IMG/VR virus record: IMGVR_UViG_3300021962_000066
Coordinates: 1 to 64,000 of that record
Source of the DNA: a virus
DNA: 64,000 nt
Strand: one strand, 5' to 3'
In this document: positions 1 through 64,000 of the stretch, piece after piece
Numbering within the stretch: position 1 is the stretch's first letter
Layout of the letters: each line of letters starts with the position of its first letter
The notes under the pieces: generated by a model
The model's database searches: none
The model's input: the letters and a program-made list of their open reading frames with translations, nothing else
What the model was told of the DNA's origin: nothing
Position numbers and translations under genes: made by a program

Positions 1-67
1 AGAGCCGTATAAACAGTAGAGAACAGTAGAGAGCCGTATAAACAGTAGAGAGCCGTATAAACAGTAG
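1..67. repeat. Tandem 19-bp direct repeats at the left edge
   Basis: The 19-mer AGAGCCGTATAAACAGTAG occurs three times exactly (1-19, 30-48, 49-67), with a 10-bp partial unit (20-29) between the first two. The array may continue left of the window. No coding potential is seen. It could be a protein-binding array or a replication or recombination site; function unknown. Confidence 0.85.
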
Positions 68-470
68 CAGATCCCCCCACAATTTTTCTAATTATATCCG
101 GAAATCCCAGTAAAAGCCAGCTTTTTCTTCAGTGAAGCAGTAATCAATCGAGCCGATATATCGTATAACTGGCAAGCAGAAAAGCTAGGAAAACAGTAAT
201 ATGTAGTAGTCTAGTACTGGTTACTGCATATAAGATGGAGTAGTACCGTGTAGGCTACTGTGCCTAGGACCTGGAACTGGTACCTAGGCCTCGCAAAAGA
301 GAAGGAACTGGCGCAGCAGAAGGAGATTTGAGTGGTAATTAGGAGGGAAGGGGGGAGGGCACGTAGTAGAAACCCCGGAATCATTCAATGAAAAGCAATA
401 CCGCCGTAGGGGGAGAGGCTTTTTTTTCTGATTTTTAGTTGAGTTTTTTTGCGGAGCAGCTAAGGTTCTA
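68..470 (+). other. Gene-free stretch with hairpins, candidate structured RNA or terminator
   Basis: No convincing gene is seen on either strand; a leftward open frame here looks like a chance ORF. A hairpin at 262-289 has arms GCCTAGG/CCTAGGC and carries CTGGAACTGG in its loop; a second GGAACTGG lies near 305. A purine-rich stretch ends at an eight-T run (420-427), as expected of a terminator or of the 3' end of a small RNA. The same CTGGAACTGG motif recurs twice in the gene-free stretch at 2.64-2.94 kb. Confidence 0.4.
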
Positions 471-499
471 TTGTAGCGGATCAATATAACAACCATACA
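471..499 (+). promoter_or_regulatory. Weak sigma70-like promoter
   Basis: TTGTAG, 17 bp, CATACA, ending 11 bp before the start codon at 511. Spacing fits the early-promoter series of this region but the -10 box is poor. Confidence 0.35.
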
Positions 500-510
500 A
501 TTAATTAGAC

Positions 511-834
511 ATGACAAAATTAGACTGGCGTACAGGTACCGGAGTAAATCTAGGTAAGGTATTAGATGGTGTAAAGAGGCTATACGAAGAGAATACCGTA
601 AGCGATAATGCAAAGGAGAGGGATAAGTCATGGAGTATGAATAAGGCTGACATCTCTATCTATACTGATGTTGATCGTTACGAGGTAGCAAGCGACAGCA
701 ATGGTTACGTCTGGCTCATCAAGTATCATAATGATGAGCAAGAGTACCGGGTGGTTACCTGTTCTTCAAACAAATTTCTGAGTAAGATCTTCGACATAGA
801 CAAAATCGTTAGGACCGACGATTGTATCTATTAA
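511..834 (+). CDS. Hypothetical early protein (107 aa)
   Basis: Unrecognised, mostly soluble, mixed-charge protein of 107 residues without signal peptide or membrane segment. The aromatic-rich middle (residues 45-75) alternates polar and hydrophobic positions like a small beta-rich domain. It stands alone between a weak promoter and the long inverted repeat at 853-955, so it is probably monocistronic. No function can be assigned. Confidence 0.6.
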   Translation: MTKLDWRTGTGVNLGKVLDGVKRLYEENTVSDNAKERDKSWSMNKADISIYTDVDRYEVASDSNGYVWLIKYHNDEQEYRVVTCSSNKFLSKIFDIDKIVRTDDCIY

Positions 835-852
835 TCTTGCTCGGTTAGCTCG

Positions 853-963
853 CCCTACTGCAGAAACCGAGTATCCGCATTTACCGATGCATCGGTGAGG
901 TTAATTGGGGAATATACCTTACTGAAGGAACCACGGAGTGATTTCTGCAGTAGGGTTTTTTTT
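853..963 (+). terminator. Long-range 14-bp stem with internal palindrome and T tract
   Basis: CCCTACTGCAGAAA (853-866) is exactly complementary to TTTCTGCAGTAGGG (942-955), which is followed by a T-rich tail. The roughly 75-nt interior holds a perfect 14-bp palindrome ACCGATGCATCGGT (883-896). This is either an unusually large intrinsic terminator or a small structured RNA with a terminator-like closing stem. Confidence 0.65.
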
Positions 964-966
964 CTT

Positions 967-995
967 TTGCCATTTAACGGAGGAGGCTCTATTAT
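967..995 (+). promoter_or_regulatory. Early sigma70-like promoter
   Basis: TTGCCA, 17 bp, TATTAT, followed six bases later by TGGTCGGTAA and an A-rich leader that runs to the start codon at 1030. No Shine-Dalgarno sequence is present. Confidence 0.75.
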
Positions 996-1029
996 ATCTC
1001 TGGTCGGTAAACAACAAACAAAAAATAAC

Positions 1030-1326
1030 ATGAAAACAAAATTCGAAGATCCTGAGTTCAAAGTCCTAGATGATACTGGCAAGATTAATTATTTTGTCGA
1101 TAGCTTTGGTAGCGATGGCTTCCAAGATACTGCTGGGCTAAAGAAACTAATACTTGATACGTTTAAAATTACTAAGAGTGAAATGAAAGACTATACAGTT
1201 GAGGAGCATATCCAAATTACCGTTAACTACTTTGCTATGGGCTTGTACGATCTAAAGATGAAGATCCATGCTAAATCCTGGGGACAGTCAACAGCCCATA
1301 CTTTTGCTGCACACCAAAACAATTAG
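1030..1326 (+). CDS. Hypothetical early protein (98 aa)
   Basis: The frame is open from further upstream, but the ATG at 1030 is chosen because the promoter at 967-995 lies inside the longer frame and the A-rich leader ends exactly here. The 98-residue product is acidic in its first half, has a helical middle (residues 40-75) and a His/Gln-rich tail. Not recognised. The next promoter overlaps a hairpin directly after the stop. Confidence 0.65.
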   Translation: MKTKFEDPEFKVLDDTGKINYFVDSFGSDGFQDTAGLKKLILDTFKITKSEMKDYTVEEHIQITVNYFAMGLYDLKMKIHAKSWGQSTAHTFAAHQNN

Positions 1327-1330
1327 ACAA

Positions 1331-1370
1331 AACAGTTGCAGTCTATCTCATCAGGAGCTAGACTGTAACT
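1331..1370 (+). promoter_or_regulatory. Early promoter embedded in a 14-bp inverted repeat
   Basis: TTGCAG (1336-1341), 17 bp, TAGACT (1359-1364). Both boxes sit in the arms of an inverted repeat, ACAGTTGCAGTCTA and TAGACTGTAACTGT, which pair over 14 bp with one G-U. The TGTCGGTAA leader element follows. The repeat could be an operator, or a terminator of the gene upstream although it has no T run. Confidence 0.65.
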
Positions 1371-1401
1371 GTCGGTAAACAACAAACAAAAGGTAAACAG
1401 T

Positions 1402-2202
1402 ATGTCAAAGAAAAATAAAACGGTTAAGCAGGTTAAGCAGGTTAAGGTCGCTGAAGCGATTGTCACGGTACCTGGAGTGGTTAATACTCTGGTACTCGAT
1501 TATTCTCGATCAGCTGCTGAAGAATTGGTTACTCAAGTGGTAGCTGAAGTGGCTCCTGCGGCAGATCAGCCTTATAATAAAGCAGTCGATGTGCTTCAGA
1601 AGGCATTTATCTACTTCAACGAAGCGCTCGCGGAGAAGGAACTCGATAAGGTCCCGGTCATCACGATTCAGTCGAAAGGTCGCCGGTGTGCCTATGGGTG
1701 GTTCTGGGATTCTACTTGGAAGTCAGGTGATGATTATCGCCCGGAGATCAACATCTCCGCTGAGCATCTCTCGCGCTCAGCTCATGCAATCATGGAGACT
1801 TTGATCCATGAGATGGCTCATATGATCAATGCTAAGCGTAAGGTTAAGGACTGCAATGCCTCTCAGTATCATAATAAGAACTTCAAGGCGACCGCTGAAG
1901 CGATCGGGCTCACGGTCTCTAAGATGGGAACGCACGGCTATGCTAAAACCGAGCTCGGCGATAAGGCTCGGGCTGCGGTAACTTCCTTCGTTGCTTCTAA
2001 CGATTGCTCGGTGTTCGATACGTTTAATCGCGTCGATCATAAGCGGACCTGGCGCAAGATCTTTACGATTCCGTGCACCGAGACGGCGAAGAGCTGGTTC
2101 GAGTCCGAAGCTATTGAGCTGGGAATTACGCAGAAAGATCTGGTGGATATGATCATTACCAGCTATAATAAAGAGACGGCAGTCGTGACTGCTGTTGATT
2201 GA
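1402..2202 (+). CDS. SprT-like zinc metallopeptidase
   Basis: The 266-residue protein has a gluzincin-type zinc motif, IHEMAHMIN, about residues 136-144, preceded by the WFWDSTWK/INIS beta segments typical of SprT-like (SprTN) domains. The third ligand is probably the His of the YHNKNF segment about 20 residues on, as in the family. Residues 1-60 are Lys/Ala/Val-rich and probably a flexible extension. Known family members act on DNA-protein crosslinks or abnormal proteins; a role in clearing proteins from phage or host DNA is inference. The gene is richer in G+C than most neighbours and is followed by a 13-bp hairpin. Confidence 0.8.
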   Translation: MSKKNKTVKQVKQVKVAEAIVTVPGVVNTLVLDYSRSAAEELVTQVVAEVAPAADQPYNKAVDVLQKAFIYFNEALAEKELDKVPVITIQSKGRRCAYGWFWDSTWKSGDDYRPEINISAEHLSRSAHAIMETLIHEMAHMINAKRKVKDCNASQYHNKNFKATAEAIGLTVSKMGTHGYAKTELGDKARAAVTSFVASNDCSVFDTFNRVDHKRTWRKIFTIPCTETAKSWFESEAIELGITQKDLVDMIITSYNKETAVVTAVD

Positions 2203-2214
2203 GTCACCTAAGAG

Positions 2215-2260
2215 GCGTGGTGGGTTACAGAGAATCACCTTATCTGATAACCCACCACGC
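2215..2260 (+). terminator. 13-bp hairpin after the SprT-like gene
   Basis: GCGTGGTGGGTTA (2215-2227) and TAACCCACCACGC (2248-2260) are exact inverted repeats with a 20-nt loop. There is no T run, so it may stabilise the mRNA 3' end or act as a factor-dependent terminator. Confidence 0.6.
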
Positions 2261-2286
2261 ATAATGATACTAAACGATTATTTTTG

Positions 2287-2315
2287 TTGAACTATTATTA
2301 TTGTTTGTCTATAAT
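2287..2315 (+). promoter_or_regulatory. Strong sigma70-like promoter
   Basis: TTGAAC, 17 bp, TATAAT. The expected transcription start falls at about 2322, essentially on the ATG of the short leader ORF at 2323. Confidence 0.75.
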
Positions 2316-2322
2316 AGCAAAC

Positions 2323-2379
2323 ATGAAAGATATTAGCCGATCGCGTATCTACCGAAATTATAGTCACTCTGGTATATGA
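2323..2379 (+). CDS. 18-aa leader ORF, possibly leaderless
   Basis: A short basic and aromatic ORF (starts MKDISRSRIYRN) begins 8 bp after the -10 box, and its stop overlaps the next start codon as ATGA. The placement suggests a leaderless peptide coupled to the downstream gene. It could equally be a chance frame in a short 5' leader. Confidence 0.35.
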   Translation: MKDISRSRIYRNYSHSGI

Positions 2380-2636
2380 AAAACTTAAACAAGTTGAATC
2401 CGTCTATATATAGGCTCCATAAGAGCACGGCTCAGTCAAAGACCTATGAGTGGTATGATGAGGTAAACGAAAGGCTCACCGTAGTTAACACCGTCTCAGA
2501 TGAGTTTACGGTAAATGCTGAGGTACACGAATCACCTCTCTTCTTGAAAAAGGAGGAAGCACGAAAGGAACTAAGGTGTAAGACGACCATACGACTCGGC
2601 AAGGACTTCATCCGAATACTGGCTCAGAGTCTTTAG
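2376..2636 (+). CDS. Hypothetical early protein (86 aa)
   Basis: Unrecognised 86-residue basic protein (Lys/Arg-rich C-terminal half, no cysteine pairs beyond a single Cys, no membrane segment). It overlaps the short leader ORF by 4 bp. The start context CTGGTATATGAAA also occurs before the small basic ORF at 6647. A basic phage early protein may bind nucleic acid or a host protein, but nothing in the sequence shows which. Confidence 0.6.
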   Translation: MKNLNKLNPSIYRLHKSTAQSKTYEWYDEVNERLTVVNTVSDEFTVNAEVHESPLFLKKEEARKELRCKTTIRLGKDFIRILAQSL

Positions 2637-2930
2637 AATCATGCGCTAGTTAATAACTAGCGCCGCACGACCTTATCATGTGCGTCACAGAGCACGGGGA
2701 ATTGAATCGAGTTTCTCCGCATTTCGTCCTCGACCTTACCGGCTAGAGGGTTATGCTCGTTAATATAAGGCGCCGGTAGAGGGACTGGAACTGGCAACGG
2801 TACTGCAGTGCGCTACGCTCAAGGGTCGATCTGAGGATCGATGTATTGCAGATGGAGACCGCAACTGGAACTGGTCTAGGGATTGCAGAAGGCGAATTAA
2901 ACCCCTCGTCTTCTGCAGTCCGCCTTTTTT
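2637..2930 (+). ncRNA. Candidate structured noncoding RNA ending in an intrinsic terminator
   Basis: This 290-bp gene-free stretch is dense in inverted repeats: a 10-bp palindromic arm pair (2643-2652/2654-2663), ACCGGC/GCCGGT, TCGATC-TGAG-GATCGA, and two CTGGAACTGG motifs. It closes with TGCAGAAGGCG/CGTCTTCTGCA (2884-2894/2907-2917) and a T6 run (2925-2930), which is a good terminator. No tRNA cloverleaf is seen. Whether it is expressed as a discrete RNA is inference. Confidence 0.4.
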
Positions 2931-2940
2931 AAAATAAAGC

Positions 2941-2969
2941 TGGCAACATTCTTAAGAAGAGACTATCAT
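2941..2969 (+). promoter_or_regulatory. Early sigma70-like promoter
   Basis: TGGCAA, 17 bp, TATCAT, followed by TGTCAGTCAGTAA and an A12 leader to the ATG at 2998. Confidence 0.65.
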
Positions 2970-2997
2970 TTGTCAGTCAGTAAAACAAAAAAAAAAA

Positions 2998-3273
2998 ATG
3001 AAACCATTACTCAAATTCTTAACTCATAATTTTACGGTCGGGGTGCAGGAGAAGGACATCGAGTGTATCGAGATCTGCTCGTGCACCAAGCACGGTATCA
3101 TCTTGCAGGACAAGTGGCATCATCTTGGGCACATGCGGGTAGGCATCGAAGCGACGGAGATCGCTGAGCAGCTGAAAATGACTCCGCTTGAGCTAAGGGA
3201 CTTGCTTCGGGCTCACGGCGCTACGAAAAAGAAGAAGGTAAAGAGAGTGATCAGTTACCCTCTTTACGATTAA
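2998..3273 (+). CDS. Hypothetical early protein (91 aa)
   Basis: Unrecognised. Residues 20-50 hold Cys/His-rich segments (IECIEICSC, KWHHLGHM) that could bind a metal, and the tail is strongly basic (TKKKKVKRV). Residues 55-75 (TEIAEQLKMTPLELRDLLRAHG) look helix-turn-helix-like, so a small DNA- or RNA-binding protein is possible. The gene is higher in G+C than its right-hand neighbour. Single gene between two early promoters. Confidence 0.65.
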   Translation: MKPLLKFLTHNFTVGVQEKDIECIEICSCTKHGIILQDKWHHLGHMRVGIEATEIAEQLKMTPLELRDLLRAHGATKKKKVKRVISYPLYD

Positions 3274-3277
3274 AACG

Positions 3278-3306
3278 TTGCTGTTTCCTCAATAATAAGC
3301 TATCAT
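3278..3306 (+). promoter_or_regulatory. Early sigma70-like promoter of the IscU operon
   Basis: TTGCTG, 17 bp, TATCAT, then TTGTCGGTAA (3311-3320) and an A13 leader to the ATG at 3340. It should drive the three-gene unit 3340-4281. Confidence 0.75.
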
Positions 3307-3339
3307 CTCTTTGTCGGTAAGATTAACAAAAAAAAAAAA

Positions 3340-3675
3340 ATGAAATTACAAATTATTACTCACGAAGTTTCTATTCAAGAAATGGTTAAACACATAGTAG
3401 TATCTTTTACTGACCAGATTACAGATGCTACCCTCAGTAAGAATACCAGTGAACTTGAACACTGTCTAGTAGCATATAGCTATATGCTCAAAGTAATGTC
3501 AGAAGGAGACATCAATGCTATCCGCGAGCTCTTTAAAGCTGGTGATACAATGATAATACTGCCGGGTAACATATTCGAGCTTGTGGACGCTCCTGCTGCC
3601 TCCTTACACGAAATCAGGATATTTGATAATGAACTACTCCTAGGAGTCATCATCGACTCTGAGATTAAATACTGA
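3340..3675 (+). CDS. Hypothetical early protein upstream of the IscU homologue (111 aa)
   Basis: Unrecognised, mainly helical, acidic protein of 111 residues; no cysteine motif (one Cys) and no membrane segment. It lies 4 bp before the iron-sulfur scaffold gene in the same transcription unit, so the two are co-expressed. Whether it takes part in iron-sulfur handling cannot be judged from the sequence. Confidence 0.65.
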   Translation: MKLQIITHEVSIQEMVKHIVVSFTDQITDATLSKNTSELEHCLVAYSYMLKVMSEGDINAIRELFKAGDTMIILPGNIFELVDAPAASLHEIRIFDNELLLGVIIDSEIKY

Positions 3676-3679
3676 TACT

Positions 3680-4078
3680 ATGAGTGATACCTATACTCTG
3701 TATAATAACACGGTGATGGACCATTTCTTGAACCCTCGTAATATGGGCGACCTGAAGGATGCCAATGCTATTGGTGAAGTCGGTGCGGCAGCGTGCGGTG
3801 ACATTATGAAGGTCAGCCTCAAGATTACAAACGGCATCATTGAAGATGCACGGTTTAAGACCTTTGGCTGCGGCTCAGCCATCGCTAGCTCTAGCATGGC
3901 GACTGAGCTTATTAAGGGTCGTAGCATTGATGAAGCAATGAAATTCTCGAACCAAGAAGTGGTAGATGCACTCGGAGGCCTACCGCCCGTGAAGATCCAC
4001 TGCTCCGTCCTTGCCGAGGAGGCTTTAAAGGCAGCGCTCGCAGATTACCTGAGAAAACATCCAATTACATCTAAATAA
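3680..4078 (+). CDS. iscU: IscU/NifU-like iron-sulfur cluster assembly scaffold
   Basis: Full-length IscU fold of 132 residues. The three cluster-binding cysteines are present: Cys39 in AACGD with the conserved Asp41, Cys64 in FGCGSA, and Cys108 in KIHCSVLA. The LPPVK motif (101-105), which in bacterial IscU is bound by the Hsp70 chaperone HscA, is intact, so the phage protein could use the host HscA/HscB and IscS machinery. It sits second in a three-gene early unit; the next ATG overlaps its stop by 1 bp. The five radical SAM enzymes of the late operon are plausible clients, but this is inference. Confidence 0.92.
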   Translation: MSDTYTLYNNTVMDHFLNPRNMGDLKDANAIGEVGAAACGDIMKVSLKITNGIIEDARFKTFGCGSAIASSSMATELIKGRSIDEAMKFSNQEVVDALGGLPPVKIHCSVLAEEALKAALADYLRKHPITSK

Positions 4079-4281
4079 TGAATAATACTCGCAAACACTT
4101 TATTAAACAGCTCGATCTTCTTTTAGTTAAAAGATGCGGTCTCAGTCGTAATGACCTCCCCGACACGGTGTTCATTGATGATTACTACGAGGAGGATCTC
4201 GATGAGACGGAATTTGATAGTGTACTCAAAGAGTGTGCCTCAGCTATTCTCGAGGGTGCCGACCTCGATGTTTATGATTAA
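4078..4281 (+). CDS. Small acidic protein downstream of IscU (67 aa)
   Basis: Unrecognised 67-residue protein: basic N-terminal helix (residues 1-20), then strongly acidic (DDYYEEDLDETEFD). Its ATG overlaps the stop of the IscU gene by 1 bp, implying translational coupling. It is about the size of the acidic IscX protein of bacterial isc operons, but no convincing IscX motif is seen, so no name is given. Confidence 0.6.
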   Translation: MNNTRKHFIKQLDLLLVKRCGLSRNDLPDTVFIDDYYEEDLDETEFDSVLKECASAILEGADLDVYD

Positions 4282-4286
4282 TATTA

Positions 4287-4315
4287 TTGCCACTCTGTTA
4301 AGAAGCCTGTATAAT
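4287..4315 (+). promoter_or_regulatory. Strong early sigma70-like promoter
   Basis: TTGCCA, 17 bp, TATAAT (consensus -10), then TTGTCGGTA and an A-rich leader to the ATG at 4358. Confidence 0.8.
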
Positions 4316-4357
4316 CTATTTTGTCGGTATAATCAACAAACAACAATAGTTAAATAT

Positions 4358-4582
4358 ATGCACAACAACCTCGTATCTAAGATTAGTTCCATCAACGACC
4401 TTTACAATCGTGCTATTAAAGATGCACGGTATCTTAAGCTCGCTCTACTCTCTGCAAGCAACCTGGGTGGGTCTCCTCGGACTCTCCTGCAAGCAATTGA
4501 TTGGCTTAAAACCAACGCAATGGAAACCGATGAGCAGGGCGTGGTGGAAGAGATTAATTTCTGTCGCGACTTGGTCAGGTAA
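4358..4582 (+). CDS. Hypothetical early protein (74 aa)
   Basis: The start at 4358 is chosen because it follows the promoter and leader; the same frame is open earlier but overlaps the previous gene. The 74-residue product is predicted mostly helical with two amphipathic segments (residues 5-32 and 40-72) and no motif I recognise. Confidence 0.6.
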   Translation: MHNNLVSKISSINDLYNRAIKDARYLKLALLSASNLGGSPRTLLQAIDWLKTNAMETDEQGVVEEINFCRDLVR

Positions 4583-4687
4583 ACTAGATAGCTGACTAAC
4601 GAATAGTCGTACCGGACGGCTACCGCGAAACCGTAAAGCTACAGTCCTCCGTTGTCGCAACTACAGCACGAAGCCGACGTCACCATT

Positions 4688-4716
4688 TAGACCTTTAATA
4701 AAAACTTAGTTATTAT
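4688..4716 (+). promoter_or_regulatory. Early sigma70-like promoter with very short leader
   Basis: TAGACC, 17 bp, TATTAT. The ATG at 4726 lies only about 9 bp after the -10 box, so the transcript would be leaderless or nearly so. The preceding 100 bp (4583-4687) shows no gene. Confidence 0.5.
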
Positions 4717-4725
4717 TTTAATACT

Positions 4726-4914
4726 ATGACATACAAAGAACTCGCTAATGCAATCAATAGTCTCAGTGAAGAGAGTCAGAATTGCGACGTAACCGTTGCT
4801 TGTGACACTTCCCATGAATGCCTACCTTCAACATTCTTTCACTGTATTGAGGAAGGCGATATGTTGGAGGGTGTTTTGGATATTGGTCATCCTATTATTC
4901 GTATTGATTACTAA
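4726..4914 (+). CDS. Small acidic early protein (62 aa)
   Basis: Unrecognised 62-residue acidic protein with three cysteines and two histidines (residues 20-40) not arranged as a standard zinc ribbon. Single gene, followed by a 13-bp hairpin (4947-4977). Confidence 0.6.
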   Translation: MTYKELANAINSLSEESQNCDVTVACDTSHECLPSTFFHCIEEGDMLEGVLDIGHPIIRIDY

Positions 4915-4946
4915 TTATTCAAAGGGCATTTCGCACCCCCGCTCTC

Positions 4947-4977
4947 GGAGAGGTGGGGAGCTTATCCCCACCTCTCC
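4947..4977 (+). terminator. GC-rich hairpin without T run
   Basis: GGAGAGGTGGGGA (4947-4959), loop GCTTA, TCCCCACCTCTCC (4965-4977): a perfect 13-bp stem. It separates the unit ending at 4914 from the promoter at 4985. Confidence 0.65.
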
Positions 4978-4984
4978 CTCTCAC

Positions 4985-5013
4985 TTGACTTAGTTTAATA
5001 AACCCGTTATCAT
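4985..5013 (+). promoter_or_regulatory. Early sigma70-like promoter, probable leaderless transcript
   Basis: TTGACT, 17 bp, TATCAT. The start codons at 5017 and 5020 lie 4 and 7 bp after the -10 box, so the message would start at or next to the second ATG. Confidence 0.7.
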
Positions 5014-5016
5014 AAT

Positions 5017-5556
5017 ATGATGATAAAGAATCTCTTCATTCACATGGCAGACGAGAGTACGAACTTTCTTGCTGAAATTTATCGTGGGGTACCGGGTAAG
5101 GTAATCCGAGATGATACATCAGTAGAGGAGATGAATCAATTGATTGCTGAGCATGACCGAGTGGTTATGATGGGTCACGGTTCGCCATCTGGTCTTTTCG
5201 GAATTAAAACTGGTTCGGTTATTGGAGTACGCAATGTGGAGGCTCTCAAAAATAAAGATAACATCTACATCTGGTGCCACGCATCAGCCTTCGTACGCAA
5301 TTATAATCTTAAAGGCTTCTCCACGGGCATGTTTATCTCAGAGGTAGGTGAAGCAATCTATTGTGGCATCAAGGAGAGCTCAATACTTCAAGAGAAAGTG
5401 ACTAAATCTAACGATACGTTTGCATCACTGGTACGTGAGTATATTGAACAGCCCACTGCAGAGATTTATGATCACGTTGGTAGCTACTACAATAGCCGGT
5501 ACCACGACCACCCGGTGGTGGCGTACAATAGTAGTCGCCTAGTACTATTTACTTAG
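5017..5556 (+). CDS. Possible caspase/CHAT-like cysteine-protease-fold protein
   Basis: The 179-residue protein alternates beta and helix, with His54 in VVMMGHGSPSGLFG and Cys87 in IYIWCHAS, each at the end of a hydrophobic strand. This His-then-Cys layout with GHG and WC contexts resembles the catalytic dyad of clan CD (caspase, CHAT, C25) folds. No separate prodomain is present. Because of the promoter the real start may be the second ATG at 5020. Proteins of this fold often work in host-cell death or immunity; here it might act on a host defence or be a plain hydrolase. Fold assignment is tentative. Confidence 0.55.
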   Translation: MMIKNLFIHMADESTNFLAEIYRGVPGKVIRDDTSVEEMNQLIAEHDRVVMMGHGSPSGLFGIKTGSVIGVRNVEALKNKDNIYIWCHASAFVRNYNLKGFSTGMFISEVGEAIYCGIKESSILQEKVTKSNDTFASLVREYIEQPTAEIYDHVGSYYNSRYHDHPVVAYNSSRLVLFT

Positions 5557-5563
5557 AATTCTA

Positions 5564-5592
5564 TTGCAAGAGTTAGTGGGAGCAGCTATCAT
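5564..5592 (+). promoter_or_regulatory. Early sigma70-like promoter
   Basis: TTGCAA, 17 bp, TATCAT, then CTGTCGGTAGAAATAGAATACAA leading to the ATG at 5625. Confidence 0.75.
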
Positions 5593-5624
5593 CACTCTGT
5601 CGGTAGAAATAGAATACAAACTAT

Positions 5625-5855
5625 ATGAATGATACAGGAACAATTATAGCAAATACACCGCACCAAATCAGAGCATATCGTATCTTTGCACTTAAGGCTG
5701 CTCTGGGGTTGGAAATTAAAGGTCTCAAACACTCACGGGGTATCTCCGCCTATGCTATTATAAAGAGGGAATTCGGATTCAAAGGCTCTAAGGCTAAGGT
5801 GTTACTGCAGTTGCAGCAGTGGGTTGATATAAACCTCCTCTCACCCAGCGTATAA
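5625..5855 (+). CDS. Conserved-looking small phage protein (76 aa)
   Basis: A 76-residue basic protein with the segment RAYRIFALKAALGLEIKGLK, then SRGISAYAIIKREFGFKG. Short proteins of this style occur in many phages, but no function is known to me. It is followed 3 bp later by the 60-aa gene at 5859, so the two form one unit. Confidence 0.7.
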   Translation: MNDTGTIIANTPHQIRAYRIFALKAALGLEIKGLKHSRGISAYAIIKREFGFKGSKAKVLLQLQQWVDINLLSPSV

Positions 5856-5858
5856 ACT

Positions 5859-6041
5859 ATGAAAGATCTTTGGGCATTACAGCGGTATAGTTCGAGAAGT
5901 GAATGGCCGCTAAAAAAGGGCTGGCAGATTTGGTTAACTTATGAGCACCGGCGTCGCGCAGAAATAGAGTGTGCCCTCCGCGTCGACGAAATCAGGCCAG
6001 AAGACAGGTTTAAAGTAAAATATCGAGTGGTAAAGATCTAA
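5859..6041 (+). CDS. Small basic protein (60 aa)
   Basis: Unrecognised, Trp- and Arg-rich 60-residue protein (five Trp, many Arg/Lys), which could bind nucleic acid. Starts 3 bp after the stop of the upstream gene and is thus in the same operon. Confidence 0.6.
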   Translation: MKDLWALQRYSSRSEWPLKKGWQIWLTYEHRRRAEIECALRVDEIRPEDRFKVKYRVVKI

Positions 6042-6145
6042 CTAGGCGTGGTGTTTCAGCGTCGATGAAGACAGGCATAAAGACTACGAGTGTACTAAGA
6101 CTAACCGAGTCACGATCGGGACGGATTACACTACATGTTTTATGC

Positions 6146-6214
6146 ATGTTAAAGGATAGGAGGATCACCTGGCATCTCAAAGGGATCGTACGGGAGCTTA
6201 AAACAAAAAAGTAG
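6146..6214 (+). CDS. Possible 22-aa basic peptide
   Basis: A 22-codon frame beginning MLKDRRITWHLK lies in the otherwise gene-free stretch 6042-6214 and ends right before the next promoter. No Shine-Dalgarno sequence and no other support; the stretch may simply be noncoding. Confidence 0.2.
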   Translation: MLKDRRITWHLKGIVRELKTKK

Positions 6215-6243
6215 TAGCATAGTTAGGTAAAAGCGTTTACACT
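6215..6243 (+). promoter_or_regulatory. Early sigma70-like promoter
   Basis: TAGCAT, 17 bp, TACACT, followed by TTTGTTGGTAATAATAAC and an A-rich leader to 6283. It is a weaker member of the series. Confidence 0.55.
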
Positions 6244-6282
6244 ATATTTGTTGGTAATAATAACAATAAACAAAGAAATTAA

Positions 6283-6513
6283 ATGAACAAAATTACAGAT
6301 ATGCTATACCTATTCTTCTACGACCAGGCTGGGTTCATCAGCATCCGGTTCTGGCGAGAGGTAACAATGGATGAGATAGACGTAATTACTGATAAGTACG
6401 GCTCCCTGGAGGATGCTGCATTCGAAGATACAGAACCTAATGAACGTTTTTGGGTCGTAACTGATACAGATTTAGAGCACATGCGCAATAAGATTAACGA
6501 AGTGTTAAAATAG
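6283..6513 (+). CDS. Small acidic early protein (76 aa)
   Basis: Unrecognised 76-residue acidic protein, predicted alpha/beta. No cysteines and no membrane segment. It has its own promoter; no neighbour gives a hint of function. Confidence 0.6.
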   Translation: MNKITDMLYLFFYDQAGFISIRFWREVTMDEIDVITDKYGSLEDAAFEDTEPNERFWVVTDTDLEHMRNKINEVLK

Positions 6514-6646
6514 TTGTTGAGAGATACGAAAAAGAAATTATACTAGTAAGTAATTAATGCGGGCTGTCTATCATATAGAATATATAGGGCAAATACTAAA
6601 AGGTTAGGACAACCTCCACCAGATAAGTAATCTGGCATACTGGTAT

Positions 6647-6751
6647 ATGAAATTGAAACACAAACTCAAACTCAAAAACAAAACTAAAAAAGCAATTCGT
6701 AAGCTTAGAAGCTGTCTCGACGCGCTAATTAAGACAGCAGTTAAGCGATAG
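6647..6751 (+). CDS. 34-aa highly basic peptide
   Basis: ATG at 6647 opens a 34-residue frame that is about 40% Lys/Arg, with alternating KLKHKLKLKNKTKK followed by an amphipathic helix. The start context CTGGTATATGAAA matches that of the gene at 2376. Strong bias and the repeated start context argue for a real small gene, possibly RNA- or DNA-binding. Confidence 0.45.
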   Translation: MKLKHKLKLKNKTKKAIRKLRSCLDALIKTAVKR

Positions 6752-6801
6752 CTCACTGATAAGAGAGTAAAATATTAACCGGTGTAAAAACCAAATTACC
6801 A

Positions 6802-6885
6802 ATGACCACTGCAATTATCATTATCGGGATAGCCACGTGCGTAGGAGTTATCGTACTATGCCTCTGCGCGGTAGCAAAGGACTAA
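6802..6885 (+). CDS. 27-aa single-pass membrane peptide
   Basis: The frame at 6802 encodes 27 residues, almost all one hydrophobic helix (MTTAIIIIGIATCVGVIVLC and a short LCAVAKD tail). Small phage membrane peptides of this type can alter host membranes or anchor other proteins. No Shine-Dalgarno sequence is seen, so support rests on its composition. Confidence 0.4.
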   Translation: MTTAIIIIGIATCVGVIVLCLCAVAKD

Positions 6886-6928
6886 CATAGATACGTTGAT
6901 TATTACTCATATCAATATATATACTAAC

Positions 6929-7129
6929 ATGAGCAAACATTATCAGGACATTGAAAAGCAATTGATTGAGCAATTCGGATTGCAGCAGGTTAATCTCTGG
7001 TTGAGTCAGCTTGAGAATACCCACGGTGAGAATGGAATAGCCTCTTATAAGAGCGGTGACTTCAAACTACTCAAAGAGGTAATAGGAGATATTAAGCCGT
7101 CTAAATCCATCGAACTACTTCTAAGTTGA
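6929..7129 (+). CDS. Hypothetical early protein (66 aa)
   Basis: The frame is open from a TTG at 6896, but that stretch overlaps a promoter-like TTGATT...TATACT, so the ATG at 6929 (MSKHYQDIEK) is preferred. The 66-residue product is helical and charged. Not recognised. Confidence 0.55.
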   Translation: MSKHYQDIEKQLIEQFGLQQVNLWLSQLENTHGENGIASYKSGDFKLLKEVIGDIKPSKSIELLLS

Positions 7130-7179
7130 TTTAATTGTAAGTTAATATAAGCTATATGTGAAAGGAGATATACACACAT

Positions 7180-7395
7180 ATGCCAATACACAATAAATCA
7201 GGCTATGAAATCAGGCTCGAGCTGTTACAAATGGCGATGGGATTGGTCAACGACCAGTACCATACCACATTAGATAATCAGAGAATGCATGCTGAGAAAA
7301 CCGGACTAACGGTTTTCGAAGTACCTTCTGATGATCGGGTGGCTAACGCTATAACGATTGCAACAGAGCTATATGGTTTCGTAGGCACGAAGTAA
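7180..7395 (+). CDS. Small phage protein with strong ribosome-binding site (71 aa)
   Basis: Preceded by AAAGGAGATATACACACATATG, an excellent Shine-Dalgarno sequence that is rare in this early region. The 71-residue product (starts MPIHNKSGYEIRLELLQMA) is helical; similar short proteins are familiar from T4-like phages, function unknown. A terminator follows at 7426. Confidence 0.7.
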   Translation: MPIHNKSGYEIRLELLQMAMGLVNDQYHTTLDNQRMHAEKTGLTVFEVPSDDRVANAITIATELYGFVGTK

Positions 7396-7425
7396 AAACG
7401 CCTCTTACTAGTTAATTAAATTCAT

Positions 7426-7458
7426 GGAGCCTAGGTTTATTTCTAGGCTCCTTTCTTT
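7426..7458 (+). terminator. Intrinsic terminator
   Basis: GGAGCCTAG (7426-7434), 8-nt loop, CTAGGCTCC (7443-7451) followed by TTTCTTTT. Confidence 0.8.
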
Positions 7459-7479
7459 TATATAGTCGAACGGTTAATT

Positions 7480-7579
7480 TCCCTACCGAATTCTATTGAT
7501 TGTTCCTTCTCGATATATTATTATAAATAAAGAATTAAGAATGAATCTTAATTAAGAAACAAAAGAAAGAAAAAACAAA
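7480..7579 (+). promoter_or_regulatory. Shared promoter-leader module, copy 1
   Basis: Contains GAATTCTATTGATTGTTCC, promoter TTGATT (7496-7501), 17 bp, TATTAT (7519-7524), an overlapping T4-type TATAAATA (7522-7529), a hairpin ATTAAGA/TCTTAAT (7534-7552) and an A-rich run AAAGAAAGAAAAAACAAA before the ATG. The whole block is repeated before four other genes. Confidence 0.8.
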
Positions 7580-7834
7580 ATGAAAATTAAATATAATATT
7601 ATTAGAAATGAAATGGAAGGGCCTAATATTAATGATGTAGGAGAGTTCAAGGTGAGTAAGTGGGAAAGGTATGAGTTGACTGATAAGTTTAATGAAAAAC
7701 TTGGTGAAGAGTATTTATTTAGGGCTAAAAGTGAGAGTGAGTTTAGGAAGCACTATAAGGTAATTACAAAAGATGATTGGATGGTGATGATAGATATGGA
7801 TCACTATGAGGTCATCAACTTTGTAAAAGCTTAA
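7580..7834 (+). CDS. Hypothetical protein under the shared leader (84 aa)
   Basis: Unrecognised acidic alpha/beta protein of 84 residues. Its coding strand is notably poor in cytosine, as in the other genes that carry this leader, which suggests the group has a common origin. Ends in its own terminator (7851-7881). Confidence 0.65.
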   Translation: MKIKYNIIRNEMEGPNINDVGEFKVSKWERYELTDKFNEKLGEEYLFRAKSESEFRKHYKVITKDDWMVMIDMDHYEVINFVKA

Positions 7835-7850
7835 TGTAAGTCGGAAGGAA

Positions 7851-7881
7851 TTCCATCTGGTAATTCAGATGGAACTTTTTT
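7851..7881 (+). terminator. Intrinsic terminator
   Basis: TTCCATCTG, loop GTAATT, CAGATGGAA, then CTTTTTT. Nearly identical to the terminator at 8839. Confidence 0.85.
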
Positions 7882-7904
7882 AATTATAATTTCCCTAAGA
7901 TAAT

Positions 7905-8004
7905 CCCGACCGAATTCTATTGATTGTTCCTTCTCGATATATTATTATAAATAAAGAATTAAGAATGAATCTTAATTAAGAAACAAAAGAAAGAAAAAAC
8001 AAAA
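7905..8004 (+). promoter_or_regulatory. Shared promoter-leader module, copy 2
   Basis: Nearly identical to copy 1 from CCGAATTCTATTGATTG to the A-rich run, including the overlapping TATAAATA and the small hairpin. Confidence 0.8.
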
Positions 8005-8163
8005 ATGAAAATCGTAATAGAGGTGAATGATGAATGGCTCAATAAGCAAGTAGAGAAACAAGAGAGACCGCTTAAAGTGATTAAGGATGATGTAAAGAAC
8101 TTCTTTACTGATTATGCAAAGAATCCAGATCTGCTTATTGACCGAGGAGTGTTCAACTACTAA
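8005..8163 (+). CDS. 52-aa protein under the shared leader
   Basis: The ATG at 8005 directly follows leader copy 2 and opens a 52-residue frame (starts MKIVIEVNDEWLNKQVEKQE). The gene start is at exactly the same place relative to the leader as in the other copies, which supports it being real. Charged, helical, not recognised. Confidence 0.65.
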   Translation: MKIVIEVNDEWLNKQVEKQERPLKVIKDDVKNFFTDYAKNPDLLIDRGVFNY

Positions 8164-8214
8164 GCACCTTACCTGGCACGCAATACTGAATGATTAGCAG
8201 AGGGAAAGCTTTAA

Positions 8215-8314
8215 TTTCCCGACCGAATTCTATTGATTGTTCCCTTTGGATATATTATTATATATATTATTAAGAATGAATCTTAATAAAGAAATAAAAG
8301 AAAGAAAAAACAAA
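8215..8314 (+). promoter_or_regulatory. Shared promoter-leader module, copy 3
   Basis: Same order of elements as copy 1 (GAATTCTATTGATTG, 17-bp spaced promoter, hairpin ATTAAGA/TCTTAAT, A-rich run), but TATAAATA is replaced by TATATATA. Confidence 0.75.
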
Positions 8315-8605
8315 ATGAACAAATACAAGAAAGTGACAGTGTATACGGAATACGCAGAGAATTCCATTCAGGACATTAAAGTGTTTAGGTTGGGGCTCCT
8401 CCTTACGGGACCGAACGAGATTACGGCAAAGGACATGGACTGCGGAACAGGAATCACGATGATGATCCCCGAGGGTGATAAATGGTATGACAAAGTGGAC
8501 TCACAACAGGTAAAGGGAGGATGGGATGCAGAGGCATTCGCAGAATGGGACACATTGTGCAGCAATATTGGCAACTCAAAGGACTTTATGGTAGGACAAA
8601 TGTAA
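8315..8605 (+). CDS. Hypothetical protein under the shared leader (96 aa)
   Basis: An upstream in-frame start exists but lies inside the leader, so the ATG at 8315 is used. The 96-residue product is acidic (MNKYKKVTVYTEYAENS at the start; GGWDAEAFAEWD near the end) and unrecognised. The 64-aa gene follows 24 bp later in the same unit. Confidence 0.65.
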   Translation: MNKYKKVTVYTEYAENSIQDIKVFRLGLLLTGPNEITAKDMDCGTGITMMIPEGDKWYDKVDSQQVKGGWDAEAFAEWDTLCSNIGNSKDFMVGQM

Positions 8606-8629
8606 GGTAACTAATAAGGAAACAACAAA

Positions 8630-8824
8630 ATGAATAATAATAAAATTAAGATGGGTGTGGTAGAGGTTGATGGTATTAAGATTGGAGATAATGTGGGAGA
8701 TGGAAGGGTGGTAGGGTTTAGAGAAGTAAATGGAGTGTGGAAGGTAGATATGGTGGAGTGTGGTGATGAGGGCTGGACTTTTGATATTGAAGAGGTAACT
8801 AATATTGGAGATGTAACTATATAA
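8630..8824 (+). CDS. Small Gly/Val/Asp-rich protein, extremely C-poor gene (64 aa)
   Basis: The 64-residue protein is rich in Gly, Val, Asp and Glu and looks like a small beta-barrel (alternating V/G/D strands). The coding strand has very few cytosines (about four in 195 nt), an extreme strand bias. Terminator at 8839. Confidence 0.65.
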   Translation: MNNNKIKMGVVEVDGIKIGDNVGDGRVVGFREVNGVWKVDMVECGDEGWTFDIEEVTNIGDVTI

Positions 8825-8838
8825 GATTAATAGAGGGA

Positions 8839-8870
8839 GCTCCATCTGGTAATTCAGATGGAGCTTTTTT
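8839..8870 (+). terminator. Intrinsic terminator
   Basis: GCTCCATCTG (8839-8848), loop GTAATT, CAGATGGAGC (8855-8864), T6. A twin of the terminator at 7851. Confidence 0.9.
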
Positions 8871-8961
8871 ATTAGGCACATCGGCGTAGGAGTGCAGAAG
8901 GAAAGCTGATCACCGTATACAAGAGACTTATTGAAACAAACTCAAACATTTAAAATAGTTG

Positions 8962-8990
8962 TTGCACTTCTAAGATAAACGAGCTATTAT
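8962..8990 (+). promoter_or_regulatory. Early sigma70-like promoter
   Basis: TTGCAC, 17 bp, TATTAT; the ATG at 9008 follows after a short AT-rich leader without Shine-Dalgarno sequence. Confidence 0.7.
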
Positions 8991-9007
8991 CTTAATATTA
9001 ATTAAAT

Positions 9008-9355
9008 ATGAATATAAAAATTCTTCACACCCTTCCGTTAATAGTTGTTATAGTTTGTTTATATATTGTTTTTACTGTAGAGCAAAAAATAAATATAGAC
9101 CAGTCTAATCAAACTGATACAAAAAATCAGAAAGAGTTTAATACCTCGCCAGATGTTACCAAAAAAACATATGAAGTTATTTGGTATACCGATGCAGCTC
9201 CTACCCTCTTTAAGACAGATAAGCTCAGGACAGCTTTAGACTATATCATAACTTATCGTAAGTATCACGAAATGTATCTTAAGATTACAGACGACGAAGC
9301 AAGTTGGACATTGTATGTACCCACGAACGAGGTTGGCCAGCTAGGCTTTGACTGA
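9008..9355 (+). CDS. Membrane-anchored early protein (115 aa)
   Basis: Residues 8-24 form a hydrophobic helix (LPLIVVIVCLYIVF) after a short N-terminus; the rest is a polar linker (30-50) and a soluble domain (55-115). This is a signal anchor or uncleaved signal, placing the domain at the inner membrane, probably outside the cytoplasm. The soluble part is unrecognised. Own promoter; a long hairpin follows. Confidence 0.7.
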   Translation: MNIKILHTLPLIVVIVCLYIVFTVEQKINIDQSNQTDTKNQKEFNTSPDVTKKTYEVIWYTDAAPTLFKTDKLRTALDYIITYRKYHEMYLKITDDEASWTLYVPTNEVGQLGFD

Positions 9356-9367
9356 CTGTAGACTAGT

Positions 9368-9447
9368 AACCCTTTGCAGGGGATGTCTTATATAGGTTTA
9401 TTCTTTTACCCTATTTAAGACTCCTGCAAAGGGTTCCACTTTTCTTT
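9368..9447 (+). terminator. Long two-part hairpin between convergent units
   Basis: AACCCTTTGCAGG (9368-9380) pairs perfectly with CCTGCAAAGGGTT (9423-9435), and inside it GTCTTATATAGG pairs with CCTATTTAAGAC (9410-9421) with one mismatch. A T-rich tail follows on the + strand. It separates the rightward gene at 9008 from the leftward genes. Confidence 0.75.
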
Positions 9448-9514
9448 TAAGCAACCGGCTCGACTGTCTGACAGCTTTGACCCTAAACCCTACTGAGGGC
9501 TGCTTCGTATAGGT

Positions 9515-9706
9515 TTAATCTTCCCAGTACGGCTCGTCTAGCTCGCGATAGTCGCCTTCAGGTTGTCCGATTCCGCAGTTGTCTCTAAACTTGCTGCAGC
9601 AATCCAGGCACAGTCTCCCGGCGTATACTCCAAACGAGTACCGCACATCTACGTTCTTCGTTGAGCCGCACGAAGTGCAGTCATCTTGTTCGTTATCAAT
9701 TTTCAT
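9515..9706 (-). CDS. Small zinc-ribbon protein (63 aa)
   Basis: Two paired-cysteine knuckles, CTSC (residues 10-13) and CLDCC (33-37), about 20 residues apart, fit a small zinc ribbon; the rest is acidic. Such small phage proteins often bind nucleic acid or host polymerase, but no family is recognised. Second gene of the leftward unit that starts at the leader copy near 9.93-10.01 kb. Confidence 0.7.
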   Translation of the reverse strand: MKIDNEQDDCTSCGSTKNVDVRYSFGVYAGRLCLDCCSKFRDNCGIGQPEGDYRELDEPYWED

Positions 9707-9728
9707 TTTGTCTTCCTTTTTATTTAAC

Positions 9729-9926
9729 TCACTCTTTAATCTTAATTAACTTCCTACCGCCACTTAATAAAACTTCCTCTTTAATATTATATACCCAGTC
9801 ACTGCCGTGCACCTCACCCACTATGCCTTTTAGTTTTATAGACTTAATCGGGTATCCATCTCCTCCATAGAAGCCTTCGCACTTAAACTTTCCCTTCACT
9901 ATTAGCCATCCATTTTTTATTTTCAT
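9729..9926 (-). CDS. Hypothetical protein under the shared leader (65 aa)
   Basis: A longer frame reaches into the leader, but the ATG at 9926 sits exactly where the other leader copies start their genes, giving a 65-residue basic, Gly- and Lys-rich beta protein (MKIKNGWLIVKGKFK). The coding strand is again poor in C. Likely a member of the same small-protein set as 8630. Confidence 0.65.
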   Translation of the reverse strand: MKIKNGWLIVKGKFKCEGFYGGDGYPIKSIKLKGIVGEVHGSDWVYNIKEEVLLSGGRKLIKIKE

Positions 9927-10015
9927 TTTGTTTTTTCTTTCTTTTATTTCTTTATTAAGATTCATTCTTAATAATATATATAATAATATATTGAGAGGGA
10001 ACAGTCAAGAGAATT
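9927..10015 (-). promoter_or_regulatory. Shared promoter-leader module, copy 4 (leftward)
   Basis: Read on the - strand: GAATTCTCTTGACTGTTCC, promoter TTGACT, 17 bp, TATTAT, the hairpin ATTAAGA/TCTTAAT and the A-rich run. A further common segment upstream (ATCAAATGTCAATATA on + near 10,070) is also found beside copy 5. Confidence 0.75.
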
Positions 10016-10102
10016 CCATAAGGATATTAAGAGGGATTACAATATTTAATTTAATTCCTTATGTGGTGCAGATCAAATGTCAATATAAAAAACAAAATAA
10101 AA

Positions 10103-10128
10103 TACCCAGCTCGTTTCCAAGCTGGGTA
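10103..10128 (-). terminator. Terminator of the 117-aa gene
   Basis: TACCCAGCT/AGCTGGGTA with 8-nt loop; on the - strand it is followed by TTTTATTTTG. Confidence 0.7.
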
Positions 10129-10145
10129 CCTTATTATTATTATTA

Positions 10146-10499
10146 TTAAAGTCTAATAATAATATCCATTTCGGGGACCCCATATGTAGCATTATATGTT
10201 ACATATAAGTAATCAACTTCCTCATCTTTTAATTTTTTCATTAACGGGCCCATATACGTTATGCCACTTCCATCTACCATCTCTTGTAGCAATCTCGTTC
10301 TCGCGGCTCTTATCTCTTCGCAGTCCATCTTCATATCCATCATCATTGTATTAATCAGTTCACTTAGCATCCCCCCTCCCTCGTGCTCTCCATTTTTCTC
10401 TAATATTACCTGATCCAATACCGAGTGCATTACCTCACTAAGATGTACCTTCTTAGTTGCCATATCGTAACCTAATTCTTTTCTTATTTCTTTTTTCAT
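10146..10499 (-). CDS. Hypothetical Met-rich helical protein (117 aa)
   Basis: 117 residues, mostly helical, with a methionine cluster (NTMMMDMKMD around residue 52). The N-terminus (MKKEIRKELGYDMATKKVHLSE) is basic. Unrecognised. Starts directly at leader copy 5 and ends in its own terminator. Confidence 0.65.
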   Translation of the reverse strand: MKKEIRKELGYDMATKKVHLSEVMHSVLDQVILEKNGEHEGGGMLSELINTMMMDMKMDCEEIRAARTRLLQEMVDGSGITYMGPLMKKLKDEEVDYLYVTYNATYGVPEMDIIIRL

Positions 10500-10590
10500 T
10501 TTGTTTTTTCTTTTTGTTTTCTTTATTAAGATTCATTCTTAATAATATATATAATAATATATTAAGAGGGAACAATCGAGAGAATTCGAG
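10500..10590 (-). promoter_or_regulatory. Shared promoter-leader module, copy 5 (leftward)
   Basis: On the - strand: GAATTCTCTCGATTGTTCC, TCGATT, 17 bp, TATTAT, the hairpin ATTAAGA/TCTTAAT and A-rich run. Upstream sequence to about 10,685 is also related to that beside copy 4, so a unit of some 160-180 bp was duplicated. Confidence 0.75.
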
Positions 10591-10930
10591 AGGGTTATCA
10601 AGAGGGAATGTCATAAGGGCTAACAGAATGAATAAACTTTTATTAATAGTTCCTTATAGGGTGCATATCAAATGTCAATATACTATAACGTCCTGCGGAA
10701 GGATATATAATTAATATTAAATTATAAAGGGGCATTCGAGAGTGAACTATTAATAAAAAGTTTTTTAATATATATATCCCTCTACGAATCTATGCCGATA
10801 TCCTCCTGCAGAGGGTAGTAGGGTCTAGAAACCAAGAGGGTTCCTAGAAAGCGCGTGGGATAGAGACCCTAAGTACGGAAATTTGTACTATATAGAAAGC
10901 CTTTTTTTTTGCGTAGAGAGCCCATGGCCA
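10591..10930. other. Gene-free stretch with hairpins
   Basis: No convincing gene. It contains several AGAGGG boxes, a GGGTCT/AGACCC arm pair (about 10,824-10,872) enclosing AACC/GGTT, and AGTAC/GTACT, then an eight-T run (10,902-10,909). Probably regulatory or a structured leader or terminator between the early region and the late genes. Confidence 0.4.
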
Positions 10931-11030
10931 AATTTTTTAGCGATTTTCCTGACAAAATGCTATAATGGCTTTCCCGTAAAAATTTTTTAGCGATTTTCCT
11001 GACAAAATGCTATAATGGCTTTCTTGTAAA
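10931..11030 (+). repeat. Two tandem 50-bp repeats, each with an extended -10 promoter
   Basis: Units 10,931-10,980 and 10,981-11,030 differ at only two bases. Each contains TGCTATAAT, a textbook extended -10 element, but no good -35 box. Upstream of the first late gene this would give duplicated promoters of middle or housekeeping type. Confidence 0.75.
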
Positions 11031-11055
11031 AAATTTTTTTTTAGTAATTTTTTTG

Positions 11056-11063
11056 TATAAATA
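11056..11063 (+). promoter_or_regulatory. T4-type late promoter
   Basis: TATAAATA ending 6 bp before the ATG at 11,070; the transcript would be practically leaderless. Confidence 0.75.
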
Positions 11064-11069
11064 CTATAT

Positions 11070-11855
11070 ATGCTGTCTTACGCCCGATTCTATCTTCAAT
11101 GTGAGGCTTATTCACGTCGCGGGTTTCTTAGCGCATTGACGAGGGGTATGATCGGGTTGAATGTAGCGGCATCTGCTCTCACCCTCCCGACCGCCATTCC
11201 AAGTACTAAGTGGGTAAAGAGTCTATGGGCAGGCTTAGACTTTGAATTTGATGAAGTCGTTCAAACTGGTATACCCGATCTTAGTAAACTGACTAAGATC
11301 GGCGACGGCACTTATATTGATCTCACACAATCTCATGCAGTTTTTTGGCCTATATACTCTCAGCCGGGTGCACCAATAGGGTCTATTTTAGCATCAACTC
11401 GAGGTGGTGAATGGACCGATGCCCACTCCCACCTTGCAGACCTATTACATCGTCAGACTAGCTTAGCATCATTCAATAGCCCCGAGTGGGTTAGGAGGGC
11501 TTTTAGTGCTGAAGGAGTACAGCGAGGAGGCGCCCGAAATACTTTGCGTGAGTTTAGAGCCTTACAACAGAATTACGTTGACATAACCGGTCTACCGGTT
11601 CCACCTGAAGCTCGTAAAATCATCGCGGTCGAGAGAAAGAAGATTATGCAGTTTGTGGCTGATGAGAGAAGTGCTCGTAACAAAAAGTCACAGGATAAAA
11701 AGCGACAGGATAAAAAGCGGACGGTCGGAGTGGGTCGTCTAGCTCTAAAGACTCCTGCTATGCTGAAACAACCGTATCGCTATGACCCTGATGTTTCAGA
11801 CGAACATCGAGAGGATGATATGGTCAGAGATATAGGTGAAGCGGTGAAACAGTGA
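11070..11855 (+). CDS. Late protein with twin-arginine-like N-terminus (261 aa)
   Basis: Begins MLSYARFYLQCEAY, similar to the short N-terminal peptides of neighbouring late proteins, then SRRGFLSALT and a hydrophobic stretch (residues 25-43), which matches the S-R-R-x-F-L Tat signal pattern. The remaining 210 residues are soluble, with a Lys/Arg/Gln-rich stretch near 205-220. Either an internal head protein with a membrane-interacting segment or, less likely, a Tat-exported protein. Not recognised otherwise. Expressed from a late promoter. Confidence 0.65.
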   Translation: MLSYARFYLQCEAYSRRGFLSALTRGMIGLNVAASALTLPTAIPSTKWVKSLWAGLDFEFDEVVQTGIPDLSKLTKIGDGTYIDLTQSHAVFWPIYSQPGAPIGSILASTRGGEWTDAHSHLADLLHRQTSLASFNSPEWVRRAFSAEGVQRGGARNTLREFRALQQNYVDITGLPVPPEARKIIAVERKKIMQFVADERSARNKKSQDKKRQDKKRTVGVGRLALKTPAMLKQPYRYDPDVSDEHREDDMVRDIGEAVKQ

Positions 11856-11908
11856 GGTACATCCTGGGCCGGAGTTTAAGACTGCTATAGCAAAAAAACT
11901 AGAATCTA

Positions 11909-11916
11909 TATAAATA
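11909..11916 (+). promoter_or_regulatory. T4-type late promoter
   Basis: TATAAATA, 17 bp before the ATG at 11,934. Confidence 0.8.
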
Positions 11917-11933
11917 CTTCTACAATAATCCCT

Positions 11934-12854
11934 ATGGATAATTTTAAGACGTTTTATTTAGAGGCGACCAGAGACAATCCGCTGTTAAAACCTATGATTA
12001 CTCCCCCGGACGGTAGTAAGGGGTTTTCATTATACCCTGGTAAGATTACTAATAGAAAGAAAGAGTTTGAGAGCCTGATTAAAACTTTTAAACATTTATC
12101 TAAATCGAGAGGGCGCGAGAATATTAATATAGCATCGTTTCCTTATCAATATGGTTTCGAAAGAGAATATATTAATCAACTCCAAAAACCGGTGACTATA
12201 TGGGTGTTTGAAAGAGCATCAAAAAAATTCAAGCTTAAAGAAGGTGCGAGTTTTATAAAAAACCACCCAGGCTCTAAGGTAATGATGCCTCATAAGCATT
12301 TTTGGAATTATATTCTAGATATAGACCAAATTAAATGGTACTCTTTAAATAATAATAATCAGCAGTCAAACTCCTTTTCGTTACTACGCAAATCAATTGA
12401 CATAATTGACTTAGACTATACTTCCATAATTGATCCAATAAAGTTTACTGAGATAAGTACGATGTGGGATGACTACCTGAGTACTGGTGGGGTAATGCTA
12501 GTTACATTACCTTATAATAGTCGGGGTAGTGATAAAATACCTAAACATATAAATTTCCTTAAGCGTGATTTATCAGCTGATCAGTATAAAAAAATGGTTG
12601 CGGATTTCGATATAAAAAATCTAAAATTATCGCAGAAGAACACTAGAAAACATTATAGCATATCGACCGACCTTGGTCTAGGCGGAACTAAAAATTTTCT
12701 CGCTAAAGCAGAAAATATGACGAATAATATTAATAAAATTATTGAAGACTATACCGGTGTTGAACCGATATATGCTAGTACCTATCGCGGCGCTAAAGGT
12801 ACTCCTCAGAGTACCCTGATGATCAGATTGGCGTACGTGAAGGAGGAAAATTGA
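11934..12854 (+). CDS. Late hypothetical protein, probable internal protein (306 aa)
   Basis: Begins MDNFKTFYLEATRD, like T4 internal-protein targeting peptides (short aromatic helix ending in x-L-E-A). The rest is alpha/beta with a basic middle; no recognised enzyme motif. Its 3' end overlaps the convergent gene 12,823-13,395 by 32 bp. Confidence 0.65.
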   Translation: MDNFKTFYLEATRDNPLLKPMITPPDGSKGFSLYPGKITNRKKEFESLIKTFKHLSKSRGRENINIASFPYQYGFEREYINQLQKPVTIWVFERASKKFKLKEGASFIKNHPGSKVMMPHKHFWNYILDIDQIKWYSLNNNNQQSNSFSLLRKSIDIIDLDYTSIIDPIKFTEISTMWDDYLSTGGVMLVTLPYNSRGSDKIPKHINFLKRDLSADQYKKMVADFDIKNLKLSQKNTRKHYSISTDLGLGGTKNFLAKAENMTNNINKIIEDYTGVEPIYASTYRGAKGTPQSTLMIRLAYVKEEN

Positions 12855-13395
12855 CTCTACTCAGAATATTCTTTAATGCAAAGACCAGGGCTGCGCCCAC
12901 TACACCTTTGAGTAGATCAGTTATGTTGTCTAGCCCTATACCGGACTTGGCGATATAACTAGTAATAGTATTAACTACAGGTACCATTAACACGGTGTAG
13001 CCTAATACATTAGACAGATCTACGCCTACACCTGCAGCATTCTTTACCAGGCGTCTTACCACCTTTATAAATGTCACACATCTCTTTAGATACTGAAATA
13101 ACTGTTTTTCCTTGACTAATGCTACCAGTTTTTTATAGTCAGGCTGCCGGGTCACATATGCAAGTGACGCTATTATTAATAGAATTACTTCAGTTTTATT
13201 GAGAGATGCATTAGAATTAGACAACAGTTCATTCACGGGTCTGATTAAGGCTGCAACTCCGGTACCGTATGTTGCGGTAAAGAAAGTGTTGATATTTAAA
13301 TCAGCATATATCTGTTTTATGAGCGAACTGTCGTTCTCCGACTGATTCTCCCTTACCAGTAGATACTGTTCAAATATGAGATGTTTATCGGACAT
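12823..13395 (-). CDS. Late membrane-interacting protein (190 aa)
   Basis: Begins MSDKHLIFEQYLLVREN, matching the LIWEAY-type N-terminal peptide. Contains about three hydrophobic segments (around residues 37-52, 68-80 and 125-145) and a basic segment (95-118). Probably an internal virion protein that interacts with membranes on injection; function unknown. Read from its own late promoter at 13,405. Confidence 0.65.
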   Translation of the reverse strand: MSDKHLIFEQYLLVRENQSENDSSLIKQIYADLNINTFFTATYGTGVAALIRPVNELLSNSNASLNKTEVILLIIASLAYVTRQPDYKKLVALVKEKQLFQYLKRCVTFIKVVRRLVKNAAGVGVDLSNVLGYTVLMVPVVNTITSYIAKSGIGLDNITDLLKGVVGAALVFALKNILSRVNFPPSRTPI

Positions 13396-13404
13396 GTACG
13401 TGTA

Positions 13405-13412
13405 TATTTATA
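13405..13412 (-). promoter_or_regulatory. T4-type late promoter
   Basis: TATAAATA on the - strand, 9 bp before the start at 13,395; it overlaps the end of the upstream gene. Confidence 0.75.
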
Positions 13413-14415
13413 GATTCTGCGAGTTTCTTAGACCGGCTTGGTAATTCTGGTACTGTACAGGATCTTTTCTTAATAGCGCTTCTGCCTCCGGCCACACACC
13501 ATTAAGAAGCGAACTAGCATAACGTCCTGCGGCATAACCATTTGTCATTATCGTAGACTCTGCTTCCGGCCATCTACCTCCAATCATTTCTATAGCGTAG
13601 TCTACTGCTTCTGCTGGACGCTTTATTATGGTAAGCTCTGCTTCAGGCCATCTATCTCCAATGATGTCTCGAGCATAATCATGTGCAAGTACCGAATGTG
13701 TACTTATCAAATGTTCACCTTCAGGCCATCTACCCTGAATGACGTTTACAGCGTAATCATATGCAGTATAAGGTGACGATAGAGCGAAGACCGACATTTC
13801 CTGCTTAGTATAGGGAACGGATTGGAAAATCCTTTCCGGTAAGCTATATAATGATAATATCTTTTGGATATCTGCATCTTTGTTATCTTTATCTTTTATC
13901 TCTCCGTACTCGCCATCCTTACTCTTTAGAATTGCAAACTTCTCGATACCGGTTTTCGGCAGCACGAAGTATATAGTAAAATCATTATTTACATAGGTAT
14001 AAAACTGATTACCATCACCATTATCATCAATAATGTTTCCTAAATTATCCTTACTATCATCATAAGAGACACACCATTTAGCCTTTCTACCGTGCTTAAT
14101 TGAAGCCTCCTTTGTTCTAATAAGTAGCACTATGGCTTTGTCGTTCTCGAAAACATTAATAGCTCCCTTAGTTACCTTCTCGCGTTCCGTTGTTACTGCT
14201 CCTATTGCAGCTTCTAGCTCTTCTATGTTGTCGTAGGTAAATATATCTTTCTTTGCTAAAGTTCCTTCGACCTCGTTGAAGCGGTTAATGAGGGATCGCG
14301 CTGCAGGCTCATCAACACCGTACTTGGTGATTAAGCGCTGAACGTTTGCTTTTGATACTGCGAGCTCAGTAAGCAGTTTGTATGACTCCCAAATTAATTT
14401 GCAGTCGGTATTCAC
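13408..14415 (-). CDS. Late protein with WC module and RWPEAE repeats (335 aa)
   Basis: GTG start. N-terminus reads MNTDCKLIWESYKLLTE, one of the clearest LIWEAY-type peptides. Residues 100-180 hold a module with AKWCVS, a YTYVNND segment and IYFVLPK, similar in layout to part of the protein at 16,690. Residues 215-320 are four helical repeats of about 26 residues with the signature GRWPEAE. Repeats of this kind are probably an alpha solenoid for protein binding. Likely an internal virion protein; no enzyme motif. Confidence 0.7.
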   Translation of the reverse strand: MNTDCKLIWESYKLLTELAVSKANVQRLITKYGVDEPAARSLINRFNEVEGTLAKKDIFTYDNIEELEAAIGAVTTEREKVTKGAINVFENDKAIVLLIRTKEASIKHGRKAKWCVSYDDSKDNLGNIIDDNGDGNQFYTYVNNDFTIYFVLPKTGIEKFAILKSKDGEYGEIKDKDNKDADIQKILSLYSLPERIFQSVPYTKQEMSVFALSSPYTAYDYAVNVIQGRWPEGEHLISTHSVLAHDYARDIIGDRWPEAELTIIKRPAEAVDYAIEMIGGRWPEAESTIMTNGYAAGRYASSLLNGVWPEAEALLRKDPVQYQNYQAGLRNSQNL

Positions 14416-14447
14416 GTACTAATACTTAATAAGAGACACAAAAAAAA

Positions 14448-14481
14448 AACTAGAACTTATTACAGTTCTAGTTTTTTTTGT
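14448..14481. terminator. Bidirectional terminator
   Basis: AACTAGAACT (14,448-14,457), loop TATTAC, AGTTCTAGTT (14,464-14,473), flanked by A9 and T8. It would stop the leftward unit after the gene at 14,495. Confidence 0.85.
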
Positions 14482-14494
14482 CCTTTATATTAAA

Positions 14495-15010
14495 TTAAGC
14501 GAGTATGTCGTCAATGGCATTAGCATTGAGCTCTTTAGCTACTCTAATTGATCTGTGGCCTGAAGTCTTGCTCATGCCCATCTCATCTTTGATGATGTCA
14601 TTGTCGAGAAGTACCCGCTGAAGCACCCGTGCAGTAAAGCCTGCATTAGTCTTACCCATACCGATTCTGACAAGAATCTTAGCGATCTCAGCCTTCATTG
14701 CTTCGCGGTCACCCGGAAATACACTGTTCGGCTGAGCAGTAAGGAAATTAAGTAATGCAGCAGAAACTTTGGTACCTACGTCACCGTGAGATTCTTTGGC
14801 GAAGCCTTTAAGATAATAGTCGCCTACCCCCGCTTCAGCGTCTTTCGTGGCGCCACTTGTAGATTTAGGCTTCTTAAAAATATCAGGGCCCTTGGTCGCA
14901 AGTCCCGCTGCACCACCAGTAATCTCAGTAGGTGGCATATTTTCGGATATAACCTTACCAATCACCTTGGTGTAGGCTTCTGTAAGTGTCGCGCGCTCGT
15001 TATTAGTCAT
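14495..15010 (-). CDS. Late protein with targeting-like N-terminus (171 aa)
   Basis: Begins MTNNERATLTEAYTKVIG, an LTEAY variant of the shared peptide. Residues 25-70 are Gly/Ala/Lys-rich and flexible, the C-terminal 100 residues helical (KILVRIGMGKTNAGFTARVL). Unrecognised; probably an abundant internal or core protein because it has its own late promoter and terminator. Confidence 0.65.
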   Translation of the reverse strand: MTNNERATLTEAYTKVIGKVISENMPPTEITGGAAGLATKGPDIFKKPKSTSGATKDAEAGVGDYYLKGFAKESHGDVGTKVSAALLNFLTAQPNSVFPGDREAMKAEIAKILVRIGMGKTNAGFTARVLQRVLLDNDIIKDEMGMSKTSGHRSIRVAKELNANAIDDILA

Positions 15011-15019
15011 ATATGTAAT

Positions 15020-15027
15020 TATTTATA
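15020..15027 (-). promoter_or_regulatory. T4-type late promoter
   Basis: TATAAATA on the - strand, 9 bp before the start at 15,010. Confidence 0.8.
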
Positions 15028-15061
15028 CTTCGATTACTATTTATTTTTGTATAATGTCAAA

Positions 15062-15526
15062 TTAATAATAGGTTTCTATATAGCTAGCAATTACACTACC
15101 TGGAGATATAGCCATAATCGCACCGGTAAAATCAAGCGTAATACTCTGCCCGCCTGAGAGAACCATCCCACTATTTATAGTAAAAGTAGGGGCACTTACA
15201 CCTACTGTCATTGTAGTGCTGGCAGTATCATTATTTCTAATTATTACAGTTTTACGAGTAGATCGAGCTGCAAGAATAACGGATGCTGATGTGCTAACTC
15301 CGACCTGACCGTTGGCCATATAGGGAGCACCGATTGGTGAATTTACCTGGTACGTCAATAAAGCATGCCGATCGTAATATTCGTTGTAAGGGATTATATC
15401 AGGACGAATAACGGTAATTTGTGGGAATTCCGTGTTACCAGCTAAGATTGGTACATACGCCGATGGCTCCGATAAGGCGGGCTGATTAACCTTCCCGACA
15501 TTTAACTGAGATAGATTTAAACTCAT
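15062..15526 (-). CDS. Probable small virion surface protein (154 aa)
   Basis: 154 residues, Ser/Thr/Val-rich, beta-strand pattern throughout the C-terminal half (RKTVIIRNND, TMTVGVSAPTFTINSGM, GGQSITLDFTG), typical of phage decoration or fibre-tip beta sandwiches. No cysteine. The upstream TTAAGTACTTTT element is not a standard late promoter. Exact role unknown. Confidence 0.65.
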   Translation of the reverse strand: MSLNLSQLNVGKVNQPALSEPSAYVPILAGNTEFPQITVIRPDIIPYNEYYDRHALLTYQVNSPIGAPYMANGQVGVSTSASVILAARSTRKTVIIRNNDTASTTMTVGVSAPTFTINSGMVLSGGQSITLDFTGAIMAISPGSVIASYIETYY

Positions 15527-15569
15527 AAAAGTACTTAATGCATATTATCGATTTTTCGGTAAGGCTATC

Positions 15570-15577
15570 TATAAATA
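15570..15577 (+). promoter_or_regulatory. T4-type late promoter
   Basis: TATAAATA, 9 bp before the ATG at 15,587; no Shine-Dalgarno sequence fits in the very short leader. Confidence 0.8.
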
Positions 15578-15586
15578 ACTGTATAT

Positions 15587-16219
15587 ATGCTCACCGAGCA
15601 AAAGAATATATGGAGGCTGTACAACGAAGCTCGTCGAGTCGAGGGGGAAAAGGTACAAGGGCTAGAGAGATTTATCGAGTGGATTGACTTGGCAAAGGAG
15701 AGCGAAGTATCACCTGAACTGCTCGGAGACGTAATGTCAATAATAGAGCGTTCCGGTTGTCCGAGTATTAGGTTTGAAAAACTCCGAGGTGCTTTAGGCA
15801 TTAGTCTGACGACCGCATGCATAGTTAATAGTTCGACTCTTAGCGATACTATTCAGCAGCTATTCTATGTAATCTTTCACGAGATCGCTCATCAATACCA
15901 ATACACTAAACATGGTGAAGAATTTGCGGAGGCTGTATATTTTGGTAATGGTGACCCCAGGGTTGGTGCACGATTGCTACTTAAAATAGAAAATACTGCT
16001 GATCGGTATGCTTATAGAATTGTTAAGCATCTTTTCAAAAAGCATGGCTTACCATTCAATGAGAGGACTTTTTATCTATTATATAAACACCAGAGCCCTG
16101 AAAGTTTATCTACATATATTAATAGCCTAAGAAGTGCAATTAGTCAAAATAATTTAACTAATGTTCACGAGGTAAATGATTTGATTTATAATATGGTAAA
16201 GGGTAAATTAAAAGAATAA
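15587..16219 (+). CDS. Late zinc metallopeptidase (HExxH) with targeting-like N-terminus
   Basis: Zinc motif FHEIAHQYQYTKHG at about residues 101-114, and ENTADRYAYRIVK about 35 residues on, whose Glu could be the third ligand (gluzincin layout as in ImmA/IrrE-like or minigluzincin peptidases). The N-terminus MLTEQKNIWRLYNEAR resembles the IW-x-x-Y-type peptide of other late proteins, so the enzyme may be packaged and injected. Substrate unknown. First gene of a rightward late unit running to about 20.9 kb. Confidence 0.7.
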   Translation: MLTEQKNIWRLYNEARRVEGEKVQGLERFIEWIDLAKESEVSPELLGDVMSIIERSGCPSIRFEKLRGALGISLTTACIVNSSTLSDTIQQLFYVIFHEIAHQYQYTKHGEEFAEAVYFGNGDPRVGARLLLKIENTADRYAYRIVKHLFKKHGLPFNERTFYLLYKHQSPESLSTYINSLRSAISQNNLTNVHEVNDLIYNMVKGKLKE

Positions 16220-16223
16220 CTTT

Positions 16224-16679
16224 ATGAGATACACTGATGAACAAATATTTGACACACTACGTCAGCCGACAGGAATATTAACTGAATCTCACGTAGATAA
16301 ACTATATTCTGTAGATGTACCCGCAAGGCAAGTATACATTAAGTTAATAAATATACCGGAGGATGTATATGATGTAATTGTTGAAAATCAGTCGCGGGTA
16401 ATGATGTCGTATAAAATTGAATTTGAAGTAAGTAGCTGGGGCATACAACGGATGTTACTAACGCTGGAAGAGGTGGGCGAGTTTACCCTAGATTACTTAG
16501 TAATAGGTGCTGAGGGTGAGGAAGGCGTTATTGATTCTGAGACTATCGAGCCGGCAGCTAACCTTGCAACTACTATTAGCTTTACAGAGTTACCGGCTTC
16601 TGCTCTATCATTCAACTGGATCTTTACCGTAGACTACTCAACTAATACCGTTACTAGTATTAATGCAAAAAATAAATAG
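16224..16679 (+). CDS. Late hypothetical protein (151 aa)
   Basis: Starts 4 bp after the metallopeptidase gene. Acidic, beta-rich, with a short N-terminal helix ending RQPTGILTE. No motif recognised. Co-transcribed with its neighbours, so probably a virion or assembly protein. Confidence 0.6.
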   Translation: MRYTDEQIFDTLRQPTGILTESHVDKLYSVDVPARQVYIKLINIPEDVYDVIVENQSRVMMSYKIEFEVSSWGIQRMLLTLEEVGEFTLDYLVIGAEGEEGVIDSETIEPAANLATTISFTELPASALSFNWIFTVDYSTNTVTSINAKNK

Positions 16680-16689
16680 GATCATACCG

Positions 16690-18144
16690 ATGAATTTAAA
16701 CGAATTATGCGATAAATTTGCACCTGATACCAGTAAAATTTTACTTGAATTTTCGCCCGGGAAGACAGAGAGTTTAATAGCTCATTTTCTTGCCAAGAAT
16801 CCTAGTGTTACACGCGACACGATTGCATATGTCGTTAATAAATATAGCGAACTACTTAATGCTAATGATAACACCGGTCAGTCAGTTATATCGAATACAG
16901 ATGGTTCGCGTGATATAGATAATCTTATCGCTAAAAATGGAGGAAATGGGTGGTCGGCGTTACTTGAATTAATATATGATAATGCCTTTCCTACCGATCT
17001 GCCGGAAAGTCTTACCAAAATACCTGGTGGAGTATCTCTTATTATAGATGAAGGAGGAATTAAAGTTTATAGGGCTGAAACTCATAACAAGTGTATGGCC
17101 ATACGGCAAGTCATTTTTGAAATACCCGCCTTTAAGGCAGTATACGATAATCTACTCCCACCTCAGAGAACCAGTCAAGGAAAGCATCCGTTCGGTTGGT
17201 GTGTTACTTTCCCTGAAACTCATTATTATTCTTACAGAAGGGAGGGGAGCGGTGACACCCGATCGTTCTATTTTATAATTGACTCAAATCGCCCTGTAAC
17301 CGATCCCTGGTGTATCAGTGTAGTACAACCGAGACAAATGTATCCTGATCACCCTTTTATCACGGATATGAAAAATAGTTCGACTCCACCGTCTAATGGA
17401 ATTACTACGTGGGATTTTATTTACGACCTTTATCCAATTCTACGTAACCACCCACAGCTCCCGTATGATGAGATGCATCCAGCTGAACGATCAAATGAGG
17501 CGCTTGTGGGTAAGAATTACATATATCTACCTTCTGAAAAAACAAAAAAGGATCCGTATGTATACCGGTGGTATATGGCAAACCCTAATCTACCATTACC
17601 TATTGATAGGTTTTTAAACCTCAGTAGAGACTATCGGGACTCTTATATTAAAAGCAGAGCGTATAATGTGTATACGGGTAACCCTAACAGCGATTCAAAT
17701 TACAATGGCGGTAAACTATTTACCACACCGAGCGGGAACAGGGTTCTAAGTTTAAGAGAGGTTATTAGTGAACTTCGAGCAAAAAATCAACAGGGATTAA
17801 TAAGAAATATTGTAGCTCTATATAGCCACAATATTAATCATTATACACTAGAAATCGATTCAGACGGTTTACCTATAGTAACAGCTATAGGGGAATTGGC
17901 TGTAGTTAATGAACCGATTATTATCGAGAGATTACCTACCTCGCGTAAGTATATTTACGGTAAATTAATAAAGAGCAGCGGCACAGATGGGTTTACGCCA
18001 CTTATATATCATATACTTCAATCTAATATTAAAGTCCCTATCGACCCTGATACCTTAACAGATCCTGCCGATAAAGCTATATATGACGAAATGTTTACAG
18101 TTTTACAAGTATTGGTGCTTTACTATCTAAATAAGTCTATATGA
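16690..18144 (+). CDS. Late protein with WC module (484 aa)
   Basis: The ATG at 16,690 is preferred over 16,663 because it follows AGGA with good spacing and avoids overlap. Residues 150-220 carry GWCVTFPETHYYSYR and SFYFIID, followed by WCISVVQ, the same order as in the protein at 13,408. Other parts are unrecognised alpha/beta. The stop overlaps the next ATG (ATGA). A packaged protein is plausible, given the module shared with a targeting-peptide protein. Confidence 0.6.
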   Translation: MNLNELCDKFAPDTSKILLEFSPGKTESLIAHFLAKNPSVTRDTIAYVVNKYSELLNANDNTGQSVISNTDGSRDIDNLIAKNGGNGWSALLELIYDNAFPTDLPESLTKIPGGVSLIIDEGGIKVYRAETHNKCMAIRQVIFEIPAFKAVYDNLLPPQRTSQGKHPFGWCVTFPETHYYSYRREGSGDTRSFYFIIDSNRPVTDPWCISVVQPRQMYPDHPFITDMKNSSTPPSNGITTWDFIYDLYPILRNHPQLPYDEMHPAERSNEALVGKNYIYLPSEKTKKDPYVYRWYMANPNLPLPIDRFLNLSRDYRDSYIKSRAYNVYTGNPNSDSNYNGGKLFTTPSGNRVLSLREVISELRAKNQQGLIRNIVALYSHNINHYTLEIDSDGLPIVTAIGELAVVNEPIIIERLPTSRKYIYGKLIKSSGTDGFTPLIYHILQSNIKVPIDPDTLTDPADKAIYDEMFTVLQVLVLYYLNKSI

Positions 18145-19388
18145 TTACTACCGGATTAAATGTATTAGCTAATTTTTGTGAAAACGTTTACCCTGCAGAT
18201 TCGTTAGTCAATGAATCGTGGCATGGGCTAACGAAGGCTATCTTAAATACGGTATTAGACAGTCGCCTGACTACCCGTCAGGCAGACGCATTTGATGTTG
18301 TTAGTTTTCAAAATGCTCCTGAGGATACTGACTTAAAGACAAAATACCCTGATGGGCTTGTATATATTAATATACCTTATAATATGATCGATAAGGTGGG
18401 AATGCAAAAGTACGGTGCACATCACCCCGGTAAAATCATAGGTTATAATAATGCTAAGCAATATGCTCTAGTAATATTTTTTAATAGATTATATAGCACT
18501 GTAAATGTTAATATTTACAGTTATAAGTACCTATCACCTCTGACCGAGGAATTAATGGCAGCCGGGGCATCATATACAGTAAAAGGTTTGAAACAATTTC
18601 TAACGAGTAATTCTGGCTTACGGTTTACCGCAGGCAGAATTCGATTAGAAGGTAAACAACTCCTAGCTAAGAGTGTAGGTACTGCTGAATTCCCAGATTT
18701 GTATATAACGGTAACGTCTAGTATGACTAGCTTACGGCGGCCAATAGTAGATAAATTAAAAATAAACCTGCCAAATGGCTTTATGTTTGATAGAAATGGA
18801 CGTATTCCAGTTAGAGAGTTAACATTTGATTCTCGTGCAATATCTACCAGTGATATTTTAATTAAAATACAATCGGCTCTAGACAGTTATCATGATATTA
18901 TTGCACAAAGTATGTCGGTTGCAGCAGGTTTGAGGCTAATAAGGAATGCATCTAGTTATTATCCTGGTGAATCTACCGTTATAAATAATTTAGGGTCTCT
19001 GGTAATTACGCGTAGTGCTGGAGATAAATTTACAGGTATACAAGACTTTCTAGGGGATACATATCGGGCCGGAGCAGCTATAGGTATGCAATCATTTAGA
19101 GAGTTGATACCTACTAAGCTTATCAAACCGAAAGGAAAAATGACTACTATAACTGTTGAAGTATATAAAGATGTAAAAACTACTAAAGCCTTTCTTTTAG
19201 TGACGGTTCCCGAAGAAAATCCTATGGTGTTAACTCCATCAAGTACTGCGTATACATACTTGGCTAATATGATTAAGGACGAGGGTAAAGAACCAGAATA
19301 TACGACAAAATTAAAGAAAGCTTATAGCAAACTTACCAGTAACGGTAAAGAGCTATTTATGAAATATCTAGCACACCCTAACGCATAA
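18141..19388 (+). CDS. Late hypothetical protein (415 aa)
   Basis: Start overlaps the upstream stop by 4 bp, so the two are translationally coupled. Alpha/beta protein with no recognised motif, no membrane segment and a basic C-terminal helix. Probably partner of the preceding protein. Confidence 0.6.
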   Translation: MITTGLNVLANFCENVYPADSLVNESWHGLTKAILNTVLDSRLTTRQADAFDVVSFQNAPEDTDLKTKYPDGLVYINIPYNMIDKVGMQKYGAHHPGKIIGYNNAKQYALVIFFNRLYSTVNVNIYSYKYLSPLTEELMAAGASYTVKGLKQFLTSNSGLRFTAGRIRLEGKQLLAKSVGTAEFPDLYITVTSSMTSLRRPIVDKLKINLPNGFMFDRNGRIPVRELTFDSRAISTSDILIKIQSALDSYHDIIAQSMSVAAGLRLIRNASSYYPGESTVINNLGSLVITRSAGDKFTGIQDFLGDTYRAGAAIGMQSFRELIPTKLIKPKGKMTTITVEVYKDVKTTKAFLLVTVPEENPMVLTPSSTAYTYLANMIKDEGKEPEYTTKLKKAYSKLTSNGKELFMKYLAHPNA

Positions 19389-19396
19389 ATAATTAC

Positions 19397-19642
19397 ATGA
19401 AATTTAAAAAGCTATTTAGACGAGTATTGGAGCAGGCTACGCAACCTGCACCTGCACCTACAAAACCAAGTACGAGGCCTGGTCCTAGCACTATACCCGG
19501 TAGGCCGTCTAAAATACCGCGCCCGGTTCCTCCTTGGAGACCTAAGCCGGGTCATTACCCGAAACCGAACGCACTCGAAGAAAACGAAGAGGGTATGAAC
19601 CCACGAGTTGCAAAATTTTGGGCAAAAAGACAAAAAAAATAA
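19397..19642 (+). CDS. Small proline-rich late protein with targeting-like N-terminus (81 aa)
   Basis: MKFKKLFRRVLEQATQ at the N-terminus looks like a capsid-targeting peptide with an LEQ cleavage-type site, followed by about 35 residues with very high Pro/Arg content (PRPVPPWRPKPGHYPKP) and a basic end (FWAKRQKK). Probably an internal or core protein processed during head maturation; inference from the peptide alone. Confidence 0.6.
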   Translation: MKFKKLFRRVLEQATQPAPAPTKPSTRPGPSTIPGRPSKIPRPVPPWRPKPGHYPKPNALEENEEGMNPRVAKFWAKRQKK

Positions 19643-19645
19643 GTT

Positions 19646-20878
19646 ATGGCTAAGAAACTAACTAGAGAGGCTGTGGAAACGGGTAACGCTGGCCATCTTT
19701 TTGATCCCGAGAAAAAGCGCAATATAGAGCAAGGTGCGCCGGAGCTTGACCCCATTCTTCCTAATCTTGCCCCTGCTACGCAAAGCTACCTAGAAATGTT
19801 AACTACAAAGAGCTACGAAGATGTAATTGCAAAGCTTGAGAAGTATTCTGGTAGACCTGCAGCGCAGATGCGGTTACCGGATGTAATGTCAGGTGTAATA
19901 AACGCTTTGCAGCAAATTGCTACGTTTGAGCGAGGCAATGAGAAGAAATTAACTGCGTTGGCTCTAAAAGAGGTATTGTCTCTTCCTGAATTTGAGCTCG
20001 CTAAAAAGGAAGTTGAGGAAGGTGCTCTGAAGTTCGATCTTAGTCTAGGCGCTGATAAGCCGACTCTTAAAAATGCTCAAGAGGATCTTAGCGACGTTAT
20101 TACGCAATTAGAAATTAATGATCAACCGGATAATCCTGACGAACTGTCTGACACTGAAAAATTAGATCAACAGATGGCGACGGAAATAGACGAGCCGTTT
20201 CTTAGAAGAAAACTCGCACGGGTATTATTTCAAGGTAACGCGGTTAATAAGTTCTATCTGTTTAACATGCTAAAGACAGATCTAGATGAGATTAACCCTA
20301 ATTTAATAAATCTCTACGGAGTCTCTTGTGCATATATTCACGTGCTCTATTACGCAACTCCCGATAGTGTAATGCCAGATAATCCGGATGATGTACCTGA
20401 AGGCGGACTTCAGGGATCTTGCCAGGTAATTACTAATAGAGACGGCAGCAGAACGATTAAAGCTTCAGGTGCTAATCTACCCTATCTCATTCATGAGATT
20501 GTAAAGTGTATTTTTGATTATTTCTCTATGGATATTGCTCCTCAAGAAGTACTTGATAAGCAAACTCTAAGCGACGAAACGGTTGAGTTTTTATCAGGTC
20601 CTCAAGCTTATCTACTATTTAAACGGTTTATACCAGCGGACGATAATAATCAAAGATTGGTACCGTTTATATTTCGTAAGTTTTTACGTCTACCGATAGA
20701 TGAGATTAAGGAAGTAATGGCGGCTGGCGGAGGTGCAAGTAGAATTATGGCTCGTCTGATTAGAGACAGTAATGTCGAATATAACGATTATATACGCGGA
20801 CTCAGTACGAGTGACACAGAGGGCGGAGCCGAGCCTGAAGGTGATGACTCGGGAGATGAGTGGAAGCGGGGAGAATAA
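19646..20878 (+). CDS. Late hypothetical protein (410 aa)
   Basis: Mostly helical acidic protein, 4 bp after the Pro-rich gene. It contains LPYLIHEIVKCIFDYFS (around residue 275), a segment I have a sense of from uncharacterised proteins of T4-like phages. The C-terminus is acidic (EGGAEPEGDDSGDEW). Function unknown. Confidence 0.65.
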   Translation: MAKKLTREAVETGNAGHLFDPEKKRNIEQGAPELDPILPNLAPATQSYLEMLTTKSYEDVIAKLEKYSGRPAAQMRLPDVMSGVINALQQIATFERGNEKKLTALALKEVLSLPEFELAKKEVEEGALKFDLSLGADKPTLKNAQEDLSDVITQLEINDQPDNPDELSDTEKLDQQMATEIDEPFLRRKLARVLFQGNAVNKFYLFNMLKTDLDEINPNLINLYGVSCAYIHVLYYATPDSVMPDNPDDVPEGGLQGSCQVITNRDGSRTIKASGANLPYLIHEIVKCIFDYFSMDIAPQEVLDKQTLSDETVEFLSGPQAYLLFKRFIPADDNNQRLVPFIFRKFLRLPIDEIKEVMAAGGGASRIMARLIRDSNVEYNDYIRGLSTSDTEGGAEPEGDDSGDEWKRGE

Positions 20879-20939
20879 AAAGTAGGCTACAAAATACATC
20901 AGCCGTTGAAATCCTGCACCGGTATTGATAATTATTTAT

Positions 20940-21638
20940 ATGCCGACCGTACTACAGGATTTTAATACCAGTGCCCCTACTATTGCTGCTCTACGTAATA
21001 GTATTAGCAACTTCACTCTTATTACTTCGGGTATCCGTACGGAGATTAATGAGTTTTTATCTGATACGTACGGTGCAGGTAAAACATTAACCAGTTGGAC
21101 GAATGAAATATATAACTCTACTACAGGCGGCTGGATCGCTGATAGAGCGAGATTTTTAACCGCTACAGTCACCTCTTCTCCAATATATTATAGTGTAACA
21201 ACTGCAGTGACTGGTTATGTTTCGGTAGCGCCGCCAGTCTCATCCTTTGGAATTAGGCAGAAGCTTTACGGCAATTTAAGTCAATGGAGCATATCTCAGA
21301 GTATATCAGCCAACCCGGGTGCTAACCCGAACTTACTACCTGCAAGTGCTTTTGAGACTATTGATGTATATGCAAACGGTCCAATGATATTATCCGCGAC
21401 TCGAACTTCCCCCTCTACCCAGACTTATACCAAAGATCGATATGATTTCTATCTAAATGATCAGACCTTCCGGTTCGTCTGTAGCTATCTAAACGAAACA
21501 CCTCTTAACGTTACCCTAGGAGATCATTGCAGAGGTTTAATATACAGCTTAAGCGCTCTAGAAATGGCTAATACTTCTATGACTAACCAGATAGCTTTCG
21601 AAACAACAAAACAGACGCAGCTCTCACGGCTATTATAG
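20940..21638 (+). CDS. Late hypothetical structural protein (232 aa)
   Basis: A TTG at 20,925 extends the frame, but the ATG at 20,940 is more likely. Thr/Ser-rich with coiled N-terminal helix (10-50) and beta-like middle; resembles fibre or neck proteins in composition only. Unrecognised. Confidence 0.6.
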   Translation: MPTVLQDFNTSAPTIAALRNSISNFTLITSGIRTEINEFLSDTYGAGKTLTSWTNEIYNSTTGGWIADRARFLTATVTSSPIYYSVTTAVTGYVSVAPPVSSFGIRQKLYGNLSQWSISQSISANPGANPNLLPASAFETIDVYANGPMILSATRTSPSTQTYTKDRYDFYLNDQTFRFVCSYLNETPLNVTLGDHCRGLIYSLSALEMANTSMTNQIAFETTKQTQLSRLL

Positions 21639-21639
21639 C

Positions 21640-21807
21640 ATGCCTAGTAATAACCAAAATAAATCAGTAATGACTATCACCGCAGATCTCATTATTGATT
21701 TGTACTTGGAAGCAAAGAAACTTCCGCCGAAGCAGAGAGAAATAGCTATAGAAAAGATTAAAATATTGAGTAAGAACTTAGGCAAGACCGCCTACGTTGA
21801 TATGTAA
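21640..21807 (+). CDS. Small helical protein (55 aa)
   Basis: ATG two bases after the preceding stop opens a 55-residue frame, MPSNNQNKSVMTITADLIID and a charged amphipathic helix (LPPKQREIAIEKIKILSKNL). Tight placement in the operon and protein-like composition support a real gene. Function unknown. Confidence 0.65.
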   Translation: MPSNNQNKSVMTITADLIIDLYLEAKKLPPKQREIAIEKIKILSKNLGKTAYVDM

Positions 21808-21830
21808 TCTGATTAGTATTATTGTAATAA

Positions 21831-22286
21831 ATGCAGGCTCAATCGAAACATATTATCACTCACGAGACGTTTTTACAGTATGTAGATAAGATCTGTGAAT
21901 CCGTGAGAGGCTACAAGTTTGATACTATAATTGGATTAGGTAGAGGCGGCTATGTACCTAGTGTCTATATTTCTCATAGACTAGGTGTTAGTAAAGTAAT
22001 ATCTCTCGTAGCCAAGTCCTATACTGACGACAACACCAGAGGCAAGCTAAATTTTCTACAGGAACCAGTACTAACAGATAAGTGTAAGAGAGTACTGATA
22101 GTTGACGACATTGTCGATTCAGGAACTACCTTCAGTTTTGTACGAGATTGGCTCACCGCTAACTACCCTACAACAGAGGCGATCTTTGTATCTGTTGTTT
22201 ATAAAAAGCAGCTAATATTTCCTGATGTAATATGCGGTTACGTAGCGCCGTCTGACCAGTGGATCGTCTTTCCTTGGGAGATCTAA
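21831..22286 (+). CDS. Type I phosphoribosyltransferase
   Basis: 151 residues with the PRPP-binding loop VLIVDDIVDSGTTF (about 86-99), IIGLGRGGYVPS (34-45) and the usual hood-less small purine/xanthine-type length. Transfers phosphoribose to a base or acts in reverse; which base cannot be told. Nucleotide salvage genes are unusual inside a late virion unit, so a link to the nucleotide-sugar cluster 2 kb on is worth testing but unproven. Confidence 0.85.
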   Translation: MQAQSKHIITHETFLQYVDKICESVRGYKFDTIIGLGRGGYVPSVYISHRLGVSKVISLVAKSYTDDNTRGKLNFLQEPVLTDKCKRVLIVDDIVDSGTTFSFVRDWLTANYPTTEAIFVSVVYKKQLIFPDVICGYVAPSDQWIVFPWEI

Positions 22287-22364
22287 TACTTAGTTGACTG
22301 ATTTTGTTATCTACAATTGATAAAAATATATACTGGCATAAGTAATTACGAATTGTAATATAAT

Positions 22365-23639
22365 ATGGCAACAAGCACATCTACGTTCGCTCTTAATATT
22401 TCTGCCATTAGGGCATTATGCCTAGGAGTTTCGGGCATTACACCCCCCGGGCTAAAGCATGGGTATGCAGCGCCTACTGTCACTGACGGTATATCGGGCG
22501 ATTTCTTTTTTAATATAGCGTCTCTTTCATCATATCAGTTATATGGTCCGAAGACGACAACTTGGCCGACCTCGGCAATAACGCTAACAACTTTAAACTA
22601 TCTCACATCCTATACGAACACTCAACTTAATGGCCTCACAGGTGGTAATACTCTGGCAATAGCGTGCTTACAGGATGGTGGAAGTTCTGGCTACGGCTTA
22701 TTGAGCTCACTTAGGATATTGAATCAAGGTGGTGCTGCTGCTAATATAGGTTCACTAAGAATAAATACTAATTCAGGTCCGGGCATGCAGCTCCCGCATA
22801 TCATCTGCAGTGCATTTGGTGTTGAAAATTTTATAGTCGATAGTGATGGCTCATTATCAGCTAACAATATTACGACTGATGGTACGGTTACAGTAAACCC
22901 TAGGTACCAGACAACGGGAGGAGTAAATCGTTTATTCGGTGGCAATATATTCGGTACTAATGAGTGTTTTGTTTCTGCGGAAAAGGTTAGTATTTCTATC
23001 GGTGAGGCTACATCCGCGTACGATGCAAACTGTCTTGTAGGTGGCGGTAATTCGATTGCAACCGGTCAGTATTCATGCGCATTAGGTTGGGCTAATCAAG
23101 CAATTGGCCAGGGAACCTTTATTACCGGTCTTGAATCTAGAGCAGTAGGTAATCTGTCCATAGTACTCGGCGCCTCGGCCGTTGGTTATCATAGTGGTAC
23201 TTTTGTCTGGAACGGTGGTCAAGGAGCTAATATTAGCTCGTCCGTATACCCTGTCGTATACGGACGAGCAGGTACATCAGGCCACACTCAGGCCGTATTC
23301 TACTCTGCCTCTGGTACGCATATCGGTCGTAGACTTAGTGTTAATAATTTTCAAACAGAGACATTTAATATTACCGATCCTGTGCGTGGAACCACTGAGA
23401 CTGTGATACTAACCGTTCCTATCACAGGTAGTAATGATGCCACGTTTACTGTTAATGGTACCATATCGTCGAATAACACTACAACAGCTACAGGTTACTT
23501 CGATGGTAATAACGCACAGTTACTAACAGGCAGACAGACTGCACCGTCACCGTTAGTCGGCGGATCAACACTAAGTGATACAATTGCAGCATTTAATTTA
23601 TTACTGAGTAGTTTAACAGCTCACGGTTTAGTTAGATAA
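22365..23639 (+). CDS. Tail fibre/adhesin with YadA-like head repeats
   Basis: 424 residues. Residues 225-275 carry the repeat pattern of trimeric adhesin heads (NSIATGQYSCALGWANQAIG, then GTFITGLESRAVGNLSIVLG), each turn with A-x-G-x-x-S. The rest is Gly/Thr/Ser-rich fibre-type sequence. Probably a trimeric receptor-binding or head fibre. Its 3' end meets the biosynthetic operon tail to tail (19 bp overlap). Confidence 0.75.
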   Translation: MATSTSTFALNISAIRALCLGVSGITPPGLKHGYAAPTVTDGISGDFFFNIASLSSYQLYGPKTTTWPTSAITLTTLNYLTSYTNTQLNGLTGGNTLAIACLQDGGSSGYGLLSSLRILNQGGAAANIGSLRINTNSGPGMQLPHIICSAFGVENFIVDSDGSLSANNITTDGTVTVNPRYQTTGGVNRLFGGNIFGTNECFVSAEKVSISIGEATSAYDANCLVGGGNSIATGQYSCALGWANQAIGQGTFITGLESRAVGNLSIVLGASAVGYHSGTFVWNGGQGANISSSVYPVVYGRAGTSGHTQAVFYSASGTHIGRRLSVNNFQTETFNITDPVRGTTETVILTVPITGSNDATFTVNGTISSNNTTTATGYFDGNNAQLLTGRQTAPSPLVGGSTLSDTIAAFNLLLSSLTAHGLVR

Positions 23640-24250
23640 TGACATCGATGGCGCGATTTACCGATCGCACCCCTACCATAATGGTTCTGCAAAAATACTC
23701 CCGATACGTCAGTTACTTTTAATGGTAGCAGTACTACATCTGCAAAGTTTTTCAAATGTACGAGATCATCATCACTCGCGCATTTTCCAATCTCGGGGTA
23801 TATCTTACAGGTATCTAACCACCACAGCTGAAAGAATCCTAACGCCGTTCTGCCCTCGAATCCATGTTCTACATAATCATTAACGCTAGTACCGTCTACT
23901 AACGTTCTACTACATCCATATAAAATATCTTTATGTAAGTTAACTAGTTTATCTCTGTAATTAACTGGTAATAAAATATCACTATCTAACTGTAGTATCC
24001 ACCCCGTGTCTTTCAGTCTTTGTATCCCCTCATTAACTGCTTTACCTTTTGCAAAGTTTGCGCCGTTATAATATATGTCTCTAGATAGAATATATTGTAG
24101 CTGATTTTTCTCACATAATTGTATTGTCTTTTTATCAGACTGATGAGTAACGATAATCCAATCGTCTAGTAGATCTCTATTAGGTAGTGTCTTCTCTAGG
24201 TAATCGCTATAGTCTATACATACGGTTACTGCTGATATTTTCATAGCCAC
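23621..24250 (-). CDS. GT2-like glycosyltransferase, last gene of the operon
   Basis: 209 residues of GT-A fold: strand-loop SAVTVCIDYSDYL at the start, then WIIVTHQSDKKT, FAKGKAVNEGI (substrate loop) and the metal-binding WILQLDSDILL (about 84-94). Related to glycosyltransferases that read sugar nucleotides. Downstream-most gene of the leftward operon, overlapping the deacetylase gene by 10 bp. Confidence 0.75.
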   Translation of the reverse strand: MAMKISAVTVCIDYSDYLEKTLPNRDLLDDWIIVTHQSDKKTIQLCEKNQLQYILSRDIYYNGANFAKGKAVNEGIQRLKDTGWILQLDSDILLPVNYRDKLVNLHKDILYGCSRTLVDGTSVNDYVEHGFEGRTALGFFQLWWLDTCKIYPEIGKCASDDDLVHLKNFADVVLLPLKVTDVSGVFLQNHYGRGAIGKSRHRCHYLTKP

Positions 24251-24789
24251 TCTACAGGAATTCTCTTCTTCGAATAAAATTTTGATATACCATTGCCCTG
24301 TAGGATTCTCATATAGAGCTCATCTGCGTAATTATACGGGAAACAAAACCTATCAGGTACACTGCCTAGTTGTAGCTCAAATGTATTAATCATATTTACG
24401 GTATCCGATAGATACATACGAATCTTTTCAACCATTAATGTATTCTTCCGTAGTTGGAGATGATTATGACCATGACCACCAATAAAACATTGAGGAGAAT
24501 TATATAACGATCTAATCTGTTCCCAGTTCATATAATTACTGACATCGCCTACGCTAAAGAATCGATCATGCGCATCAGTGCACGAAACGCAGTCAGAGTT
24601 CTGTTGGGTATCTTCTAACGCGACAATGTTAGTTGATATAAAAAAGATCTTTGGTGTGTTTATTTTTAGTAATTCGTTTCGAAACTTATACTGAGTATAC
24701 AATCCATCATCAAAGGTAAGTATATAATTCTGCAGAGGAAGTTTTAAAAACTCTTCCTTCATTTCATGAATCATTAGTACTTGTTTCAC
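24241..24789 (-). CDS. Polysaccharide deacetylase (NodB/CE4-like)
   Basis: Contains LTFDDGL (about 23-29) with the catalytic/metal Asp pair, GGHGHNHLQL (about 100-109) as the metal-binding His motif, and FCFPYN as the arginine/Pro motif position. At 182 residues it is a minimal CE4 domain. Expected to remove N-acetyl groups from a sugar or glycan. Overlaps the PIG-L gene by 4 bp, placing two different deacetylases side by side. Confidence 0.8.
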   Translation of the reverse strand: MKQVLMIHEMKEEFLKLPLQNYILTFDDGLYTQYKFRNELLKINTPKIFFISTNIVALEDTQQNSDCVSCTDAHDRFFSVGDVSNYMNWEQIRSLYNSPQCFIGGHGHNHLQLRKNTLMVEKIRMYLSDTVNMINTFELQLGSVPDRFCFPYNYADELYMRILQGNGISKFYSKKRIPVEWL

Positions 24790-25436
24790 GAAATTGTAAA
24801 TATAGGTTTAAAGCATTCTGCTTTATCGTATCCACACAGACTTCCGATATAACTGTCGCGGTGAGCAATCATGTCTATACTTATAGGGTCAGGTGACTCT
24901 CTTAATTCTGTATCGTAGTTTTTAATACATCGAAGTTTTATATTATGTACTGATGTAATATCATTAAAGGTCGTGAACTCCTCTAATGACTTACCCCATT
25001 CGGTACTACCGGGAATCGAAAAACAGAGTAATTCCTTTATAGAGCTATTATATCTCGGTCTAGTAGTAACTCTAACAGCTTCATATACGATTCTATGGTC
25101 TCTGTGTATATCGTACTGATAGTGCGAATAGATAACTTCAGGTTTATATGAACGTATCTCACTATCAATGTGTGACCGTATATCAGCAAACGGGACAGTA
25201 TCGAGTGAAACGTCGGAGTAATCTAATCTTATAAAATCATCTATGTTTAGTATATTACAGTTTTTTTTTGCGGCCACCTGTCTGCTTCCTGCAACATGTT
25301 CATGCCCTGGTCGATTACCTTTACAGAACGTTAGCAGTCGAATCTTATGACCTTGCTGTTTAAGCTTGGCTACAGTACCGCCCATACCAATTTCCATATC
25401 ATCCAGATGAGCTGTTATAATTAAAATATTTTTCAC
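24786..25436 (-). CDS. PIG-L/LmbE-type N-deacetylase
   Basis: 216 residues with AHLDDMEIG (9-17), the zinc motif A-H-x-D-D-x-E, and HYQYDIHRDHR (about 103-113), the second zinc-ligand region. Family members deacetylate GlcNAc-containing small molecules or glycolipids, including precursors in aminoglycoside pathways. Overlaps both neighbours by 4 bp. Confidence 0.88.
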   Translation of the reverse strand: MKNILIITAHLDDMEIGMGGTVAKLKQQGHKIRLLTFCKGNRPGHEHVAGSRQVAAKKNCNILNIDDFIRLDYSDVSLDTVPFADIRSHIDSEIRSYKPEVIYSHYQYDIHRDHRIVYEAVRVTTRPRYNSSIKELLCFSIPGSTEWGKSLEEFTTFNDITSVHNIKLRCIKNYDTELRESPDPISIDMIAHRDSYIGSLCGYDKAECFKPIFTIS

Positions 25437-26392
25437 GTATAGAAAGATACACCGCTGTTTATAATTTCCTGCATAGAAATTGTTGGTGTGTAATATTTTC
25501 TAAGTTCCAGAATATTAGGTATTCTGTAACCTATATCAATAAAGTCGTTTTTAAATGAATTACTCAGATCAGAATATACAATTTCTGATTTACTATTTAC
25601 AGCCTTTAAAACGCTATTTGCTAATTGATTAATCGTTGTAATGTTATTGGGGTTGCCTATGTTGTATATATTCCCGTAACATGACTCCGTACAACTAAGA
25701 ATATACAATGCATTAATAGTGTCTCTAACATCGCAAAACGATCTAGACTGTTCACCGGTGCCGTATACCTCAATCGGCTTATTACGTAGTGAGGCTTCAA
25801 TAAAATTCGGTAAAACAGCGCCGCCCTTACTGCATTGACCGTACCCTGTCACATTAAATGGTCTTACTATTATAGACGGGGTATCGTAACTCCTTAAAAG
25901 AAATTCCGATGTCAGTTTACATGACGAGTAACACCATCTACTTGTTCTGGAGGTTCCAATTGTAAGATTGTCAGACTCCACACAATTAGTTGAACTACCA
26001 TATATCTCACTCGTACTGGTGTATATAATCCTCTTATTAGACTTGGCAGCTGCCTCGAATACATTTGCATTTATATTGAGTATGCTTTTAATTGCATGAT
26101 TTGGGTTATTGTCTACAGTTCTAACTCCTACTGTTGATGCAAAGTGATATATAGTATCTTGATCTTTAAAAAAAGAATTGAGGGTTGTAGCAGACGTTTT
26201 AGACAGGTCGACTTTAATAATCTTATACCGATTACGAGCGTGGGACGTCTCCATTAATGTCTGTGATATCAACTTACTACGATGCCCTATATTATCTAAT
26301 ATTGTAATATAGTCAGTACCCTCTGTCAGTAGCTTTTTGAGTAAGGAGGCGCCTATAAAACCTAATCCACCTGTTATTAGTACTTTTTTCAT
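25433..26392 (-). CDS. NAD-dependent sugar epimerase/dehydratase (extended SDR)
   Basis: Full-length 319-residue extended SDR: ITGGLGFIGASL (6-17), the catalytic YSSCK motif (about 147-151) with upstream TSTSEIYG, and RPFNVTGYGQ, all typical for UDP-glucose 4-epimerase/dTDP-glucose 4,6-dehydratase relatives. Acts on a nucleotide sugar in the cytoplasm. Starts 3 bp after the upstream SDR stop. Confidence 0.9.
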   Translation of the reverse strand: MKKVLITGGLGFIGASLLKKLLTEGTDYITILDNIGHRSKLISQTLMETSHARNRYKIIKVDLSKTSATTLNSFFKDQDTIYHFASTVGVRTVDNNPNHAIKSILNINANVFEAAAKSNKRIIYTSTSEIYGSSTNCVESDNLTIGTSRTSRWCYSSCKLTSEFLLRSYDTPSIIVRPFNVTGYGQCSKGGAVLPNFIEASLRNKPIEVYGTGEQSRSFCDVRDTINALYILSCTESCYGNIYNIGNPNNITTINQLANSVLKAVNSKSEIVYSDLSNSFKNDFIDIGYRIPNILELRKYYTPTISMQEIINSGVSFYT

Positions 26393-26395
26393 ATG

Positions 26396-26992
26396 TCAGC
26401 AAAATAACTCCTTTATATCTCTGATAGAGTTTGACTGCAACGATGTATAGTCTATAGTGGACTCAATACTGTGTAAACTGTTTATTGTTTGACTAATGAA
26501 ACTATCAATAGTAATATAACTTATAATATTAGACATATCACTGTCACTCACTAAATTTTGTCGTATTTTACGCATTAAACCCTTTGTTCTATGGGTACCA
26601 TACACTCGCGGTATTCGTAATATCATATACTTATTGTAACGCTTTTTAATGTAAACCTCCATAGCGAACTTACACGATTCATAAAGATTTGTAATCTTAT
26701 TAACTCCCTCCGTACTAGCAAATATAAATGTAGCATGATTCTCTATTGCAATATTCAATAGATTGTCTGTACCTATAACAATAGTGCTAACTGTTCGCTC
26801 TATATCTTTAAATTCAAATGTATCGCTAGGAGAGGCTAAATGCATGACCATGTCAATATTACTATATTGACGTCGATCTCTAACATCGCCTTCATACTCC
26901 ACCACGGTATAGATAGCGGAGAGTGCCGGTATAAGCGATGAGCCTAAAAAGCCTTTACTGCCTGTTATTAGTATGCGAGGTTTTCCATTCAC
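26396..26992 (-). CDS. Short NAD-dependent SDR (epimerase/reductase-like)
   Basis: 198 residues: ILITGSKGFLGSSL (6-19), MVMHLASPSD, ASTEGVN and YESCK (about 113-117) as the YxxxK pair. The C-terminal substrate domain is much shorter than in the 319-aa neighbour, so it may reduce or epimerise a small substrate or partner with that enzyme. Overlaps the transketolase-like gene by 38 bp. Confidence 0.8.
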   Translation of the reverse strand: MNGKPRILITGSKGFLGSSLIPALSAIYTVVEYEGDVRDRRQYSNIDMVMHLASPSDTFEFKDIERTVSTIVIGTDNLLNIAIENHATFIFASTEGVNKITNLYESCKFAMEVYIKKRYNKYMILRIPRVYGTHRTKGLMRKIRQNLVSDSDMSNIISYITIDSFISQTINSLHSIESTIDYTSLQSNSIRDIKELFC

Positions 26993-27458
26993 AATTATCC
27001 CAACCGAGTCTTATGAGACTTGGTTCCTTTCCTCTGATGCAGTTAGTAAGCGTACTCAGAAATGATTGACGATCGTGAGGTTCATGTAGAGGTATGCCCA
27101 GCGCTGCCATAAGTTGCGCGTCATCGTCTAATATATGACCCTTACCGCCGGCTTTATAACAACCGTTAGCACCTGCGTTAATAAACGTAACGCTTCTACC
27201 GAAGTTTACAACACTGAACTTTATCTGTTCGTATCCGCGGTGTATTACAAACCCTGCAACCCCATACACTATAACTGACTTACCTTGACTAGCTAGCCCA
27301 CCAGCAATGTTCACAAGGTTCGTCTCCTGCACTCCTACATTTATACAACGCTCTGGAAACCGCGACTTAAATCGCTTAAAGCTCCACATATCTGCATGTA
27401 AGAAATACAGATTCGGATTATTGTATTTACTAAGAAATTTGTCTAAGGTATTTCTCAT
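26955..27458 (-). CDS. Transketolase-like pyrimidine-binding subunit (truncated form)
   Basis: 167 residues matching the Pyr domain of transketolase/DXS-type enzymes: FPERCINVGVQETNLVNIAGG (conserved Glu that activates thiamine diphosphate), YGVAGFVIHRGYEQIK and INAGANGCYKAGGKGH. It stops after this domain; the usual third domain is missing. Should work together with the PP subunit just upstream (29 bp overlap). Confidence 0.82.
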   Translation of the reverse strand: MRNTLDKFLSKYNNPNLYFLHADMWSFKRFKSRFPERCINVGVQETNLVNIAGGLASQGKSVIVYGVAGFVIHRGYEQIKFSVVNFGRSVTFINAGANGCYKAGGKGHILDDDAQLMAALGIPLHEPHDRQSFLSTLTNCIRGKEPSLIRLGWDNCEWKTSHTNNRQ

Positions 27459-28143
27459 CTACTTTTTTATAATGCCAGGTTATAGGGTCTGCTTCCATAA
27501 ATGGGACACCGTACCCTTTAATAGTCTTACAAAAGAATACAGTCGGTTTACCGTATTCAGCTCTAAACTCTTTATTGAGCTTAAGGTAATCATGCCCGTC
27601 AACGACAGTAGTAGCCCACCCATTATTGCTAAAGAAGTTAATTACCGGCTCTATAGGTAGAATGTCGCACACTTTACCTGTAACCTGTTGGTTGTTGTAA
27701 TCTACAGTAACAACTATATTTGCCAATTTCTTATGACCGATATACTGTATAGCCTCTAGAGTGCTGCCCATCTGCAATGTAGCATCAGAGAGATTGACCC
27801 ACACTTTCTGAGATGTTGTCATAGCAATGCCACTTGCAACACCTAGAGCATTCCCCATCGTCTCTTCACCGAAATCAACAAAGTCTATTTCAGCGTGTTT
27901 AACTCCAGGAGATAGATTCTCTATATGCTTGATATAGTTAAGTCTTTTCCAGATTAGATAATAGGTTTGTGAACCAAATGGCTTACCTAGAACGATTTTG
28001 TGCTTATATGGTACAACATGCTTCTCTGTAAACAGAACATCCACATAAGTGAGCATAGATAGAGCTGACGGTATGTGCGTCAGCTGCTGCTTGATAGAAT
28101 ACTGTAAAACAGTATTTGGTAAAATAGGATCAACTATATCCAT
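27430..28143 (-). CDS. Transketolase-like thiamine-diphosphate (PP) subunit
   Basis: 237 residues. Region 85-175 carries the ThDP/Mg site in the degenerate form LSDATLQMGSTLEAIQYIG ... VVTVDYNNQQV, and IKGYGVPF as in transketolase N-terminal halves. With the following gene it makes a split two-subunit ThDP enzyme that could transfer a two-carbon unit to an aldose or make a branched sugar. Overlaps the halogenase gene by 14 bp. Confidence 0.82.
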   Translation of the reverse strand: MDIVDPILPNTVLQYSIKQQLTHIPSALSMLTYVDVLFTEKHVVPYKHKIVLGKPFGSQTYYLIWKRLNYIKHIENLSPGVKHAEIDFVDFGEETMGNALGVASGIAMTTSQKVWVNLSDATLQMGSTLEAIQYIGHKKLANIVVTVDYNNQQVTGKVCDILPIEPVINFFSNNGWATTVVDGHDYLKLNKEFRAEYGKPTVFFCKTIKGYGVPFMEADPITWHYKKVDEKYLRQIS

Positions 28144-29389
28144 AATCTTTTAACCATATAGGATATGGTGTACCCCTCAAGACATCAAGTTCTCGTGCTG
28201 CTATTTCTACGAGATTCCTAGGACTAGGTTCCTTTACACCTAGCCCTGTTAATAAACTATTCCAACTCCATTCATCAAATATAGCAGACTCTGAATATAA
28301 GTTAACATCCATCTGTTTATACTGATCCCAATACTCATTACTTCTTTTTGCGTATTTATAGTGTGCTAGTATAAAACTAACTATCGAATTGTATTCCTTA
28401 TTGATCGTACGGTTATATTCATCTGCTGTAATCTTCTCTTCAATATAGTCGCATAATAGCTCAATACTGAACACACTCATAAACAGACTAGTACTTTCCA
28501 TCGGCTCGACAAAGCTTGATGATAGACCTACGGCAGCAACTGGCGGCACTCCTTCAACTATATGTGTCTCACATCTACCAGTTGCGAACTTAATTTTTTT
28601 AATCTTACTCTCATCTATCTTACTGACAGTAGATTGCTCTATAAAGTCTATAAATTCCTGTCGCACGTTGAAATTATCTGAATGCACATATCCAAATGTC
28701 ATCTCGTTTCGTAAAAACAAGTTCCATATCCACCCATATTTCATAGCGGTTGCAATTGAATAGGGTCGTATTTGATTTAGGGAGTTAGTATAACGGTGTC
28801 TATAAATGTAGGCAGAGTTGTTAGGAATTAACTGCTCTATAGATACAAAGTTATTATCAGGCTCTACTGCTCTGAGAATAGTCTTTGACAGGCCTGTACA
28901 ATCTACTACAAGATCTGCAGTACTCTTCACATCATTAAAGCTAACTTCCTTTTTTATAATAGAGAGATTTTTATAAACCTGCAATTTAGATTCTATTAGA
29001 GTTGTTAGAAGGTTAACATTAAAGTGGAATCCTATATTACTCTCCGGATGTAAAACGCCAGCTGTTACACGTTGCTGTCTGCAATGCTCATCATACGACG
29101 GAAATGCATGGAAAAACTTATCTCTTACACCGGAAAACTCATCAAATCTAAATCCAAATTTTATAGTACCGTTACAATGATCGAGAATGTCTTCTGACGA
29201 TATACCTATTTTTCTTAGAAAAATATGTACGTCAGGTACAGTTGCTTCGCCTACACCTATAGGGTTATTAACCTCCGGGTATATCCATCTGATGCTCTTA
29301 TCTGGAAATGCTTTACATAAAAATGCAACCGCTAGGTAGCCTGCTGTACCAGCACCGACAACAGTTAGGTTTTTATACTCTCGGATCAT
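28130..29389 (-). CDS. Flavin-dependent (tryptophan-) halogenase family protein
   Basis: 419 residues. FAD site VGAGTAGYLA (11-20), GVGEATVPD (45-53), and Lys77 in GTIKFGFRF aligns with the catalytic lysine of tryptophan halogenases. The family WxWxIP motif is present as GWIWNLF (last two positions changed), followed by FGYVHSD. It ends with typical VEPMESTSLF and C-terminal helices. A halogenase homologue from a cyanophage has been shown active as a halogenase, so activity is plausible, but oxygenase chemistry or another substrate is possible. Overlaps the radical SAM gene by 4 bp. Confidence 0.85.
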   Translation of the reverse strand: MIREYKNLTVVGAGTAGYLAVAFLCKAFPDKSIRWIYPEVNNPIGVGEATVPDVHIFLRKIGISSEDILDHCNGTIKFGFRFDEFSGVRDKFFHAFPSYDEHCRQQRVTAGVLHPESNIGFHFNVNLLTTLIESKLQVYKNLSIIKKEVSFNDVKSTADLVVDCTGLSKTILRAVEPDNNFVSIEQLIPNNSAYIYRHRYTNSLNQIRPYSIATAMKYGWIWNLFLRNEMTFGYVHSDNFNVRQEFIDFIEQSTVSKIDESKIKKIKFATGRCETHIVEGVPPVAAVGLSSSFVEPMESTSLFMSVFSIELLCDYIEEKITADEYNRTINKEYNSIVSFILAHYKYAKRSNEYWDQYKQMDVNLYSESAIFDEWSWNSLLTGLGVKEPSPRNLVEIAARELDVLRGTPYPIWLKDYGYS

Positions 29390-30357
29390 TTTACCTCAAC
29401 TCTCTTGTACTCTAAATCAAAAACGCATTTTTTAAATGGACATATTACATCTGCAACTGTTGTAAAATAATTGTCGTAATTATACGGAGTATTAATGTTG
29501 AATAAAGGTTTAGCAAAAGAGAATATCTCGCTGATACATCTGTAACAATTACCATCCCAATCGATTATTATTCGATCCTTAGCTACGCTGCACTTATAAC
29601 CTAAAAAGTTAGTCTTATTATTTAGCCATAGCTCAAATTTTGATACACTACTAACAGTGTATGGGTCTGTTTGGTATTTAATAGTTTTATCGAAAAAAAG
29701 GCTATGTATAGCTAATTTAGAAATGTCTTCAGTTTTTTGCAGGTAGGCTAATTCACCTACATCACTCTCAACACGGTTCACCTTGCAATCAATAAGCGGA
29801 GATATCTCACAATACTCTATACCGAGTATAGAAACAGCTGTGTTAAAGCTGCCCATAACACATTTACGACTATTGTACATAAATGTAATCTTACCAAGGA
29901 GATTAAGATTCTTAATCATAATACACTTTCTAAGAAATAAAGGCAGCTCAGTTTGAGTGTTGTGAAAGCTGCAGGATATTTTAAAGATATTACTATACTT
30001 CGCATATCTGCTGCAAAATGAAGAGAACCAATCTTCTGATCGTGACAAGTTAGTTAGAAAATCAATGGAGATATTAATCCTATTAGCAGTACAATAGGCT
30101 AGCACACTATCCAAGAAACTGTTTAAATGGGTGTAAAGAGTCGGCTCGCCTCCGTATATAAATAAGTAGATCGGTCTCTTAATGACTTTAGATATTGAGC
30201 CGATCATAGAGCAGACGTTATCTGCATTCAGCTGAGTAATAGGATTCTTATTTTGATGTAGATCGGTACAGTAATAGCAGTCGTAATTACATTTAGTTGT
30301 AAGTCTAACTTCTAAATTAAAGCGTTGCTGTTCCTCTCCTAGCGATACGATCTTTAT
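29386..30357 (-). CDS. Radical SAM protein, probable AUA start
   Basis: The first ATG (30,207) would lose the catalytic site. The frame is open to 30,366, and upstream residues include KCNYDCYYC, the CxxxCxxC cluster motif, plus later YLFIYGGEPTLY. No ATG, GTG or TTG lies between the motif and the in-frame stop. The likeliest start is ATA at 30,357, which overlaps the upstream stop as ATAA and follows AAGGAGAGG. This gives 323 residues, the size of the other four. C-terminal cysteines (CYRC, CPFKKC) suggest an auxiliary cluster. Confidence 0.8.
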   Translation of the reverse strand: MKIVSLGEEQQRFNLEVRLTTKCNYDCYYCTDLHQNKNPITQLNADNVCSMIGSISKVIKRPIYLFIYGGEPTLYTHLNSFLDSVLAYCTANRINISIDFLTNLSRSEDWFSSFCSRYAKYSNIFKISCSFHNTQTELPLFLRKCIMIKNLNLLGKITFMYNSRKCVMGSFNTAVSILGIEYCEISPLIDCKVNRVESDVGELAYLQKTEDISKLAIHSLFFDKTIKYQTDPYTVSSVSKFELWLNNKTNFLGYKCSVAKDRIIIDWDGNCYRCISEIFSFAKPLFNINTPYNYDNYFTTVADVICPFKKCVFDLEYKRVEVK

Positions 30358-31271
30358 AACCTCTCCTTATAGTATGAGTATTTTATATCACAGCAGCATC
30401 CTGTTTCTACATCGCAAATAACCTGCTTATCAATATTACTTCCGAGAGGCGTCATAGGTGTATGAGTACAGTGGTTTACTATTCGACCATCTGTCTTTAT
30501 ATACCACATTAACGGTGTGCATCGAAAACCCTTAAAAAATCTTAAGCCATGTTTTTGTATGTCATACTCATTTAAATTAGTCATCTTACCGTTGATATTA
30601 AACGGGATATTACCTGTAATACTTTTAGGATTTTCTGCAATTACTGTTTTAAATGTTTCAAAAAACTTGTCAGTATATTTAGGAGACCAGCCTGCTCTCG
30701 TTGGAATTAGAAAATTAAACCCAACTGCAACACCTCGCTCTTTTAAGGTATTAATGAGACTGATAGTGCCTTCCCAATGCTCCTCAGTGTCTGACAGATT
30801 TATATTAGGAAAAATAGTTATATGCTTTGCATCTTTTATAGCAATACACTTATCTATAAAGACTGGCTTAAAGTATTCGGGATGGTAAGAGGGTGTTATT
30901 TGCAGCTTATTACACTCAGGTATATCAAATTGCTGATAATATTCTAATGATCTAGAAAAATTTGTAACAAGTTCTATCTTAAGACAATTTTTAATTGCAT
31001 TTAGTCCCTTTACAATTTCAACCAAATCTGGATGCAATGTAGGTTCCCCGCCTAGCAACTCAACGTTAAACTTAGGTATGCGGTTAAGCGACAACTGCTT
31101 TACGACCTGTTTATACGACTGCAGCTTAGTAGTATCAATCTGCTTCTTCAAAAAGTGCTCTGCACTACAATACGAGCACCTGTAATTACACACGTCAACA
31201 AGGTCCCACGAAAATGTAACCAGCTTACAATTGGGGTCGCCAGCATGCTTAACGTCGTCTATTGTCATCAC
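30354..31271 (-). CDS. Radical SAM protein with C-terminal Cys cluster (305 aa)
   Basis: CxxxCxxC at residues 28-35 (VCNYRCSYC), LLGGEPTLHP (GGE SAM-binding motif, about 72-81), and C-terminal FRCTPLMWYIKTDGRIVNHC ... CDVETGCCCD, a SPASM/twitch-like set of cysteines. Catalyses radical chemistry on an unknown substrate. Sits 7 bp after the 323-aa paralogue and has strong sequence similarity to it in the core. Confidence 0.9.
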   Translation of the reverse strand: MMTIDDVKHAGDPNCKLVTFSWDLVDVCNYRCSYCSAEHFLKKQIDTTKLQSYKQVVKQLSLNRIPKFNVELLGGEPTLHPDLVEIVKGLNAIKNCLKIELVTNFSRSLEYYQQFDIPECNKLQITPSYHPEYFKPVFIDKCIAIKDAKHITIFPNINLSDTEEHWEGTISLINTLKERGVAVGFNFLIPTRAGWSPKYTDKFFETFKTVIAENPKSITGNIPFNINGKMTNLNEYDIQKHGLRFFKGFRCTPLMWYIKTDGRIVNHCTHTPMTPLGSNIDKQVICDVETGCCCDIKYSYYKERL

Positions 31272-31278
31272 TTATTAC

Positions 31279-32250
31279 TTATTGAGTTTCCGAGTTATTC
31301 AATAATACTACTTTTTCTTTAAAAATCTTTAACAAGCCGTCACAATTGCAGCTACCGTGTGGGCATTTGACAGGCGTAATTGCTGTAATCTTTTTAAAGT
31401 AAAACGGGTCAGTTACAAGATTAACAGGTTGATCAAAGCATACTCTATGAACGACACCATCGTATGAGATCTCGTAATTATTATTCCAGCAACTCCATCC
31501 CTTGAACCCCGTTAGTTCACGTTTAAAGAGATTGTAGTCATTGTACATAACCTTATCGCCCTTAACATCTTCAAAGGTGAAGTAGTTAGGATATGCGTTA
31601 AATCGTTTAAACTCATTATAAAATTCTTCGCTATAGTTCTCAGGCACATGTACGTCGCCGTTAGCATATAGGAAGTGTGGGTGTATCTCGATACCGCTCA
31701 TCTCTTCAAGACTATCTACAAATTTATGAATCTTAGGCCATAATTCCTTTTTTGGATTTAGCATTACATTCACCTTACATCTAAACCCCTTGTCCTTAAT
31801 AACTCTAATATTGTCCAGTAACCGTTTAAAGTCTTCTCCGTATTTGGATTCGTATTCAGTATGGAAACTCCACAAGAAGTACATGTTGTTATAGTACTTG
31901 TGCTTTCTAAAAAAATCCGTATCTTTGGATCCATTTGTAGTAATATACAATCTACCGTCCGGGTGTTTAGAAATAGCAGCATGACAGCCTTCTATTAACT
32001 CCTCGTAGCGAGGGTGGAGAGTAGGCTCTCCGCCTAAGAGACCCAAGAACACTGGTAGGGTTGCTCTACCGATACTGTTGATGACTAGTTGCTGCTTATC
32101 CCACCTATCTATCCTGCCCCACTCATCGCCATACTCCTTCATCGCATAACAATATGAACATTTAAAGTTACACTGGGTACTTACATCCCAATGAATATAT
32201 AGTCGTTGTACCTTATGACCGGAGTCATATTGCTTGATAAAATCTGTCAT
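31279..32250 (-). CDS. Radical SAM protein with C-terminal Cys cluster (323 aa)
   Basis: QCNFKCSYCYA (Cys27, 31, 34), LGLLGGEPTLHPRYEEL, and C-terminal SCWNNNYEISYDGVVHRVC plus KCPHGSCNCDG. Same architecture as the downstream 305-aa protein: core TIM-type barrel, then an auxiliary cluster domain. Its start overlaps the GT2 gene by 26 bp. Confidence 0.9.
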   Translation of the reverse strand: MTDFIKQYDSGHKVQRLYIHWDVSTQCNFKCSYCYAMKEYGDEWGRIDRWDKQQLVINSIGRATLPVFLGLLGGEPTLHPRYEELIEGCHAAISKHPDGRLYITTNGSKDTDFFRKHKYYNNMYFLWSFHTEYESKYGEDFKRLLDNIRVIKDKGFRCKVNVMLNPKKELWPKIHKFVDSLEEMSGIEIHPHFLYANGDVHVPENYSEEFYNEFKRFNAYPNYFTFEDVKGDKVMYNDYNLFKRELTGFKGWSCWNNNYEISYDGVVHRVCFDQPVNLVTDPFYFKKITAITPVKCPHGSCNCDGLLKIFKEKVVLLNNSETQ

Positions 32251-32884
32251 CTTTATTATAGGTATAGAAACTTATATTATCACCACCGCTTGTGGTCTGT
32301 ACCCAGCGCTCACCAATAATATACTTAATAGTTGCCGGTTGAAGGGAATGGAAAAGCTCTATGTCGTTATTAATATTATTACCGACCGGAAACGACTTAA
32401 TTAATGATTTTCTGAACAGTATCTGACCGAGTTGAAAGTCACGTGGGGTATATTCTTTCAGGAATTTCGATAAGTCAGTCACTTCAAATAAATGTCGGTT
32501 TGACTTAGTGACACGCTTATATGCACAATAAGGCCCGATCTCAGCTATCAGCGGTTCCGAGACATATTCCAGATAGTTAACATCCGACTCGAAGTCTAAA
32601 TTATCAAAGAAGTTTCTTTTTATGTAGTCATCATCTTCTAAGAAATACACGAACTCACATAGGGACTGATCAAACAGAAACCTATATAAATTGGAAAGGT
32701 CACTATCTCGTTTGTAGTGATATGATATAGGTATTGCAGTATTATAAATTTCGTCGATATCATTAGAGTCGTTGTTTACTATGACTTCGACACCGGGCGG
32801 CACTTTGCAGGCTAATATACTTTCAATACACCGCTTAAACAGCTTTGGTCTATTGTGGGTTAATATTAAAATGCTAAGTTTCAT
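32225..32884 (-). CDS. GT2 family glycosyltransferase (219 aa)
   Basis: Begins MKLSILILTHNRPKLFKRCI, the GT2 opening strand and loop, with VEVIVNNDSND and the metal-binding YFLEDDDYIK (about 81-90). Transfers a sugar from a nucleotide donor. Lies between two radical SAM genes, overlapping by 4 and 26 bp. Confidence 0.85.
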   Translation of the reverse strand: MKLSILILTHNRPKLFKRCIESILACKVPPGVEVIVNNDSNDIDEIYNTAIPISYHYKRDSDLSNLYRFLFDQSLCEFVYFLEDDDYIKRNFFDNLDFESDVNYLEYVSEPLIAEIGPYCAYKRVTKSNRHLFEVTDLSKFLKEYTPRDFQLGQILFRKSLIKSFPVGNNINNDIELFHSLQPATIKYIIGERWVQTTSGGDNISFYTYNKDDRFYQAI

Positions 32885-33888
32885 TTTCTATATTTTACGT
32901 GATCGAGGCCATCATAGCATGTAGTATTGATGCAAACTACATCTGACTTCAAGAATGCATTAACATCAATATCGGCTAAGTTTGCCCCGCGTATTTGTTT
33001 ATTATAGTCATCATTACAGTGATAAACCTGTAAAGTATGGTCAATAACTATATTCTTTTTGCCACACTCACACCACATATGTTTAAATTTCGTATGTATT
33101 TTGCTAGCCTTTACCTCGCTGTAGTTTTTCACAGTACCATCAATATTAAAGTTCCAGCCTTCTTCGAAATATTCTTTAAAGTGTGGATATTTTCTGGTAA
33201 AGTATCTATACTCTAAACTCTTACCATTATCATCTCCTCTTAAATAGTCATCAGTTAGGTGCACCTTATAATCTGGTAAGTTGAGAAAAGTTAAATTTTC
33301 TATCTCAGTAAATTTCAGCTTTATCTTGCCGGGGAATCTACTATTTAAAAGATTAAACTCAGATAGAAATTGATCCTCTCTACCGATTTCTGTACTAAAG
33401 AAGCACAACCCCATAGCATTGTATTTGTTGCTTAGATACAGTTTTTTTGAAAACTCATCGACCGACTGCTTACCTATATGATAGCTACTGCAAATGTCAA
33501 TTTTTGCCGTACAGGTAGTAGCTGTTTGTAGAAATACCTCTAAACGGTCATAAGCAATACTTAAATTTGTCTGGGTTTGTAGGAAGAGTTCTCTATCGGA
33601 AAATATCTTTATAAGTTCAAAGTGTAAATGTTCCCAATATCTGCTTAGCGTTGGCTCTCCGCCATAGAAGTAGAAAAACAACCGCCTTTTGCTCACGGGT
33701 ATTTGAGACAGTTTAGAAATTACTGCTGCACAGTCTGCCTCAGACCACTGCGTAGACGTGTTGTTATACTCATTACAGAACCAGCATGCGTGATTACACT
33801 TGAATGATGGTTTTAAAGTGACTTTCAGATCATACTCAGGGAATTGAGCAGTCTTTATTATCTCAAACTTATGTATTAAAGCAGACAT
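32881..33888 (-). CDS. Radical SAM protein with C-terminal Cys cluster (335 aa)
   Basis: KCNHACWFCNE (Cys31, 35, 38), FYFYGGEPTLSRYW, and C-terminal MWCECGKK ... VYHCNDDYN ... VCINTTCYDG. It shares the core and the cysteine layout with its paralogues, but the sequences have diverged enough to expect different substrates or positions of attack. Overlaps the upstream gene by 20 bp. Confidence 0.9.
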   Translation of the reverse strand: MSALIHKFEIIKTAQFPEYDLKVTLKPSFKCNHACWFCNEYNNTSTQWSEADCAAVISKLSQIPVSKRRLFFYFYGGEPTLSRYWEHLHFELIKIFSDRELFLQTQTNLSIAYDRLEVFLQTATTCTAKIDICSSYHIGKQSVDEFSKKLYLSNKYNAMGLCFFSTEIGREDQFLSEFNLLNSRFPGKIKLKFTEIENLTFLNLPDYKVHLTDDYLRGDDNGKSLEYRYFTRKYPHFKEYFEEGWNFNIDGTVKNYSEVKASKIHTKFKHMWCECGKKNIVIDHTLQVYHCNDDYNKQIRGANLADIDVNAFLKSDVVCINTTCYDGLDHVKYRK

Positions 33889-34828
33889 TCTGTATAATAT
33901 TAATTATGCTATCATCGCTCTGAAGCGATACCGAACTAATGTCTGTGTCTATATCAAGCTTTCGATATTTTAACCCGGTGTCTATATTTAAATATGCCTC
34001 GTCGATGTTATAATAGATAACATCTTTACCGTAATGCTTACACTCAGCAATAAATCTCGGGCTACAGTCGAACATTGTAGTCGTCGGAGTATATATGTAT
34101 GTTGAAAACTTACTAAACAGATCTAAAACAGGTGCAGATAGAAAACTAACCTCAGTAATATGCTTAAACTTATCGGTGTATGCTTCAGGGAATGATGTTA
34201 TAGCTATAAATTTTTTAAATTGAGGGTAAAGTTGAGACATCTGACAAAGGATTTCGTCAGATATGGCTCTACAGTTCTTAGTACAGTATAGTAATGCAGT
34301 ATCGACCTCTGCTGATACTGCAGACTTAAGCTTAGAGAAGAGTATTTTTTTCCTGTAGTCTATTGCAATATTAATATCTTTTGGCGTGCATTTATATACC
34401 CGGTTATCCTGTAATAGGGTTATATTATTATACCGCAGGTCATGAAACGTATCTAAACGTGAACACTTAAACGCCAACACGTTATCGAATATTAGTTTTA
34501 CACCGAAGTGTTGAAAGTTTCTATTTAAGCCGCCATCAACGAAGAGAATATTCTTGCCCTTTAATATTTTTGGTCTAGATGCAAAGTAAGTATTATTCCT
34601 TATATCGCTAACCTCTCTGCTTGTTACATTATACTTATCAGTAATGATTGACTCAATTTCACTCCAAGTGAAGTCTTCTCCTATGAATATGCCAGTTTTA
34701 TATCGCTGTGAAAGTATGAAGTAGTAGTCAAAAATTTCATAAATATGCCCGCATATTCCGTGATTATTGTCAGGAGGCCAGGTAACTGATAAAAATATAT
34801 CATAGTTTGCATCTAATACTTTAATCAT
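33869..34828 (-). CDS. Putative glycosyltransferase-like protein (319 aa)
   Basis: No named family recognised with certainty. The two-halved alpha/beta layout, the GKNILFVDGGLN segment and the C-terminal SPRFIAECKHYGKDVIYYN, which resembles the donor-binding end of GT-B glycosyltransferases, make a GT-B enzyme plausible. Overlaps by 8 and 20 bp with radical SAM genes on both sides. Confidence 0.5.
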   Translation of the reverse strand: MIKVLDANYDIFLSVTWPPDNNHGICGHIYEIFDYYFILSQRYKTGIFIGEDFTWSEIESIITDKYNVTSREVSDIRNNTYFASRPKILKGKNILFVDGGLNRNFQHFGVKLIFDNVLAFKCSRLDTFHDLRYNNITLLQDNRVYKCTPKDINIAIDYRKKILFSKLKSAVSAEVDTALLYCTKNCRAISDEILCQMSQLYPQFKKFIAITSFPEAYTDKFKHITEVSFLSAPVLDLFSKFSTYIYTPTTTMFDCSPRFIAECKHYGKDVIYYNIDEAYLNIDTGLKYRKLDIDTDISSVSLQSDDSIINIIQNVCFNT

Positions 34829-35846
34829 ACATACCGGATCTATAGAAGTTAACTCGTCTTATCTTCTTGCCCGAGACGGGGTATACCGGTGCATCTAGCT
34901 TCTTTTCAATCCCGTCACAAATATAGTAAAATTTACAGGTAATACAACTGTTAGGCTTTTTATAATCATTTGATCGATCTTTTGCAGCAACATCATGCGC
35001 TATTAAAATCTTCTCATTCTCAGTATACGCTTTAGATACATCTAGCGTACCACTATACATCTCTTTATTCCAATCATACCTATCGTATATGTGTTGATAC
35101 TGATTACATACGTACTTTTCGTAGCCAATCATATAGCAATACGGGGTATATCGGACATTAATAGTCTTTATATCGTCTTTTATAATGTCGATACACTTCT
35201 TAATATGGGTTGTGAGGGTTAAATAGTCAGCCTGTTCAAAATTTTTATTATCCTCCCAATAGTTAAGAGTAAGAAAATTAATCTCAAGAGGCTTAATTGA
35301 TAATAGAAGCTTACTGTACTCTTCCAACCCTTCGCAGTTCTTTTGATAAACTGTGCAATTTATTCTGACAATAATTTTATGTTTTTTAGCATTGTCGATT
35401 GCTTGGAGTATCTTAATATAAGAACCCTTTCTATCAGTAATCTGATCGTGTACCTGTTCGTTAAATCCATGGAGACTAAATAGTATCTCTTTTAGTCCGT
35501 GTTCTTTCGATTTCTTAAGAAAGGCTTCATTAGCAAATTTATAGCCGTTACTAAGACAGCTAATATGTTCAAATCTTTGATTACAGTAATCTAGGAGCTC
35601 AAACCAATCTTTATGTACACTTGACTCACCACCTGAAAGATCGACCTCAGTAATACCATATCGGTGTAGATAATCGACCCTGTCCTTAATTACCGATAGT
35701 GGGGTATTTACATCAAGACGGTCCTTATAGTAGCAAAACTCGCAATTATAATTGCAGAGTGTACCTGTATCTAATTTTGCTCTGTTACACCGTTTTGTAT
35801 CAAAATCTATATCTATGCCGTGAGTACTAATGACGTTAAGATTCAT
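34821..35846 (-). CDS. Radical SAM protein, most divergent of the five (341 aa)
   Basis: The ATG at 35,846 is preferred to a TTG nine bases earlier. TLCNYNCEFCYYK (Cys31, 35, 38), VDLSGGESSVHKDW, and C-terminal SCITCKFYYICDG (CxxCx6C), a SPASM-like end. It lacks the GGEPTL form of the others, so it is a separate branch. Among known radical SAM enzymes this looks nearest to SPASM/twitch-type; substrate unknown. Overlaps the upstream gene by 11 bp. Confidence 0.88.
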   Translation of the reverse strand: MNLNVISTHGIDIDFDTKRCNRAKLDTGTLCNYNCEFCYYKDRLDVNTPLSVIKDRVDYLHRYGITEVDLSGGESSVHKDWFELLDYCNQRFEHISCLSNGYKFANEAFLKKSKEHGLKEILFSLHGFNEQVHDQITDRKGSYIKILQAIDNAKKHKIIVRINCTVYQKNCEGLEEYSKLLLSIKPLEINFLTLNYWEDNKNFEQADYLTLTTHIKKCIDIIKDDIKTINVRYTPYCYMIGYEKYVCNQYQHIYDRYDWNKEMYSGTLDVSKAYTENEKILIAHDVAAKDRSNDYKKPNSCITCKFYYICDGIEKKLDAPVYPVSGKKIRRVNFYRSGMYD

Positions 35847-36549
35847 TGCAAACAAAATCCGGGGCAGGCAATAAAAGCGAAGGCCAGAATGAGGTTAATG
35901 CTTTAACGGTTTTGAATTGGGTTAGATCAACTTCTTGAGGCACATCTCGAAACATTTGCTTGATTATAGCTATATCAGCAATATCGCTCGACAATGAACT
36001 AGTCAATGTCTCCTTCTCTAGGTTATCTAACTCCTGTAGATTCTTATTTCGATGCTCACGTATTAACTTCATCCAGCCTACTCGACACTGATTTAAAGTA
36101 GTCTCGTCAACTGATTCACCCTCTATATCTCGCTTATCATCTATGCCTAGATGCTTGCAGAGTATTAGCGGGGTTCTGTAAGCATTCGGATTTGTTCCGA
36201 ATATATGATTAAACGTATCAATCTGAAATAATCCGGTGTATAGCTTAGCCTCAGTATACCACCTAGTGAAGATCTGTTCGCTCTTTTCGAAAAATTCAGG
36301 GGATTGTTTAGAGTAGAATTTAGCTATGTCCTCACCGAGTAGAGGTACGGTTTGACCACATGACATAAGTATACCGATATTATCACTATTGACCTCCACC
36401 TCACGCTGTAAAATTTCATCAAAAAATCCGTTATTTGAGTTGTTGCCCTTCTTGACGTATATAAAGCGCTCTATATGGTTAGTTCGAACACCAATGACGC
36501 AGTGGGTATTATCATTAACGCCTCTTGCCCAGTTATGAATTGTATGCAT
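35836..36549 (-). CDS. Unknown protein leading the biosynthetic operon (237 aa)
   Basis: First gene of the overlapping operon. Unrecognised; residues 60-150 are helical with several Trp/Tyr, and the C-terminus reads SFWPSLLLPAPDFVCNES, a compact hydrophobic end with a Pro/Cys tail. Could be an enzyme, a carrier or the modified substrate itself; none is shown. Starts 3 bp after the structural gene upstream. Confidence 0.6.
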   Translation of the reverse strand: MHTIHNWARGVNDNTHCVIGVRTNHIERFIYVKKGNNSNNGFFDEILQREVEVNSDNIGILMSCGQTVPLLGEDIAKFYSKQSPEFFEKSEQIFTRWYTEAKLYTGLFQIDTFNHIFGTNPNAYRTPLILCKHLGIDDKRDIEGESVDETTLNQCRVGWMKLIREHRNKNLQELDNLEKETLTSSLSSDIADIAIIKQMFRDVPQEVDLTQFKTVKALTSFWPSLLLPAPDFVCNES

Positions 36550-36552
36550 ATA

Positions 36553-37131
36553 CTAAGATCTTTGTGTACCGTCAATATTAACCCTCTTACCAGTCGCTCC
36601 GCCGTATGGTACCTCGATGGTAGTGGCTTCTTCCGCTCCGGTTTTATTGTCTCTAATCGTAACTGAGTAGGTACCAGCATTTAAAGCAGATTTAGTAAAG
36701 ACGGTTTGTGTATCGGGGTTTATGGTAACCGCCGGATCAGATCCTACTGTGATGACGGCCAGACGTGCACTAGCAAACTGTGCAAACGAAGTTTGCGATA
36801 TAGTGATTACAATCGTCCCATTATTAAGAGTTTTGTATTTCGATGGGGTTTCCGGCGTCGACGTGATCAGCGCCTTCAGTATCTGAGCGCCTTTAAACTC
36901 ACCAAAACTAAACGGTTCACCCGGAGTTAAATTTTCAACTTCACCATATTGAACAAACAAATCGTTAATTTCAGAGATCTTTGAATTAGATCTATTTGTT
37001 TCCCTACTAGCGAGCGAACTTACATCGCTGCCCTGTAACGTCGCATTTAAACTACGCGTAGAGGTGGCCGCAGCACCTACGGAGATGGGTGCTGCGGCGT
37101 CATTTGGTATTGCTGTACCGGCATGTGGCAT
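36553..37131 (-). CDS. Probable virion protein with Ig-like C-terminus (192 aa)
   Basis: N-terminal half is Ala/Ser/Asn-rich and helical; residues 85-185 have an alternating beta pattern ending AGTYSVTIRDNKTG and TTIEVPYGG, like a phage Ig-like or carboxypeptidase-regulatory-type domain. Probably a tail or fibre component, upstream of the biosynthetic operon. Confidence 0.6.
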   Translation of the reverse strand: MPHAGTAIPNDAAAPISVGAAATSTRSLNATLQGSDVSSLASRETNRSNSKISEINDLFVQYGEVENLTPGEPFSFGEFKGAQILKALITSTPETPSKYKTLNNGTIVITISQTSFAQFASARLAVITVGSDPAVTINPDTQTVFTKSALNAGTYSVTIRDNKTGAEEATTIEVPYGGATGKRVNIDGTQRS

Positions 37132-37157
37132 ATTTTAATTATGTATTATTATATTGA

Positions 37158-38042
37158 TTACTCACTATACTCAACTTGTATGTATATATCGTCTGCTACA
37201 TATGGCATACCCGGACCATATTGTGTAGTAATCAGAGCACCAAGACTACTGTATGTAGAGAAGAGTGTTGAGGTAGTGGATAAATAGTTGGCTACGTTTA
37301 TAACATCGCCTTCACTTAAAGTGATAGCTGATATAGGGTATGCGCTAGATGAACTCGAGGATAACCCCATATAGTAAGCACCAGATACGTTATAATCTAT
37401 AGTAACGTCATACCCGTTAATATTAACGTTCTGTACTTGGAATACTTGATTACTTAAACTCGTAGTATAACCGACATAGAATCTCTCGTACGCTATCATA
37501 GCGCTATCCATCTGAACATTCAGATAGTTATTATACTTAGCCTCAGATTTATTCTTTAAGTCGACGATTATTTGACGACCAAAATCTGTTATTCTAATTC
37601 GGGCATTCTTAATCTCTGCTGTAGCACTGTTTGGACTATATAAAGTGAACGGATGAGTAACTGTGCTAAGATTGTCGGTCTTAGTTATAAAGCTATACGC
37701 ATTAGCGGGTCCTCTGAGGCATATAGTGTTAGGGTTTGCAGCGGAAGTACCGCCCGTACCGGTGGAACTTAATGAGAACTGCCCGCTAAAATCGAAGCCG
37801 ATTCCTAATTGAGCATCTTTAATACCAGATACGCCCGAGACCGAGCTATAGCACATGCCTGCAGACAAAGTGTACCCGTCGGGTGCAACTCTATAATACG
37901 GTAAAAATCCCAATACAAAGCCACCGTCTATAACATTATTAGTACTATATGCCTTATAATCAATAGTTATCGTTAGATCTTTACTGTATACGTCAAAGAT
38001 CTTAGTAAAAACTATTGATTCCTGAATTGGTGTAAATGGCAT
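37158..38042 (-). CDS. Probable fibre protein with lectin-like beta sandwich (294 aa)
   Basis: Beta-rich, Ser/Tyr/Gly-rich. GGFVLGFLPYYR, LGIGFDFSGQFS and ITDFGRQIIVDLKN follow the strand pattern of legume-lectin/concanavalin-like folds, which bind glycans. No certain family. Likely a receptor-binding or baseplate decoration protein. Confidence 0.55.
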   Translation of the reverse strand: MPFTPIQESIVFTKIFDVYSKDLTITIDYKAYSTNNVIDGGFVLGFLPYYRVAPDGYTLSAGMCYSSVSGVSGIKDAQLGIGFDFSGQFSLSSTGTGGTSAANPNTICLRGPANAYSFITKTDNLSTVTHPFTLYSPNSATAEIKNARIRITDFGRQIIVDLKNKSEAKYNNYLNVQMDSAMIAYERFYVGYTTSLSNQVFQVQNVNINGYDVTIDYNVSGAYYMGLSSSSSSAYPISAITLSEGDVINVANYLSTTSTLFSTYSSLGALITTQYGPGMPYVADDIYIQVEYSE

Positions 38043-38051
38043 ATATATAGA

Positions 38052-41039
38052 CTAATTAAATGTTAAGAAGTCGTTAGCTACAGTAAAGCTTGCAGAGCGG
38101 CTAGGTGTTAATGTCTTGGTAAATATAATATCGCTATAAGCGCTATTACCGAAATTTTCAGAGTGTAAAAACATATCCGGCTTATAAACGTGTGCACTTA
38201 AATTATATAAGGTTGAGCTCAGTTTAAAAGTAAACTCAACATCATAGAACATATTAGACGGATCTTTGCCAATGTACTTTAATATATACTTACCGGTATC
38301 GTATCCATAACTCAATACCGGTCTTTCGATGAGAGTAAAATTAATGAAAGGTATGTAGTTGCCAGGAGAATAGCTGGATAAAGATGATAGCGAGAAGAAT
38401 CCAATATCTGCAGGACCGGAGCTAAGCGGTGGGTATACTCTCTGTATACTCTCGCCAGTATACTTGTATATATCAAAGTAAATCGCTCGTGAATTGGTCG
38501 CGCTCGCAGCAGGTAGTATATTAGTTTTTGCAACATAAAGTGAATCCTTTACTTCATCGTACCAGGTGTTCGAAAAGTGATTATACTGGTTATTATCCCC
38601 TCTAACTAAATAATTTATCTCCCCGCCAAACGGCAGGTACTTCTCGGTGGTGATATTATACTTTAACTTATTAAAGGTTAAATAATTCTCCGTCTCTATA
38701 ATTAGAATATTATTAACCACGTCAAAGTGCTTAACCTTTACGCGAAGCTCGTTCGCCACGGCGATCGGGTACTTGGTAAAGATATCGTTGAGTACAGTCG
38801 ACGCGTGAGCTACGATGGTATCTCCTGCATTTCTGAAGTACATGGTACCGTAGACATTATACTGATCGTGAAAGGAGATACTTGCTGATAGTTGCCCGGA
38901 GGCAGATGAGAACGTAGTAGTGGCTGAGGGAAGCGTATTATCTAAATACACGTTTTGATTAAAGTAATCTCTAGTAATAATGATCGGCGAAGCATCTTCA
39001 CCGCGGTTTAAGAAAGGACCGCAATCATTATAGCCAAATCCTGATAGAGGGAACGCGCTATAAATATATGCCCCTGATACCTGGCATTCTGTAGTATCGT
39101 TATCGATATAAGCAGAAGCATACGAGTAATCAACGAAGTTATAGGAACGTAGGGTTACTAGCGGAGTAGTTGCATTAAATAGTAAGCTATCGCTGACTAC
39201 GAAAGTGAAGCTTAGATCAGCCTTACAGAATTCTAATTCAGGAAAGAATCTAGCTCCCTTTACTATATAGCTTACACTTAAGCCAGTGAAGCCGGCTGTA
39301 TTCGTATCGAGCTCTATTATACCTGAAGCAGGTAGGTTCCAAGTACCGCCTGATATAGTCATGAATTCGTTACCATTTAACTCAAGACAATAAGAAGTCG
39401 GGCCTAACTCGATCTGTCTAATACTTTCAGGGTCCTTTGCCTTATATATCTCTTTATATAATCCAAAACTATTACCATGTAGATCCTGCCTAAATTGTAC
39501 CTGTGTTTGATTGTCAGTGAATAATAAGTAATCTGTTCGACTACCTATCGGCTGAAAGTTACTCGAAGTCTTGGGGAATACATCGTTATTATCCCATATT
39601 GTTTTCTTGGGACCCGCGAAGAAATCGTAACTATCAAAAGCTCTCGATATACCGGTAGGATCGTGATTTAGTGATTCAGATCGAGATTGGTATCCCTTAA
39701 ACTTGGTTATAAAATCGGTAATCGCGTTACCAAACCCGGCTGTATTAGTTATAGAGTTCTTAAATTGAGATACTATCTCAGTGTAACTGAAAGGATTATC
39801 AATTAAGGTTCTGCTTAATCCGGCAATATTGCCATACTTATTTGGATCCGGAAAAACGTATATTTTACTTTTTTCGAGATCATTAATTGAACCTTCGATA
39901 TCAAAGGCAATAAAATTTTGTATGCCCTGTTTATCTGCCTTAAAGAAGCCGCCGATACTCTGTAACGTTGCGAGTTTCTCACTTTCGATCTGTAAGATCG
40001 TTGGAAATCTTCTATTTAGATAATTACTGAATTCGTTTGCTTCAAATAGCTTACCGTAGGTAAATTGTAGTTGATCGTTAGTAGAGAGATAGTAGAAGGT
40101 AGTGCCTGAAAATGTTTCAAGCGTATCTTTCAGGATATTCAGGTTTAAATTACCGGTATCGAGATTATTAATTAGACTAGTAAAATTCTGATCCTTTAAG
40201 AACTGTAAGTCATCACTAGTAAACTTAAAGTCAATAGCAAAATTAGTACCCAACGACTCGAGTATGATCGGGTACTTCTCGATCTCTTTGATAATACTAT
40301 TATCGAAATCTAAGAATAATTCCGGGTCAAATTCGTAACTATTACCGTCAAAATATGTCTTGCGATCGCCCGTAGCATCATAGGCAGATACAGACAATGC
40401 AGGATTTATGTCATAATAGTTGGTCTCAGTATCATACAGCTCATCAAACGATACAGAGAAAGTATTCTTTATATCAGCTTTAGTTATCCCCTCTTCTTTA
40501 AAAAGCTTATTAATCTTTGGGTCGAGAAAACTACTCTCAATAGTCTCGCGAATAATTTTATCAAATGAGTAATTAGAGCTCTTAAGATTATGTCTATAAG
40601 GGGTAGACTTAATCTCATCACGTGCCGACGCATAATACAAGCATATATCTTTTATCTTGCGAACAAAGAGAGGTATAATTGCAGCTACTTGCTGTGGGTC
40701 CGTATAGTCAGCATTGGTTACAAATCGCTTTTCATCTGCAGTTAGAAAGTTAACAGCAATATTTCTAAACAGCGATACGTATAAGTCTTTTATGGTGTCG
40801 CTGTTTACTGCCTGTGTATCGATGTTAACCTTTTGCCAGTCTAAGATATACTCCTTATATTCTCGAAGAAGAGTACGAGGATCATTCTCTATATTGACAA
40901 AGTACTGAACCCATTGTAAAAAGGCGAGAGGCGACAACTTATCAACAGCGTTAGGGTTATTCCTATCCACCACTATTGATTGTTGTACCGTTAGATCTCT
41001 AAGATCAAGATTTCCAGAGTTTGCGATGCCGACTTCCAT
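38052..41039 (-). CDS. Large baseplate/tail structural protein (995 aa)
   Basis: Length is close to T4 gp7 (about 1,030 aa) and the gene follows the gp6-like gene after one interposed gene, but no gp7 similarity is recognised. The N-terminus is helical (FLQWVQYFVNIENDPRTLL), the rest beta-rich with many Tyr/Asn. Probably a baseplate wedge or fibre-attachment protein. Confidence 0.65.
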   Translation of the reverse strand: MEVGIANSGNLDLRDLTVQQSIVVDRNNPNAVDKLSPLAFLQWVQYFVNIENDPRTLLREYKEYILDWQKVNIDTQAVNSDTIKDLYVSLFRNIAVNFLTADEKRFVTNADYTDPQQVAAIIPLFVRKIKDICLYYASARDEIKSTPYRHNLKSSNYSFDKIIRETIESSFLDPKINKLFKEEGITKADIKNTFSVSFDELYDTETNYYDINPALSVSAYDATGDRKTYFDGNSYEFDPELFLDFDNSIIKEIEKYPIILESLGTNFAIDFKFTSDDLQFLKDQNFTSLINNLDTGNLNLNILKDTLETFSGTTFYYLSTNDQLQFTYGKLFEANEFSNYLNRRFPTILQIESEKLATLQSIGGFFKADKQGIQNFIAFDIEGSINDLEKSKIYVFPDPNKYGNIAGLSRTLIDNPFSYTEIVSQFKNSITNTAGFGNAITDFITKFKGYQSRSESLNHDPTGISRAFDSYDFFAGPKKTIWDNNDVFPKTSSNFQPIGSRTDYLLFTDNQTQVQFRQDLHGNSFGLYKEIYKAKDPESIRQIELGPTSYCLELNGNEFMTISGGTWNLPASGIIELDTNTAGFTGLSVSYIVKGARFFPELEFCKADLSFTFVVSDSLLFNATTPLVTLRSYNFVDYSYASAYIDNDTTECQVSGAYIYSAFPLSGFGYNDCGPFLNRGEDASPIIITRDYFNQNVYLDNTLPSATTTFSSASGQLSASISFHDQYNVYGTMYFRNAGDTIVAHASTVLNDIFTKYPIAVANELRVKVKHFDVVNNILIIETENYLTFNKLKYNITTEKYLPFGGEINYLVRGDNNQYNHFSNTWYDEVKDSLYVAKTNILPAASATNSRAIYFDIYKYTGESIQRVYPPLSSGPADIGFFSLSSLSSYSPGNYIPFINFTLIERPVLSYGYDTGKYILKYIGKDPSNMFYDVEFTFKLSSTLYNLSAHVYKPDMFLHSENFGNSAYSDIIFTKTLTPSRSASFTVANDFLTFN

Positions 41040-41052
41040 AGTACTTTAATAC

Positions 41053-43233
41053 TTAATTGTTGTATGTTATATCAGTAGCGCTAGAGAACAATCTCAAGCC
41101 TTTTGTCAATTCGTAATTGATAATATTATCCATAATCCCATCATCTTTAGACCAATCGACATATGAGCTGGTATAGAAACTTAATGTTGTAGTCGAATCG
41201 CTCCAGTCAATTACTGAATTTTTAATACTACCCTCAGATGTTGGAATATAGGTATAGAATCTAAAATAATCTCCGATTTGAGCTCCGGTAATAGAAGTTG
41301 CTACCGGTATTGCCCAGCCCCAGGTACTGTTAAATGTAGATAACGGTAATATATCAGTAAGATCGATACCCGACAGCTTAGCAGTATATACCAATCGATT
41401 AGCTCCGCTAAATTTCTCATATACTACTATACCCGCACTTACCGGGAAGGTGCTGGATAATATATTTAACTCGGTTCCGATATTGACGGCGAAACTGCTA
41501 CTCGTACTATTACGTCTATTAAAATCTGAGTTAAAGTTATTAATACTACCGAATAGTCCTTTGTGGTTAATACTTAAAATGTCTACTACTCGTTTTACTT
41601 GTGGTGGGTATTCATAGTTTACCGGCTCCAACAGGTGACCTACCTGGTTACTCATCGATACTAATCCTTGAACGTTGGCTGTATCGATATTGCTGTTATT
41701 ATCGGTAAAGTTTGCAATCTTCTCATATACCGTCTTACCAAATTCATACGGCTTACTCGAACCATGACCTAGACCAGCTGATAGTAGTAATAGAAAATTA
41801 TCGAAGTACTTGCTACCGTACTGATACTCCGCATATCTCTGATTACCGAGAAAGTTACCGAAATCGAACCCTTCGTTTACTTTAGCAATACCGTACTTAC
41901 CACTAAACGGGAATACATCGAATAGATTGCTTTCTCCGGTAACTGTCCGTACTATAGCTGAAACATTAAAACCGGATACACTGTAATATAGGGGATCATT
42001 TACTCGAGTATTAGCGACAATTTTTACGTTGACTGCTGTCGCTGAGGGCACAAAATACCCCCTAAAATATCCGCCCACGTCTGTAGGCGCTGCGGAGGTA
42101 AAATCAGAGTAAAATGTGCCAGGCAGTATGGCGTTACTGGCAATTGCAGATAGCGATATGATATAATCCGAACCAAATGTACCTGCTGTTAGAGTAGGGT
42201 AGAACTTCGTAGAGAAATTATCACTGTCTTCGAGTTTTACAATAAAAGGAATTTTAGTATTCTGCCAGCTTATTGCCGGTATATTAAAGGTAGAAAGTAT
42301 AGCATCTCCCTGAGTGTCAATACCGTTAGTTGAAAACGATAGTTTTGTTGCAGGATTATACCTGATTCTAGTATCAGCTATAACTGCAGGAGAAGAATTA
42401 AAGTAATTGGTACCGGTAAAGTTTGATAAATCCCTATCTAGAGTAATATCGTCAACTATCTTACGATTATCTAGAGTGGTGAATATAATAACTGGTGAAC
42501 TACCACTCGATAAGTAATTTTTAGGTTTATCGCTAGTAAAGTATGGGGTTGCATAGCCGGTGCTACCAGCAATTACTGCATCAGTATCTGTAGATAGACA
42601 TTGAATATATTCGCCCGCAGCGTTCTGATTAACGTATATAAGTGTAGAAGTAGTAGCTATAGATGTTATCGGTATATATTCATAGGAATACCCCGCTACT
42701 ACCTTCTCTAAGAACTTACTATTTTGAATTAGATGCGACCATTGACTCGAATTATAACTATCAATATTTATAAAAGGATCGAGGGTACCTGATACGTACA
42801 GGTTAACAGTATAATCGCTACTGTTATTGGCGGGCACAGTTCTCCAGGAACTCTGTCTCAGTATATCGAAGCTTTCAAAGTGACCTGCTTTTACTTCAAA
42901 TGTCGAGGGGGCATCGTTAATGAGATTATCGTATATAAAATCGTGTGCGGTTAATCCGGGGATGTAGCTACCTACAATCGCTTCGCCTTGGCGATTATAT
43001 ACGATAAGACGTACCCCATAGACTCCGGGAAACTTATAATTATGTACTCCAGTTAACCCATCTGAAGTAGTACCGTCACCGAAATCCCACAGCACTTGCT
43101 TACTAGATACTACAATATCTACCTCATCAAGATTGGGTATAAAGGTGAAATTGCAACCCGGCAGAGTGTAACCGGAGAGAGATGCTTCCCCTCGGTAGTT
43201 TAGGGTCTGTATATCTACATAAATATCACTCAT
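41053..43233 (-). CDS. Baseplate-associated protein with PKD domain (726 aa)
   Basis: Residues 44-90 contain a PKD-type motif, LWDFGDGTTSDGLTGVHNY and PGVYGVRLIVYN. The remainder is beta-rich, Thr/Ser/Asn-rich. PKD domains bind proteins or sugars. The ATG overlaps the end of the gp6-like gene by 4 bp, so it is likely a baseplate or fibre component. Confidence 0.7.
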   Translation of the reverse strand: MSDIYVDIQTLNYRGEASLSGYTLPGCNFTFIPNLDEVDIVVSSKQVLWDFGDGTTSDGLTGVHNYKFPGVYGVRLIVYNRQGEAIVGSYIPGLTAHDFIYDNLINDAPSTFEVKAGHFESFDILRQSSWRTVPANNSSDYTVNLYVSGTLDPFINIDSYNSSQWSHLIQNSKFLEKVVAGYSYEYIPITSIATTSTLIYVNQNAAGEYIQCLSTDTDAVIAGSTGYATPYFTSDKPKNYLSSGSSPVIIFTTLDNRKIVDDITLDRDLSNFTGTNYFNSSPAVIADTRIRYNPATKLSFSTNGIDTQGDAILSTFNIPAISWQNTKIPFIVKLEDSDNFSTKFYPTLTAGTFGSDYIISLSAIASNAILPGTFYSDFTSAAPTDVGGYFRGYFVPSATAVNVKIVANTRVNDPLYYSVSGFNVSAIVRTVTGESNLFDVFPFSGKYGIAKVNEGFDFGNFLGNQRYAEYQYGSKYFDNFLLLLSAGLGHGSSKPYEFGKTVYEKIANFTDNNSNIDTANVQGLVSMSNQVGHLLEPVNYEYPPQVKRVVDILSINHKGLFGSINNFNSDFNRRNSTSSSFAVNIGTELNILSSTFPVSAGIVVYEKFSGANRLVYTAKLSGIDLTDILPLSTFNSTWGWAIPVATSITGAQIGDYFRFYTYIPTSEGSIKNSVIDWSDSTTTLSFYTSSYVDWSKDDGIMDNIINYELTKGLRLFSSATDITYNN

Positions 43234-45053
43234 TCTGATGCAAGAACAATCTTATTAATAAAGTCGATTGAATTACTTAAGTATGGAAATTTAAAGTAGG
43301 GCAGAGTCAGATTTTGCTGCACTACTGCTATATCAGTTTCTGGATATACTGGGTTAAAGATTAACAAGCTAATACCGGGAAACTGTATCCTACCGCCACT
43401 ACTAGTTCTTACTGTTCTAAAGTTGCTCACCCCTTCAATATTAATTATCTTAGATGATAGGTCAGTTAAATTAATGAGTACCCCTAAATTATCGTTAGTA
43501 GTCTTAAAGAAGTCGGTAAGGATTTTCGCTACTTGTGCCTGAATCGAACTAAAATTTCGTCTGAGGGCACCATTAACTATAACCTCTAGGGTCGTCTCAT
43601 CAGCTATACTCGGTGTAAGTGCTTCGCCAACATTACCGAGACCGAAGCCTACCTCTACGTAAACTGGATCTACCGGAACTATTTCAGATGTACTGATCTT
43701 ATACGGGTTTAGTTTATCGATGATAAATTGCTTTTGTGCGCCATTTAAATAGTTAACCCGCGTAGTAAGAGAGGTAACTAGATCAATTTTTGGTACAGCG
43801 TAGACGTAGGTATTATTAAAGTTGCAGCTAGAGCTAAACTTAACCTGATTAAACATTAATCTACTCGCTATCGACGGTCTTTCTACCCCTAGATCGAAAT
43901 AATATTTTAAATGGCCGCTGATATAATCTGCATTATTCACTACTCGAGAGCTACTAATAATATTGCCGAAATTCTTCTTTACATAGGTCTCTACGTCTCC
44001 AGTAGTCGATAGCCGATATTGTGCTCTATAGGTATTTAGTGCATTTTCCTTAATACTAGCTACCCCCTCTGCTTCTGAGGATTTAGTAGATGGTGATATA
44101 TTTATAAATTGTAATGAACCTGCTTCTTCTGATGTAACAACTACAAGATTCTGCGCGAGCGTATCTGTCAGAATATTTTGAAACTGCTCGGAGTTGTATA
44201 ATACCAGCTGTCTATCATCAATTCCGCCAGCCGGTATTTCTCCAGTCGGACCGTCTGTCTTTAAAAAATAAATCGCGATCTCATCACCTTGATTAAGCTG
44301 CTTACCAAAGGTACCGTTACCGAACTTAATATCATATCTACCGTTCTCATTGAGTCTAATTTGATATACGAGACTATCGGATTGCTCTAGGAATAATGAT
44401 TCAGTAGGCCGGTACTGAGTATATACCGGATTGAGTACGGAGTTATCTCTTACATATACATCAATGTTGAAGTGGTCGATCTGTACGTTATTAATACCAT
44501 CTACAGATGTTATCGTCAGCAGTTCGTAAGGCTCACCAGTAGCTACTGCTACTGGGTATTCGACGTAGGTACCTTGATATAATAGATTGTTATCTGAAAA
44601 CTCAGTTAGATTCTCCGCAGCAGTCAATGTTTTAGTAAAGGTTGCATCTTTAGTAAAGGCGTACTGTATACCGTTAGTAACAAAGTATGAATATCTAGGT
44701 ATAGTATAGCTATTAGCAGCCAGATTATCAGGAGCAGTAACATTAAAATTAAGAGTAGCAGACTGAACACCAATCGGATTATAGTTAAGTAATTTAACTA
44801 TTTTATTAATATTCTCATTGAGTGTTGCTTGCGAATACAGGCTCTCGCTAGAGGTTTGATTGAGGTAGAATAGTAGCGTATGATACGAATATGATATAAT
44901 ATCTAGTACCTGATTAATATTACTGCCTTCAAAATTTTGATCTGTAAATACGCCCGAGTTGTTGAGTCGGTCAATAATAAGAGTTTTTAGGCTAGTCGCA
45001 TCGAAAGCCGCGTAACTATTATTATCTATCTTAAATGTATTGTCGTTAGCCAT
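43230..45053 (-). CDS. gp6: Baseplate wedge protein, gp6-like (baseplate J family)
   Basis: 607 residues. N-terminus FEGSNINQVLDIISYSYHTLLFYLNQ and ESLYSQATLNENINKIVKLLNY are characteristic of T4 gp6/baseplate J proteins, followed by beta domains and a C-terminal EVIVNGALRRNFS/NLGVLINLTDLSSKI region. Forms the wedge dimer ring around the hub. Directly after the gp25-like gene as in other contractile systems (1 bp overlap). Confidence 0.88.
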   Translation of the reverse strand: MANDNTFKIDNNSYAAFDATSLKTLIIDRLNNSGVFTDQNFEGSNINQVLDIISYSYHTLLFYLNQTSSESLYSQATLNENINKIVKLLNYNPIGVQSATLNFNVTAPDNLAANSYTIPRYSYFVTNGIQYAFTKDATFTKTLTAAENLTEFSDNNLLYQGTYVEYPVAVATGEPYELLTITSVDGINNVQIDHFNIDVYVRDNSVLNPVYTQYRPTESLFLEQSDSLVYQIRLNENGRYDIKFGNGTFGKQLNQGDEIAIYFLKTDGPTGEIPAGGIDDRQLVLYNSEQFQNILTDTLAQNLVVVTSEEAGSLQFINISPSTKSSEAEGVASIKENALNTYRAQYRLSTTGDVETYVKKNFGNIISSSRVVNNADYISGHLKYYFDLGVERPSIASRLMFNQVKFSSSCNFNNTYVYAVPKIDLVTSLTTRVNYLNGAQKQFIIDKLNPYKISTSEIVPVDPVYVEVGFGLGNVGEALTPSIADETTLEVIVNGALRRNFSSIQAQVAKILTDFFKTTNDNLGVLINLTDLSSKIINIEGVSNFRTVRTSSGGRIQFPGISLLIFNPVYPETDIAVVQQNLTLPYFKFPYLSNSIDFINKIVLASE

Positions 45054-45529
45054 TATATAAATGTAAAGCCTGAATTATTTAAGCTACCTACTAATAGTAT
45101 CATGTTATTTTTAAGTGCCGGTACATTTAAAATGATGTCAATTTCGTATCGGTTGTTGTCTTCGTCTTTATACACGGTTACCTTATCTGGTATAACTCGT
45201 GGTTCGTATCGTCTGATACCATCTATAACTGCGTCACCTAATAGTTCACCATTATCATTACTTACAGGTAAAAATAAGAATCTTTGTAAACCGGAGCCGT
45301 ACTCAGGATTTAATATTTTCTGACCTTTTGTAGTGTTAAATAGAGTTATAAGAGAATTTCTAATAGCTTGCTCATCAAAATCAGCAAGCGCATCACTACT
45401 TACGTTGTCGTCAAAATACGCTATACCTCTGGGTATACCAAATTGTAGGTCTAAATGTAGATCTTTAAATACTTTGCCAGTATCGACATTTTTTACCTGA
45501 CTTAGAGATGTTAGCGTGATATTAGCCAT
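45053..45529 (-). CDS. gp25: Baseplate wedge protein, gp25-like
   Basis: 158 residues; DEQAIRNSLITLFNTTKGQKILNPEYGSGL followed by IRRYEPRV and YEIDIILNV is the typical gp25/GPW (lysozyme-like baseplate) signature. Joins sheath and wedge. Upstream element AATAAATA at 45,537-45,544. Confidence 0.93.
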   Translation of the reverse strand: MANITLTSLSQVKNVDTGKVFKDLHLDLQFGIPRGIAYFDDNVSSDALADFDEQAIRNSLITLFNTTKGQKILNPEYGSGLQRFLFLPVSNDNGELLGDAVIDGIRRYEPRVIPDKVTVYKDEDNNRYEIDIILNVPALKNNMILLVGSLNNSGFTFI

Positions 45530-45536
45530 TATTAAG

Positions 45537-45544
45537 TATTTATT
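45537..45544 (-). promoter_or_regulatory. Variant late promoter
   Basis: AATAAATA on the - strand, 8 bp before the gp25-like start; one mismatch to TATAAATA. Confidence 0.5.
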
Positions 45545-45565
45545 GTGTAAAATTGAAACCTAGAG

Positions 45566-45573
45566 GATAAATA
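45566..45573 (+). promoter_or_regulatory. Variant late promoter
   Basis: GATAAATA, 5 bp before the GTG start at 45,579; one mismatch to TATAAATA. Confidence 0.45.
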
Positions 45574-45578
45574 ATTCT

Positions 45579-46091
45579 GTGAAGAAAAGGTTTATACGGT
45601 TATACGAAAATAACATCGATCGCTTTACTAATGGTGGATTTTTAGTCGGCGATGTCGTCAAAATTAAACCAGGTTCCTATAACCATAAAGCTTTCGAAGG
45701 CCGAGAGGAGATAAAAGCTCAGATCAAGTCTCTTATAGACTCCGATCTCAATATTCGCATTATAAACATTAAAAACAAATATCCTGGGGTGATGGGCGCG
45801 AATAACACCGACTATATTAACCCATTTAATCGAACAGTAGATATAGGCCAAGAAATAATGCCGGGTAGATATTACAACACTACGAGTGTTCCCGGCGAAA
45901 TACTCGAACGTGTACCTACTTATCCCAACCTACCGCCGATTCCTGACTCAATGAAGCGAGCAGATAAGTCTCACATTGATACTAAAGAGGTTGAAAATAC
46001 CGACAAAAATAGAAGTCTTCATAATACAAATATAAAGATACCTTCTGTTGATGCAAAGCCTACTACGGCAATGTATTTGCCGAAGAAGTAG
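45579..46091 (+). CDS. Late protein with basic N-terminal peptide (170 aa)
   Basis: GTG start. MKKRFIRLYENNIDRFTNGG resembles targeting peptides of late proteins (aromatic, ending in E-N), followed by GGFLVGDVVKIKPG, a small beta-barrel-like opening, and a disordered Pro/Thr/Asn-rich C-terminus. Probably an internal or head protein. Convergent overlap of 29 bp with the clamp loader gene. Confidence 0.6.
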   Translation: MKKRFIRLYENNIDRFTNGGFLVGDVVKIKPGSYNHKAFEGREEIKAQIKSLIDSDLNIRIINIKNKYPGVMGANNTDYINPFNRTVDIGQEIMPGRYYNTTSVPGEILERVPTYPNLPPIPDSMKRADKSHIDTKEVENTDKNRSLHNTNIKIPSVDAKPTTAMYLPKK

Positions 46092-47004
46092 CATTCTGCG
46101 TTAAACAGATAAAGCAAGCATAGCTATTGATCTCCTGATCAACTACAAATGCCGATCGGTAGAGATACTCAGAGATTATAAGCAGATATACTTTCTTTGT
46201 CTCTATATTCGTCTCCACCCTATCTACATATTTGAAGGTCTCTCTCAGCAAGTTTACATAATCGCTATTAAACTTTATCTCATTATTAATCAAGTAACGC
46301 CGTAGTTCAGTTATATTCTTTTTAACTACAAATTCGTACAGCTCTGGAATTACACTCTGTACCGTGCAGGTATCTAGTACTAGTTCACCGTTGATCGAAT
46401 TTTTTTGCAGCTCGTTAATACAGCGTCTAACATCTGGGTAGATTCCTCTAACAAACTGTACAAATTGCTTAGGATCAGTCACCTTAATACCCTCGCTCTT
46501 AATAATTTTAAAACATCTCTTTACGACTGCATCGAGCGGTGGGGTCAAGTCAAGAGTCTGACAGCGACTAATTAGTGCAGGTATGATCTTGTATTTGTAG
46601 TTACCGGTAAGAATGAATCGGGTATAACCTGAATATTCTTCCATGGTATTACGTAGAGCTCGCTGTGCATCTACAGATAATGCATCAGCCTCGTCAAGGA
46701 TGATTACCTTAATCTTACCGTCAAAACTCTTTGTCTTCGAAAAGGTAATTACTTTGTTTCTAATAGTATCAATACCATTTTCGTCAGATGCATTAATATA
46801 CATATACTGACAATTCAATACATCAGTAACTAGAACTTTTGATAGGGTACTCTTACCGATGCCCGGGCTACCTATTAAAAGTAGATTAGGTATCTCTTTC
46901 TTTTTATTGAACTCTTCAATAATAGATAAGTTATTAGGCGATAGAATAATATCCGCCAGTACCCTTGGTCGATATTTCTCGACGTATAGATTATCGAAGT
47001 TCAT
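46063..47004 (-). CDS. gp44: Sliding-clamp loader subunit, gp44-like AAA+ ATPase
   Basis: 313 residues: EKYRPRVLADIIL at the N-terminus, Walker A GSPGIGKST (about 45-53), Walker B VIILDEADAL (about 103-112), sensor TGNYKYKI and the arginine-finger SRC motif SRCQTLDL. All are hallmarks of RFC small subunit/T4 gp44, which loads the DNA polymerase clamp. A replication gene placed among tail genes. Start overlaps the dUTPase end by 4 bp. Confidence 0.92.
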   Translation of the reverse strand: MNFDNLYVEKYRPRVLADIILSPNNLSIIEEFNKKKEIPNLLLIGSPGIGKSTLSKVLVTDVLNCQYMYINASDENGIDTIRNKVITFSKTKSFDGKIKVIILDEADALSVDAQRALRNTMEEYSGYTRFILTGNYKYKIIPALISRCQTLDLTPPLDAVVKRCFKIIKSEGIKVTDPKQFVQFVRGIYPDVRRCINELQKNSINGELVLDTCTVQSVIPELYEFVVKKNITELRRYLINNEIKFNSDYVNLLRETFKYVDRVETNIETKKVYLLIISEYLYRSAFVVDQEINSYACFICLTQNATSSANTLP

Positions 47005-47426
47005 TTGCCTGAAGATCCGAGTCCTTTATCACCGCGAGCAGTTTTTTCAGCGGTGCCCCACTCAACTTCAATATCGAGATTTAGATAAAAAGTAATCTGA
47101 GCACAACGATCACCAACATTAACGGTATAGTCTACATCAGAGAAGTTATATAATTTAACTGCACAGTCGCCGCGGTACTCGCTGTCTACAATGCCAGGGT
47201 GGGTCATAAGACTATGTTTAAAACCTAGACCTGATCTGGATTCAATTTTAAACCAGTAGCCCTTTGGAATGTAACCGACTGTTATACCGACAGGTACTAT
47301 AGCAGAACCTTTCGCCGGAATTAATACCGACTCTGTTGAATATAGGTCGAATCCGGTATCAGTAGCGTTATTTTTTGTAGGTAACTTAGCGTTTTCAGCT
47401 ACTTTTACAAATTTAACCTTAGGCAT
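47001..47426 (-). CDS. dut: dUTP diphosphatase (trimeric dUTPase)
   Basis: All five motifs are present: TDTGFDLYS, ESRSGLGF, HPGIVDSEYRGD, GDRCAQITF and RGDKGLGSSGK (last with two substitutions from RGxGGFGSTG). The ATG at 47,426 gives the usual dUTPase N-terminus MPKVKFVKVAENAKLP; in-frame starts at 47,453 and 47,477 are possible. Hydrolyses dUTP and supplies dUMP for dTTP synthesis. Confidence 0.92.
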   Translation of the reverse strand: MPKVKFVKVAENAKLPTKNNATDTGFDLYSTESVLIPAKGSAIVPVGITVGYIPKGYWFKIESRSGLGFKHSLMTHPGIVDSEYRGDCAVKLYNFSDVDYTVNVGDRCAQITFYLNLDIEVEWGTAEKTARGDKGLGSSGK

Positions 47427-47505
47427 ATAATTTAAATTGCTTATGTTTTCCATATAGTAAATATATGTTAAACTCATTATTGATCAACTTATATTGATTT
47501 GACCG

Positions 47506-47513
47506 AATAAATA
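47506..47513 (+). promoter_or_regulatory. Variant late promoter
   Basis: AATAAATA, 13 bp before the ATG at 47,527. Confidence 0.5.
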
Positions 47514-47526
47514 GATAAGTATTGAC

Positions 47527-48006
47527 ATGGATGATGATATAGATCCTGAAATCGGATCCTTGATAGATCAGTTAAGAAATAACAGTATAGCTATTAAAGC
47601 AGTACAGCGTGAACCTGACCTGCTTAAAAAGGAAGACATAGAGATGTTTGTAATTCAAAAAGCTGGTGCACTCGTTGAAGACTCTCTCGAGATGATTCGC
47701 ACAGTTAAAGATTATATTATATCAGCGCCTGATCCAAAAGGTGTTGAATCACTAGCCGGATTAATAACTGCAACCTCATCTGCCATCGAAACTCTTAATA
47801 AATTAATTGTAACTGATAAAAAAACTGCAGCTATGTTTAGGCTAAAAGAGATGGATGCAGATCTCAAGCGGCAGCTAATTGAGGATCAAACAAATTCTAA
47901 AATTAAACTTACCCGGGAGGAGATGCTGAGGCATATAGCGATAGCAGTACAGGAGAAGCAAGTTACCAGCATCGATATTACTTCTGCACCGGTAAAGGAA
48001 TCCTAA
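47527..48006 (+). CDS. Putative small terminase subunit (gp16-like)
   Basis: 159 residues, nearly all helical and acidic. The central segment (LEMIRTVKDYIISAPDPKG, then LAGLITATSSAIETLNKLI and a Lys-rich helix) has the helical-hairpin layout of T4-type gp16, which forms a ring that recognises DNA for packaging. It is alone on the + strand among leftward genes; its 3' end overlaps the convergent gene by 29 bp. Assignment is by layout only. Confidence 0.5.
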   Translation: MDDDIDPEIGSLIDQLRNNSIAIKAVQREPDLLKKEDIEMFVIQKAGALVEDSLEMIRTVKDYIISAPDPKGVESLAGLITATSSAIETLNKLIVTDKKTAAMFRLKEMDADLKRQLIEDQTNSKIKLTREEMLRHIAIAVQEKQVTSIDITSAPVKES

Positions 48007-49627
48007 TTTTTGTCCCCGGGTTGCAGGTGAACAAGTCTCTAATTTCCTGTGCCAGCTTTTGAATCTTTTTCTTAATTGCTTTAATAATTGCTGCGATGTC
48101 GGGGATTTTAGGTATAAGAGATAGAATAAATTTAATTATACGTATCTGAACTTCGAGTGCCAACTTAGCAAGTAATTTTTTAATCTTGAAGTTCTTAAAG
48201 AACGGAGGCCATACTGGCGGCCATTGTATCTGAGCAAGCTTTCCTAGTTCGAAAGTCTTCGCAAAATCAATAGCTTTACATACTAGGTCTCGTATTTTAC
48301 GAGCGGTACCAAGAGGAGATTGAATTGCCTGTGCGAAGTTTATACGCGAGAATTCAGGTACCGCCTTACTGATCATTCCGACAAAGCCGAGTAAGCCTTT
48401 AATACCTACTGGCTTCGCTGTTACTGAAGTCTTTGCTTGCGCGCTAACCATAGCCTTACCTTTCGCCGCTTGCTCAGGTGGTACTACTGCTGGTTCCGGT
48501 AGGATGCTTGGTTTTATTGTGCCCTCAGATAGCAGGGCAGATGTATTAATCGGGATTACCTTACCGGATCTAACATTTGTAACTGTTTTAGCAGTATATT
48601 GGGTATTAATATTTTTTTGGTTAATACTTACTACCGGCACTGCGTTACCAGATACTAGCGACTTAGCTATAGTTAAAGAGCTACGAGCAATTTTTAATTT
48701 CTTACCCAGTAGATCTACTAAAACCGGGTTACCCTGAACTTTAATTGTAAATTGATATCTACCAACTGCTGCCGTATTGACCTCATAATCTCGTGAATTA
48801 AATCCGGTGTGGTCATTTATGTTAGAGACGTACGTTACTAATTTAAATACTGCTTGAAATTCATCATCGAGCTTATTAACTATTCCTTCAATATAATTGC
48901 GTGCAAGTGAGTAGGACTGAATATCTGTTATTAAATTCGAGCCATGTGCTTCAGTGCTAGTTGCATATGCTTTCTGTATATTAATAACGTTTTGCCGGAA
49001 CATTGTAGTAGTTAACCTACTTAGCTTATCGGCCACTGCTATAGATGCAGGGCTTAGTTTATTAGCTAGGGTGGCTGGGTATGTTTTAGGGGGTTGATAG
49101 AGAGCACAATTAATATCATTAAACGGTATAACTGAATCCGTTAGCAGGTAGCCGGTATTAGCATAGAGACCTATACTATCACTAAACTTCTCGTAAATAT
49201 TATTTGAGGCTAATGCCAACTCGACTACCTTCTTTACCTCATCCACACTCTGATTATATTTTTTTATCCAAGGAATTAAAAACTGATTGTCTATACTGTA
49301 TACATTAGAGTTAATATTGGTAAAGATATCTGCAGTCGAATTTACAAAATCACTTGAATTCAACGCTCTGTTATATTGGATGTACCTATCAATATGCGAA
49401 GTAAAGTCAGTAAGATTGTCGAGATACGAGGTATATGCTTTTAAGAATTCTATGCTGCTTGTATAATTAGCTTCAGTGAATTCCGGTATAACTGTATACA
49501 CACCGGTATTACTCTCCTCTGCAACTAAAGGATCAACTTTAATGACCTTTACTATATCCTTAGCAGTATTAATACTAAGGACTTTTTTAATACTTTTAGC
49601 AACGTCGATTTTAACAGGAATGCTCAT
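47978..49627 (-). CDS. Baseplate/tail structural protein (549 aa)
   Basis: Helical N-terminal half, flexible Pro/Ala/Lys-rich linker (about 380-410) and a C-terminal part with amphipathic Ile/Lys/Leu helices (about 470-530, IIKFILSLIPKIPDIAAIIK), ending TCNPGTKIRIPLP. No family recognised. Directly downstream of the hub gene (4 bp overlap), so probably a hub or central-spike partner. Confidence 0.6.
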   Translation of the reverse strand: MSIPVKIDVAKSIKKVLSINTAKDIVKVIKVDPLVAEESNTGVYTVIPEFTEANYTSSIEFLKAYTSYLDNLTDFTSHIDRYIQYNRALNSSDFVNSTADIFTNINSNVYSIDNQFLIPWIKKYNQSVDEVKKVVELALASNNIYEKFSDSIGLYANTGYLLTDSVIPFNDINCALYQPPKTYPATLANKLSPASIAVADKLSRLTTTMFRQNVINIQKAYATSTEAHGSNLITDIQSYSLARNYIEGIVNKLDDEFQAVFKLVTYVSNINDHTGFNSRDYEVNTAAVGRYQFTIKVQGNPVLVDLLGKKLKIARSSLTIAKSLVSGNAVPVVSINQKNINTQYTAKTVTNVRSGKVIPINTSALLSEGTIKPSILPEPAVVPPEQAAKGKAMVSAQAKTSVTAKPVGIKGLLGFVGMISKAVPEFSRINFAQAIQSPLGTARKIRDLVCKAIDFAKTFELGKLAQIQWPPVWPPFFKNFKIKKLLAKLALEVQIRIIKFILSLIPKIPDIAAIIKAIKKKIQKLAQEIRDLFTCNPGTKIRIPLPVQK

Positions 49628-51132
49628 AGTACCAGCTCCGTCTGGTTTAAGTCTTTATAATTATAAGTCTTTACTGCAACCACTTCATTATGATAGTCAC
49701 CAGCTGAGAATATATGATTAACTTTAACTATCATGTAGATGCCTAATAACTTATCATCAAAAGCAGAATCTCTAGTACTATCAGTTCGATCAATCGATAT
49801 AAACTTCCCAGCTTGTCTATATGTAGCACCCGGCAATTTAAAGCTAATAGAGTTATTAAGCATTATCGCATTATATAGAGCCTCATTTCTGCCTACTCCT
49901 AAACGTTGCTTCTTATTATCTTGTGATGTAGAATATACGTTAGATATATTTTGATTAGTATTGCGATAAACGTTGCCTACGAGGTTAGACTGTGGTGCGC
50001 CTCGCTGCCCAAGCATTTTATTAACGTAATTAGAGCTATATACCTTCTTAATATTATCGAAGCTATTAGACTCAGTGTCTACTGCGAAGTCTTTATTACC
50101 GTGCGAGTATGAGTGAACATTATGAGTATTAATACGAGTCTGAGTGAGATTACCGGGCGGCGGTACAAAGCTAAAATTATTAACCGTACCTGCATTACTA
50201 AAGTAAACTGATACTGCTGGTGATCGAGATATAATAGTATTTAACACATTCGGATCAGATCCCTTAAGACCGCCGAGTAGTAGCTTCTCTAAAAATAACG
50301 GGCCACCTGCATTATTAGCAGCATTATATGCATTATCAAAATACTCCTTCATGCTTATTAGGGACCATGCTTTCGGGTACCTGTCAATAGCTAACCAGCA
50401 CTGATCAAAATTATTTGCAGCTGTACTTACGTGCTTCGATAGTAGGTATTCTAGGCAATCGCCAGCCTTGTAGCCTGTAGGCGAACTAAAGAATATATCG
50501 GTCCCGCCTGCATCAAATTTACCGAAAGCGAGTTTAAATCCGTCACTAAGTGGAAAAGTTTGCTTTAATACCTCCTGAATAGCAACACCGGTAGATACAG
50601 TACCAACCTCTTTATTGTTACTAAACGCGCCCTTACCCAGCTTGGCAGTTGAAAAATTAATGTTCTTTTCTAACAGAATCTGGTGATATAAGTCCCAGAA
50701 GTATAGTTTTTTAAATTTCAGAGAGGGGTTATCTGTCTCTATTTCCTCAATATTATAGACAATAAAATCATAATTTAAGGAAAACATAGCCTTTGTTTTT
50801 TCGTTTGCCTGCGAGCTATTTTTGGTGTTAATCTTAGGCGTTATAGATATTCTCAAGGCATCGCGTGAGTCTCCTCTAAATAGATAACTCTTACCGTCTT
50901 GACCTGGCCTCTCGAGTAGATCGTGGTCATTCTTAACTACAATATAACCAGATACGTAATATTCATTCATCGAGTCTTCGATCTGAAGAGCCTCGATGCC
51001 TTCAGATCTAAATACAAACGCTTTACCCTCAGGATTATGTAGGGTCACATAGAAATCATATAGATCGCTTCCGTACTGTACGGTACCGAAATCTGCAGAC
51101 TGCGCGCTACTCTTAAGAAGTCCATCAATCAT
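49624..51132 (-). CDS. Baseplate hub protein, gp27/gpD-like
   Basis: 502 residues. N-terminal beta domain (SEGIEALQIEDSMNEYYVSG) and C-terminal GKFISIDRTD ... DDKLLGIYMIVKVNHIF and YHNEVVAVKTYNY match the layout of hub proteins of the gp27/late control D group, which form the trimeric ring at the centre of the baseplate. Position between gp53-like and 549-aa genes agrees. Confidence 0.6.
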   Translation of the reverse strand: MIDGLLKSSAQSADFGTVQYGSDLYDFYVTLHNPEGKAFVFRSEGIEALQIEDSMNEYYVSGYIVVKNDHDLLERPGQDGKSYLFRGDSRDALRISITPKINTKNSSQANEKTKAMFSLNYDFIVYNIEEIETDNPSLKFKKLYFWDLYHQILLEKNINFSTAKLGKGAFSNNKEVGTVSTGVAIQEVLKQTFPLSDGFKLAFGKFDAGGTDIFFSSPTGYKAGDCLEYLLSKHVSTAANNFDQCWLAIDRYPKAWSLISMKEYFDNAYNAANNAGGPLFLEKLLLGGLKGSDPNVLNTIISRSPAVSVYFSNAGTVNNFSFVPPPGNLTQTRINTHNVHSYSHGNKDFAVDTESNSFDNIKKVYSSNYVNKMLGQRGAPQSNLVGNVYRNTNQNISNVYSTSQDNKKQRLGVGRNEALYNAIMLNNSISFKLPGATYRQAGKFISIDRTDSTRDSAFDDKLLGIYMIVKVNHIFSAGDYHNEVVAVKTYNYKDLNQTELVL

Positions 51133-51482
51133 AGAGTGTTTAATATGTCACTAATAACTAGCCTTATATATTCCGGTTTAAGTATCTTAATTGTACCTGA
51201 AGGTACTTGGGTAGGGTCTTTAATCTTATTTAGTATAACAATGAGCCACCACAAGTCTATCGTACCGTATGCGGTATAGCTAACTGTTGTCCAGGGCATC
51301 TTTTCATTTACTACAATTGTATAATATACGTTCTTATCTATATTGTCAGGAATGGTAACCTTATTTAAAATGTTATAGTAGTATCCACCATTTTTCTGCT
51401 GATACATTTTAAATATGTTTTCATATCTATAATCCGTTAAGGACGGTAGAGCAGCTATATTATTTTGATATTCGCCAGGCAT
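51129..51482 (-). CDS. gp53: Baseplate wedge protein, gp53-like
   Basis: 117 residues; PWTTVSYTAYGTIDLWWLIVILNKI is the conserved core of gp53-type baseplate wedge proteins, and IKILKPEYI the C-terminal part. Attaches wedges to the hub. Overlaps the hub gene by 4 bp. Confidence 0.75.
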   Translation of the reverse strand: MPGEYQNNIAALPSLTDYRYENIFKMYQQKNGGYYYNILNKVTIPDNIDKNVYYTIVVNEKMPWTTVSYTAYGTIDLWWLIVILNKIKDPTQVPSGTIKILKPEYIRLVISDILNTL

Positions 51483-51486
51483 AAAG

Positions 51487-52803
51487 TTAAGCTATACCGT
51501 TTACTCTATTAACAATCTCCTGTGCATTGTCAGGGAGGATATTTTTAAGAACAGCCTGGTTTATTTTATTTTTTATGTCGTCTACTTGTACTGGTTGATC
51601 GTTTACTAGAGAATACATAAAGTTTTTACTGTCTGTAACTAACCCCTGCAATGTTATTGATATCTCGTATGCCTCGGGTACGATTGTCTGAAAGTTAGTA
51701 GTGATATTAGATATCCCACCGCCGCTTTTTATCGAAGCTGGTACGTTAATTTTCATCATTCTCCGGGTACCTTTGTAGGCAACTCCCAATGACGATATAA
51801 AACTGAAGGGCATATATTTTACGCCAGGAATAGTCACTTCATAGAGAGGAGGTGGCTCAATAAGATTGCGATTAATTCTTTCCGGCTTATTGTTATAGAG
51901 TAGTAGAAATATAAACTGCCAGTTACGTACGACGTCCTCGTAAGTTGCACTACCGGTATTAATGAGAGGAAATTTTAAAGTAATACTCTCTCCAGTTTTG
52001 GAGTACTGATAGTACTGACTATTCTCAACATAGGTCCCTAAACCGATCACCGATCCTGCAATATCGTTCACTAGGCTTTGTACACCTTGAGTAAATCCGA
52101 GTATATTACTAGCCAGTAATCCGCCTGCAATAGTAGTATCAGATGACGCTCCCCAGCCATTAGTAGCACTTTGATTATAATCCTCAAAGTATGGTAGGAC
52201 AAACTGCCACCCGGTTGGTTCAGTTATATATAACCCCCTATACCAGTGTAAATAGTTTTGATTTAAAAAGTTAGGATCGTCACCTATAACTGCCTCTAAC
52301 TCCCCTCTTATTCTATCAGATAGAGATTCGGAATTTATACTTGTGCTGCCTAATCCAAGCTGTTGAGCTGTCTGGGTCTTGCTAAACGCACTAATAGCTT
52401 GACCTACACCGCCTGCTACTTTAGTAAATAATTCGGTTGTTAATTTACCTACATCCACCGGATTAGTTGATGAACTTATTCCAAAAAGTCGTGCAAGATC
52501 CTTACCACCGTCAGCAGCGCCACCTACAGAATATAAAGCCTGTGCAATTAATGAATTAACCTTTAGTCGTCTTTCCTTTAACTTAACATAGGGAGCTTGA
52601 TCTCTACCAGTATCACTAGTACGCTTCTTTGAGTTTGTCCATAAGAAACCATTTAGTACGTTAACGATATCGCCGCCACCACCGCCGGAGCCGGCGAACT
52701 GACCTATATTTTGATAGGTATTACCGTTTGGCGAAGTTATCGTGGGCAGTGTAAACTTTGACGAACTTCTTTCAAACGCAAATTGCCATAGATTTGAGGC
52801 CAT
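51487..52803 (-). CDS. Tail-tube initiator/cap-like baseplate protein (gp48/gp54 type)
   Basis: 438 residues. Gly-rich linker near residue 40, then NWQFIFLLLYNNKPERINRN, EPPPLYEVTIPGVKYMP and VPEAYEISITLQGL, typical of the tube-like caps that start the tail tube on the baseplate. Follows the tape-measure gene as in T4 (29-48-54). Near-consensus AATAAATA upstream. Confidence 0.6.
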   Translation of the reverse strand: MASNLWQFAFERSSSKFTLPTITSPNGNTYQNIGQFAGSGGGGGDIVNVLNGFLWTNSKKRTSDTGRDQAPYVKLKERRLKVNSLIAQALYSVGGAADGGKDLARLFGISSSTNPVDVGKLTTELFTKVAGGVGQAISAFSKTQTAQQLGLGSTSINSESLSDRIRGELEAVIGDDPNFLNQNYLHWYRGLYITEPTGWQFVLPYFEDYNQSATNGWGASSDTTIAGGLLASNILGFTQGVQSLVNDIAGSVIGLGTYVENSQYYQYSKTGESITLKFPLINTGSATYEDVVRNWQFIFLLLYNNKPERINRNLIEPPPLYEVTIPGVKYMPFSFISSLGVAYKGTRRMMKINVPASIKSGGGISNITTNFQTIVPEAYEISITLQGLVTDSKNFMYSLVNDQPVQVDDIKNKINQAVLKNILPDNAQEIVNRVNGIA

Positions 52804-52808
52804 ATAGT

Positions 52809-52816
52809 TATTTATT
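52809..52816 (-). promoter_or_regulatory. Variant late promoter
   Basis: AATAAATA on the - strand, 5 bp before the start at 52,803. Confidence 0.45.
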
Positions 52817-54407
52817 ATCCTACGCCCTGTCTAAAAAGAGACTGTAGAGGAGATGTACTATACGATAACGATGTAGTCTTAGGTGCATTAACTATTGTAG
52901 TATTGCCGGGTTTCTGCATAGCACTACAACCTAGCTCAACTAGTAATTTGTTGGTACCGACAAGTAGTTCTATGATCCTTGTATTCTGAGTAACAGATGT
53001 TTTCTGTAGAGCAAGAGACTCCTTCGATACAAAATTGATCGGTCCATCAGACTTATAACCTAATACATCATCAGTACTATCAAACCGCTGTGTAGGCTGA
53101 CCCGGTCTACTTATAAAGTCATTTGCGGTATCTGTCGGCTGAGGGCTGGGGACAAGCTTTTGATCCTCAAGCTTTTTATCCTTACGGGCAGCAAGTATAC
53201 CCTTCAGACGCTTAATATTTTCATTTGCCTCAGCCTGATCCTCACCACCGTTTTTAGCCTTACGAGCAGCATCTATACCCATCAGACGCTTCATATTTTT
53301 ATCTGCCTCATCCTGGTCCTTACCACCGGCCCTCTCTACCCCCAATCTCCCATGAAGAAACTTGGGTATCACGCTTCTCACAATACCCTTTGCAAGGTCT
53401 TCAAGTGACTCTATAAAGGATATATAGATGTCCCCAATCATTGCTTCGAATTGTAGTTTCTTTTTTTCAAAAGCATTTTTTATAGGTTCAACTACATACT
53501 CTTTCCATATACACTCAAAAAACGGTGCTACATTGTTCTTCCAAAACTCGACAAGTTCTGGTTTAATATCTGTTTTCCAGGTATCCGTTATGGATTTCCA
53601 AACGCCTTTAAAAAAACAAACTAAACCACCCCAGATCTTAAGTATATCTGTCTTCCACTCAGGCCAGTTATCCGTTATGGATTTCCAAACGCCTTTAAAA
53701 AAACAAACTAAACCACCCCAGATCTTAAGTATATTTGTCTTCCACTTAGGCCAGTTATCCGCTATGGATTTCCAAACGCCTTTAAAAAAACAAACTAAAC
53801 CACCCCAGATCTTAAGTATATTTGTCTTCCACTTAGGCCAGTTATCCGCTATGGATTTCCAAACGCCTTTAAAAAAAAAAACTGCAGACTTAAAAAACTT
53901 TCCGACTACGTCAGGTAGTGTTTTAGTAAGAAATTTGACTATACTTTTCAGTGCAGGTCCGAGGAGAGGGGTAATATACTTGGTTATAAACCCAGTAACC
54001 GTCTTAAACATATCAATTAGAAACGGGAATACCTTATCCTTTATAAAAGGTAAGAGAAACTTTAATAATACTGCGCCAATAGCAATGCCTCCCAGAATTT
54101 TTAAAAGCTTACCAAAGAAACTGCCTCCATCTTCCTTTTTTTCAGCTACCGCTTTATCTGTCTTTGTACTAGAGGCCTTATTGGAGAGGTCGCTCAAGAA
54201 TTTTTTACCTTCATTACTGTAGCTCTCTATCCGAACCGATGTTACTTTCTTGACGATTTCGCGCGGCTCTTTTGGCTTTGTCTCAGCAAATTGCTCTTTA
54301 CTGTCATCAGATAGTTTTTTCCGCTGAGGCTCCGCTTCAGAGCTAGGCAGCTTTGAAAGGAGCTGTATTACTTTGTCTAACCTTGCTACTACTGCATCAT
54401 TCATCAC
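52815..54407 (-). CDS. Tape-measure-like protein with tandem repeats (530 aa)
   Basis: N-terminal polar part (1-90), hydrophobic segment (95-130, LLKILGGIAIGAVLLKFLLP), then three full and one partial copy of a 29-residue unit containing GVWKSIADNWPKWKT and ILKIWGG (about residues 178-275), a charged middle and a C-terminal coiled part. Location just upstream of the cap gene and downstream of the hub-assembly genes fits gp29. In the gp29 role, its length sets the tail length. Confidence 0.65.
   Translation of the reverse strand: MMNDAVVARLDKVIQLLSKLPSSEAEPQRKKLSDDSKEQFAETKPKEPREIVKKVTSVRIESYSNEGKKFLSDLSNKASSTKTDKAVAEKKEDGGSFFGKLLKILGGIAIGAVLLKFLLPFIKDKVFPFLIDMFKTVTGFITKYITPLLGPALKSIVKFLTKTLPDVVGKFFKSAVFFFKGVWKSIADNWPKWKTNILKIWGGLVCFFKGVWKSIADNWPKWKTNILKIWGGLVCFFKGVWKSITDNWPEWKTDILKIWGGLVCFFKGVWKSITDTWKTDIKPELVEFWKNNVAPFFECIWKEYVVEPIKNAFEKKKLQFEAMIGDIYISFIESLEDLAKGIVRSVIPKFLHGRLGVERAGGKDQDEADKNMKRLMGIDAARKAKNGGEDQAEANENIKRLKGILAARKDKKLEDQKLVPSPQPTDTANDFISRPGQPTQRFDSTDDVLGYKSDGPINFVSKESLALQKTSVTQNTRIIELLVGTNKLLVELGCSAMQKPGNTTIVNAPKTTSLSYSTSPLQSLFRQGVG
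53584..53877 (-). repeat. 87-bp tandem repeat in the tape-measure gene
   Basis: Units 53,584-53,670, 53,671-53,757 and 53,758-53,844 plus a partial copy to about 53,877, nearly identical in DNA and all in frame (29 codons). Low divergence shows recent expansion or homogenisation. Confidence 0.9.
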
Positions 54408-54429
54408 TATTATTTAATAGTGACACGGA

Positions 54430-55167
54430 CTATGTAGTAAAGAACCCCTGATTAATGTCGATTTCGATAGTATCGTCGTCAATTTTCAGTAGAGTTGCTT
54501 CAAATTCCTTGACTTTATTAATATATTCAACAATTTTATTGTACAAACTAGCAGGCAAACTCTCTAAGAGTTGAAACTGCTGCTTAACAGCGAGATCTGA
54601 CATAATAATATCTACACCCAAAGCAGGGCTGTGTATTTTTTGTACATACTTTAATACTTCATAGATAAACAGTTCACCAAGTAAATCTGACGATTTTTTA
54701 GTATCATCTGCTGATTTAAGTAGAACTGTGTTGTATACTGTGTCTAGTTGAAGGTTAGGTATCTTACAATATACAGTTAAATCTGTAGTTTCAATTGTTT
54801 GCTGTTTTAACGAATCAGCAATAATTACTCTATTTTTTGCTAGTTGGAGAAGGTTATACGTCTTTTCTTTGTATATATACGTAGGCGATATAGTAGCCGC
54901 ACGTAGTTGAGCAATAATATAGTTTCTATCAGAGACTAGAAACTCACACTTAGTGATACTATTAGTAAGCAGGATGCTATTAATAGTATCGAGAAGCGAT
55001 ACCATATTCAGTTTATTATCTGCTGCTGTCTTTATTAAGTCTTTCTGTTGTTTAGCAGTAAGGGATTTAAAGACTACAGAAACATTAGCAGAGGGTACAA
55101 ACAACTCTGTTCGTTGATTGTCAGTAATGGCCTTAACAGACGTTAAAATTTGATTAAAATCGTTCAT
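54430..55167 (-). CDS. Baseplate hub/assembly protein, gp26-like (245 aa)
   Basis: Helical, 245 residues, opening LFVPSANVSVVFKSLTAKQQKDLI, which is the style of the T4-type gp26/gp51 baseplate hub proteins. Placed just upstream of the tape-measure gene as expected for hub assembly or chaperone proteins. The family call is moderate. Confidence 0.5.
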   Translation of the reverse strand: MNDFNQILTSVKAITDNQRTELFVPSANVSVVFKSLTAKQQKDLIKTAADNKLNMVSLLDTINSILLTNSITKCEFLVSDRNYIIAQLRAATISPTYIYKEKTYNLLQLAKNRVIIADSLKQQTIETTDLTVYCKIPNLQLDTVYNTVLLKSADDTKKSSDLLGELFIYEVLKYVQKIHSPALGVDIIMSDLAVKQQFQLLESLPASLYNKIVEYINKVKEFEATLLKIDDDTIEIDINQGFFTT

Positions 55168-55199
55168 TTGTTTTTACTTATTAATATAAATCGGTTAAA

Positions 55200-55997
55200 T
55201 CAAGCAGGTCGAATCGGTATACTCGACTGAGGCTCTTGATTAGCACTACGCTGCTCTTCGACAAAGCTACTGAACATATCAACCTCTGCAGGCGGTAGAT
55301 CTACGATATAGCTCGTATCCACCTCCAAGCTATTGGAGATATTAACGACCTTCTTAAAGCAATTAATAATGTTTGCAGTATATAATACCTTAACTAACTC
55401 GAACAGAGAACCACCCATATAGCTGCATTCAATCTTAGTGCCAGCTATACTAAATTGTATTTTACTCAACTCTTCCTCTATCACGGTAATATACTGAGCG
55501 ACTAGCTCGTTAGTATTAGCTGGCAGGCTATTATATAGCTGACATCTTTCGTCTGGAAGAAGAGTACGACTAATACCGTCAATAATGATAGCGTGTATAA
55601 AATCCTCTTTATTAATATCAATAAATTTAGCAGGGGTTTTGATAATAATACTAATATTATCAGATATTAATATTACTTGAGGAGTTACATTTAGAGTAGA
55701 CAATGACTGCAACAATCCATATAAATCTATCTCAGTTACAGTGTTACCTGAAGTAAGCTTGAGGGTACCTCCCACTGACAGTACTCTCATAAAAATAAGA
55801 ACTACGAGAGCATCTAAACCTGCAAGATTAAGACTATTAGAATACTTTGCAGCCAGTTCTATATAACAATCTTGTATATGGGCGTTTACTCCATTCTGTA
55901 TAAACTTATTAGCCGTGATATAATCAGCAAACGTAAACTGTCTGACCTTAGCAGCAGTCTTACTCTCCGGCAGTGCTATCTCACTATAAAACTTCAT
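55200..55997 (-). CDS. Second gp26/gp51-type hub assembly protein (265 aa)
   Basis: The ATG at 55,997 (MKFYSEIALPES) is preferred; the earlier in-frame ATG lies over the rightward late promoter. Like the next gene it starts with a beta-type LPES segment and continues helical; the two may be distant paralogues. Probably hub assembly or tail chaperone; unproven. Confidence 0.5.
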   Translation of the reverse strand: MKFYSEIALPESKTAAKVRQFTFADYITANKFIQNGVNAHIQDCYIELAAKYSNSLNLAGLDALVVLIFMRVLSVGGTLKLTSGNTVTEIDLYGLLQSLSTLNVTPQVILISDNISIIIKTPAKFIDINKEDFIHAIIIDGISRTLLPDERCQLYNSLPANTNELVAQYITVIEEELSKIQFSIAGTKIECSYMGGSLFELVKVLYTANIINCFKKVVNISNSLEVDTSYIVDLPPAEVDMFSSFVEEQRSANQEPQSSIPIRPA

Positions 55998-56004
55998 ACA
56001 GCAA

Positions 56005-56012
56005 TATAAATA
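56005..56012 (+). promoter_or_regulatory. T4-type late promoter
   Basis: TATAAATA, 7 bp before the ATG at 56,020; it overlaps the divergent start region of the - strand gene. Confidence 0.8.
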
Positions 56013-56019
56013 TATACAC

Positions 56020-56580
56020 ATGAATAGCGATAGTCAACTTATCTGGGAGGCTTACACAACTGCAAACGAAGGCATCCTCAACACAGCAGGCCACATTGCA
56101 TTGGATGTAGGCGGAGCAGTAGCTGGTCCGATAGGTGGCTTAATCGGTAGCGCAACTGGCGCGGCTGTCGGTGAGACTATAGGAGCAGGTTTTGATCTTA
56201 CAAACGCGATATGGTATGCAACGGAGGGCGAGTATCTAAATGCTGCTTTATCGGTAATTTCGTTGATACCTGTAGTAGGCGATGCTGTCGGTAAAGGTGG
56301 CAGGCTTGCAATTTATCTTGCAAAAGCAGCTAAGACAGTTAAACCTCTGGGAGCTGCCGGTAGAGTAGCAGCTAAAGGTATTATTAAAGGCAGGCGGGCT
56401 GTTGTAACAGTAAGTCCTAAGATAGCAAAAATACAGCAGGTTATTAAAACTAACAAAGTTCTCATAGACGGAGCTCTCGACCAAGCTAGTAAAAATGAAA
56501 AACTCCGGCCGTACGTAGGAAAAATAAAATCCGCTTTACAAGCATTTACAGGGGAATCGGTACATACTTTGGAAAAATGA
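56020..56580 (+). CDS. Internal-protein candidate, LIWEAY peptide and pre-toxin-like hydrophobic core (186 aa)
   Basis: MNSDSQLIWEAYTTANEG, then a Gly-rich hydrophobic stretch (AVAGPIGGLIGSATGAAVG), then NAIWYATEGEYLNAALSVIS followed by LIPVVGDAVGKGG, which resembles the segment that precedes toxin domains in polymorphic toxins, and a basic helical C-terminus. Likely packaged and membrane-active on injection. It is a near copy of the gene at 56,725. Confidence 0.65.
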   Translation: MNSDSQLIWEAYTTANEGILNTAGHIALDVGGAVAGPIGGLIGSATGAAVGETIGAGFDLTNAIWYATEGEYLNAALSVISLIPVVGDAVGKGGRLAIYLAKAAKTVKPLGAAGRVAAKGIIKGRRAVVTVSPKIAKIQQVIKTNKVLIDGALDQASKNEKLRPYVGKIKSALQAFTGESVHTLEK

Positions 56581-56732
56581 CAGAAATAATAGAAAAAGAA
56601 CGTAATCAAACTATTTATACGTTAATGGGAGAAGGGGGTTGTTGTTTTGCAGGATCTGACCATCTTATTGAACTCAAACAACAGTTTCCGAGATTAAGCA
56701 CAATCGACATAAATAATATTATATATGAATAG
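56577..56732 (+). CDS. 51-aa ORF linking the two duplicated genes
   Basis: ATG overlaps the stop of the first duplicate (ATGA), and its stop overlaps the start of the second. Codes for MTEIIEKERNQTIYTLMGEG, a Cys-Cys pair and SDHLIELKQQF. The tight coupling suggests a real gene; product not recognised. Confidence 0.5.
   Translation: MTEIIEKERNQTIYTLMGEGGCCFAGSDHLIELKQQFPRLSTIDINNIIYE
56708..56715 (+). promoter_or_regulatory. Variant late promoter
   Basis: CATAAATA, 9 bp before the ATG at 56,725. Confidence 0.4.
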
Positions 56733-57324
56733 CGATAGTCAACTTATCTGGGAGGCTTACACAACTGCAAACGAAGGCATCCTCAACACAGCAGGCCACA
56801 TTGCATTGGATGTAGGTGGAGTCGTAGCAGATGCTGGATTCGGTGCTGGAGCAGCCTTTGATCTTACTAACGCGATATGGTATGCAACAGAGGGCGAATA
56901 TCTAAATGCAGCTTTATCGTTAATTTCGATGATACCTGTAGTAGGCGATGCTGTCGGTAAAGGTGGCAGGCTTGCAATTTATCTTGCAAAAGCAGCTAAG
57001 ACAGTTAAACCTCTGGGAGCTACTGGTAGAGTAGCAGCTAAAGGTATTATTAAAGGCAGGCGGGCTGTTGTAACAGTAAGTCCTAAGATAACCAAAATAC
57101 AACAGGCTATTAAATCTAACAAAGGTCTCATAGACGGAGCTCTCGACCAAGCTAGTAAAAATGAAAAACTCCGGCCGTACGTAGGAAAAATAAAATCCGC
57201 TTTACAAGCATTTACAGGGGAATCGGTACCTCCTATGCCGACTCCTCCTCAGACTCCTATCCAATCTCCAGCGCAGGCACAGGTTGCTACTCAAATGCCT
57301 GCACCTGCGCAGGCAGCTGCTTAA
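56725..57324 (+). CDS. Duplicate internal-protein candidate (199 aa)
   Basis: Identical over the first 30 residues to the protein at 56,020 and closely alike over most of the rest, but with a shorter hydrophobic stretch (VVADAGFGAGAAF) and a different Pro/Gln/Ala-rich tail (MPTPPQTPIQSPAQAQ). The duplication covers at least 500 bp. Its end overlaps the convergent gene by 4 bp. Confidence 0.65.
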   Translation: MNSDSQLIWEAYTTANEGILNTAGHIALDVGGVVADAGFGAGAAFDLTNAIWYATEGEYLNAALSLISMIPVVGDAVGKGGRLAIYLAKAAKTVKPLGATGRVAAKGIIKGRRAVVTVSPKITKIQQAIKSNKGLIDGALDQASKNEKLRPYVGKIKSALQAFTGESVPPMPTPPQTPIQSPAQAQVATQMPAPAQAAA

Positions 57325-58232
57325 AATATTCCTCTAATATCGAGGTTTTTGCTGAGAGGAGCTAGTATACTTGGTAGGGTGCCTTTAGAAATTCTATCTA
57401 TTATGCTTACTAGAGGAAAGTAGAAATTTGTTTCTAATGTATAGTGTGAGTATACCCACTTAGTAGACATTAATCCGCGCCCCTCAGTTAATGATGATGC
57501 ATCATCATACCCCATACTACGACTACCTATCTCAATCGGGCAGCAATTATAAAATCTCCATATCTTTCGAGGTATCATTGCAATGCCTCGAAAGGTACGA
57601 GTAAATTGTAAGATAGTTACGTTCGCTTTTACATTCTTAATTGATTCACTACGGTTAGCAGGATCCCGTGCAACAAACCCAAAATGTGATGCTGCTATTA
57701 CCCACGGTCTAAGTACAAAATCGGTAAAGGAGGTATTAGTTTCTAGAAACTGCATGGTGAGCTGATTAGGGTATACTCGATCACCTGCTATCGGAGCAGG
57801 AGTATAGCCTGCATGGTTTTGTATGTTAACCGAACCAACAGTTAAGCTATCAGTCGGTATATCTACCCCCTGCGCGAAGATGCATCCTGTTATGTTTTGA
57901 AGGGGGTATGATGTTAGGATACTCACCGCGCGGTTAATATCAAATCCCTTCTTATCGCCGTCAACTCGCTCTAGACCCTGTAAAATAGCTGTATTAATAC
58001 ATTTTGGATACTTATCTATTATTACTATCCACTGCGTATTAATAGGAATAGAAGTATTCCAAGACTCCATTTGCGTTAGAAAGTAATCTCGTGCACTTAC
58101 GATAGGTACACCGGGGAGATTGAAGCCGAATAAATTAGCAAGCTGCGGCGCAAATAGAGGATTTTCGCCGCCTGCAATCTTACTTATATTTTGTCCGATC
58201 GACCTAATCGCACTAGTAAACGGGTCGTTCAT
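57321..58232 (-). CDS. Tail structural protein downstream of the tube gene (303 aa)
   Basis: Beta-rich 303-residue protein with SIPINTQWIVIIDKYP, RTFRGIAMIPRKIWRFYNC and a C-terminal aromatic beta segment. The layout is that of tail-tube-like proteins (tube, cap or terminator). Separated from the tube gene by a strong terminator. Confidence 0.6.
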   Translation of the reverse strand: MNDPFTSAIRSIGQNISKIAGGENPLFAPQLANLFGFNLPGVPIVSARDYFLTQMESWNTSIPINTQWIVIIDKYPKCINTAILQGLERVDGDKKGFDINRAVSILTSYPLQNITGCIFAQGVDIPTDSLTVGSVNIQNHAGYTPAPIAGDRVYPNQLTMQFLETNTSFTDFVLRPWVIAASHFGFVARDPANRSESIKNVKANVTILQFTRTFRGIAMIPRKIWRFYNCCPIEIGSRSMGYDDASSLTEGRGLMSTKWVYSHYTLETNFYFPLVSIIDRISKGTLPSILAPLSKNLDIRGIF

Positions 58233-58248
58233 TATACCATTACTTATA

Positions 58249-58282
58249 AAAATAGCCTGCTATTTGCATAGCAGGCTATTTT
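58249..58282. terminator. Strong bidirectional terminator after the tail tube gene
   Basis: AAAATAGCCTGCTAT (58,249-58,263), loop TTGC, ATAGCAGGCTATTTT (58,268-58,282): a perfect 15-bp stem, ending in T on either strand. Allows separate, high expression of the tube. Confidence 0.9.
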
Positions 58283-58298
58283 GTGTATAGTTTTAATA

Positions 58299-58841
58299 CT
58301 AGCTGCGTGTCCAGTAATGGTAAGATACTGTTGCATCAAACTCTATCGCACTACCCCCACCGGTCATATCGTAACCAAGGGCGCCACAGGTAATAATACT
58401 AACACCAACTAATTTATATTGTGCGATTTTCGTAAGCTGATTGTCTAGCTGAACCATGTTAATAGTTGACGTTGCGCGCGGAGTAAAGTAATTACCGGTG
58501 CTGTTTGCATCATCAAAAACGTCACGCGACCACTGCTCGAACTTCTGCCGAATCTTGGACTGAGCATCAGCATAGAATTTAAGAGAATACGCCGCACTAC
58601 CCGGGTAAGTAGCACCACCTGGTACGTTAAACGTTAATCCCATGTACGGTATTGGTACGTTTGTAATGTCACGCGCAGGTAAAGTAGCTGACTTTAGATA
58701 TACTAAATCATCCTCATCATATGTTGCAGAAGTTGCGCCGCCTGTGTCGATTGAGAGTAGTCTAAAGTTAAAATCACGCGCAAAGTCGCGATTCTGCGCT
58801 ACTCGGTAGAAATCTGTGATTGATTGTTTTACGTCAGCCAT
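58299..58841 (-). CDS. gp19: Tail tube protein, gp19
   Basis: 180 residues; DFARDFNFRLLSID, TLPARDITNVPIPYMGLTFN and KFEQWSRDVFDDANSTGNY are typical of T4-type gp19, the polymer of the inner tube. It has its own TATAAATA promoter and terminator, in line with a high-copy protein. Confidence 0.93.
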   Translation of the reverse strand: MADVKQSITDFYRVAQNRDFARDFNFRLLSIDTGGATSATYDEDDLVYLKSATLPARDITNVPIPYMGLTFNVPGGATYPGSAAYSLKFYADAQSKIRQKFEQWSRDVFDDANSTGNYFTPRATSTINMVQLDNQLTKIAQYKLVGVSIITCGALGYDMTGGGSAIEFDATVSYHYWTRS

Positions 58842-58846
58842 GTAAT

Positions 58847-58854
58847 TATTTATA
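58847..58854 (-). promoter_or_regulatory. T4-type late promoter of the tube gene
   Basis: TATAAATA on the - strand, 5 bp before the ATG at 58,841. Confidence 0.85.
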
Positions 58855-58912
58855 GCTAGCAGCTAATCTTCTTAGGAATTAGATTGCAGATTTTTATATT
58901 AAAATAGAATAA

Positions 58913-61255
58913 CTAACCAACTATCTCTTGAAAGTCAACGCTGGTTCTAGTTGCATAGAAGTTACAGAGAATAAACTCTGCAGTTCTAACCGGCTTAAGG
59001 TAAATATCGACTACCAATTCATTAGCGTCGATTATATCAGGGGTATTATTTCTCTCATCGCAGATGATCAAGTAATCATAAACGCCTTCGGTATTCTTAG
59101 CATTTTCGAAGATTGGTGTTAAAGTATTAATAACCCGAGTCCTGGTAAGTAGGGTGTTTGGTTCAAATACGAAGAATTTGAGAGTTTCTTTCGTGACCTT
59201 TTCTAGTGCAATAAACAATCTACGAACATTAATTCTATCGAACGCAGACGGCTTCTTGAGTAGTGTCTTTTGACCGTATATAACGAATCCTTCGTTCGGA
59301 AAGAATGCAACCGGGTTAAAGGAACTCTTGTATAAAGTATCACGATCCTTCTGTCTCGGGTATATCGCAATATCGAGTGCATTACCTACAATCCCTCGGG
59401 TAAACCCGGCAGGAGCATACCACGGTTGGAAGTTGGCGTCCGTATTTGCCATAATACTCGCAGCATAACCAGAGAACGGCACCCACGTAAACATACCGGA
59501 CGACGGGTCGCTTACCTTTACACAGGTTGCATATGTAGTAATATAGCTCGTATTATATGAAGCATATAGATTCCTGAGCGGATAGTAGATATCCTTACTA
59601 ATAGTTGCACTTTCCTTATTAATATTTTTAAATGTGCCGCCTTGTATAAAGATGTTAATAATAGGATCTGCGATTATAATAAAATCTTTTCTAGAAACAT
59701 CGTCTACTAGTGCCTGGAATGTATTGAGCACAGCCCTATAGTTACTAGTACTGGGATCAGTACTATCAGGCTGACTTTGTTTATATAACTTAGTAGCTGC
59801 ACCAGTTGAGGAAGCTGCGGAGCCTATATCGAAATATGTAAAGTCATCAAACGACCCGTCGTTAGCACAGGCCGCGGCAAATATAGTACCAAGACCAGCC
59901 TCGACAGCTATATCAAACGGAAATACATCTGAATTCTTAAAAGTATCGAAAATTTTAGTTAACTTAGTAGGAACATTACCAATTATTTTAACGCTGAGAT
60001 CGACCGGATTATATACGCCAGCCGGGTATAGGGCATCGGCTGGGCCAATTGCTGCGACTGCGTCTTGAATACTAGCGGTACCGGATAACCCAATAAAATC
60101 GCATCTATTTTGCGCGTTAGCCGCACTAGTAAACTGATTTATAGTATCTAGATTAGGACTATCGGTCAACCCGGGGCTAGCTATTCTTATCTTGACAGTT
60201 GGTAAACCGTTGTTACCGAGATACGTATTCCCTTGAATTATTCTACTGAGATACGGATTCGTCTTAACAATTATATTAGGAGACTTTGATGCGATAGTAT
60301 CTATAAAGTAGCTCGTAGCAGGTCCTCCTTGATCGCTGTTTTGCTGCCTATGAGAATCAAGGGAACCTTGATATACTTCGTTTAAGTTTACACTTAATTG
60401 AATACTATTCTTACTGAAAACAGATTGGCTCAGTTTAAATACACAAATTGATAATATATCATCATACGATCTATCCTGAGTCAGATCAAACGACGATGCT
60501 CCGGATTCGATTATCTGTGATACACTGCCTTCTTCCGTATCACCACCAGTTAGCGCGGACCCGATTCGGTCGGTGCTTAAAATTTCAAAACTATCTTCAC
60601 TAGATAGAGTATATATTCTACGAATTGATTTATTCTCGAGCCCCGGAGATAAGGTTGTATTATCTACAATACCGATGTAGTACCCCTCCTTTTGAGAGCT
60701 TACATCTGATTGAGACTGATTTGCAATTATTAGTGCAGCATGCTTTAGAGAGGAGATGTTACTGTTTAACGTGCTTTGACCGCATGCTGTACTGTAGGCA
60801 AATAGACTGCCCTGTAACCAGCTGTCATACTGTGGCCGAGTTAGAGTATAATGCGTAGGTGCACCGAGCATATAAACACCGCTTGTTTGAATATAGTGCT
60901 GTGCTGTTAAGGCCGCGACGCCACCGGTACAATCACCAGCAGACAGATATATTGCAGGAAAACCTAAGACGCTATAATTATCGACAGCAGTACCATAAGG
61001 TAGTCTAGTAACTAATACATCTGCAGGACTCTGAAGAGCTGCATAGACAGTGTGATAGAAATATCTTTCTGCACCGTTTGTCGGCTTACCGTAAATTTGT
61101 TCAAATTCAGATATGCTGGCGATCTTAATAGCGTCATCTGTCGGTCCCTTCTGAGCAAAACCAGGAATGAAGATAGTAGTCGCAGCAGATCGTATTGGAC
61201 GTAACGAAAGATCAACTTCGTTAATCGATACCCCAGGAGATTCAAGTCGTGCCAT
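58913..61255 (-). CDS. gp18: Tail sheath protein, gp18
   Basis: 780 residues, T4-type sheath: N-terminus SPGVSINEVDLS, TTIFIPGFAQKGPTD, GKPTNGAERYFYHTVYAAL, and C-terminal RDTLYKSSFNPVAFFPNEGF, KPSAFDRINVRRLFIALEK and DIYLKPVRTAEFI. Forms the contractile outer tail. Longer than T4 gp18 (659 aa) through insertions in the middle. Own late promoter. Confidence 0.95.
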   Translation of the reverse strand: MARLESPGVSINEVDLSLRPIRSAATTIFIPGFAQKGPTDDAIKIASISEFEQIYGKPTNGAERYFYHTVYAALQSPADVLVTRLPYGTAVDNYSVLGFPAIYLSAGDCTGGVAALTAQHYIQTSGVYMLGAPTHYTLTRPQYDSWLQGSLFAYSTACGQSTLNSNISSLKHAALIIANQSQSDVSSQKEGYYIGIVDNTTLSPGLENKSIRRIYTLSSEDSFEILSTDRIGSALTGGDTEEGSVSQIIESGASSFDLTQDRSYDDILSICVFKLSQSVFSKNSIQLSVNLNEVYQGSLDSHRQQNSDQGGPATSYFIDTIASKSPNIIVKTNPYLSRIIQGNTYLGNNGLPTVKIRIASPGLTDSPNLDTINQFTSAANAQNRCDFIGLSGTASIQDAVAAIGPADALYPAGVYNPVDLSVKIIGNVPTKLTKIFDTFKNSDVFPFDIAVEAGLGTIFAAACANDGSFDDFTYFDIGSAASSTGAATKLYKQSQPDSTDPSTSNYRAVLNTFQALVDDVSRKDFIIIADPIINIFIQGGTFKNINKESATISKDIYYPLRNLYASYNTSYITTYATCVKVSDPSSGMFTWVPFSGYAASIMANTDANFQPWYAPAGFTRGIVGNALDIAIYPRQKDRDTLYKSSFNPVAFFPNEGFVIYGQKTLLKKPSAFDRINVRRLFIALEKVTKETLKFFVFEPNTLLTRTRVINTLTPIFENAKNTEGVYDYLIICDERNNTPDIIDANELVVDIYLKPVRTAEFILCNFYATRTSVDFQEIVG

Positions 61256-61262
61256 ATATAAT

Positions 61263-61270
61263 TATTTATA
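61263..61270 (-). promoter_or_regulatory. T4-type late promoter of the sheath gene
   Basis: TATAAATA on the - strand, 7 bp before the ATG at 61,255. Confidence 0.85.
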
Positions 61271-61304
61271 GTTGCAAAAAATATTTTTCATCATTATTCA
61301 CTTA

Positions 61305-61946
61305 TTATATAGAATCAACTTGCTCTATTAAAGAAACAGCAAATTGACTATATTCAAATTCCGCTGTTATATCGATTTCGCTGCCATCTCTATAAGATAG
61401 ATCAATTCCTCCTAAAGTACTCGGGAAAGCCCCAGTATAAACGAACTCTGCTACCCTTTTTTCGTATTCGTCTAAAGCGAATATTGATATATCAGTCGAG
61501 TAGTATTGCAGTTGCTTACTATATGTACCTACATGAACATCGGCACCATTTACCAATTTACTCGGCAAATTAGTTACATCGACAATATCATTGCTGTCGT
61601 ATATTGATTTTTTATCGTCGTTTAATATATCTAACCACTTATATATGAACCAGTAATTATTAAATCTGTTATCAACTGTAAAGTTAACAGTTAAGGTCGG
61701 ATACGTTAAACGACTATGGCTTGAAACTTTTACGGATTGTCCTGCATATTTATTATCAATAGAGGGGACTTTAATAGCCGGGGCTATCACCCCATACACC
61801 GACATGGTAAATGTATCAGGGTCTGCATATAAATCATTATGTGCAAATTTACGAATCATTCCTTTAAGCCCTTTAGGGACTGGTATGACCATTATAAACT
61901 TATCCTTACGTACTTTATTGAACGGCGATTGAATATAATCACTCAT
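61305..61946 (-). CDS. Tail-tube-like structural protein (213 aa)
   Basis: Beta-rich protein of 213 residues: VNFTVDNRFNNYWFIYKWLDILND is the tube-type NNY...W helix segment, preceded by YPTLT and followed by beta strands (IDITAEFEYSQF). Similar small proteins in marine T4-like phages sit between terminase and sheath. Probably tail completion or second tube-type protein. Start overlaps the terminase end by 8 bp. Confidence 0.6.
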   Translation of the reverse strand: MSDYIQSPFNKVRKDKFIMVIPVPKGLKGMIRKFAHNDLYADPDTFTMSVYGVIAPAIKVPSIDNKYAGQSVKVSSHSRLTYPTLTVNFTVDNRFNNYWFIYKWLDILNDDKKSIYDSNDIVDVTNLPSKLVNGADVHVGTYSKQLQYYSTDISIFALDEYEKRVAEFVYTGAFPSTLGGIDLSYRDGSEIDITAEFEYSQFAVSLIEQVDSI

Positions 61947-64000
61947 AGCGACTATTAGTATTTAATGTTCTCCATCCCGAATCATGGGGCTCATCGGGCA
62001 TTCTCCAACCATCACTGCGTAATTGTTCTATATCTACATCGTATGGTGAGGTATAATTATCACCACTTATGAGTATAGGTAGATCCAACTCCGTTTTCGT
62101 TTTCAAATTTATTAATGTTTGCGTAGGATCTATAAACTCTCTTATACCGTAATCAAACCGCTTTATTAATAGTGGTCGTTCGTTTGCATCTTTATCTATT
62201 ATTTCGAAGTACTTGTCGGCTAATTCATTTTCTAAAATTATGAGTGCCCATATTAAACTCATCACTCTATCATCCCAGCTATCAGAACCTGCAGCAGCAC
62301 CCCACGTACCATTAGCACTTCTTACAAAGTTTCTAAGTTCTGTAAGCGTACGAATATCTCGTATCTTAACGGCCCTAAGTTCGTTTAAATAATATCTCAT
62401 ATTCATAACACCCTTATATTTGGTGTTAGTATGAGCTAATATACCTAGACGGGCATAGACGTTACTCCCAATCTTTGGTCCGTATGATACTATGTTTTGA
62501 TAACTGTGTTGAGCTCTCAGTTGATCTACTACCTGCGAACCGCAGTTGTTTCTCTCTATGCACGCAGGTGGGTTGCCCCAGTTTTGAAACACCTCTAAAC
62601 ACTTGGCTATAAATTGTATAGGATTAATAGTGTTGTTGTGATATACAGCAACTTGCTCGATATTTTTAAGATCTGTTATATCGAAAATTTGAATAACTGA
62701 CGCAGCTTGACCTACGCCTTCGCTTACATCTACTCCTGCAACATAGATTTTATCCTGAGACGGCGGCTCCCACACCAGATAATGACCATCATCAAATATA
62801 AACGCAGGCTCTTTAATATCCTCTTTAAGCTTCTCGAAAAGTGATTCATCAACTACGCTCTCACCTGTTTTTAGAAATACATTACAAAACTCTTGCGAAA
62901 ATGCTTCTGAACTTCCTAGAGATTTTATAGTATTGGCCTTCCAATCCTCATCTCTACCCGGGACTTCCCACCAATCGACGCGCTCACCGGTCCAGCCGTT
63001 ATTATTTTTTTCAGCGCCTTTATATAAATCATAAAATAAATTGTCTGATCCGTTCGGTGTTGATGCTATAAAGATCTTCGACTTCTGTGAAGACGAAATA
63101 ATGGGGTATACGGATCGCCAAAACTCAGTTACCATGTGGTTATCGATAAAAGCAAGCTCGTCCAAAATCAAAACATTACACGAATCACCACGGCCAGCGT
63201 CACTTGATGTAGTTGAGATACCTATACTAGAGCCGTTAGCAAGAGTCATGGAAGTCTTGCCATATTCAATAACACCCGGTTTTAGGTAGTTAGGTAACTG
63301 TTCATACGCCATTCGAATACGCTTAAAGATATTAATTGCAGTTAGCTCTTTATTAGCAACAACAAGAATACGCTGATCTTCCTGGAAGCATGCTATCCAT
63401 AAAGCGTATATCGTCATAATTGTAGTATTGTGGGTCGGAATGTATTGATTTCCACATAGATACAGATTACCCGGGCTATCGACAGTTATACACCTTACAG
63501 GTACGGACTCTACTTTCTTAACGCTTTTAATATAATGCCATTGCGACCTGAGACTGGTGTCATTGATAAATTCTCTGCACTTAATTCTGTTCCGCTTGAA
63601 CGCAAGCTTGCATACATACTCAATCGGCTTGAAGCATAATACACCTGACTCCTTGCATTCAACACCATTGAGTTTAGGAATATAGGTTTTATATGTGACC
63701 TTATAACCGAGACTCTCTACTAGTTTTTTTGTTTGTAAAACAAGACCTTGATTAGTGTTATAGAAATTCGCATTACCTCTATCATCGATATAACCGTCAC
63801 TATCGATTAATCCTCTGAGTAATTCTAGTCTCTGCTCCCTACTAGCTAATAGGTACTCAGGTGGTATGTGTTTATTACCTAATAGGTTAGTACTACGCAG
63901 TAGGGTGTTAAGACTATTAGATTTAACCTTTTCTTTTACAGTAATCCTCAAGCTATATACCCCGTCCTTATATTCATGTAGGACGAGCTTATCAAACTGC
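61939..64000 (-). CDS. gp17: Large terminase subunit (gp17) with in-frame intein, 5' part outside window
   Basis: The frame runs off the right edge. After the intein end the terminase continues TTIMTIYALW (end of Walker A), ILVVANKELTA, Walker B NVLILDELAFID, then SQKSKIFIASTPNG, and the nuclease part VAGVDVSEGVGQAAS, PPACIERNNCG, DSWDDRVMSLIWALI. It cuts and packages DNA into heads. Since Walker A is split by the intein, active enzyme requires protein splicing. The predicted start at 63,951 is only a TTG inside the intein. Confidence 0.93.
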   Translation of the reverse strand, partial: QFDKLVLHEYKDGVYSLRITVKEKVKSNSLNTLLRSTNLLGNKHIPPEYLLASREQRLELLRGLIDSDGYIDDRGNANFYNTNQGLVLQTKKLVESLGYKVTYKTYIPKLNGVECKESGVLCFKPIEYVCKLAFKRNRIKCREFINDTSLRSQWHYIKSVKKVESVPVRCITVDSPGNLYLCGNQYIPTHNTTIMTIYALWIACFQEDQRILVVANKELTAINIFKRIRMAYEQLPNYLKPGVIEYGKTSMTLANGSSIGISTTSSDAGRGDSCNVLILDELAFIDNHMVTEFWRSVYPIISSSQKSKIFIASTPNGSDNLFYDLYKGAEKNNNGWTGERVDWWEVPGRDEDWKANTIKSLGSSEAFSQEFCNVFLKTGESVVDESLFEKLKEDIKEPAFIFDDGHYLVWEPPSQDKIYVAGVDVSEGVGQAASVIQIFDITDLKNIEQVAVYHNNTINPIQFIAKCLEVFQNWGNPPACIERNNCGSQVVDQLRAQHSYQNIVSYGPKIGSNVYARLGILAHTNTKYKGVMNMRYYLNELRAVKIRDIRTLTELRNFVRSANGTWGAAAGSDSWDDRVMSLIWALIILENELADKYFEIIDKDANERPLLIKRFDYGIREFIDPTQTLINLKTKTELDLPILISGDNYTSPYDVDIEQLRSDGWRMPDEPHDSGWRTLNTNSRYE
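63427..64000 (-). mobile_element. Intein with LAGLIDADG endonuclease, C-terminal part
   Basis: From the window edge to the Asn codon at 63,427-63,429. Endonuclease block LLRGLIDSDGYID (a LAGLIDADG motif), then splicing block F VPVRCITVDSPGNLYLCG and block G YIPTHN, with a Thr as +1 extein residue. A complete C-terminal splicing half with the usual His-Asn. N-terminal half and second LAGLIDADG motif, if any, lie outside. Confidence 0.92.

Follow-up and report, generated by a model that had tools for sequence, protein, structure and literature searches.

What could a T4-like phage gain from a compact operon in which radical SAM enzymes stand together with a halogenase homologue, a two-part ThDP enzyme, deacetylases and glycosyltransferases, amid its virion genes? 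The window, that is the whole stretch of 64,000 nucleotides analysed here, comes from an 83,783-bp IMG/VR virus record with T4-like gene content (sheath, terminase and baseplate genes). The ORF list of the window gives 16 leftward ORFs at 23621-36549 (minus strand), in which adjacent ORFs overlap by 4-38 bp or lie 3-7 bp apart (Table 1); the fifteen genes counted in the preliminary description thus become 16, while its single leftward operon agrees with the tight spacing. At its 3′ end, g15 overlaps a convergent fibre-like gene by 19 bp. The first gene product, g00, gave no match in the Pfam scan and has homologues at the equivalent position in 13 related contigs; no second WPxLLP protein was found in the window contig. 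At the place of the virion-like protein ahead of it, 12 related contigs carry proteins of similar size.

Table 1. Genes of the operon and the virion-like gene upstream of it
Gene	Coordinates	Strand	Assignment
virion-like protein	36553..37131	-	3 bp upstream of operon; candidate co-transcribed target
g00	35836..36549	-	237 aa, first operon gene; C-terminal motif ...DIADI..IKQMF...FWPSLLLPAP
g01 rSAM1	34821..35855	-	Pfam Radical_SAM 1e-21; cassette hallmark
g02	33869..34828	-	GT-B fold glycosyltransferase; predicted structure and Foldseek
g03 rSAM2	32881..33888	-	Pfam 7e-7; four conserved C-terminal Cys, Twitch-like auxiliary cluster (predicted)
g04	32225..32884	-	GT2; Pfam Glycos_transf_2 25.5 bits (cut-off 23.3)
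g05 rSAM3	31279..32250	-	Pfam 5e-13; conserved C-terminal Cys
g06 rSAM4	30354..31271	-	Pfam 1e-10
g07 rSAM5	29386..30357	-	CNYDCYYC motif; NCBIfam radical SAM matches
g08	28130..29389	-	Flavin-dependent halogenase homologue; Pfam Trp_halogenase 3e-56
g09	27430..28143	-	ThDP-binding half, transketolase N-like; Pfam Transketolase_N
g10	26955..27458	-	ThDP pyrimidine-domain half; Pfam Transket_pyr
g11	26396..26992	-	Short SDR, 198 aa; Pfam Epimerase; YxxxK kept
g12	25433..26392	-	Nucleotide-sugar SDR, UDP-glucuronate decarboxylase / 4,6-dehydratase type; Pfam Epimerase 6e-38
g13	24786..25436	-	PIG-L/LmbE-type de-N-acetylase; Pfam PIG-L 3e-26; metal motifs kept
g14	24241..24789	-	NodB-type polysaccharide deacetylase; Pfam Polysacc_deac_1 1e-5; metal motifs kept
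g15	23621..24250	-	GT2-like glycosyltransferase, last gene; Pfam GT2 3e-4, 21.3 bits (cut-off 23.3)

All five radical SAM motifs of the CxxxCxxC type proposed earlier were found again (CNYNCEFC, CNHACWFC, CNFKCSYC, CNYRCSYC and CNYDCYYC). The Pfam model Radical_SAM matched four of the five genes, the fifth, rSAM5, having been scanned minus its N-terminus; once this was restored, rSAM5 matched many NCBIfam radical SAM models. Its reading frame (open at 29386-30366) has no ATG, GTG or TTG far enough upstream to include the motif, and translation probably starts at a non-canonical ATA (30357-30355), which lies five bases behind AAGGAG and overlaps the upstream stop codon as ATAA; homologues in the loci L006 and L007 (43-45% identical) start with ATG at a near-identical place. 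Viperin, MoaA and QueE were rejected as identities for the radical SAM enzymes, the NCBIfam scores for these identities being below the cut-off. Four or five extra C-terminal Cys residues are conserved in the rSAM2 and rSAM3 families and in rSAM4 homologues, for which a Twitch/SPASM-like auxiliary cluster is predicted. The AlphaFold model of rSAM3 (pLDDT 91.6) shows a radical SAM barrel with MoaA, SuiB, anSME and EpeE as the closest fold neighbours and BtrN and SpeY next, and MoaA is the nearest solved sequence to rSAM4. That MoaA and peptide maturases outrank the sugar enzymes BtrN and SpeY as fold neighbours of rSAM3 is a point against a glycan reading. One alignment for structure prediction comprised the window and IMG/VR loci only.

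The Trp-halogenase fold claimed for g08 is supported by Pfam and by PDB matches to Trp halogenases and VirX1. The GxGxxG motif, catalytic Lys77 and Glu298 are retained, as are Gly and Lys (16/16) and Glu (15/15) in the family alignment; a single-protein viral scan with the halogenase query gave no matches. The Pro of the WxWxIP signature is present in 14 of the 15 sequences covering that region, and the window copy reads GWIWNLF in place of GWxWxIP and is classed here as a halogenase homologue. Aromatic rings are the substrates of the flavin halogenases characterised so far (PMC8407142), which makes the halogenated sugar of the preliminary description chemically doubtful; the loss of IP in the window copy makes it unlikely as well. 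The aromatic substrate needed by a flavin halogenase is missing from a plain glycan, a further point against the glycan reading.

For g09 and g10, taken before as a split transketolase, the two ThDP motifs were both recovered. The shorter, second chain (167 aa), however, matched the pyrimidine domain alone and lacks the transketolase C-terminal domain, and we therefore regard the pair as a ThDP two-component enzyme, not a canonical transketolase. The best PDB matches are 6yak, the N-terminal component of a split transketolase, for g09 (3e-25) and 6yaj, the C-terminal chain, for g10 (9e-12). Asp120 and Asn150 of g09 are invariant (32/32 sequences), and the catalytic Glu45 of g10 is found in 31/31.

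The remaining enzymes fit the sugar pathway proposed earlier. The GT-B assignment of g02, at first only a possibility, is borne out by its predicted structure (pLDDT 93.7) and Foldseek matches (~1e-4) to Anabaena HepE, a Rickettsia GT and tll1591. Both expected GT2 enzymes were recovered, g04 above the Pfam cut-off and g15 slightly below it, the latter with homologues at the equivalent position in L072 and L074. The two SDRs, each matched by Pfam Epimerase, are related to UDP-glucuronate decarboxylase or dTDP-glucose dehydratase (PDB matches of g12: 8vr2 and UDP-glucuronate decarboxylases), and a UDP-glucose-dehydrogenase-like gene was found in relatives of the operon. The PIG-L and NodB proteins noticed before carry the metal-binding motifs. 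In phage IBB_35, two deacetylases have been proposed to break down the surface polysaccharide of the host (PMC3322345). Such a role would suit these two homologues, but is extremely improbable for the operon as a whole: the gene set is biosynthetic (GTs, SDRs and a ThDP enzyme), and the deacetylases are without an export signal-like hydrophobic segment. Bacterial relatives of rSAM1 are set in surface-glycan loci, beside UDP-GlcNAc 2-epimerase, GT4 and GDSL genes in Thiocapsa, beside heptose-type kinase/cytidylyltransferase, SIS and GT2 genes in Ignavibacteria and beside heparinase II/III in Nitrosomonas.

A profile of rSAM1 identified 57 viral loci, and the operon proved to be a conserved phage cassette, newly recognised here, that occurs on 63 viral contigs; 38 lineages (defined at <90% identity) have rSAM1. 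The gene most regularly found with rSAM1 is GT-B (35/38 lineages), followed by the g04 GT2 family (28/38), the ThDP halves (26-27 of 38) and the SDR/PIG-L/NodB end (23-25 of 38). Of 286 comparisons of gene order, 274 were concordant, and the cassette families retain their catalytic residues almost everywhere. Between the constant ends the middle is exchangeable (PMC2853527), an amidinotransferase (6/38 lineages), a halogenase or a U32-like protein being among the variants; such an exchangeable middle is a feature of surface-glycan loci and is counted for the glycan reading. Some cassettes have at their 5′ end a protein of 330-370 aa that looks sulfotransferase-like, but Pfam gives this no backing and we do not claim it. 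Because families, order and catalytic residues are conserved, a chance origin is excluded and the operon is a real phage system. Nor is the set unique to this phage, since its families recur in viral loci and in Campylobacter phages; our literature search found no phage radical SAM, glycan or halogenase cassette described beyond the Campylobacter phage papers.

Radical SAM, PIG-L, SDR, GT and amidinotransferase genes occur together in aminocyclitol pathways. This co-occurrence, the amidinotransferase of some lineages and the fold match of rSAM3 to BtrN would suit a small molecule of aminoglycoside or cofactor type that is soluble and acts inside the infected cell. Included here is the suggestion by Timms that such genes assist metabolism when oxygen is low; metabolic help is the sole function proposed for the radical SAM module of Firehammerviruses (PMC2853527). 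We consider such a product decidedly unlikely, as the operon is without an exporter or resistance gene and its linkage to virion genes is constant.

This linkage, noted already in the preliminary description, was confirmed: the operon begins 3 bp past the virion-like gene, on the strand of the baseplate genes, and its relatives have virion-type genes upstream. Cassettes lie downstream of virion tail or fibre genes, and among the cassette-upstream proteins (n=71) Peptidase_S74 was detected in 17 and Mtd_N in 2; in phages with a related baseplate (39%) the operon is absent from that place. The encoded enzymes appear soluble: no transmembrane-like segment was detected in the window operon, and only one of 426 ORFs in 26 cassettes scored as hydrophobic, a 112-aa ORF of no named family. 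Neither Bac_transf nor Polysacc_synt was found in 19 phage records, several of which are fragments, while the controls matched. The target could also be a surface glycan of the infected cell (LPS, capsule or flagellar), with a block to superinfection as one conceivable purpose. This would agree with the enzyme classes and exchangeable middle of O-antigen/capsule loci and with the setting of the bacterial rSAM1 relatives, but is unlikely in view of the lack of any recognisable membrane protein in the cassettes, of a priming transferase or flippase in the 19 phage records, and of the position among late virion genes.

The DNA of T4-like phages is modified with sugars, and hypermodification of a DNA base with a sugar could employ the GTs and SDRs; in CP220, moreover, ThyX adjoins NodB. 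We hold this very improbable: only 5/18 cassette phages have a member of the thymidylate synthase/hydroxymethylase family, six contigs as long as 181-214 kb have none, and the cassette lies beside virion genes. Tet_JBP gave 0/19 among the phage records, but no control matched either, so that this absence carries no weight. In Campylobacter phages the reported change is instead replacement of guanosine by deoxyinosine or deazaguanosine (PMC8713573).

In a sister group, one to four fibre proteins stand between SPASM-like radical SAM genes and the cassette, and their C-terminus, just ahead of the S74 chaperone, is of the CLCNCNYCTCNCNYCTCNCNYxCTCNCNY or CICNSDCSC...CGCNY type. A radical SAM match is present in 28 of the 29 contigs with this Cys motif, 21 of which were previously in the cassette set, and the halogenase tends to accompany the Tyr-containing motif, being present in 17 cases and missing from 3 (lineages not independent). 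CP220 encodes a 141-aa protein with 27 Cys two genes ahead of rSAM1. No protein with the Cys motif itself was found in isolate phages, nor an S74 protein in the window contig. Because these Cys-rich, S74-chaperoned fibre proteins, with radical SAM genes on their flanks, precede the sister-group cassette, peptide maturation is a live rival. In it the main substrate of the radical SAM enzymes, and of the halogenase in cassettes that have one, is a virion polypeptide, modified in a RiPP-like manner (at Cys, Tyr or the backbone), and the sugar enzymes decorate the modified peptide. The fold likeness of rSAM3 to SuiB, anSME and EpeE points the same way. We nevertheless rate it as rather unlikely: the window contig holds no Cys-motif protein, no precursor peptide was found in the operon (no gap exceeds 7 bp and there is no small ORF), a pure RiPP needs no deacetylases, SDRs, ThDP enzyme or GTs, and the bacterial rSAM1 relatives are set in glycan loci. 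It is conceivable, though not probable, that a virion protein is matured by radical SAM enzymes, halogenase and glycosyltransferases acting together and so becomes a natural-product-like tail display, a serotype-like variable glycopeptide produced by an exchangeable cassette; the matured protein might then be the S74-chaperoned Cys/Tyr-rich tail in the sister group and, with the same reserve, another virion protein in the window clade.

The best explanation, to which we give about an even chance, is that the operon encodes a cytoplasmic pathway whose enzymes assemble an unusual glycan, amino or branched in type, on a tail or fibre protein of the virion. Its step order, product, attachment site and benefit we infer as follows. 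A keto or decarboxylated nucleotide sugar would come from SDR1, with the UDP-glucose-dehydrogenase-like enzyme in relatives; as the window operon lacks a complete nucleotide-sugar route, a point that counts against this reading, host precursors are assumed. The two-part ThDP enzyme might transfer a two-carbon unit to the nucleotide sugar or catalyse another rearrangement, GT-B and GT2 would assemble a short glycan on protein, and PIG-L and NodB would expose amines by removing N-acetyl groups. Twitch-type radical SAM enzymes may then oxidise, epimerise or deoxygenate C-H positions, and in some cassettes the exchangeable enzyme (amidinotransferase, U32-like protein or halogenase homologue, the last on an aromatic or enolic part) would add a substituent. 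The acceptor, a tail or fibre protein of the virion, would be encoded by one of the neighbouring late genes, and the benefit would be host-range or surface variation, or virion protection.

We know of no phage for which multi-step radical chemistry in the service of its own particle has been demonstrated. Constant ends with an exchangeable middle across 38 viral lineages are the pattern of loci pressed to vary surface structure. Should the cassette indeed make a virion glycan or glycopeptide, this would add a new layer to phage-host recognition, open a new source of radical SAM enzymes for sugars or peptides, and offer a testable role for the 11-12 radical SAM genes of Campylobacter phages, unexplained since 2010.

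Among known systems, bacterial O-antigen, capsule and EPS loci share with the cassette the GTs, SDRs, deacetylases and exchangeable middle between constant ends, whereas the cassette lies amid virion genes and is without flippase, priming transferase or other membrane protein. BtrN and SpeY, aminocyclitol radical SAM enzymes of the Twitch/SPASM type, have the radical SAM core, conserved C-terminal Cys and fold matches in common with rSAM3, but the latter scores higher with MoaA and peptide maturases and they are not orthologues. The split-chain transketolase of Carboxydothermus (6yaj/6yak) shares the ThDP motifs with both halves, yet the phage second half lacks its C-terminal domain, and the phage halves can be separated by a halogenase or U32-like gene. 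VirX1 of cyanophage Syn10 and PrnA-like viral halogenases belong to the superfamily of g08, with catalytic Lys and Glu kept (PMC8407142); the cassette halogenase is about 110 residues shorter and placed between ThDP halves, and the window copy has LF for IP. The gene families themselves are shared by the Campylobacter Firehammerviruses (CP220, CPt10, CP21 and IBB_35), with identities of 46-50% for rSAM1, 34-36% for the halogenase (CP21, IBB_35), 31-33% for the ThDP halves and 27% for GT-B. These phages also have adjoining SDR1, PIG-L and NodB genes, a UDP-glucose dehydrogenase, many radical SAM genes with GTs, and an exchangeable block (PMC2853527). Their genes are scattered round the genome, some away from fibre genes (which counts against the glycan reading), and an amidinotransferase-type block replaces the middle of the window operon; in the window, by contrast, the same families form one tight operon.

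The window belongs to an 83,783-bp IMG/VR virus record (bases 1-64000) whose sheath, terminase and baseplate-wedge genes are T4-like, and its operon was found to consist of sixteen leftward ORFs, one more than counted in the preliminary description, with neighbours overlapping by 4-38 bp or separated by 3-7 bp. The families named there agree with ours, including five radical SAM (rSAM) enzymes, PIG-L, NodB, two SDRs, two ThDP-enzyme halves, a Trp-halogenase homologue and two GT2-like proteins; the observation is real, and stronger than described there. A further 319-aa protein is predicted to adopt the GT-B fold (AlphaFold pLDDT 93.7; Foldseek matches to glycosyltransferases at about 1e-4). 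The rSAM5 ORF carries no standard start codon upstream of its CxxxCxxC motif, and its homologues have ATG at the corresponding position; the best candidate is an ATA that follows AAGGAG and shares an ATAA with the stop codon of the upstream gene, which would make it a rare start codon unless the sequence is in error there.

An initial scan with rSAM3 gave contigs (L006, L007 and L008) on which these genes recur with their order unchanged. Profile searches of viral loci with rSAM1, the second gene of the operon, and with the ThDP N-half then gave 57 and 27 loci, respectively, on a total of 63 contigs. After collapse of the rSAM1 loci at 90% identity into 38 lineages, GT-B was detected in 35, GT2a in 28, the ThDP halves in 27 and 26, rSAM3 in 26, SDR2 and PIG-L in 25 each, SDR1 in 24, NodB in 23, the U32-like protein in 22, the halogenase in 14 and an amidinotransferase in 6, all being lower bounds because some contigs are fragments. 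Of 286 pairwise comparisons, 274 agreed with the order TKN-TKpyr-SDR2-SDR1-PIG-L-NodB (TKN and TKpyr being the ThDP halves). Catalytic residues are conserved far beyond chance: Lys (16/16 sequences) and Glu (15/15) of the halogenase, Asp and Asn (both 32/32) and Glu (31/31) of the ThDP halves, the deacetylase metal motifs, and YxxxK in both SDRs. The rSAM enzymes likewise retain the three Cys of the motif and C-terminal Cys residues for a putative auxiliary cluster. The operon represents a conserved phage cassette for biosynthesis, exchangeable and rich in rSAM enzymes.

Features located in the window and in related viral loci
Feature	Position	Observation
Operon	window 36549-23621 (-)	
rSAM5 start	window 30353-30370 (-)	apparent ATA in ATAA stop/start overlap; AAGGAG well placed
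Phosphoribosyltransferase	window 21831-22286 (+)	Pfam 1e-16; adjoins fibre-like gene; CP220 has one too
Virion-region protein	window 41053-43233 (-)	PKD domain (Pfam 9e-10); upstream of operon
Adjacent gene pair	window 56020-56580, 56725-57324 (+)	resembles tandem duplication; antisense frames near-identical
U32-like protein	L006:10849-11730; L008:12488-13369	293 aa, conserved, CxWNGGRINR; Peptidase_U32 similarity barely detectable
Cys-motif virion proteins	L028:6870-7520; L030:6816-7604; L148:4721-7285; L165:2766-3464; about 20 other loci	1-4 tandem copies between SPASM-like rSAM genes and cassette; almost invariant C-terminal CLCNCNYCTCNCNYCTCNCNYxCTCNCNY or CICNSDCSC...CGCNY type
5'-end protein of some cassettes	L028:7926-9032; L008:6413-7501; relatives	330-370 aa; RNPS...K/RYEDIL recalls sulfotransferases; no Pfam match
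Cys-ladder protein, Campylobacter phages	L061:8747-9172 (CPt10); L067:8759-9184 (CP220); L063:8767-9192 (CP21)	141 aa, with 26-27 Cys as an xCxxC ladder; rSAM1 lies two genes downstream

A sugar pathway is indicated because no other family accompanies rSAM1 as constantly as GT-B does, because the sequences nearest to SDR1 are UDP-glucuronate decarboxylases and allied nucleotide-sugar enzymes, and because rSAM1 has bacterial relatives (27-34% identity) in glycan loci, with UDP-GlcNAc 2-epimerase, GT4 and GDSL as neighbours in Thiocapsa, PfkB plus cytidylyltransferase, SIS, B12-rSAM and GT2 in an Ignavibacteria bin, and heparinase II/III in Nitrosomonas ureae. Contigs L099 (MEQL01000015.1) and L100 (NZIV01000084.1), binned as Bdellovibrionales and Neomarinimicrobiota yet carrying the cassette, match rSAM1 more strongly than these relatives; they are probably phage contigs, and the bins may hint at hosts or reflect misbinning. 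The halogenated sugar proposed earlier is unlikely, because the substrates of characterised flavin halogenases are aromatic rings (PMC8407142) and GWIWNLF replaces GWxWxIP in the window copy. As for the "split transketolase", both halves do match that of Carboxydothermus first, but the second lacks the C-terminal domain, so that two-component ThDP enzyme is the better name.

A virion-like gene that shares its strand with the baseplate genes lies 3 bp upstream of the operon, and the genes directly upstream of cassettes elsewhere are likewise virion-type (of 71 proteins, 17 have S74 chaperone domains and 2 have Mtd_N). The corresponding place is free of the operon in phages whose baseplate is related (39%), indicating an accessory module. 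Export to the host surface is disfavoured because membrane genes are missing: no window-operon protein has a transmembrane-like segment, hydrophobic ORFs number 1 of 426 in 26 cassettes, and priming transferase and flippase families were not found in 19 phage records with controls working. DNA modification is also disfavoured (PMC8713573). A soluble pathway next to late genes suggests that a protein made by the phage is modified in the cytoplasm, and the most likely product would be an unusual glycan on virion proteins.

Maturation of a peptide stays a live rival or partner of the glycan, since in a sister group the cassette is preceded by fibre proteins that bear a striking Cys motif directly before S74 and are themselves flanked by SPASM-like rSAMs, since 28 of 29 contigs with the motif have rSAM matches (some weak), and since the predicted fold of rSAM3 is nearest to those of MoaA and peptide maturases; no Cys-motif protein was found, however, on the window contig.

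The proposed virion glycan may be compared with proposals for Campylobacter phages, for which 11-12 rSAM proteins were reported and suggested to give metabolic help at low oxygen (Timms et al., PMC2853527) and deacetylases to degrade host polysaccharide (Carvalho et al., PMC3322345), neither study joining the gene set into one pathway. The CP220 genome, examined in overlapping pieces, encodes rSAM1 (47% identity), GT-B (27%), SDR2, both ThDP halves, UDP-glucose dehydrogenase and eleven rSAM genes; SDR1, PIG-L and NodB are adjacent, whereas the other families are scattered round the genome, in contrast to the single tight operon of the window. CP21 and IBB_35 also carry the halogenase. Between the ThDP halves lies the halogenase in 23 contigs, the U32-like protein in its place in 4, and nothing in most others, where the halves overlap. 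In other lineages the middle comprises an amidinotransferase together with a GT and other rSAMs, as does the block that is exchangeable in CP220 and CPt10 (PMC2853527). Surface-glycan loci typically keep their ends constant and exchange the middle, and the cassette has the same pattern.

Follow-up and report, generated by a model that had tools for sequence, protein, structure and literature searches.

The radical-SAM operon and its genes

The window analysed here is a stretch of 64,000 nucleotides (positions 1 to 64,000) and is taken from the 83,783-base virus record IMGVR_UViG_3300021962_000066. It carries an operon with five radical-SAM genes (Pfam PF04055, E-values from 1e-21 to 4e-5), hereafter referred to as RS1 to RS5, together with a tryptophan-halogenase-family gene, a split transketolase, sugar epimerases, a PIG-L deacetylase, a polysaccharide-deacetylase-like gene and glycosyltransferases. 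The genes central to the present analysis are as follows.

34821-35855, minus strand: RS1, radical-SAM gene (Pfam) with a TTG start and an in-frame ATG three codons later
32881-33888, minus strand: RS2, radical-SAM gene (open reading frame and Pfam)
31279-32250, minus strand: RS3, radical-SAM gene with the highest conservation in the array (64-66% in relatives that carry RS5)
30354-31271, minus strand: RS4, radical-SAM gene immediately upstream of RS5
29386-30357, minus strand: RS5, radical-SAM open reading frame of 323 amino acids, counted from the ATA at 30357
28130-29389, minus strand: tryptophan-halogenase-family gene (PF04820, E-value 3e-56), with an ATGA overlap with the RS5 stop codon

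Overlaps of the ATGA/GTGA type recur in the operon, between 28130-29389 and RS5, 32881-33888 and 32225-32884, 25433-26392 and 24786-25436, and 24786-25436 and 24241-24789. A search for tRNA genes found none in the record, so that any special decoding would be supplied by the host.

An open frame without a canonical start codon

The features surrounding the beginning of RS5 are listed below.

30363-30369, minus strand: Shine-Dalgarno (SD) match UAAGGAG, 7 bp to the anti-SD, with a 5-nt spacer to the ATA
30355-30357, minus strand: candidate AUA start; no other AUN codon ahead of the motif has a normal distance to the SD
30354-30356, minus strand: RS4 stop codon TAA, overlapping the ATA as ATAA
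30268-30291, minus strand: CxxxCxxC motif CNYDCYYC, its three Cys residues invariant in comparison with the orthologues
30205-30207, minus strand: first in-frame ATG, residue 51 from the ATA, with an SD energy of +0.4 kcal/mol

The RS5 frame is limited upstream by an in-frame stop, TAA at 30369-30367, after which it reads GGA GAG GTT ATA (30357) AAG ATC and continues to the TGT at 30291. From this stop to the ATG at 30207, a gap of 53 codons, the frame holds no ATG, GTG or TTG; given the operon codon frequencies, such a gap has a probability of 0.22 and is not rare by itself. A listing of open reading frames with canonical starts shows RS5 only as 29386-30207, a product of 273 amino acids that begins past the motif. 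The first-pass annotation had proposed that a fifth radical-SAM gene lies hidden here, with its motif ahead of the first ATG and no canonical start back to the upstream stop. Direct reading of the sequence agrees with this, the frame being open up to the stop at 30369-30367 and its upstream codons being conserved in the orthologues.

Upstream of 30207 the frame encodes GEVIKIVSLGEEQQRFNLEVRLTTKCNYDCYYC... The 50 codons before 30207 specify protein that is 50-52% identical to the orthologues, as against 42-44% for the rest of RS5, and conservation at their first and second positions (0.60-0.62 and 0.78-0.80, respectively) exceeds that at the third (0.28-0.42). Since these codons are conserved as protein and include the catalytic motif, RS5 begins near 30357, and its start is accordingly placed at the ATA or within one or two codons of it, as judged from the alignments. 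Neither a stop codon nor a frameshift interrupts the 323 codons, and the motif and the GGEP region are kept. RS5 is thus a real radical-SAM gene that is hidden from standard gene calling.

The CxxxCxxC sequence is the defining cluster motif of the radical SAM superfamily, and in RS5 it is read from 30291 to 30268. The match of RS5 to PF04055 (E-value 4.4e-5, 24.2 bits) is below the 29.5 cut-off; both of the orthologues scanned also match this family (best E-value 8.8e-6), and radical-SAM subfamily models match RS5 with E-values down to 7e-9, far under the models' own cut-offs. A structure model with a mean pLDDT of 53.7, too weak to assign a fold such as the partial or full TIM barrel of the superfamily, alternates strands and helices and places a strand at residues 13-18, before the motif. 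Foldseek searches with this weak model returned the radical-SAM proteins TigE and EpeE at E-values of 0.006-0.013 and no match of any kind below 0.001; barrel enzymes make up most of the top 50 matches.

RS5 orthologues and gene order

Contigs with RS5 orthologues were obtained by a profile scan of IMG/VR, after which 17 related records were searched with a profile. Full-length orthologues were identified in four of the 17 and represent three distinct sequences (L090; L091 and L092, which are identical around the start and were counted as one; L096). They share 42-45% identity with RS5, the value being 43-45% in an alignment spanning residues 5-322. All three distinct orthologues start with ATG (MHNYKTVG...IFTIEVRLTSKCNYNC), 23 residues ahead of the first motif Cys as compared with 22 for the ATA of the window, so that AUA is not conserved in these independent sequences. 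In the alignment the orthologue ATG stands one codon ahead of the ATA; it lies inside the end of RS3, with an 8-base overlap in L090 and L091.

These IMG/VR radical-SAM cargo operons (L090, L091/L092, L096 and others) share the gene family and largely the gene set of the window, but differ from it in arrangement. In the four orthologue records RS5 directly follows RS3 and RS4 lies further upstream, whereas the window has the order RS3-RS4-RS5; the AUA therefore sits at a gene-order junction unseen in the RS5-bearing relatives. In another contig, L110, RS3 is followed by an RS4-like gene, and a full-length RS5 orthologue is absent. ATG is the usual start state of the RS5 family, from which the window phage differs in both context and start. 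A comparison with relatives at the start codon had been suggested as a check; it gave ATG in three of three cases, one codon upstream of the ATA, in a different gene neighbourhood and at 42-45% identity, and these relatives are compatible with either a true AUA or a consensus error in the window phage.

Single-protein pattern scans of viral contigs with RS5, RS4 and the halogenase gave no match. A terminase scan gave 80 loci, and a whole-record search of 49 of the 80 gave no match to RS5. One partial and distant radical-SAM match from a scan of genome contigs was left unused. A DNA search for the junction of RS4 and RS5, allowing either base (A or G) at 30355, matched four contigs (L170-L173); they were rejected, as no operon protein was found with them (tblastn, E-value 1e-8). 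No strain replicate of the RS5 locus was found by these searches, from which near-identical records may be omitted.

The nearest isolates at the protein level are Campylobacter phages (RS5 22-25%, RS3 30% and halogenase 36%). CP220 and CPt10 have been described as encoding 11-12 radical-SAM proteins in each genome, with an interchangeable five-member module (PMC2853527). Together with their relatives CP21, CP20 and CC_R7, these phages resemble the window in having several radical-SAM genes and relatives of the halogenase and the transketolase; they differ in belonging to another phage group, in the low identity and in an RS5-like gene with an ordinary ATG. In CP20 (MK408758; L087:2923-3867) a radical-SAM gene is annotated from 3169, past the motif, although an in-frame ATG lies at 2923; the annotated start is a mistake of annotation and not an unusual start codon. 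The radical-SAM frame at L003:3352-4119, from CP21, begins after the motif region and looks broken or split.

The candidate AUA start and its Shine-Dalgarno sequence

SD strength was computed from the 18 nt preceding each start, paired with an assumed anti-SD tail that may differ from the one in the host. The ATA site scores -9.3 kcal/mol and ranks first among the 109 starts examined. No first canonical start in the 108 non-overlapping open reading frames is as strong, and two of the 108 match it when any start within the first 15% of the frame is allowed. This strength is reached by 0.88% of 10,000 random positions and by 48 of 5,718 ATA triplets. The mean SD energy is -0.89 at starts and -1.67 at random positions, which indicates that the phage mostly avoids SDs, and the SD-poor genome suggests that its host may make little use of them. 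That the strongest SD belongs to the gene without a canonical start is consistent with its offsetting a weak start codon, though it is no proof of this; the same bases also encode part of the RS4 C-terminus (Lys-Glu), and the SD might therefore be due to chance (0.9%). The earlier statements that the ATA follows an SD at normal distance and overlaps the previous stop in the manner of the ATGA overlaps of the operon are both upheld, the SD being UAAGGAG with a 5-nt spacer and several ATGA/GTGA overlaps having been seen.

The predicted RNA fold leaves the AUA and five of the seven SD bases unpaired, and the degree of structure in the region is unremarkable (z 0.37). A search for promoters and terminators near the RS5 start gave none above chance. 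Two copies of AGGAGAGG, 27 nt apart, span the RS4/RS5 junction (30333-30367, minus strand); these are its only minus-strand copies in the record, out of six when both strands are counted, and the pair is possibly the scar of a rearrangement of RS4 and RS5.

A separate observation concerns ATAAATA, which lies 5-17 nt before the start in 15 of 108 open reading frames, and at 5-9 nt in 12 of those, where fewer than one would be expected. Examples from the window and from L004 include 58913-61255 (minus strand), 58299-58841 (minus strand) and 15587-16219 (plus strand). The sequence resembles the late promoters of T4, and transcripts beginning at it would be almost leaderless, in a genome that is SD-poor.

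Start codons across the cargo operons

Start codons were surveyed in 140 de-duplicated homologous operon gene starts from the window and the related contigs; hits starting past query residue 25, frames running off the locus edge upstream and entries with identical first 40 matched residues were dropped. ATG was found in 127 of them and only GTG or TTG in 11, while two, RS5 and a transketolase gene in L100, have none of these. Structural genes near the terminase relatives start with ATG in 103 of 103 cases. Non-ATG starts are thus more frequent in the cargo than in the structural genes (13/140 versus 0/103, p = 0.0008); for AUN-type starts considered separately the comparison is not significant (2/140 versus 0/103, p = 0.51). 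The cargo genes with GTG or TTG have stronger SDs than those with ATG (one-sided p = 0.03). The terminase open reading frame of the window (61939-63951, minus strand) is listed with a TTG start because the window ends within it; the complete record carries it on to an ATG at 64752, giving 937 amino acids.

Among 92 radical-SAM open reading frames, near-identical strains included, an ATG precedes the motif in 84, only GTG or TTG in six, and none of the three in two, namely RS5 and a gene in L145 (304-1294, plus strand). The L145 gene, which is also present in L167, L168 and L169, has AUU AAG ACA... as its candidate beginning. Its AUU overlaps the end of the upstream gene and has an SD of -6.5 kcal/mol, and homology of its product to a PapB-type model extends from residue 2. 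The surroundings of the AUU are the same in three contigs, two of them identical and the third about 1% different, which amount to two variants. The L100 gene (5475-5907, plus strand), a transketolase N-subunit at the end of its contig, has AAAGGAG 5 nt before an AUU (SD -8.2); a relative, L175, has ATG at the position of the L100 ACG, and the case for L100 as a non-canonical start is weak.

When open reading frames were screened without bias for conservation of the frame ahead of the first canonical start, 41 of 169 were flagged; L100 lay outside this screen, as its frame continues past the contig end. On inspection most of the 41 look like spurious upstream subject starts, antisense shadows or conserved upstream DNA, and only RS5 and the L145 gene were accepted.

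Interpretation and alternative explanations

The reading we favour, and hold to be moderately probable, is that RS5 is functional and starts at the AUA at 30355-30357, rescued by the strong SD and by coupling to the upstream stop, with reduced synthesis. The 7-bp UAAGGAG helix and the 5-nt spacer would bring AUA into the P site, to be read there by initiator fMet-tRNA with a third-position mismatch, and ribosomes ending RS4 could re-initiate at the ATAA overlap; re-initiation at a start that overlaps the previous stop is established (PMC2268962). The product would have the N-terminus fMet-Lys-Ile-Val and its yield would be a fraction of the AUG level. From the arrangement of these elements we infer AUA use, coupling and lower yield, and RS5 is probably an AUA-initiated phage gene. 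The first-pass annotation had left two outcomes, use of AUA or loss of an ATG; SD spacing, stop overlap and orthologue alignment favour the former. Several findings weigh against AUA: all three distinct orthologues use ATG; one A/G difference at 30355 would produce an ordinary ATGA overlap as found elsewhere in the operon; the SD might be due to chance, its bases being part of the RS4 coding sequence; the SD-poor genome points to a host that may make little use of SDs; and AUA is absent from the start switches listed in a published reconstruction (PMC5622118).

The first two of these points also speak for an error in the consensus, or the assembly of a minority variant, the real codon at 30357 being ATG. 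That the searches gave one record and no strain replicate is in keeping with such an error; however, the 30355 site is not a homopolymer, the operon genes compared with relatives show no frame breaks, and an ordinary ATG would give no reason for the strongest SD of 109, which none of the 108 other starts reaches. An error of this kind is considered unlikely. It is somewhat less likely still that a recent mutation, or the rearrangement of RS4 and RS5, destroyed the start and left RS5 with little or no translation. The AUA does lie exactly at the junction where gene order departs from all RS5-bearing relatives, AUG is the family norm and the AGGAGAGG pair marks this junction and is absent elsewhere on the minus strand; yet the other codons are intact, 323 without a stop or frameshift and with the motif and GGEP kept, and AUA need not be null, as seen with an ATG-to-ATA mutant of E. 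coli rpoS (PMC12864459).

Initiation at another near-cognate codon, the AUC at 30351 or the GUU at 30360, is improbable. Both are in frame and within two codons of the ATA, and the GUU would align with the orthologue ATG, but only AUA has the 5-nt SD spacer, the same UAAGGAG lying at a poorer 11 nt from the AUC and at 2 nt from the GUU. GUU is not known to act as a start codon. A product from the ATG at 30207, the first canonical start in frame, or a joining of RS4 and RS5 by frameshifting has very little to commend it, as the former would be devoid of the CxxxCxxC loop and of the preceding strand 13-18 predicted by the low-confidence model, though the region is conserved, and the sole possible shift zone for the latter, AAG GAG AGG TTA TAA, contains no slippery sequence by eye.

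Precedents for initiation at AUA

Among bacterial genes, infC, ccpN and citZ of Staphylococcus aureus are reported to start with AUA, and an extended SD is described for infC, ccpN and the AUU-started cvfC1 (PMC13009471). In the reporter tests of that study the starts of cvfC1, ccpN and citZ gave about 10% of the AUG level, and ccpN up to 30%; the AUA of citZ is described as lineage-specific (PMC13009471). RS5 resembles these AUA genes in its codon and, with infC and ccpN, in strong SD pairing, and reduced initiation would likewise be expected for it. It differs in that the S. aureus starts were demonstrated by ribosome profiling and reporters, whereas the RS5 start is deduced from phage sequence, and in that the non-canonical starts of ccpN and cvfC1 are reported as conserved, whereas the relatives of RS5 use ATG (PMC13009471).

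The E. coli rpoS mutant resembles RS5 in having AUA in place of AUG, and RpoS was still made in it, at a level up to 5-fold lower; the same paper cites an efficiency of up to 1% for ATA (PMC12864459). Unlike the ATAA overlap of RS5, it is a laboratory mutation in a bacterium for which the account describes no overlap with an upstream stop (PMC12864459). Weak starts are reported to pair with stronger SDs, and a reconstruction of 61,358 switches from AUG lists GUG, UUG, CUG and AUU, with AUA absent from those listed (PMC5622118). No description of a phage gene with an AUA start was found in the open-access PMC literature.

Implications

Bacterial genes that start at AUA behind a strong SD are already known, and RS5 would add a modest example. 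Gene callers restricted to ATG, GTG and TTG cut such genes past the catalytic motif, and the enzyme class is then missed. It is conceivable, though doubtful, that the cargo operons of this group of T4-like phages employ near-cognate AUN starts with strong SDs to throttle the translation of single enzymes; if so, the AUA of RS5 and the AUU of the L145 radical-SAM gene, and perhaps the start of the L100 transketolase gene, would be examples. If the AUA start is real, a phage case joins the short list of demonstrated AUA starts, and the finding would suggest a gene-by-gene tuning of initiation strength in phage metabolic operons.
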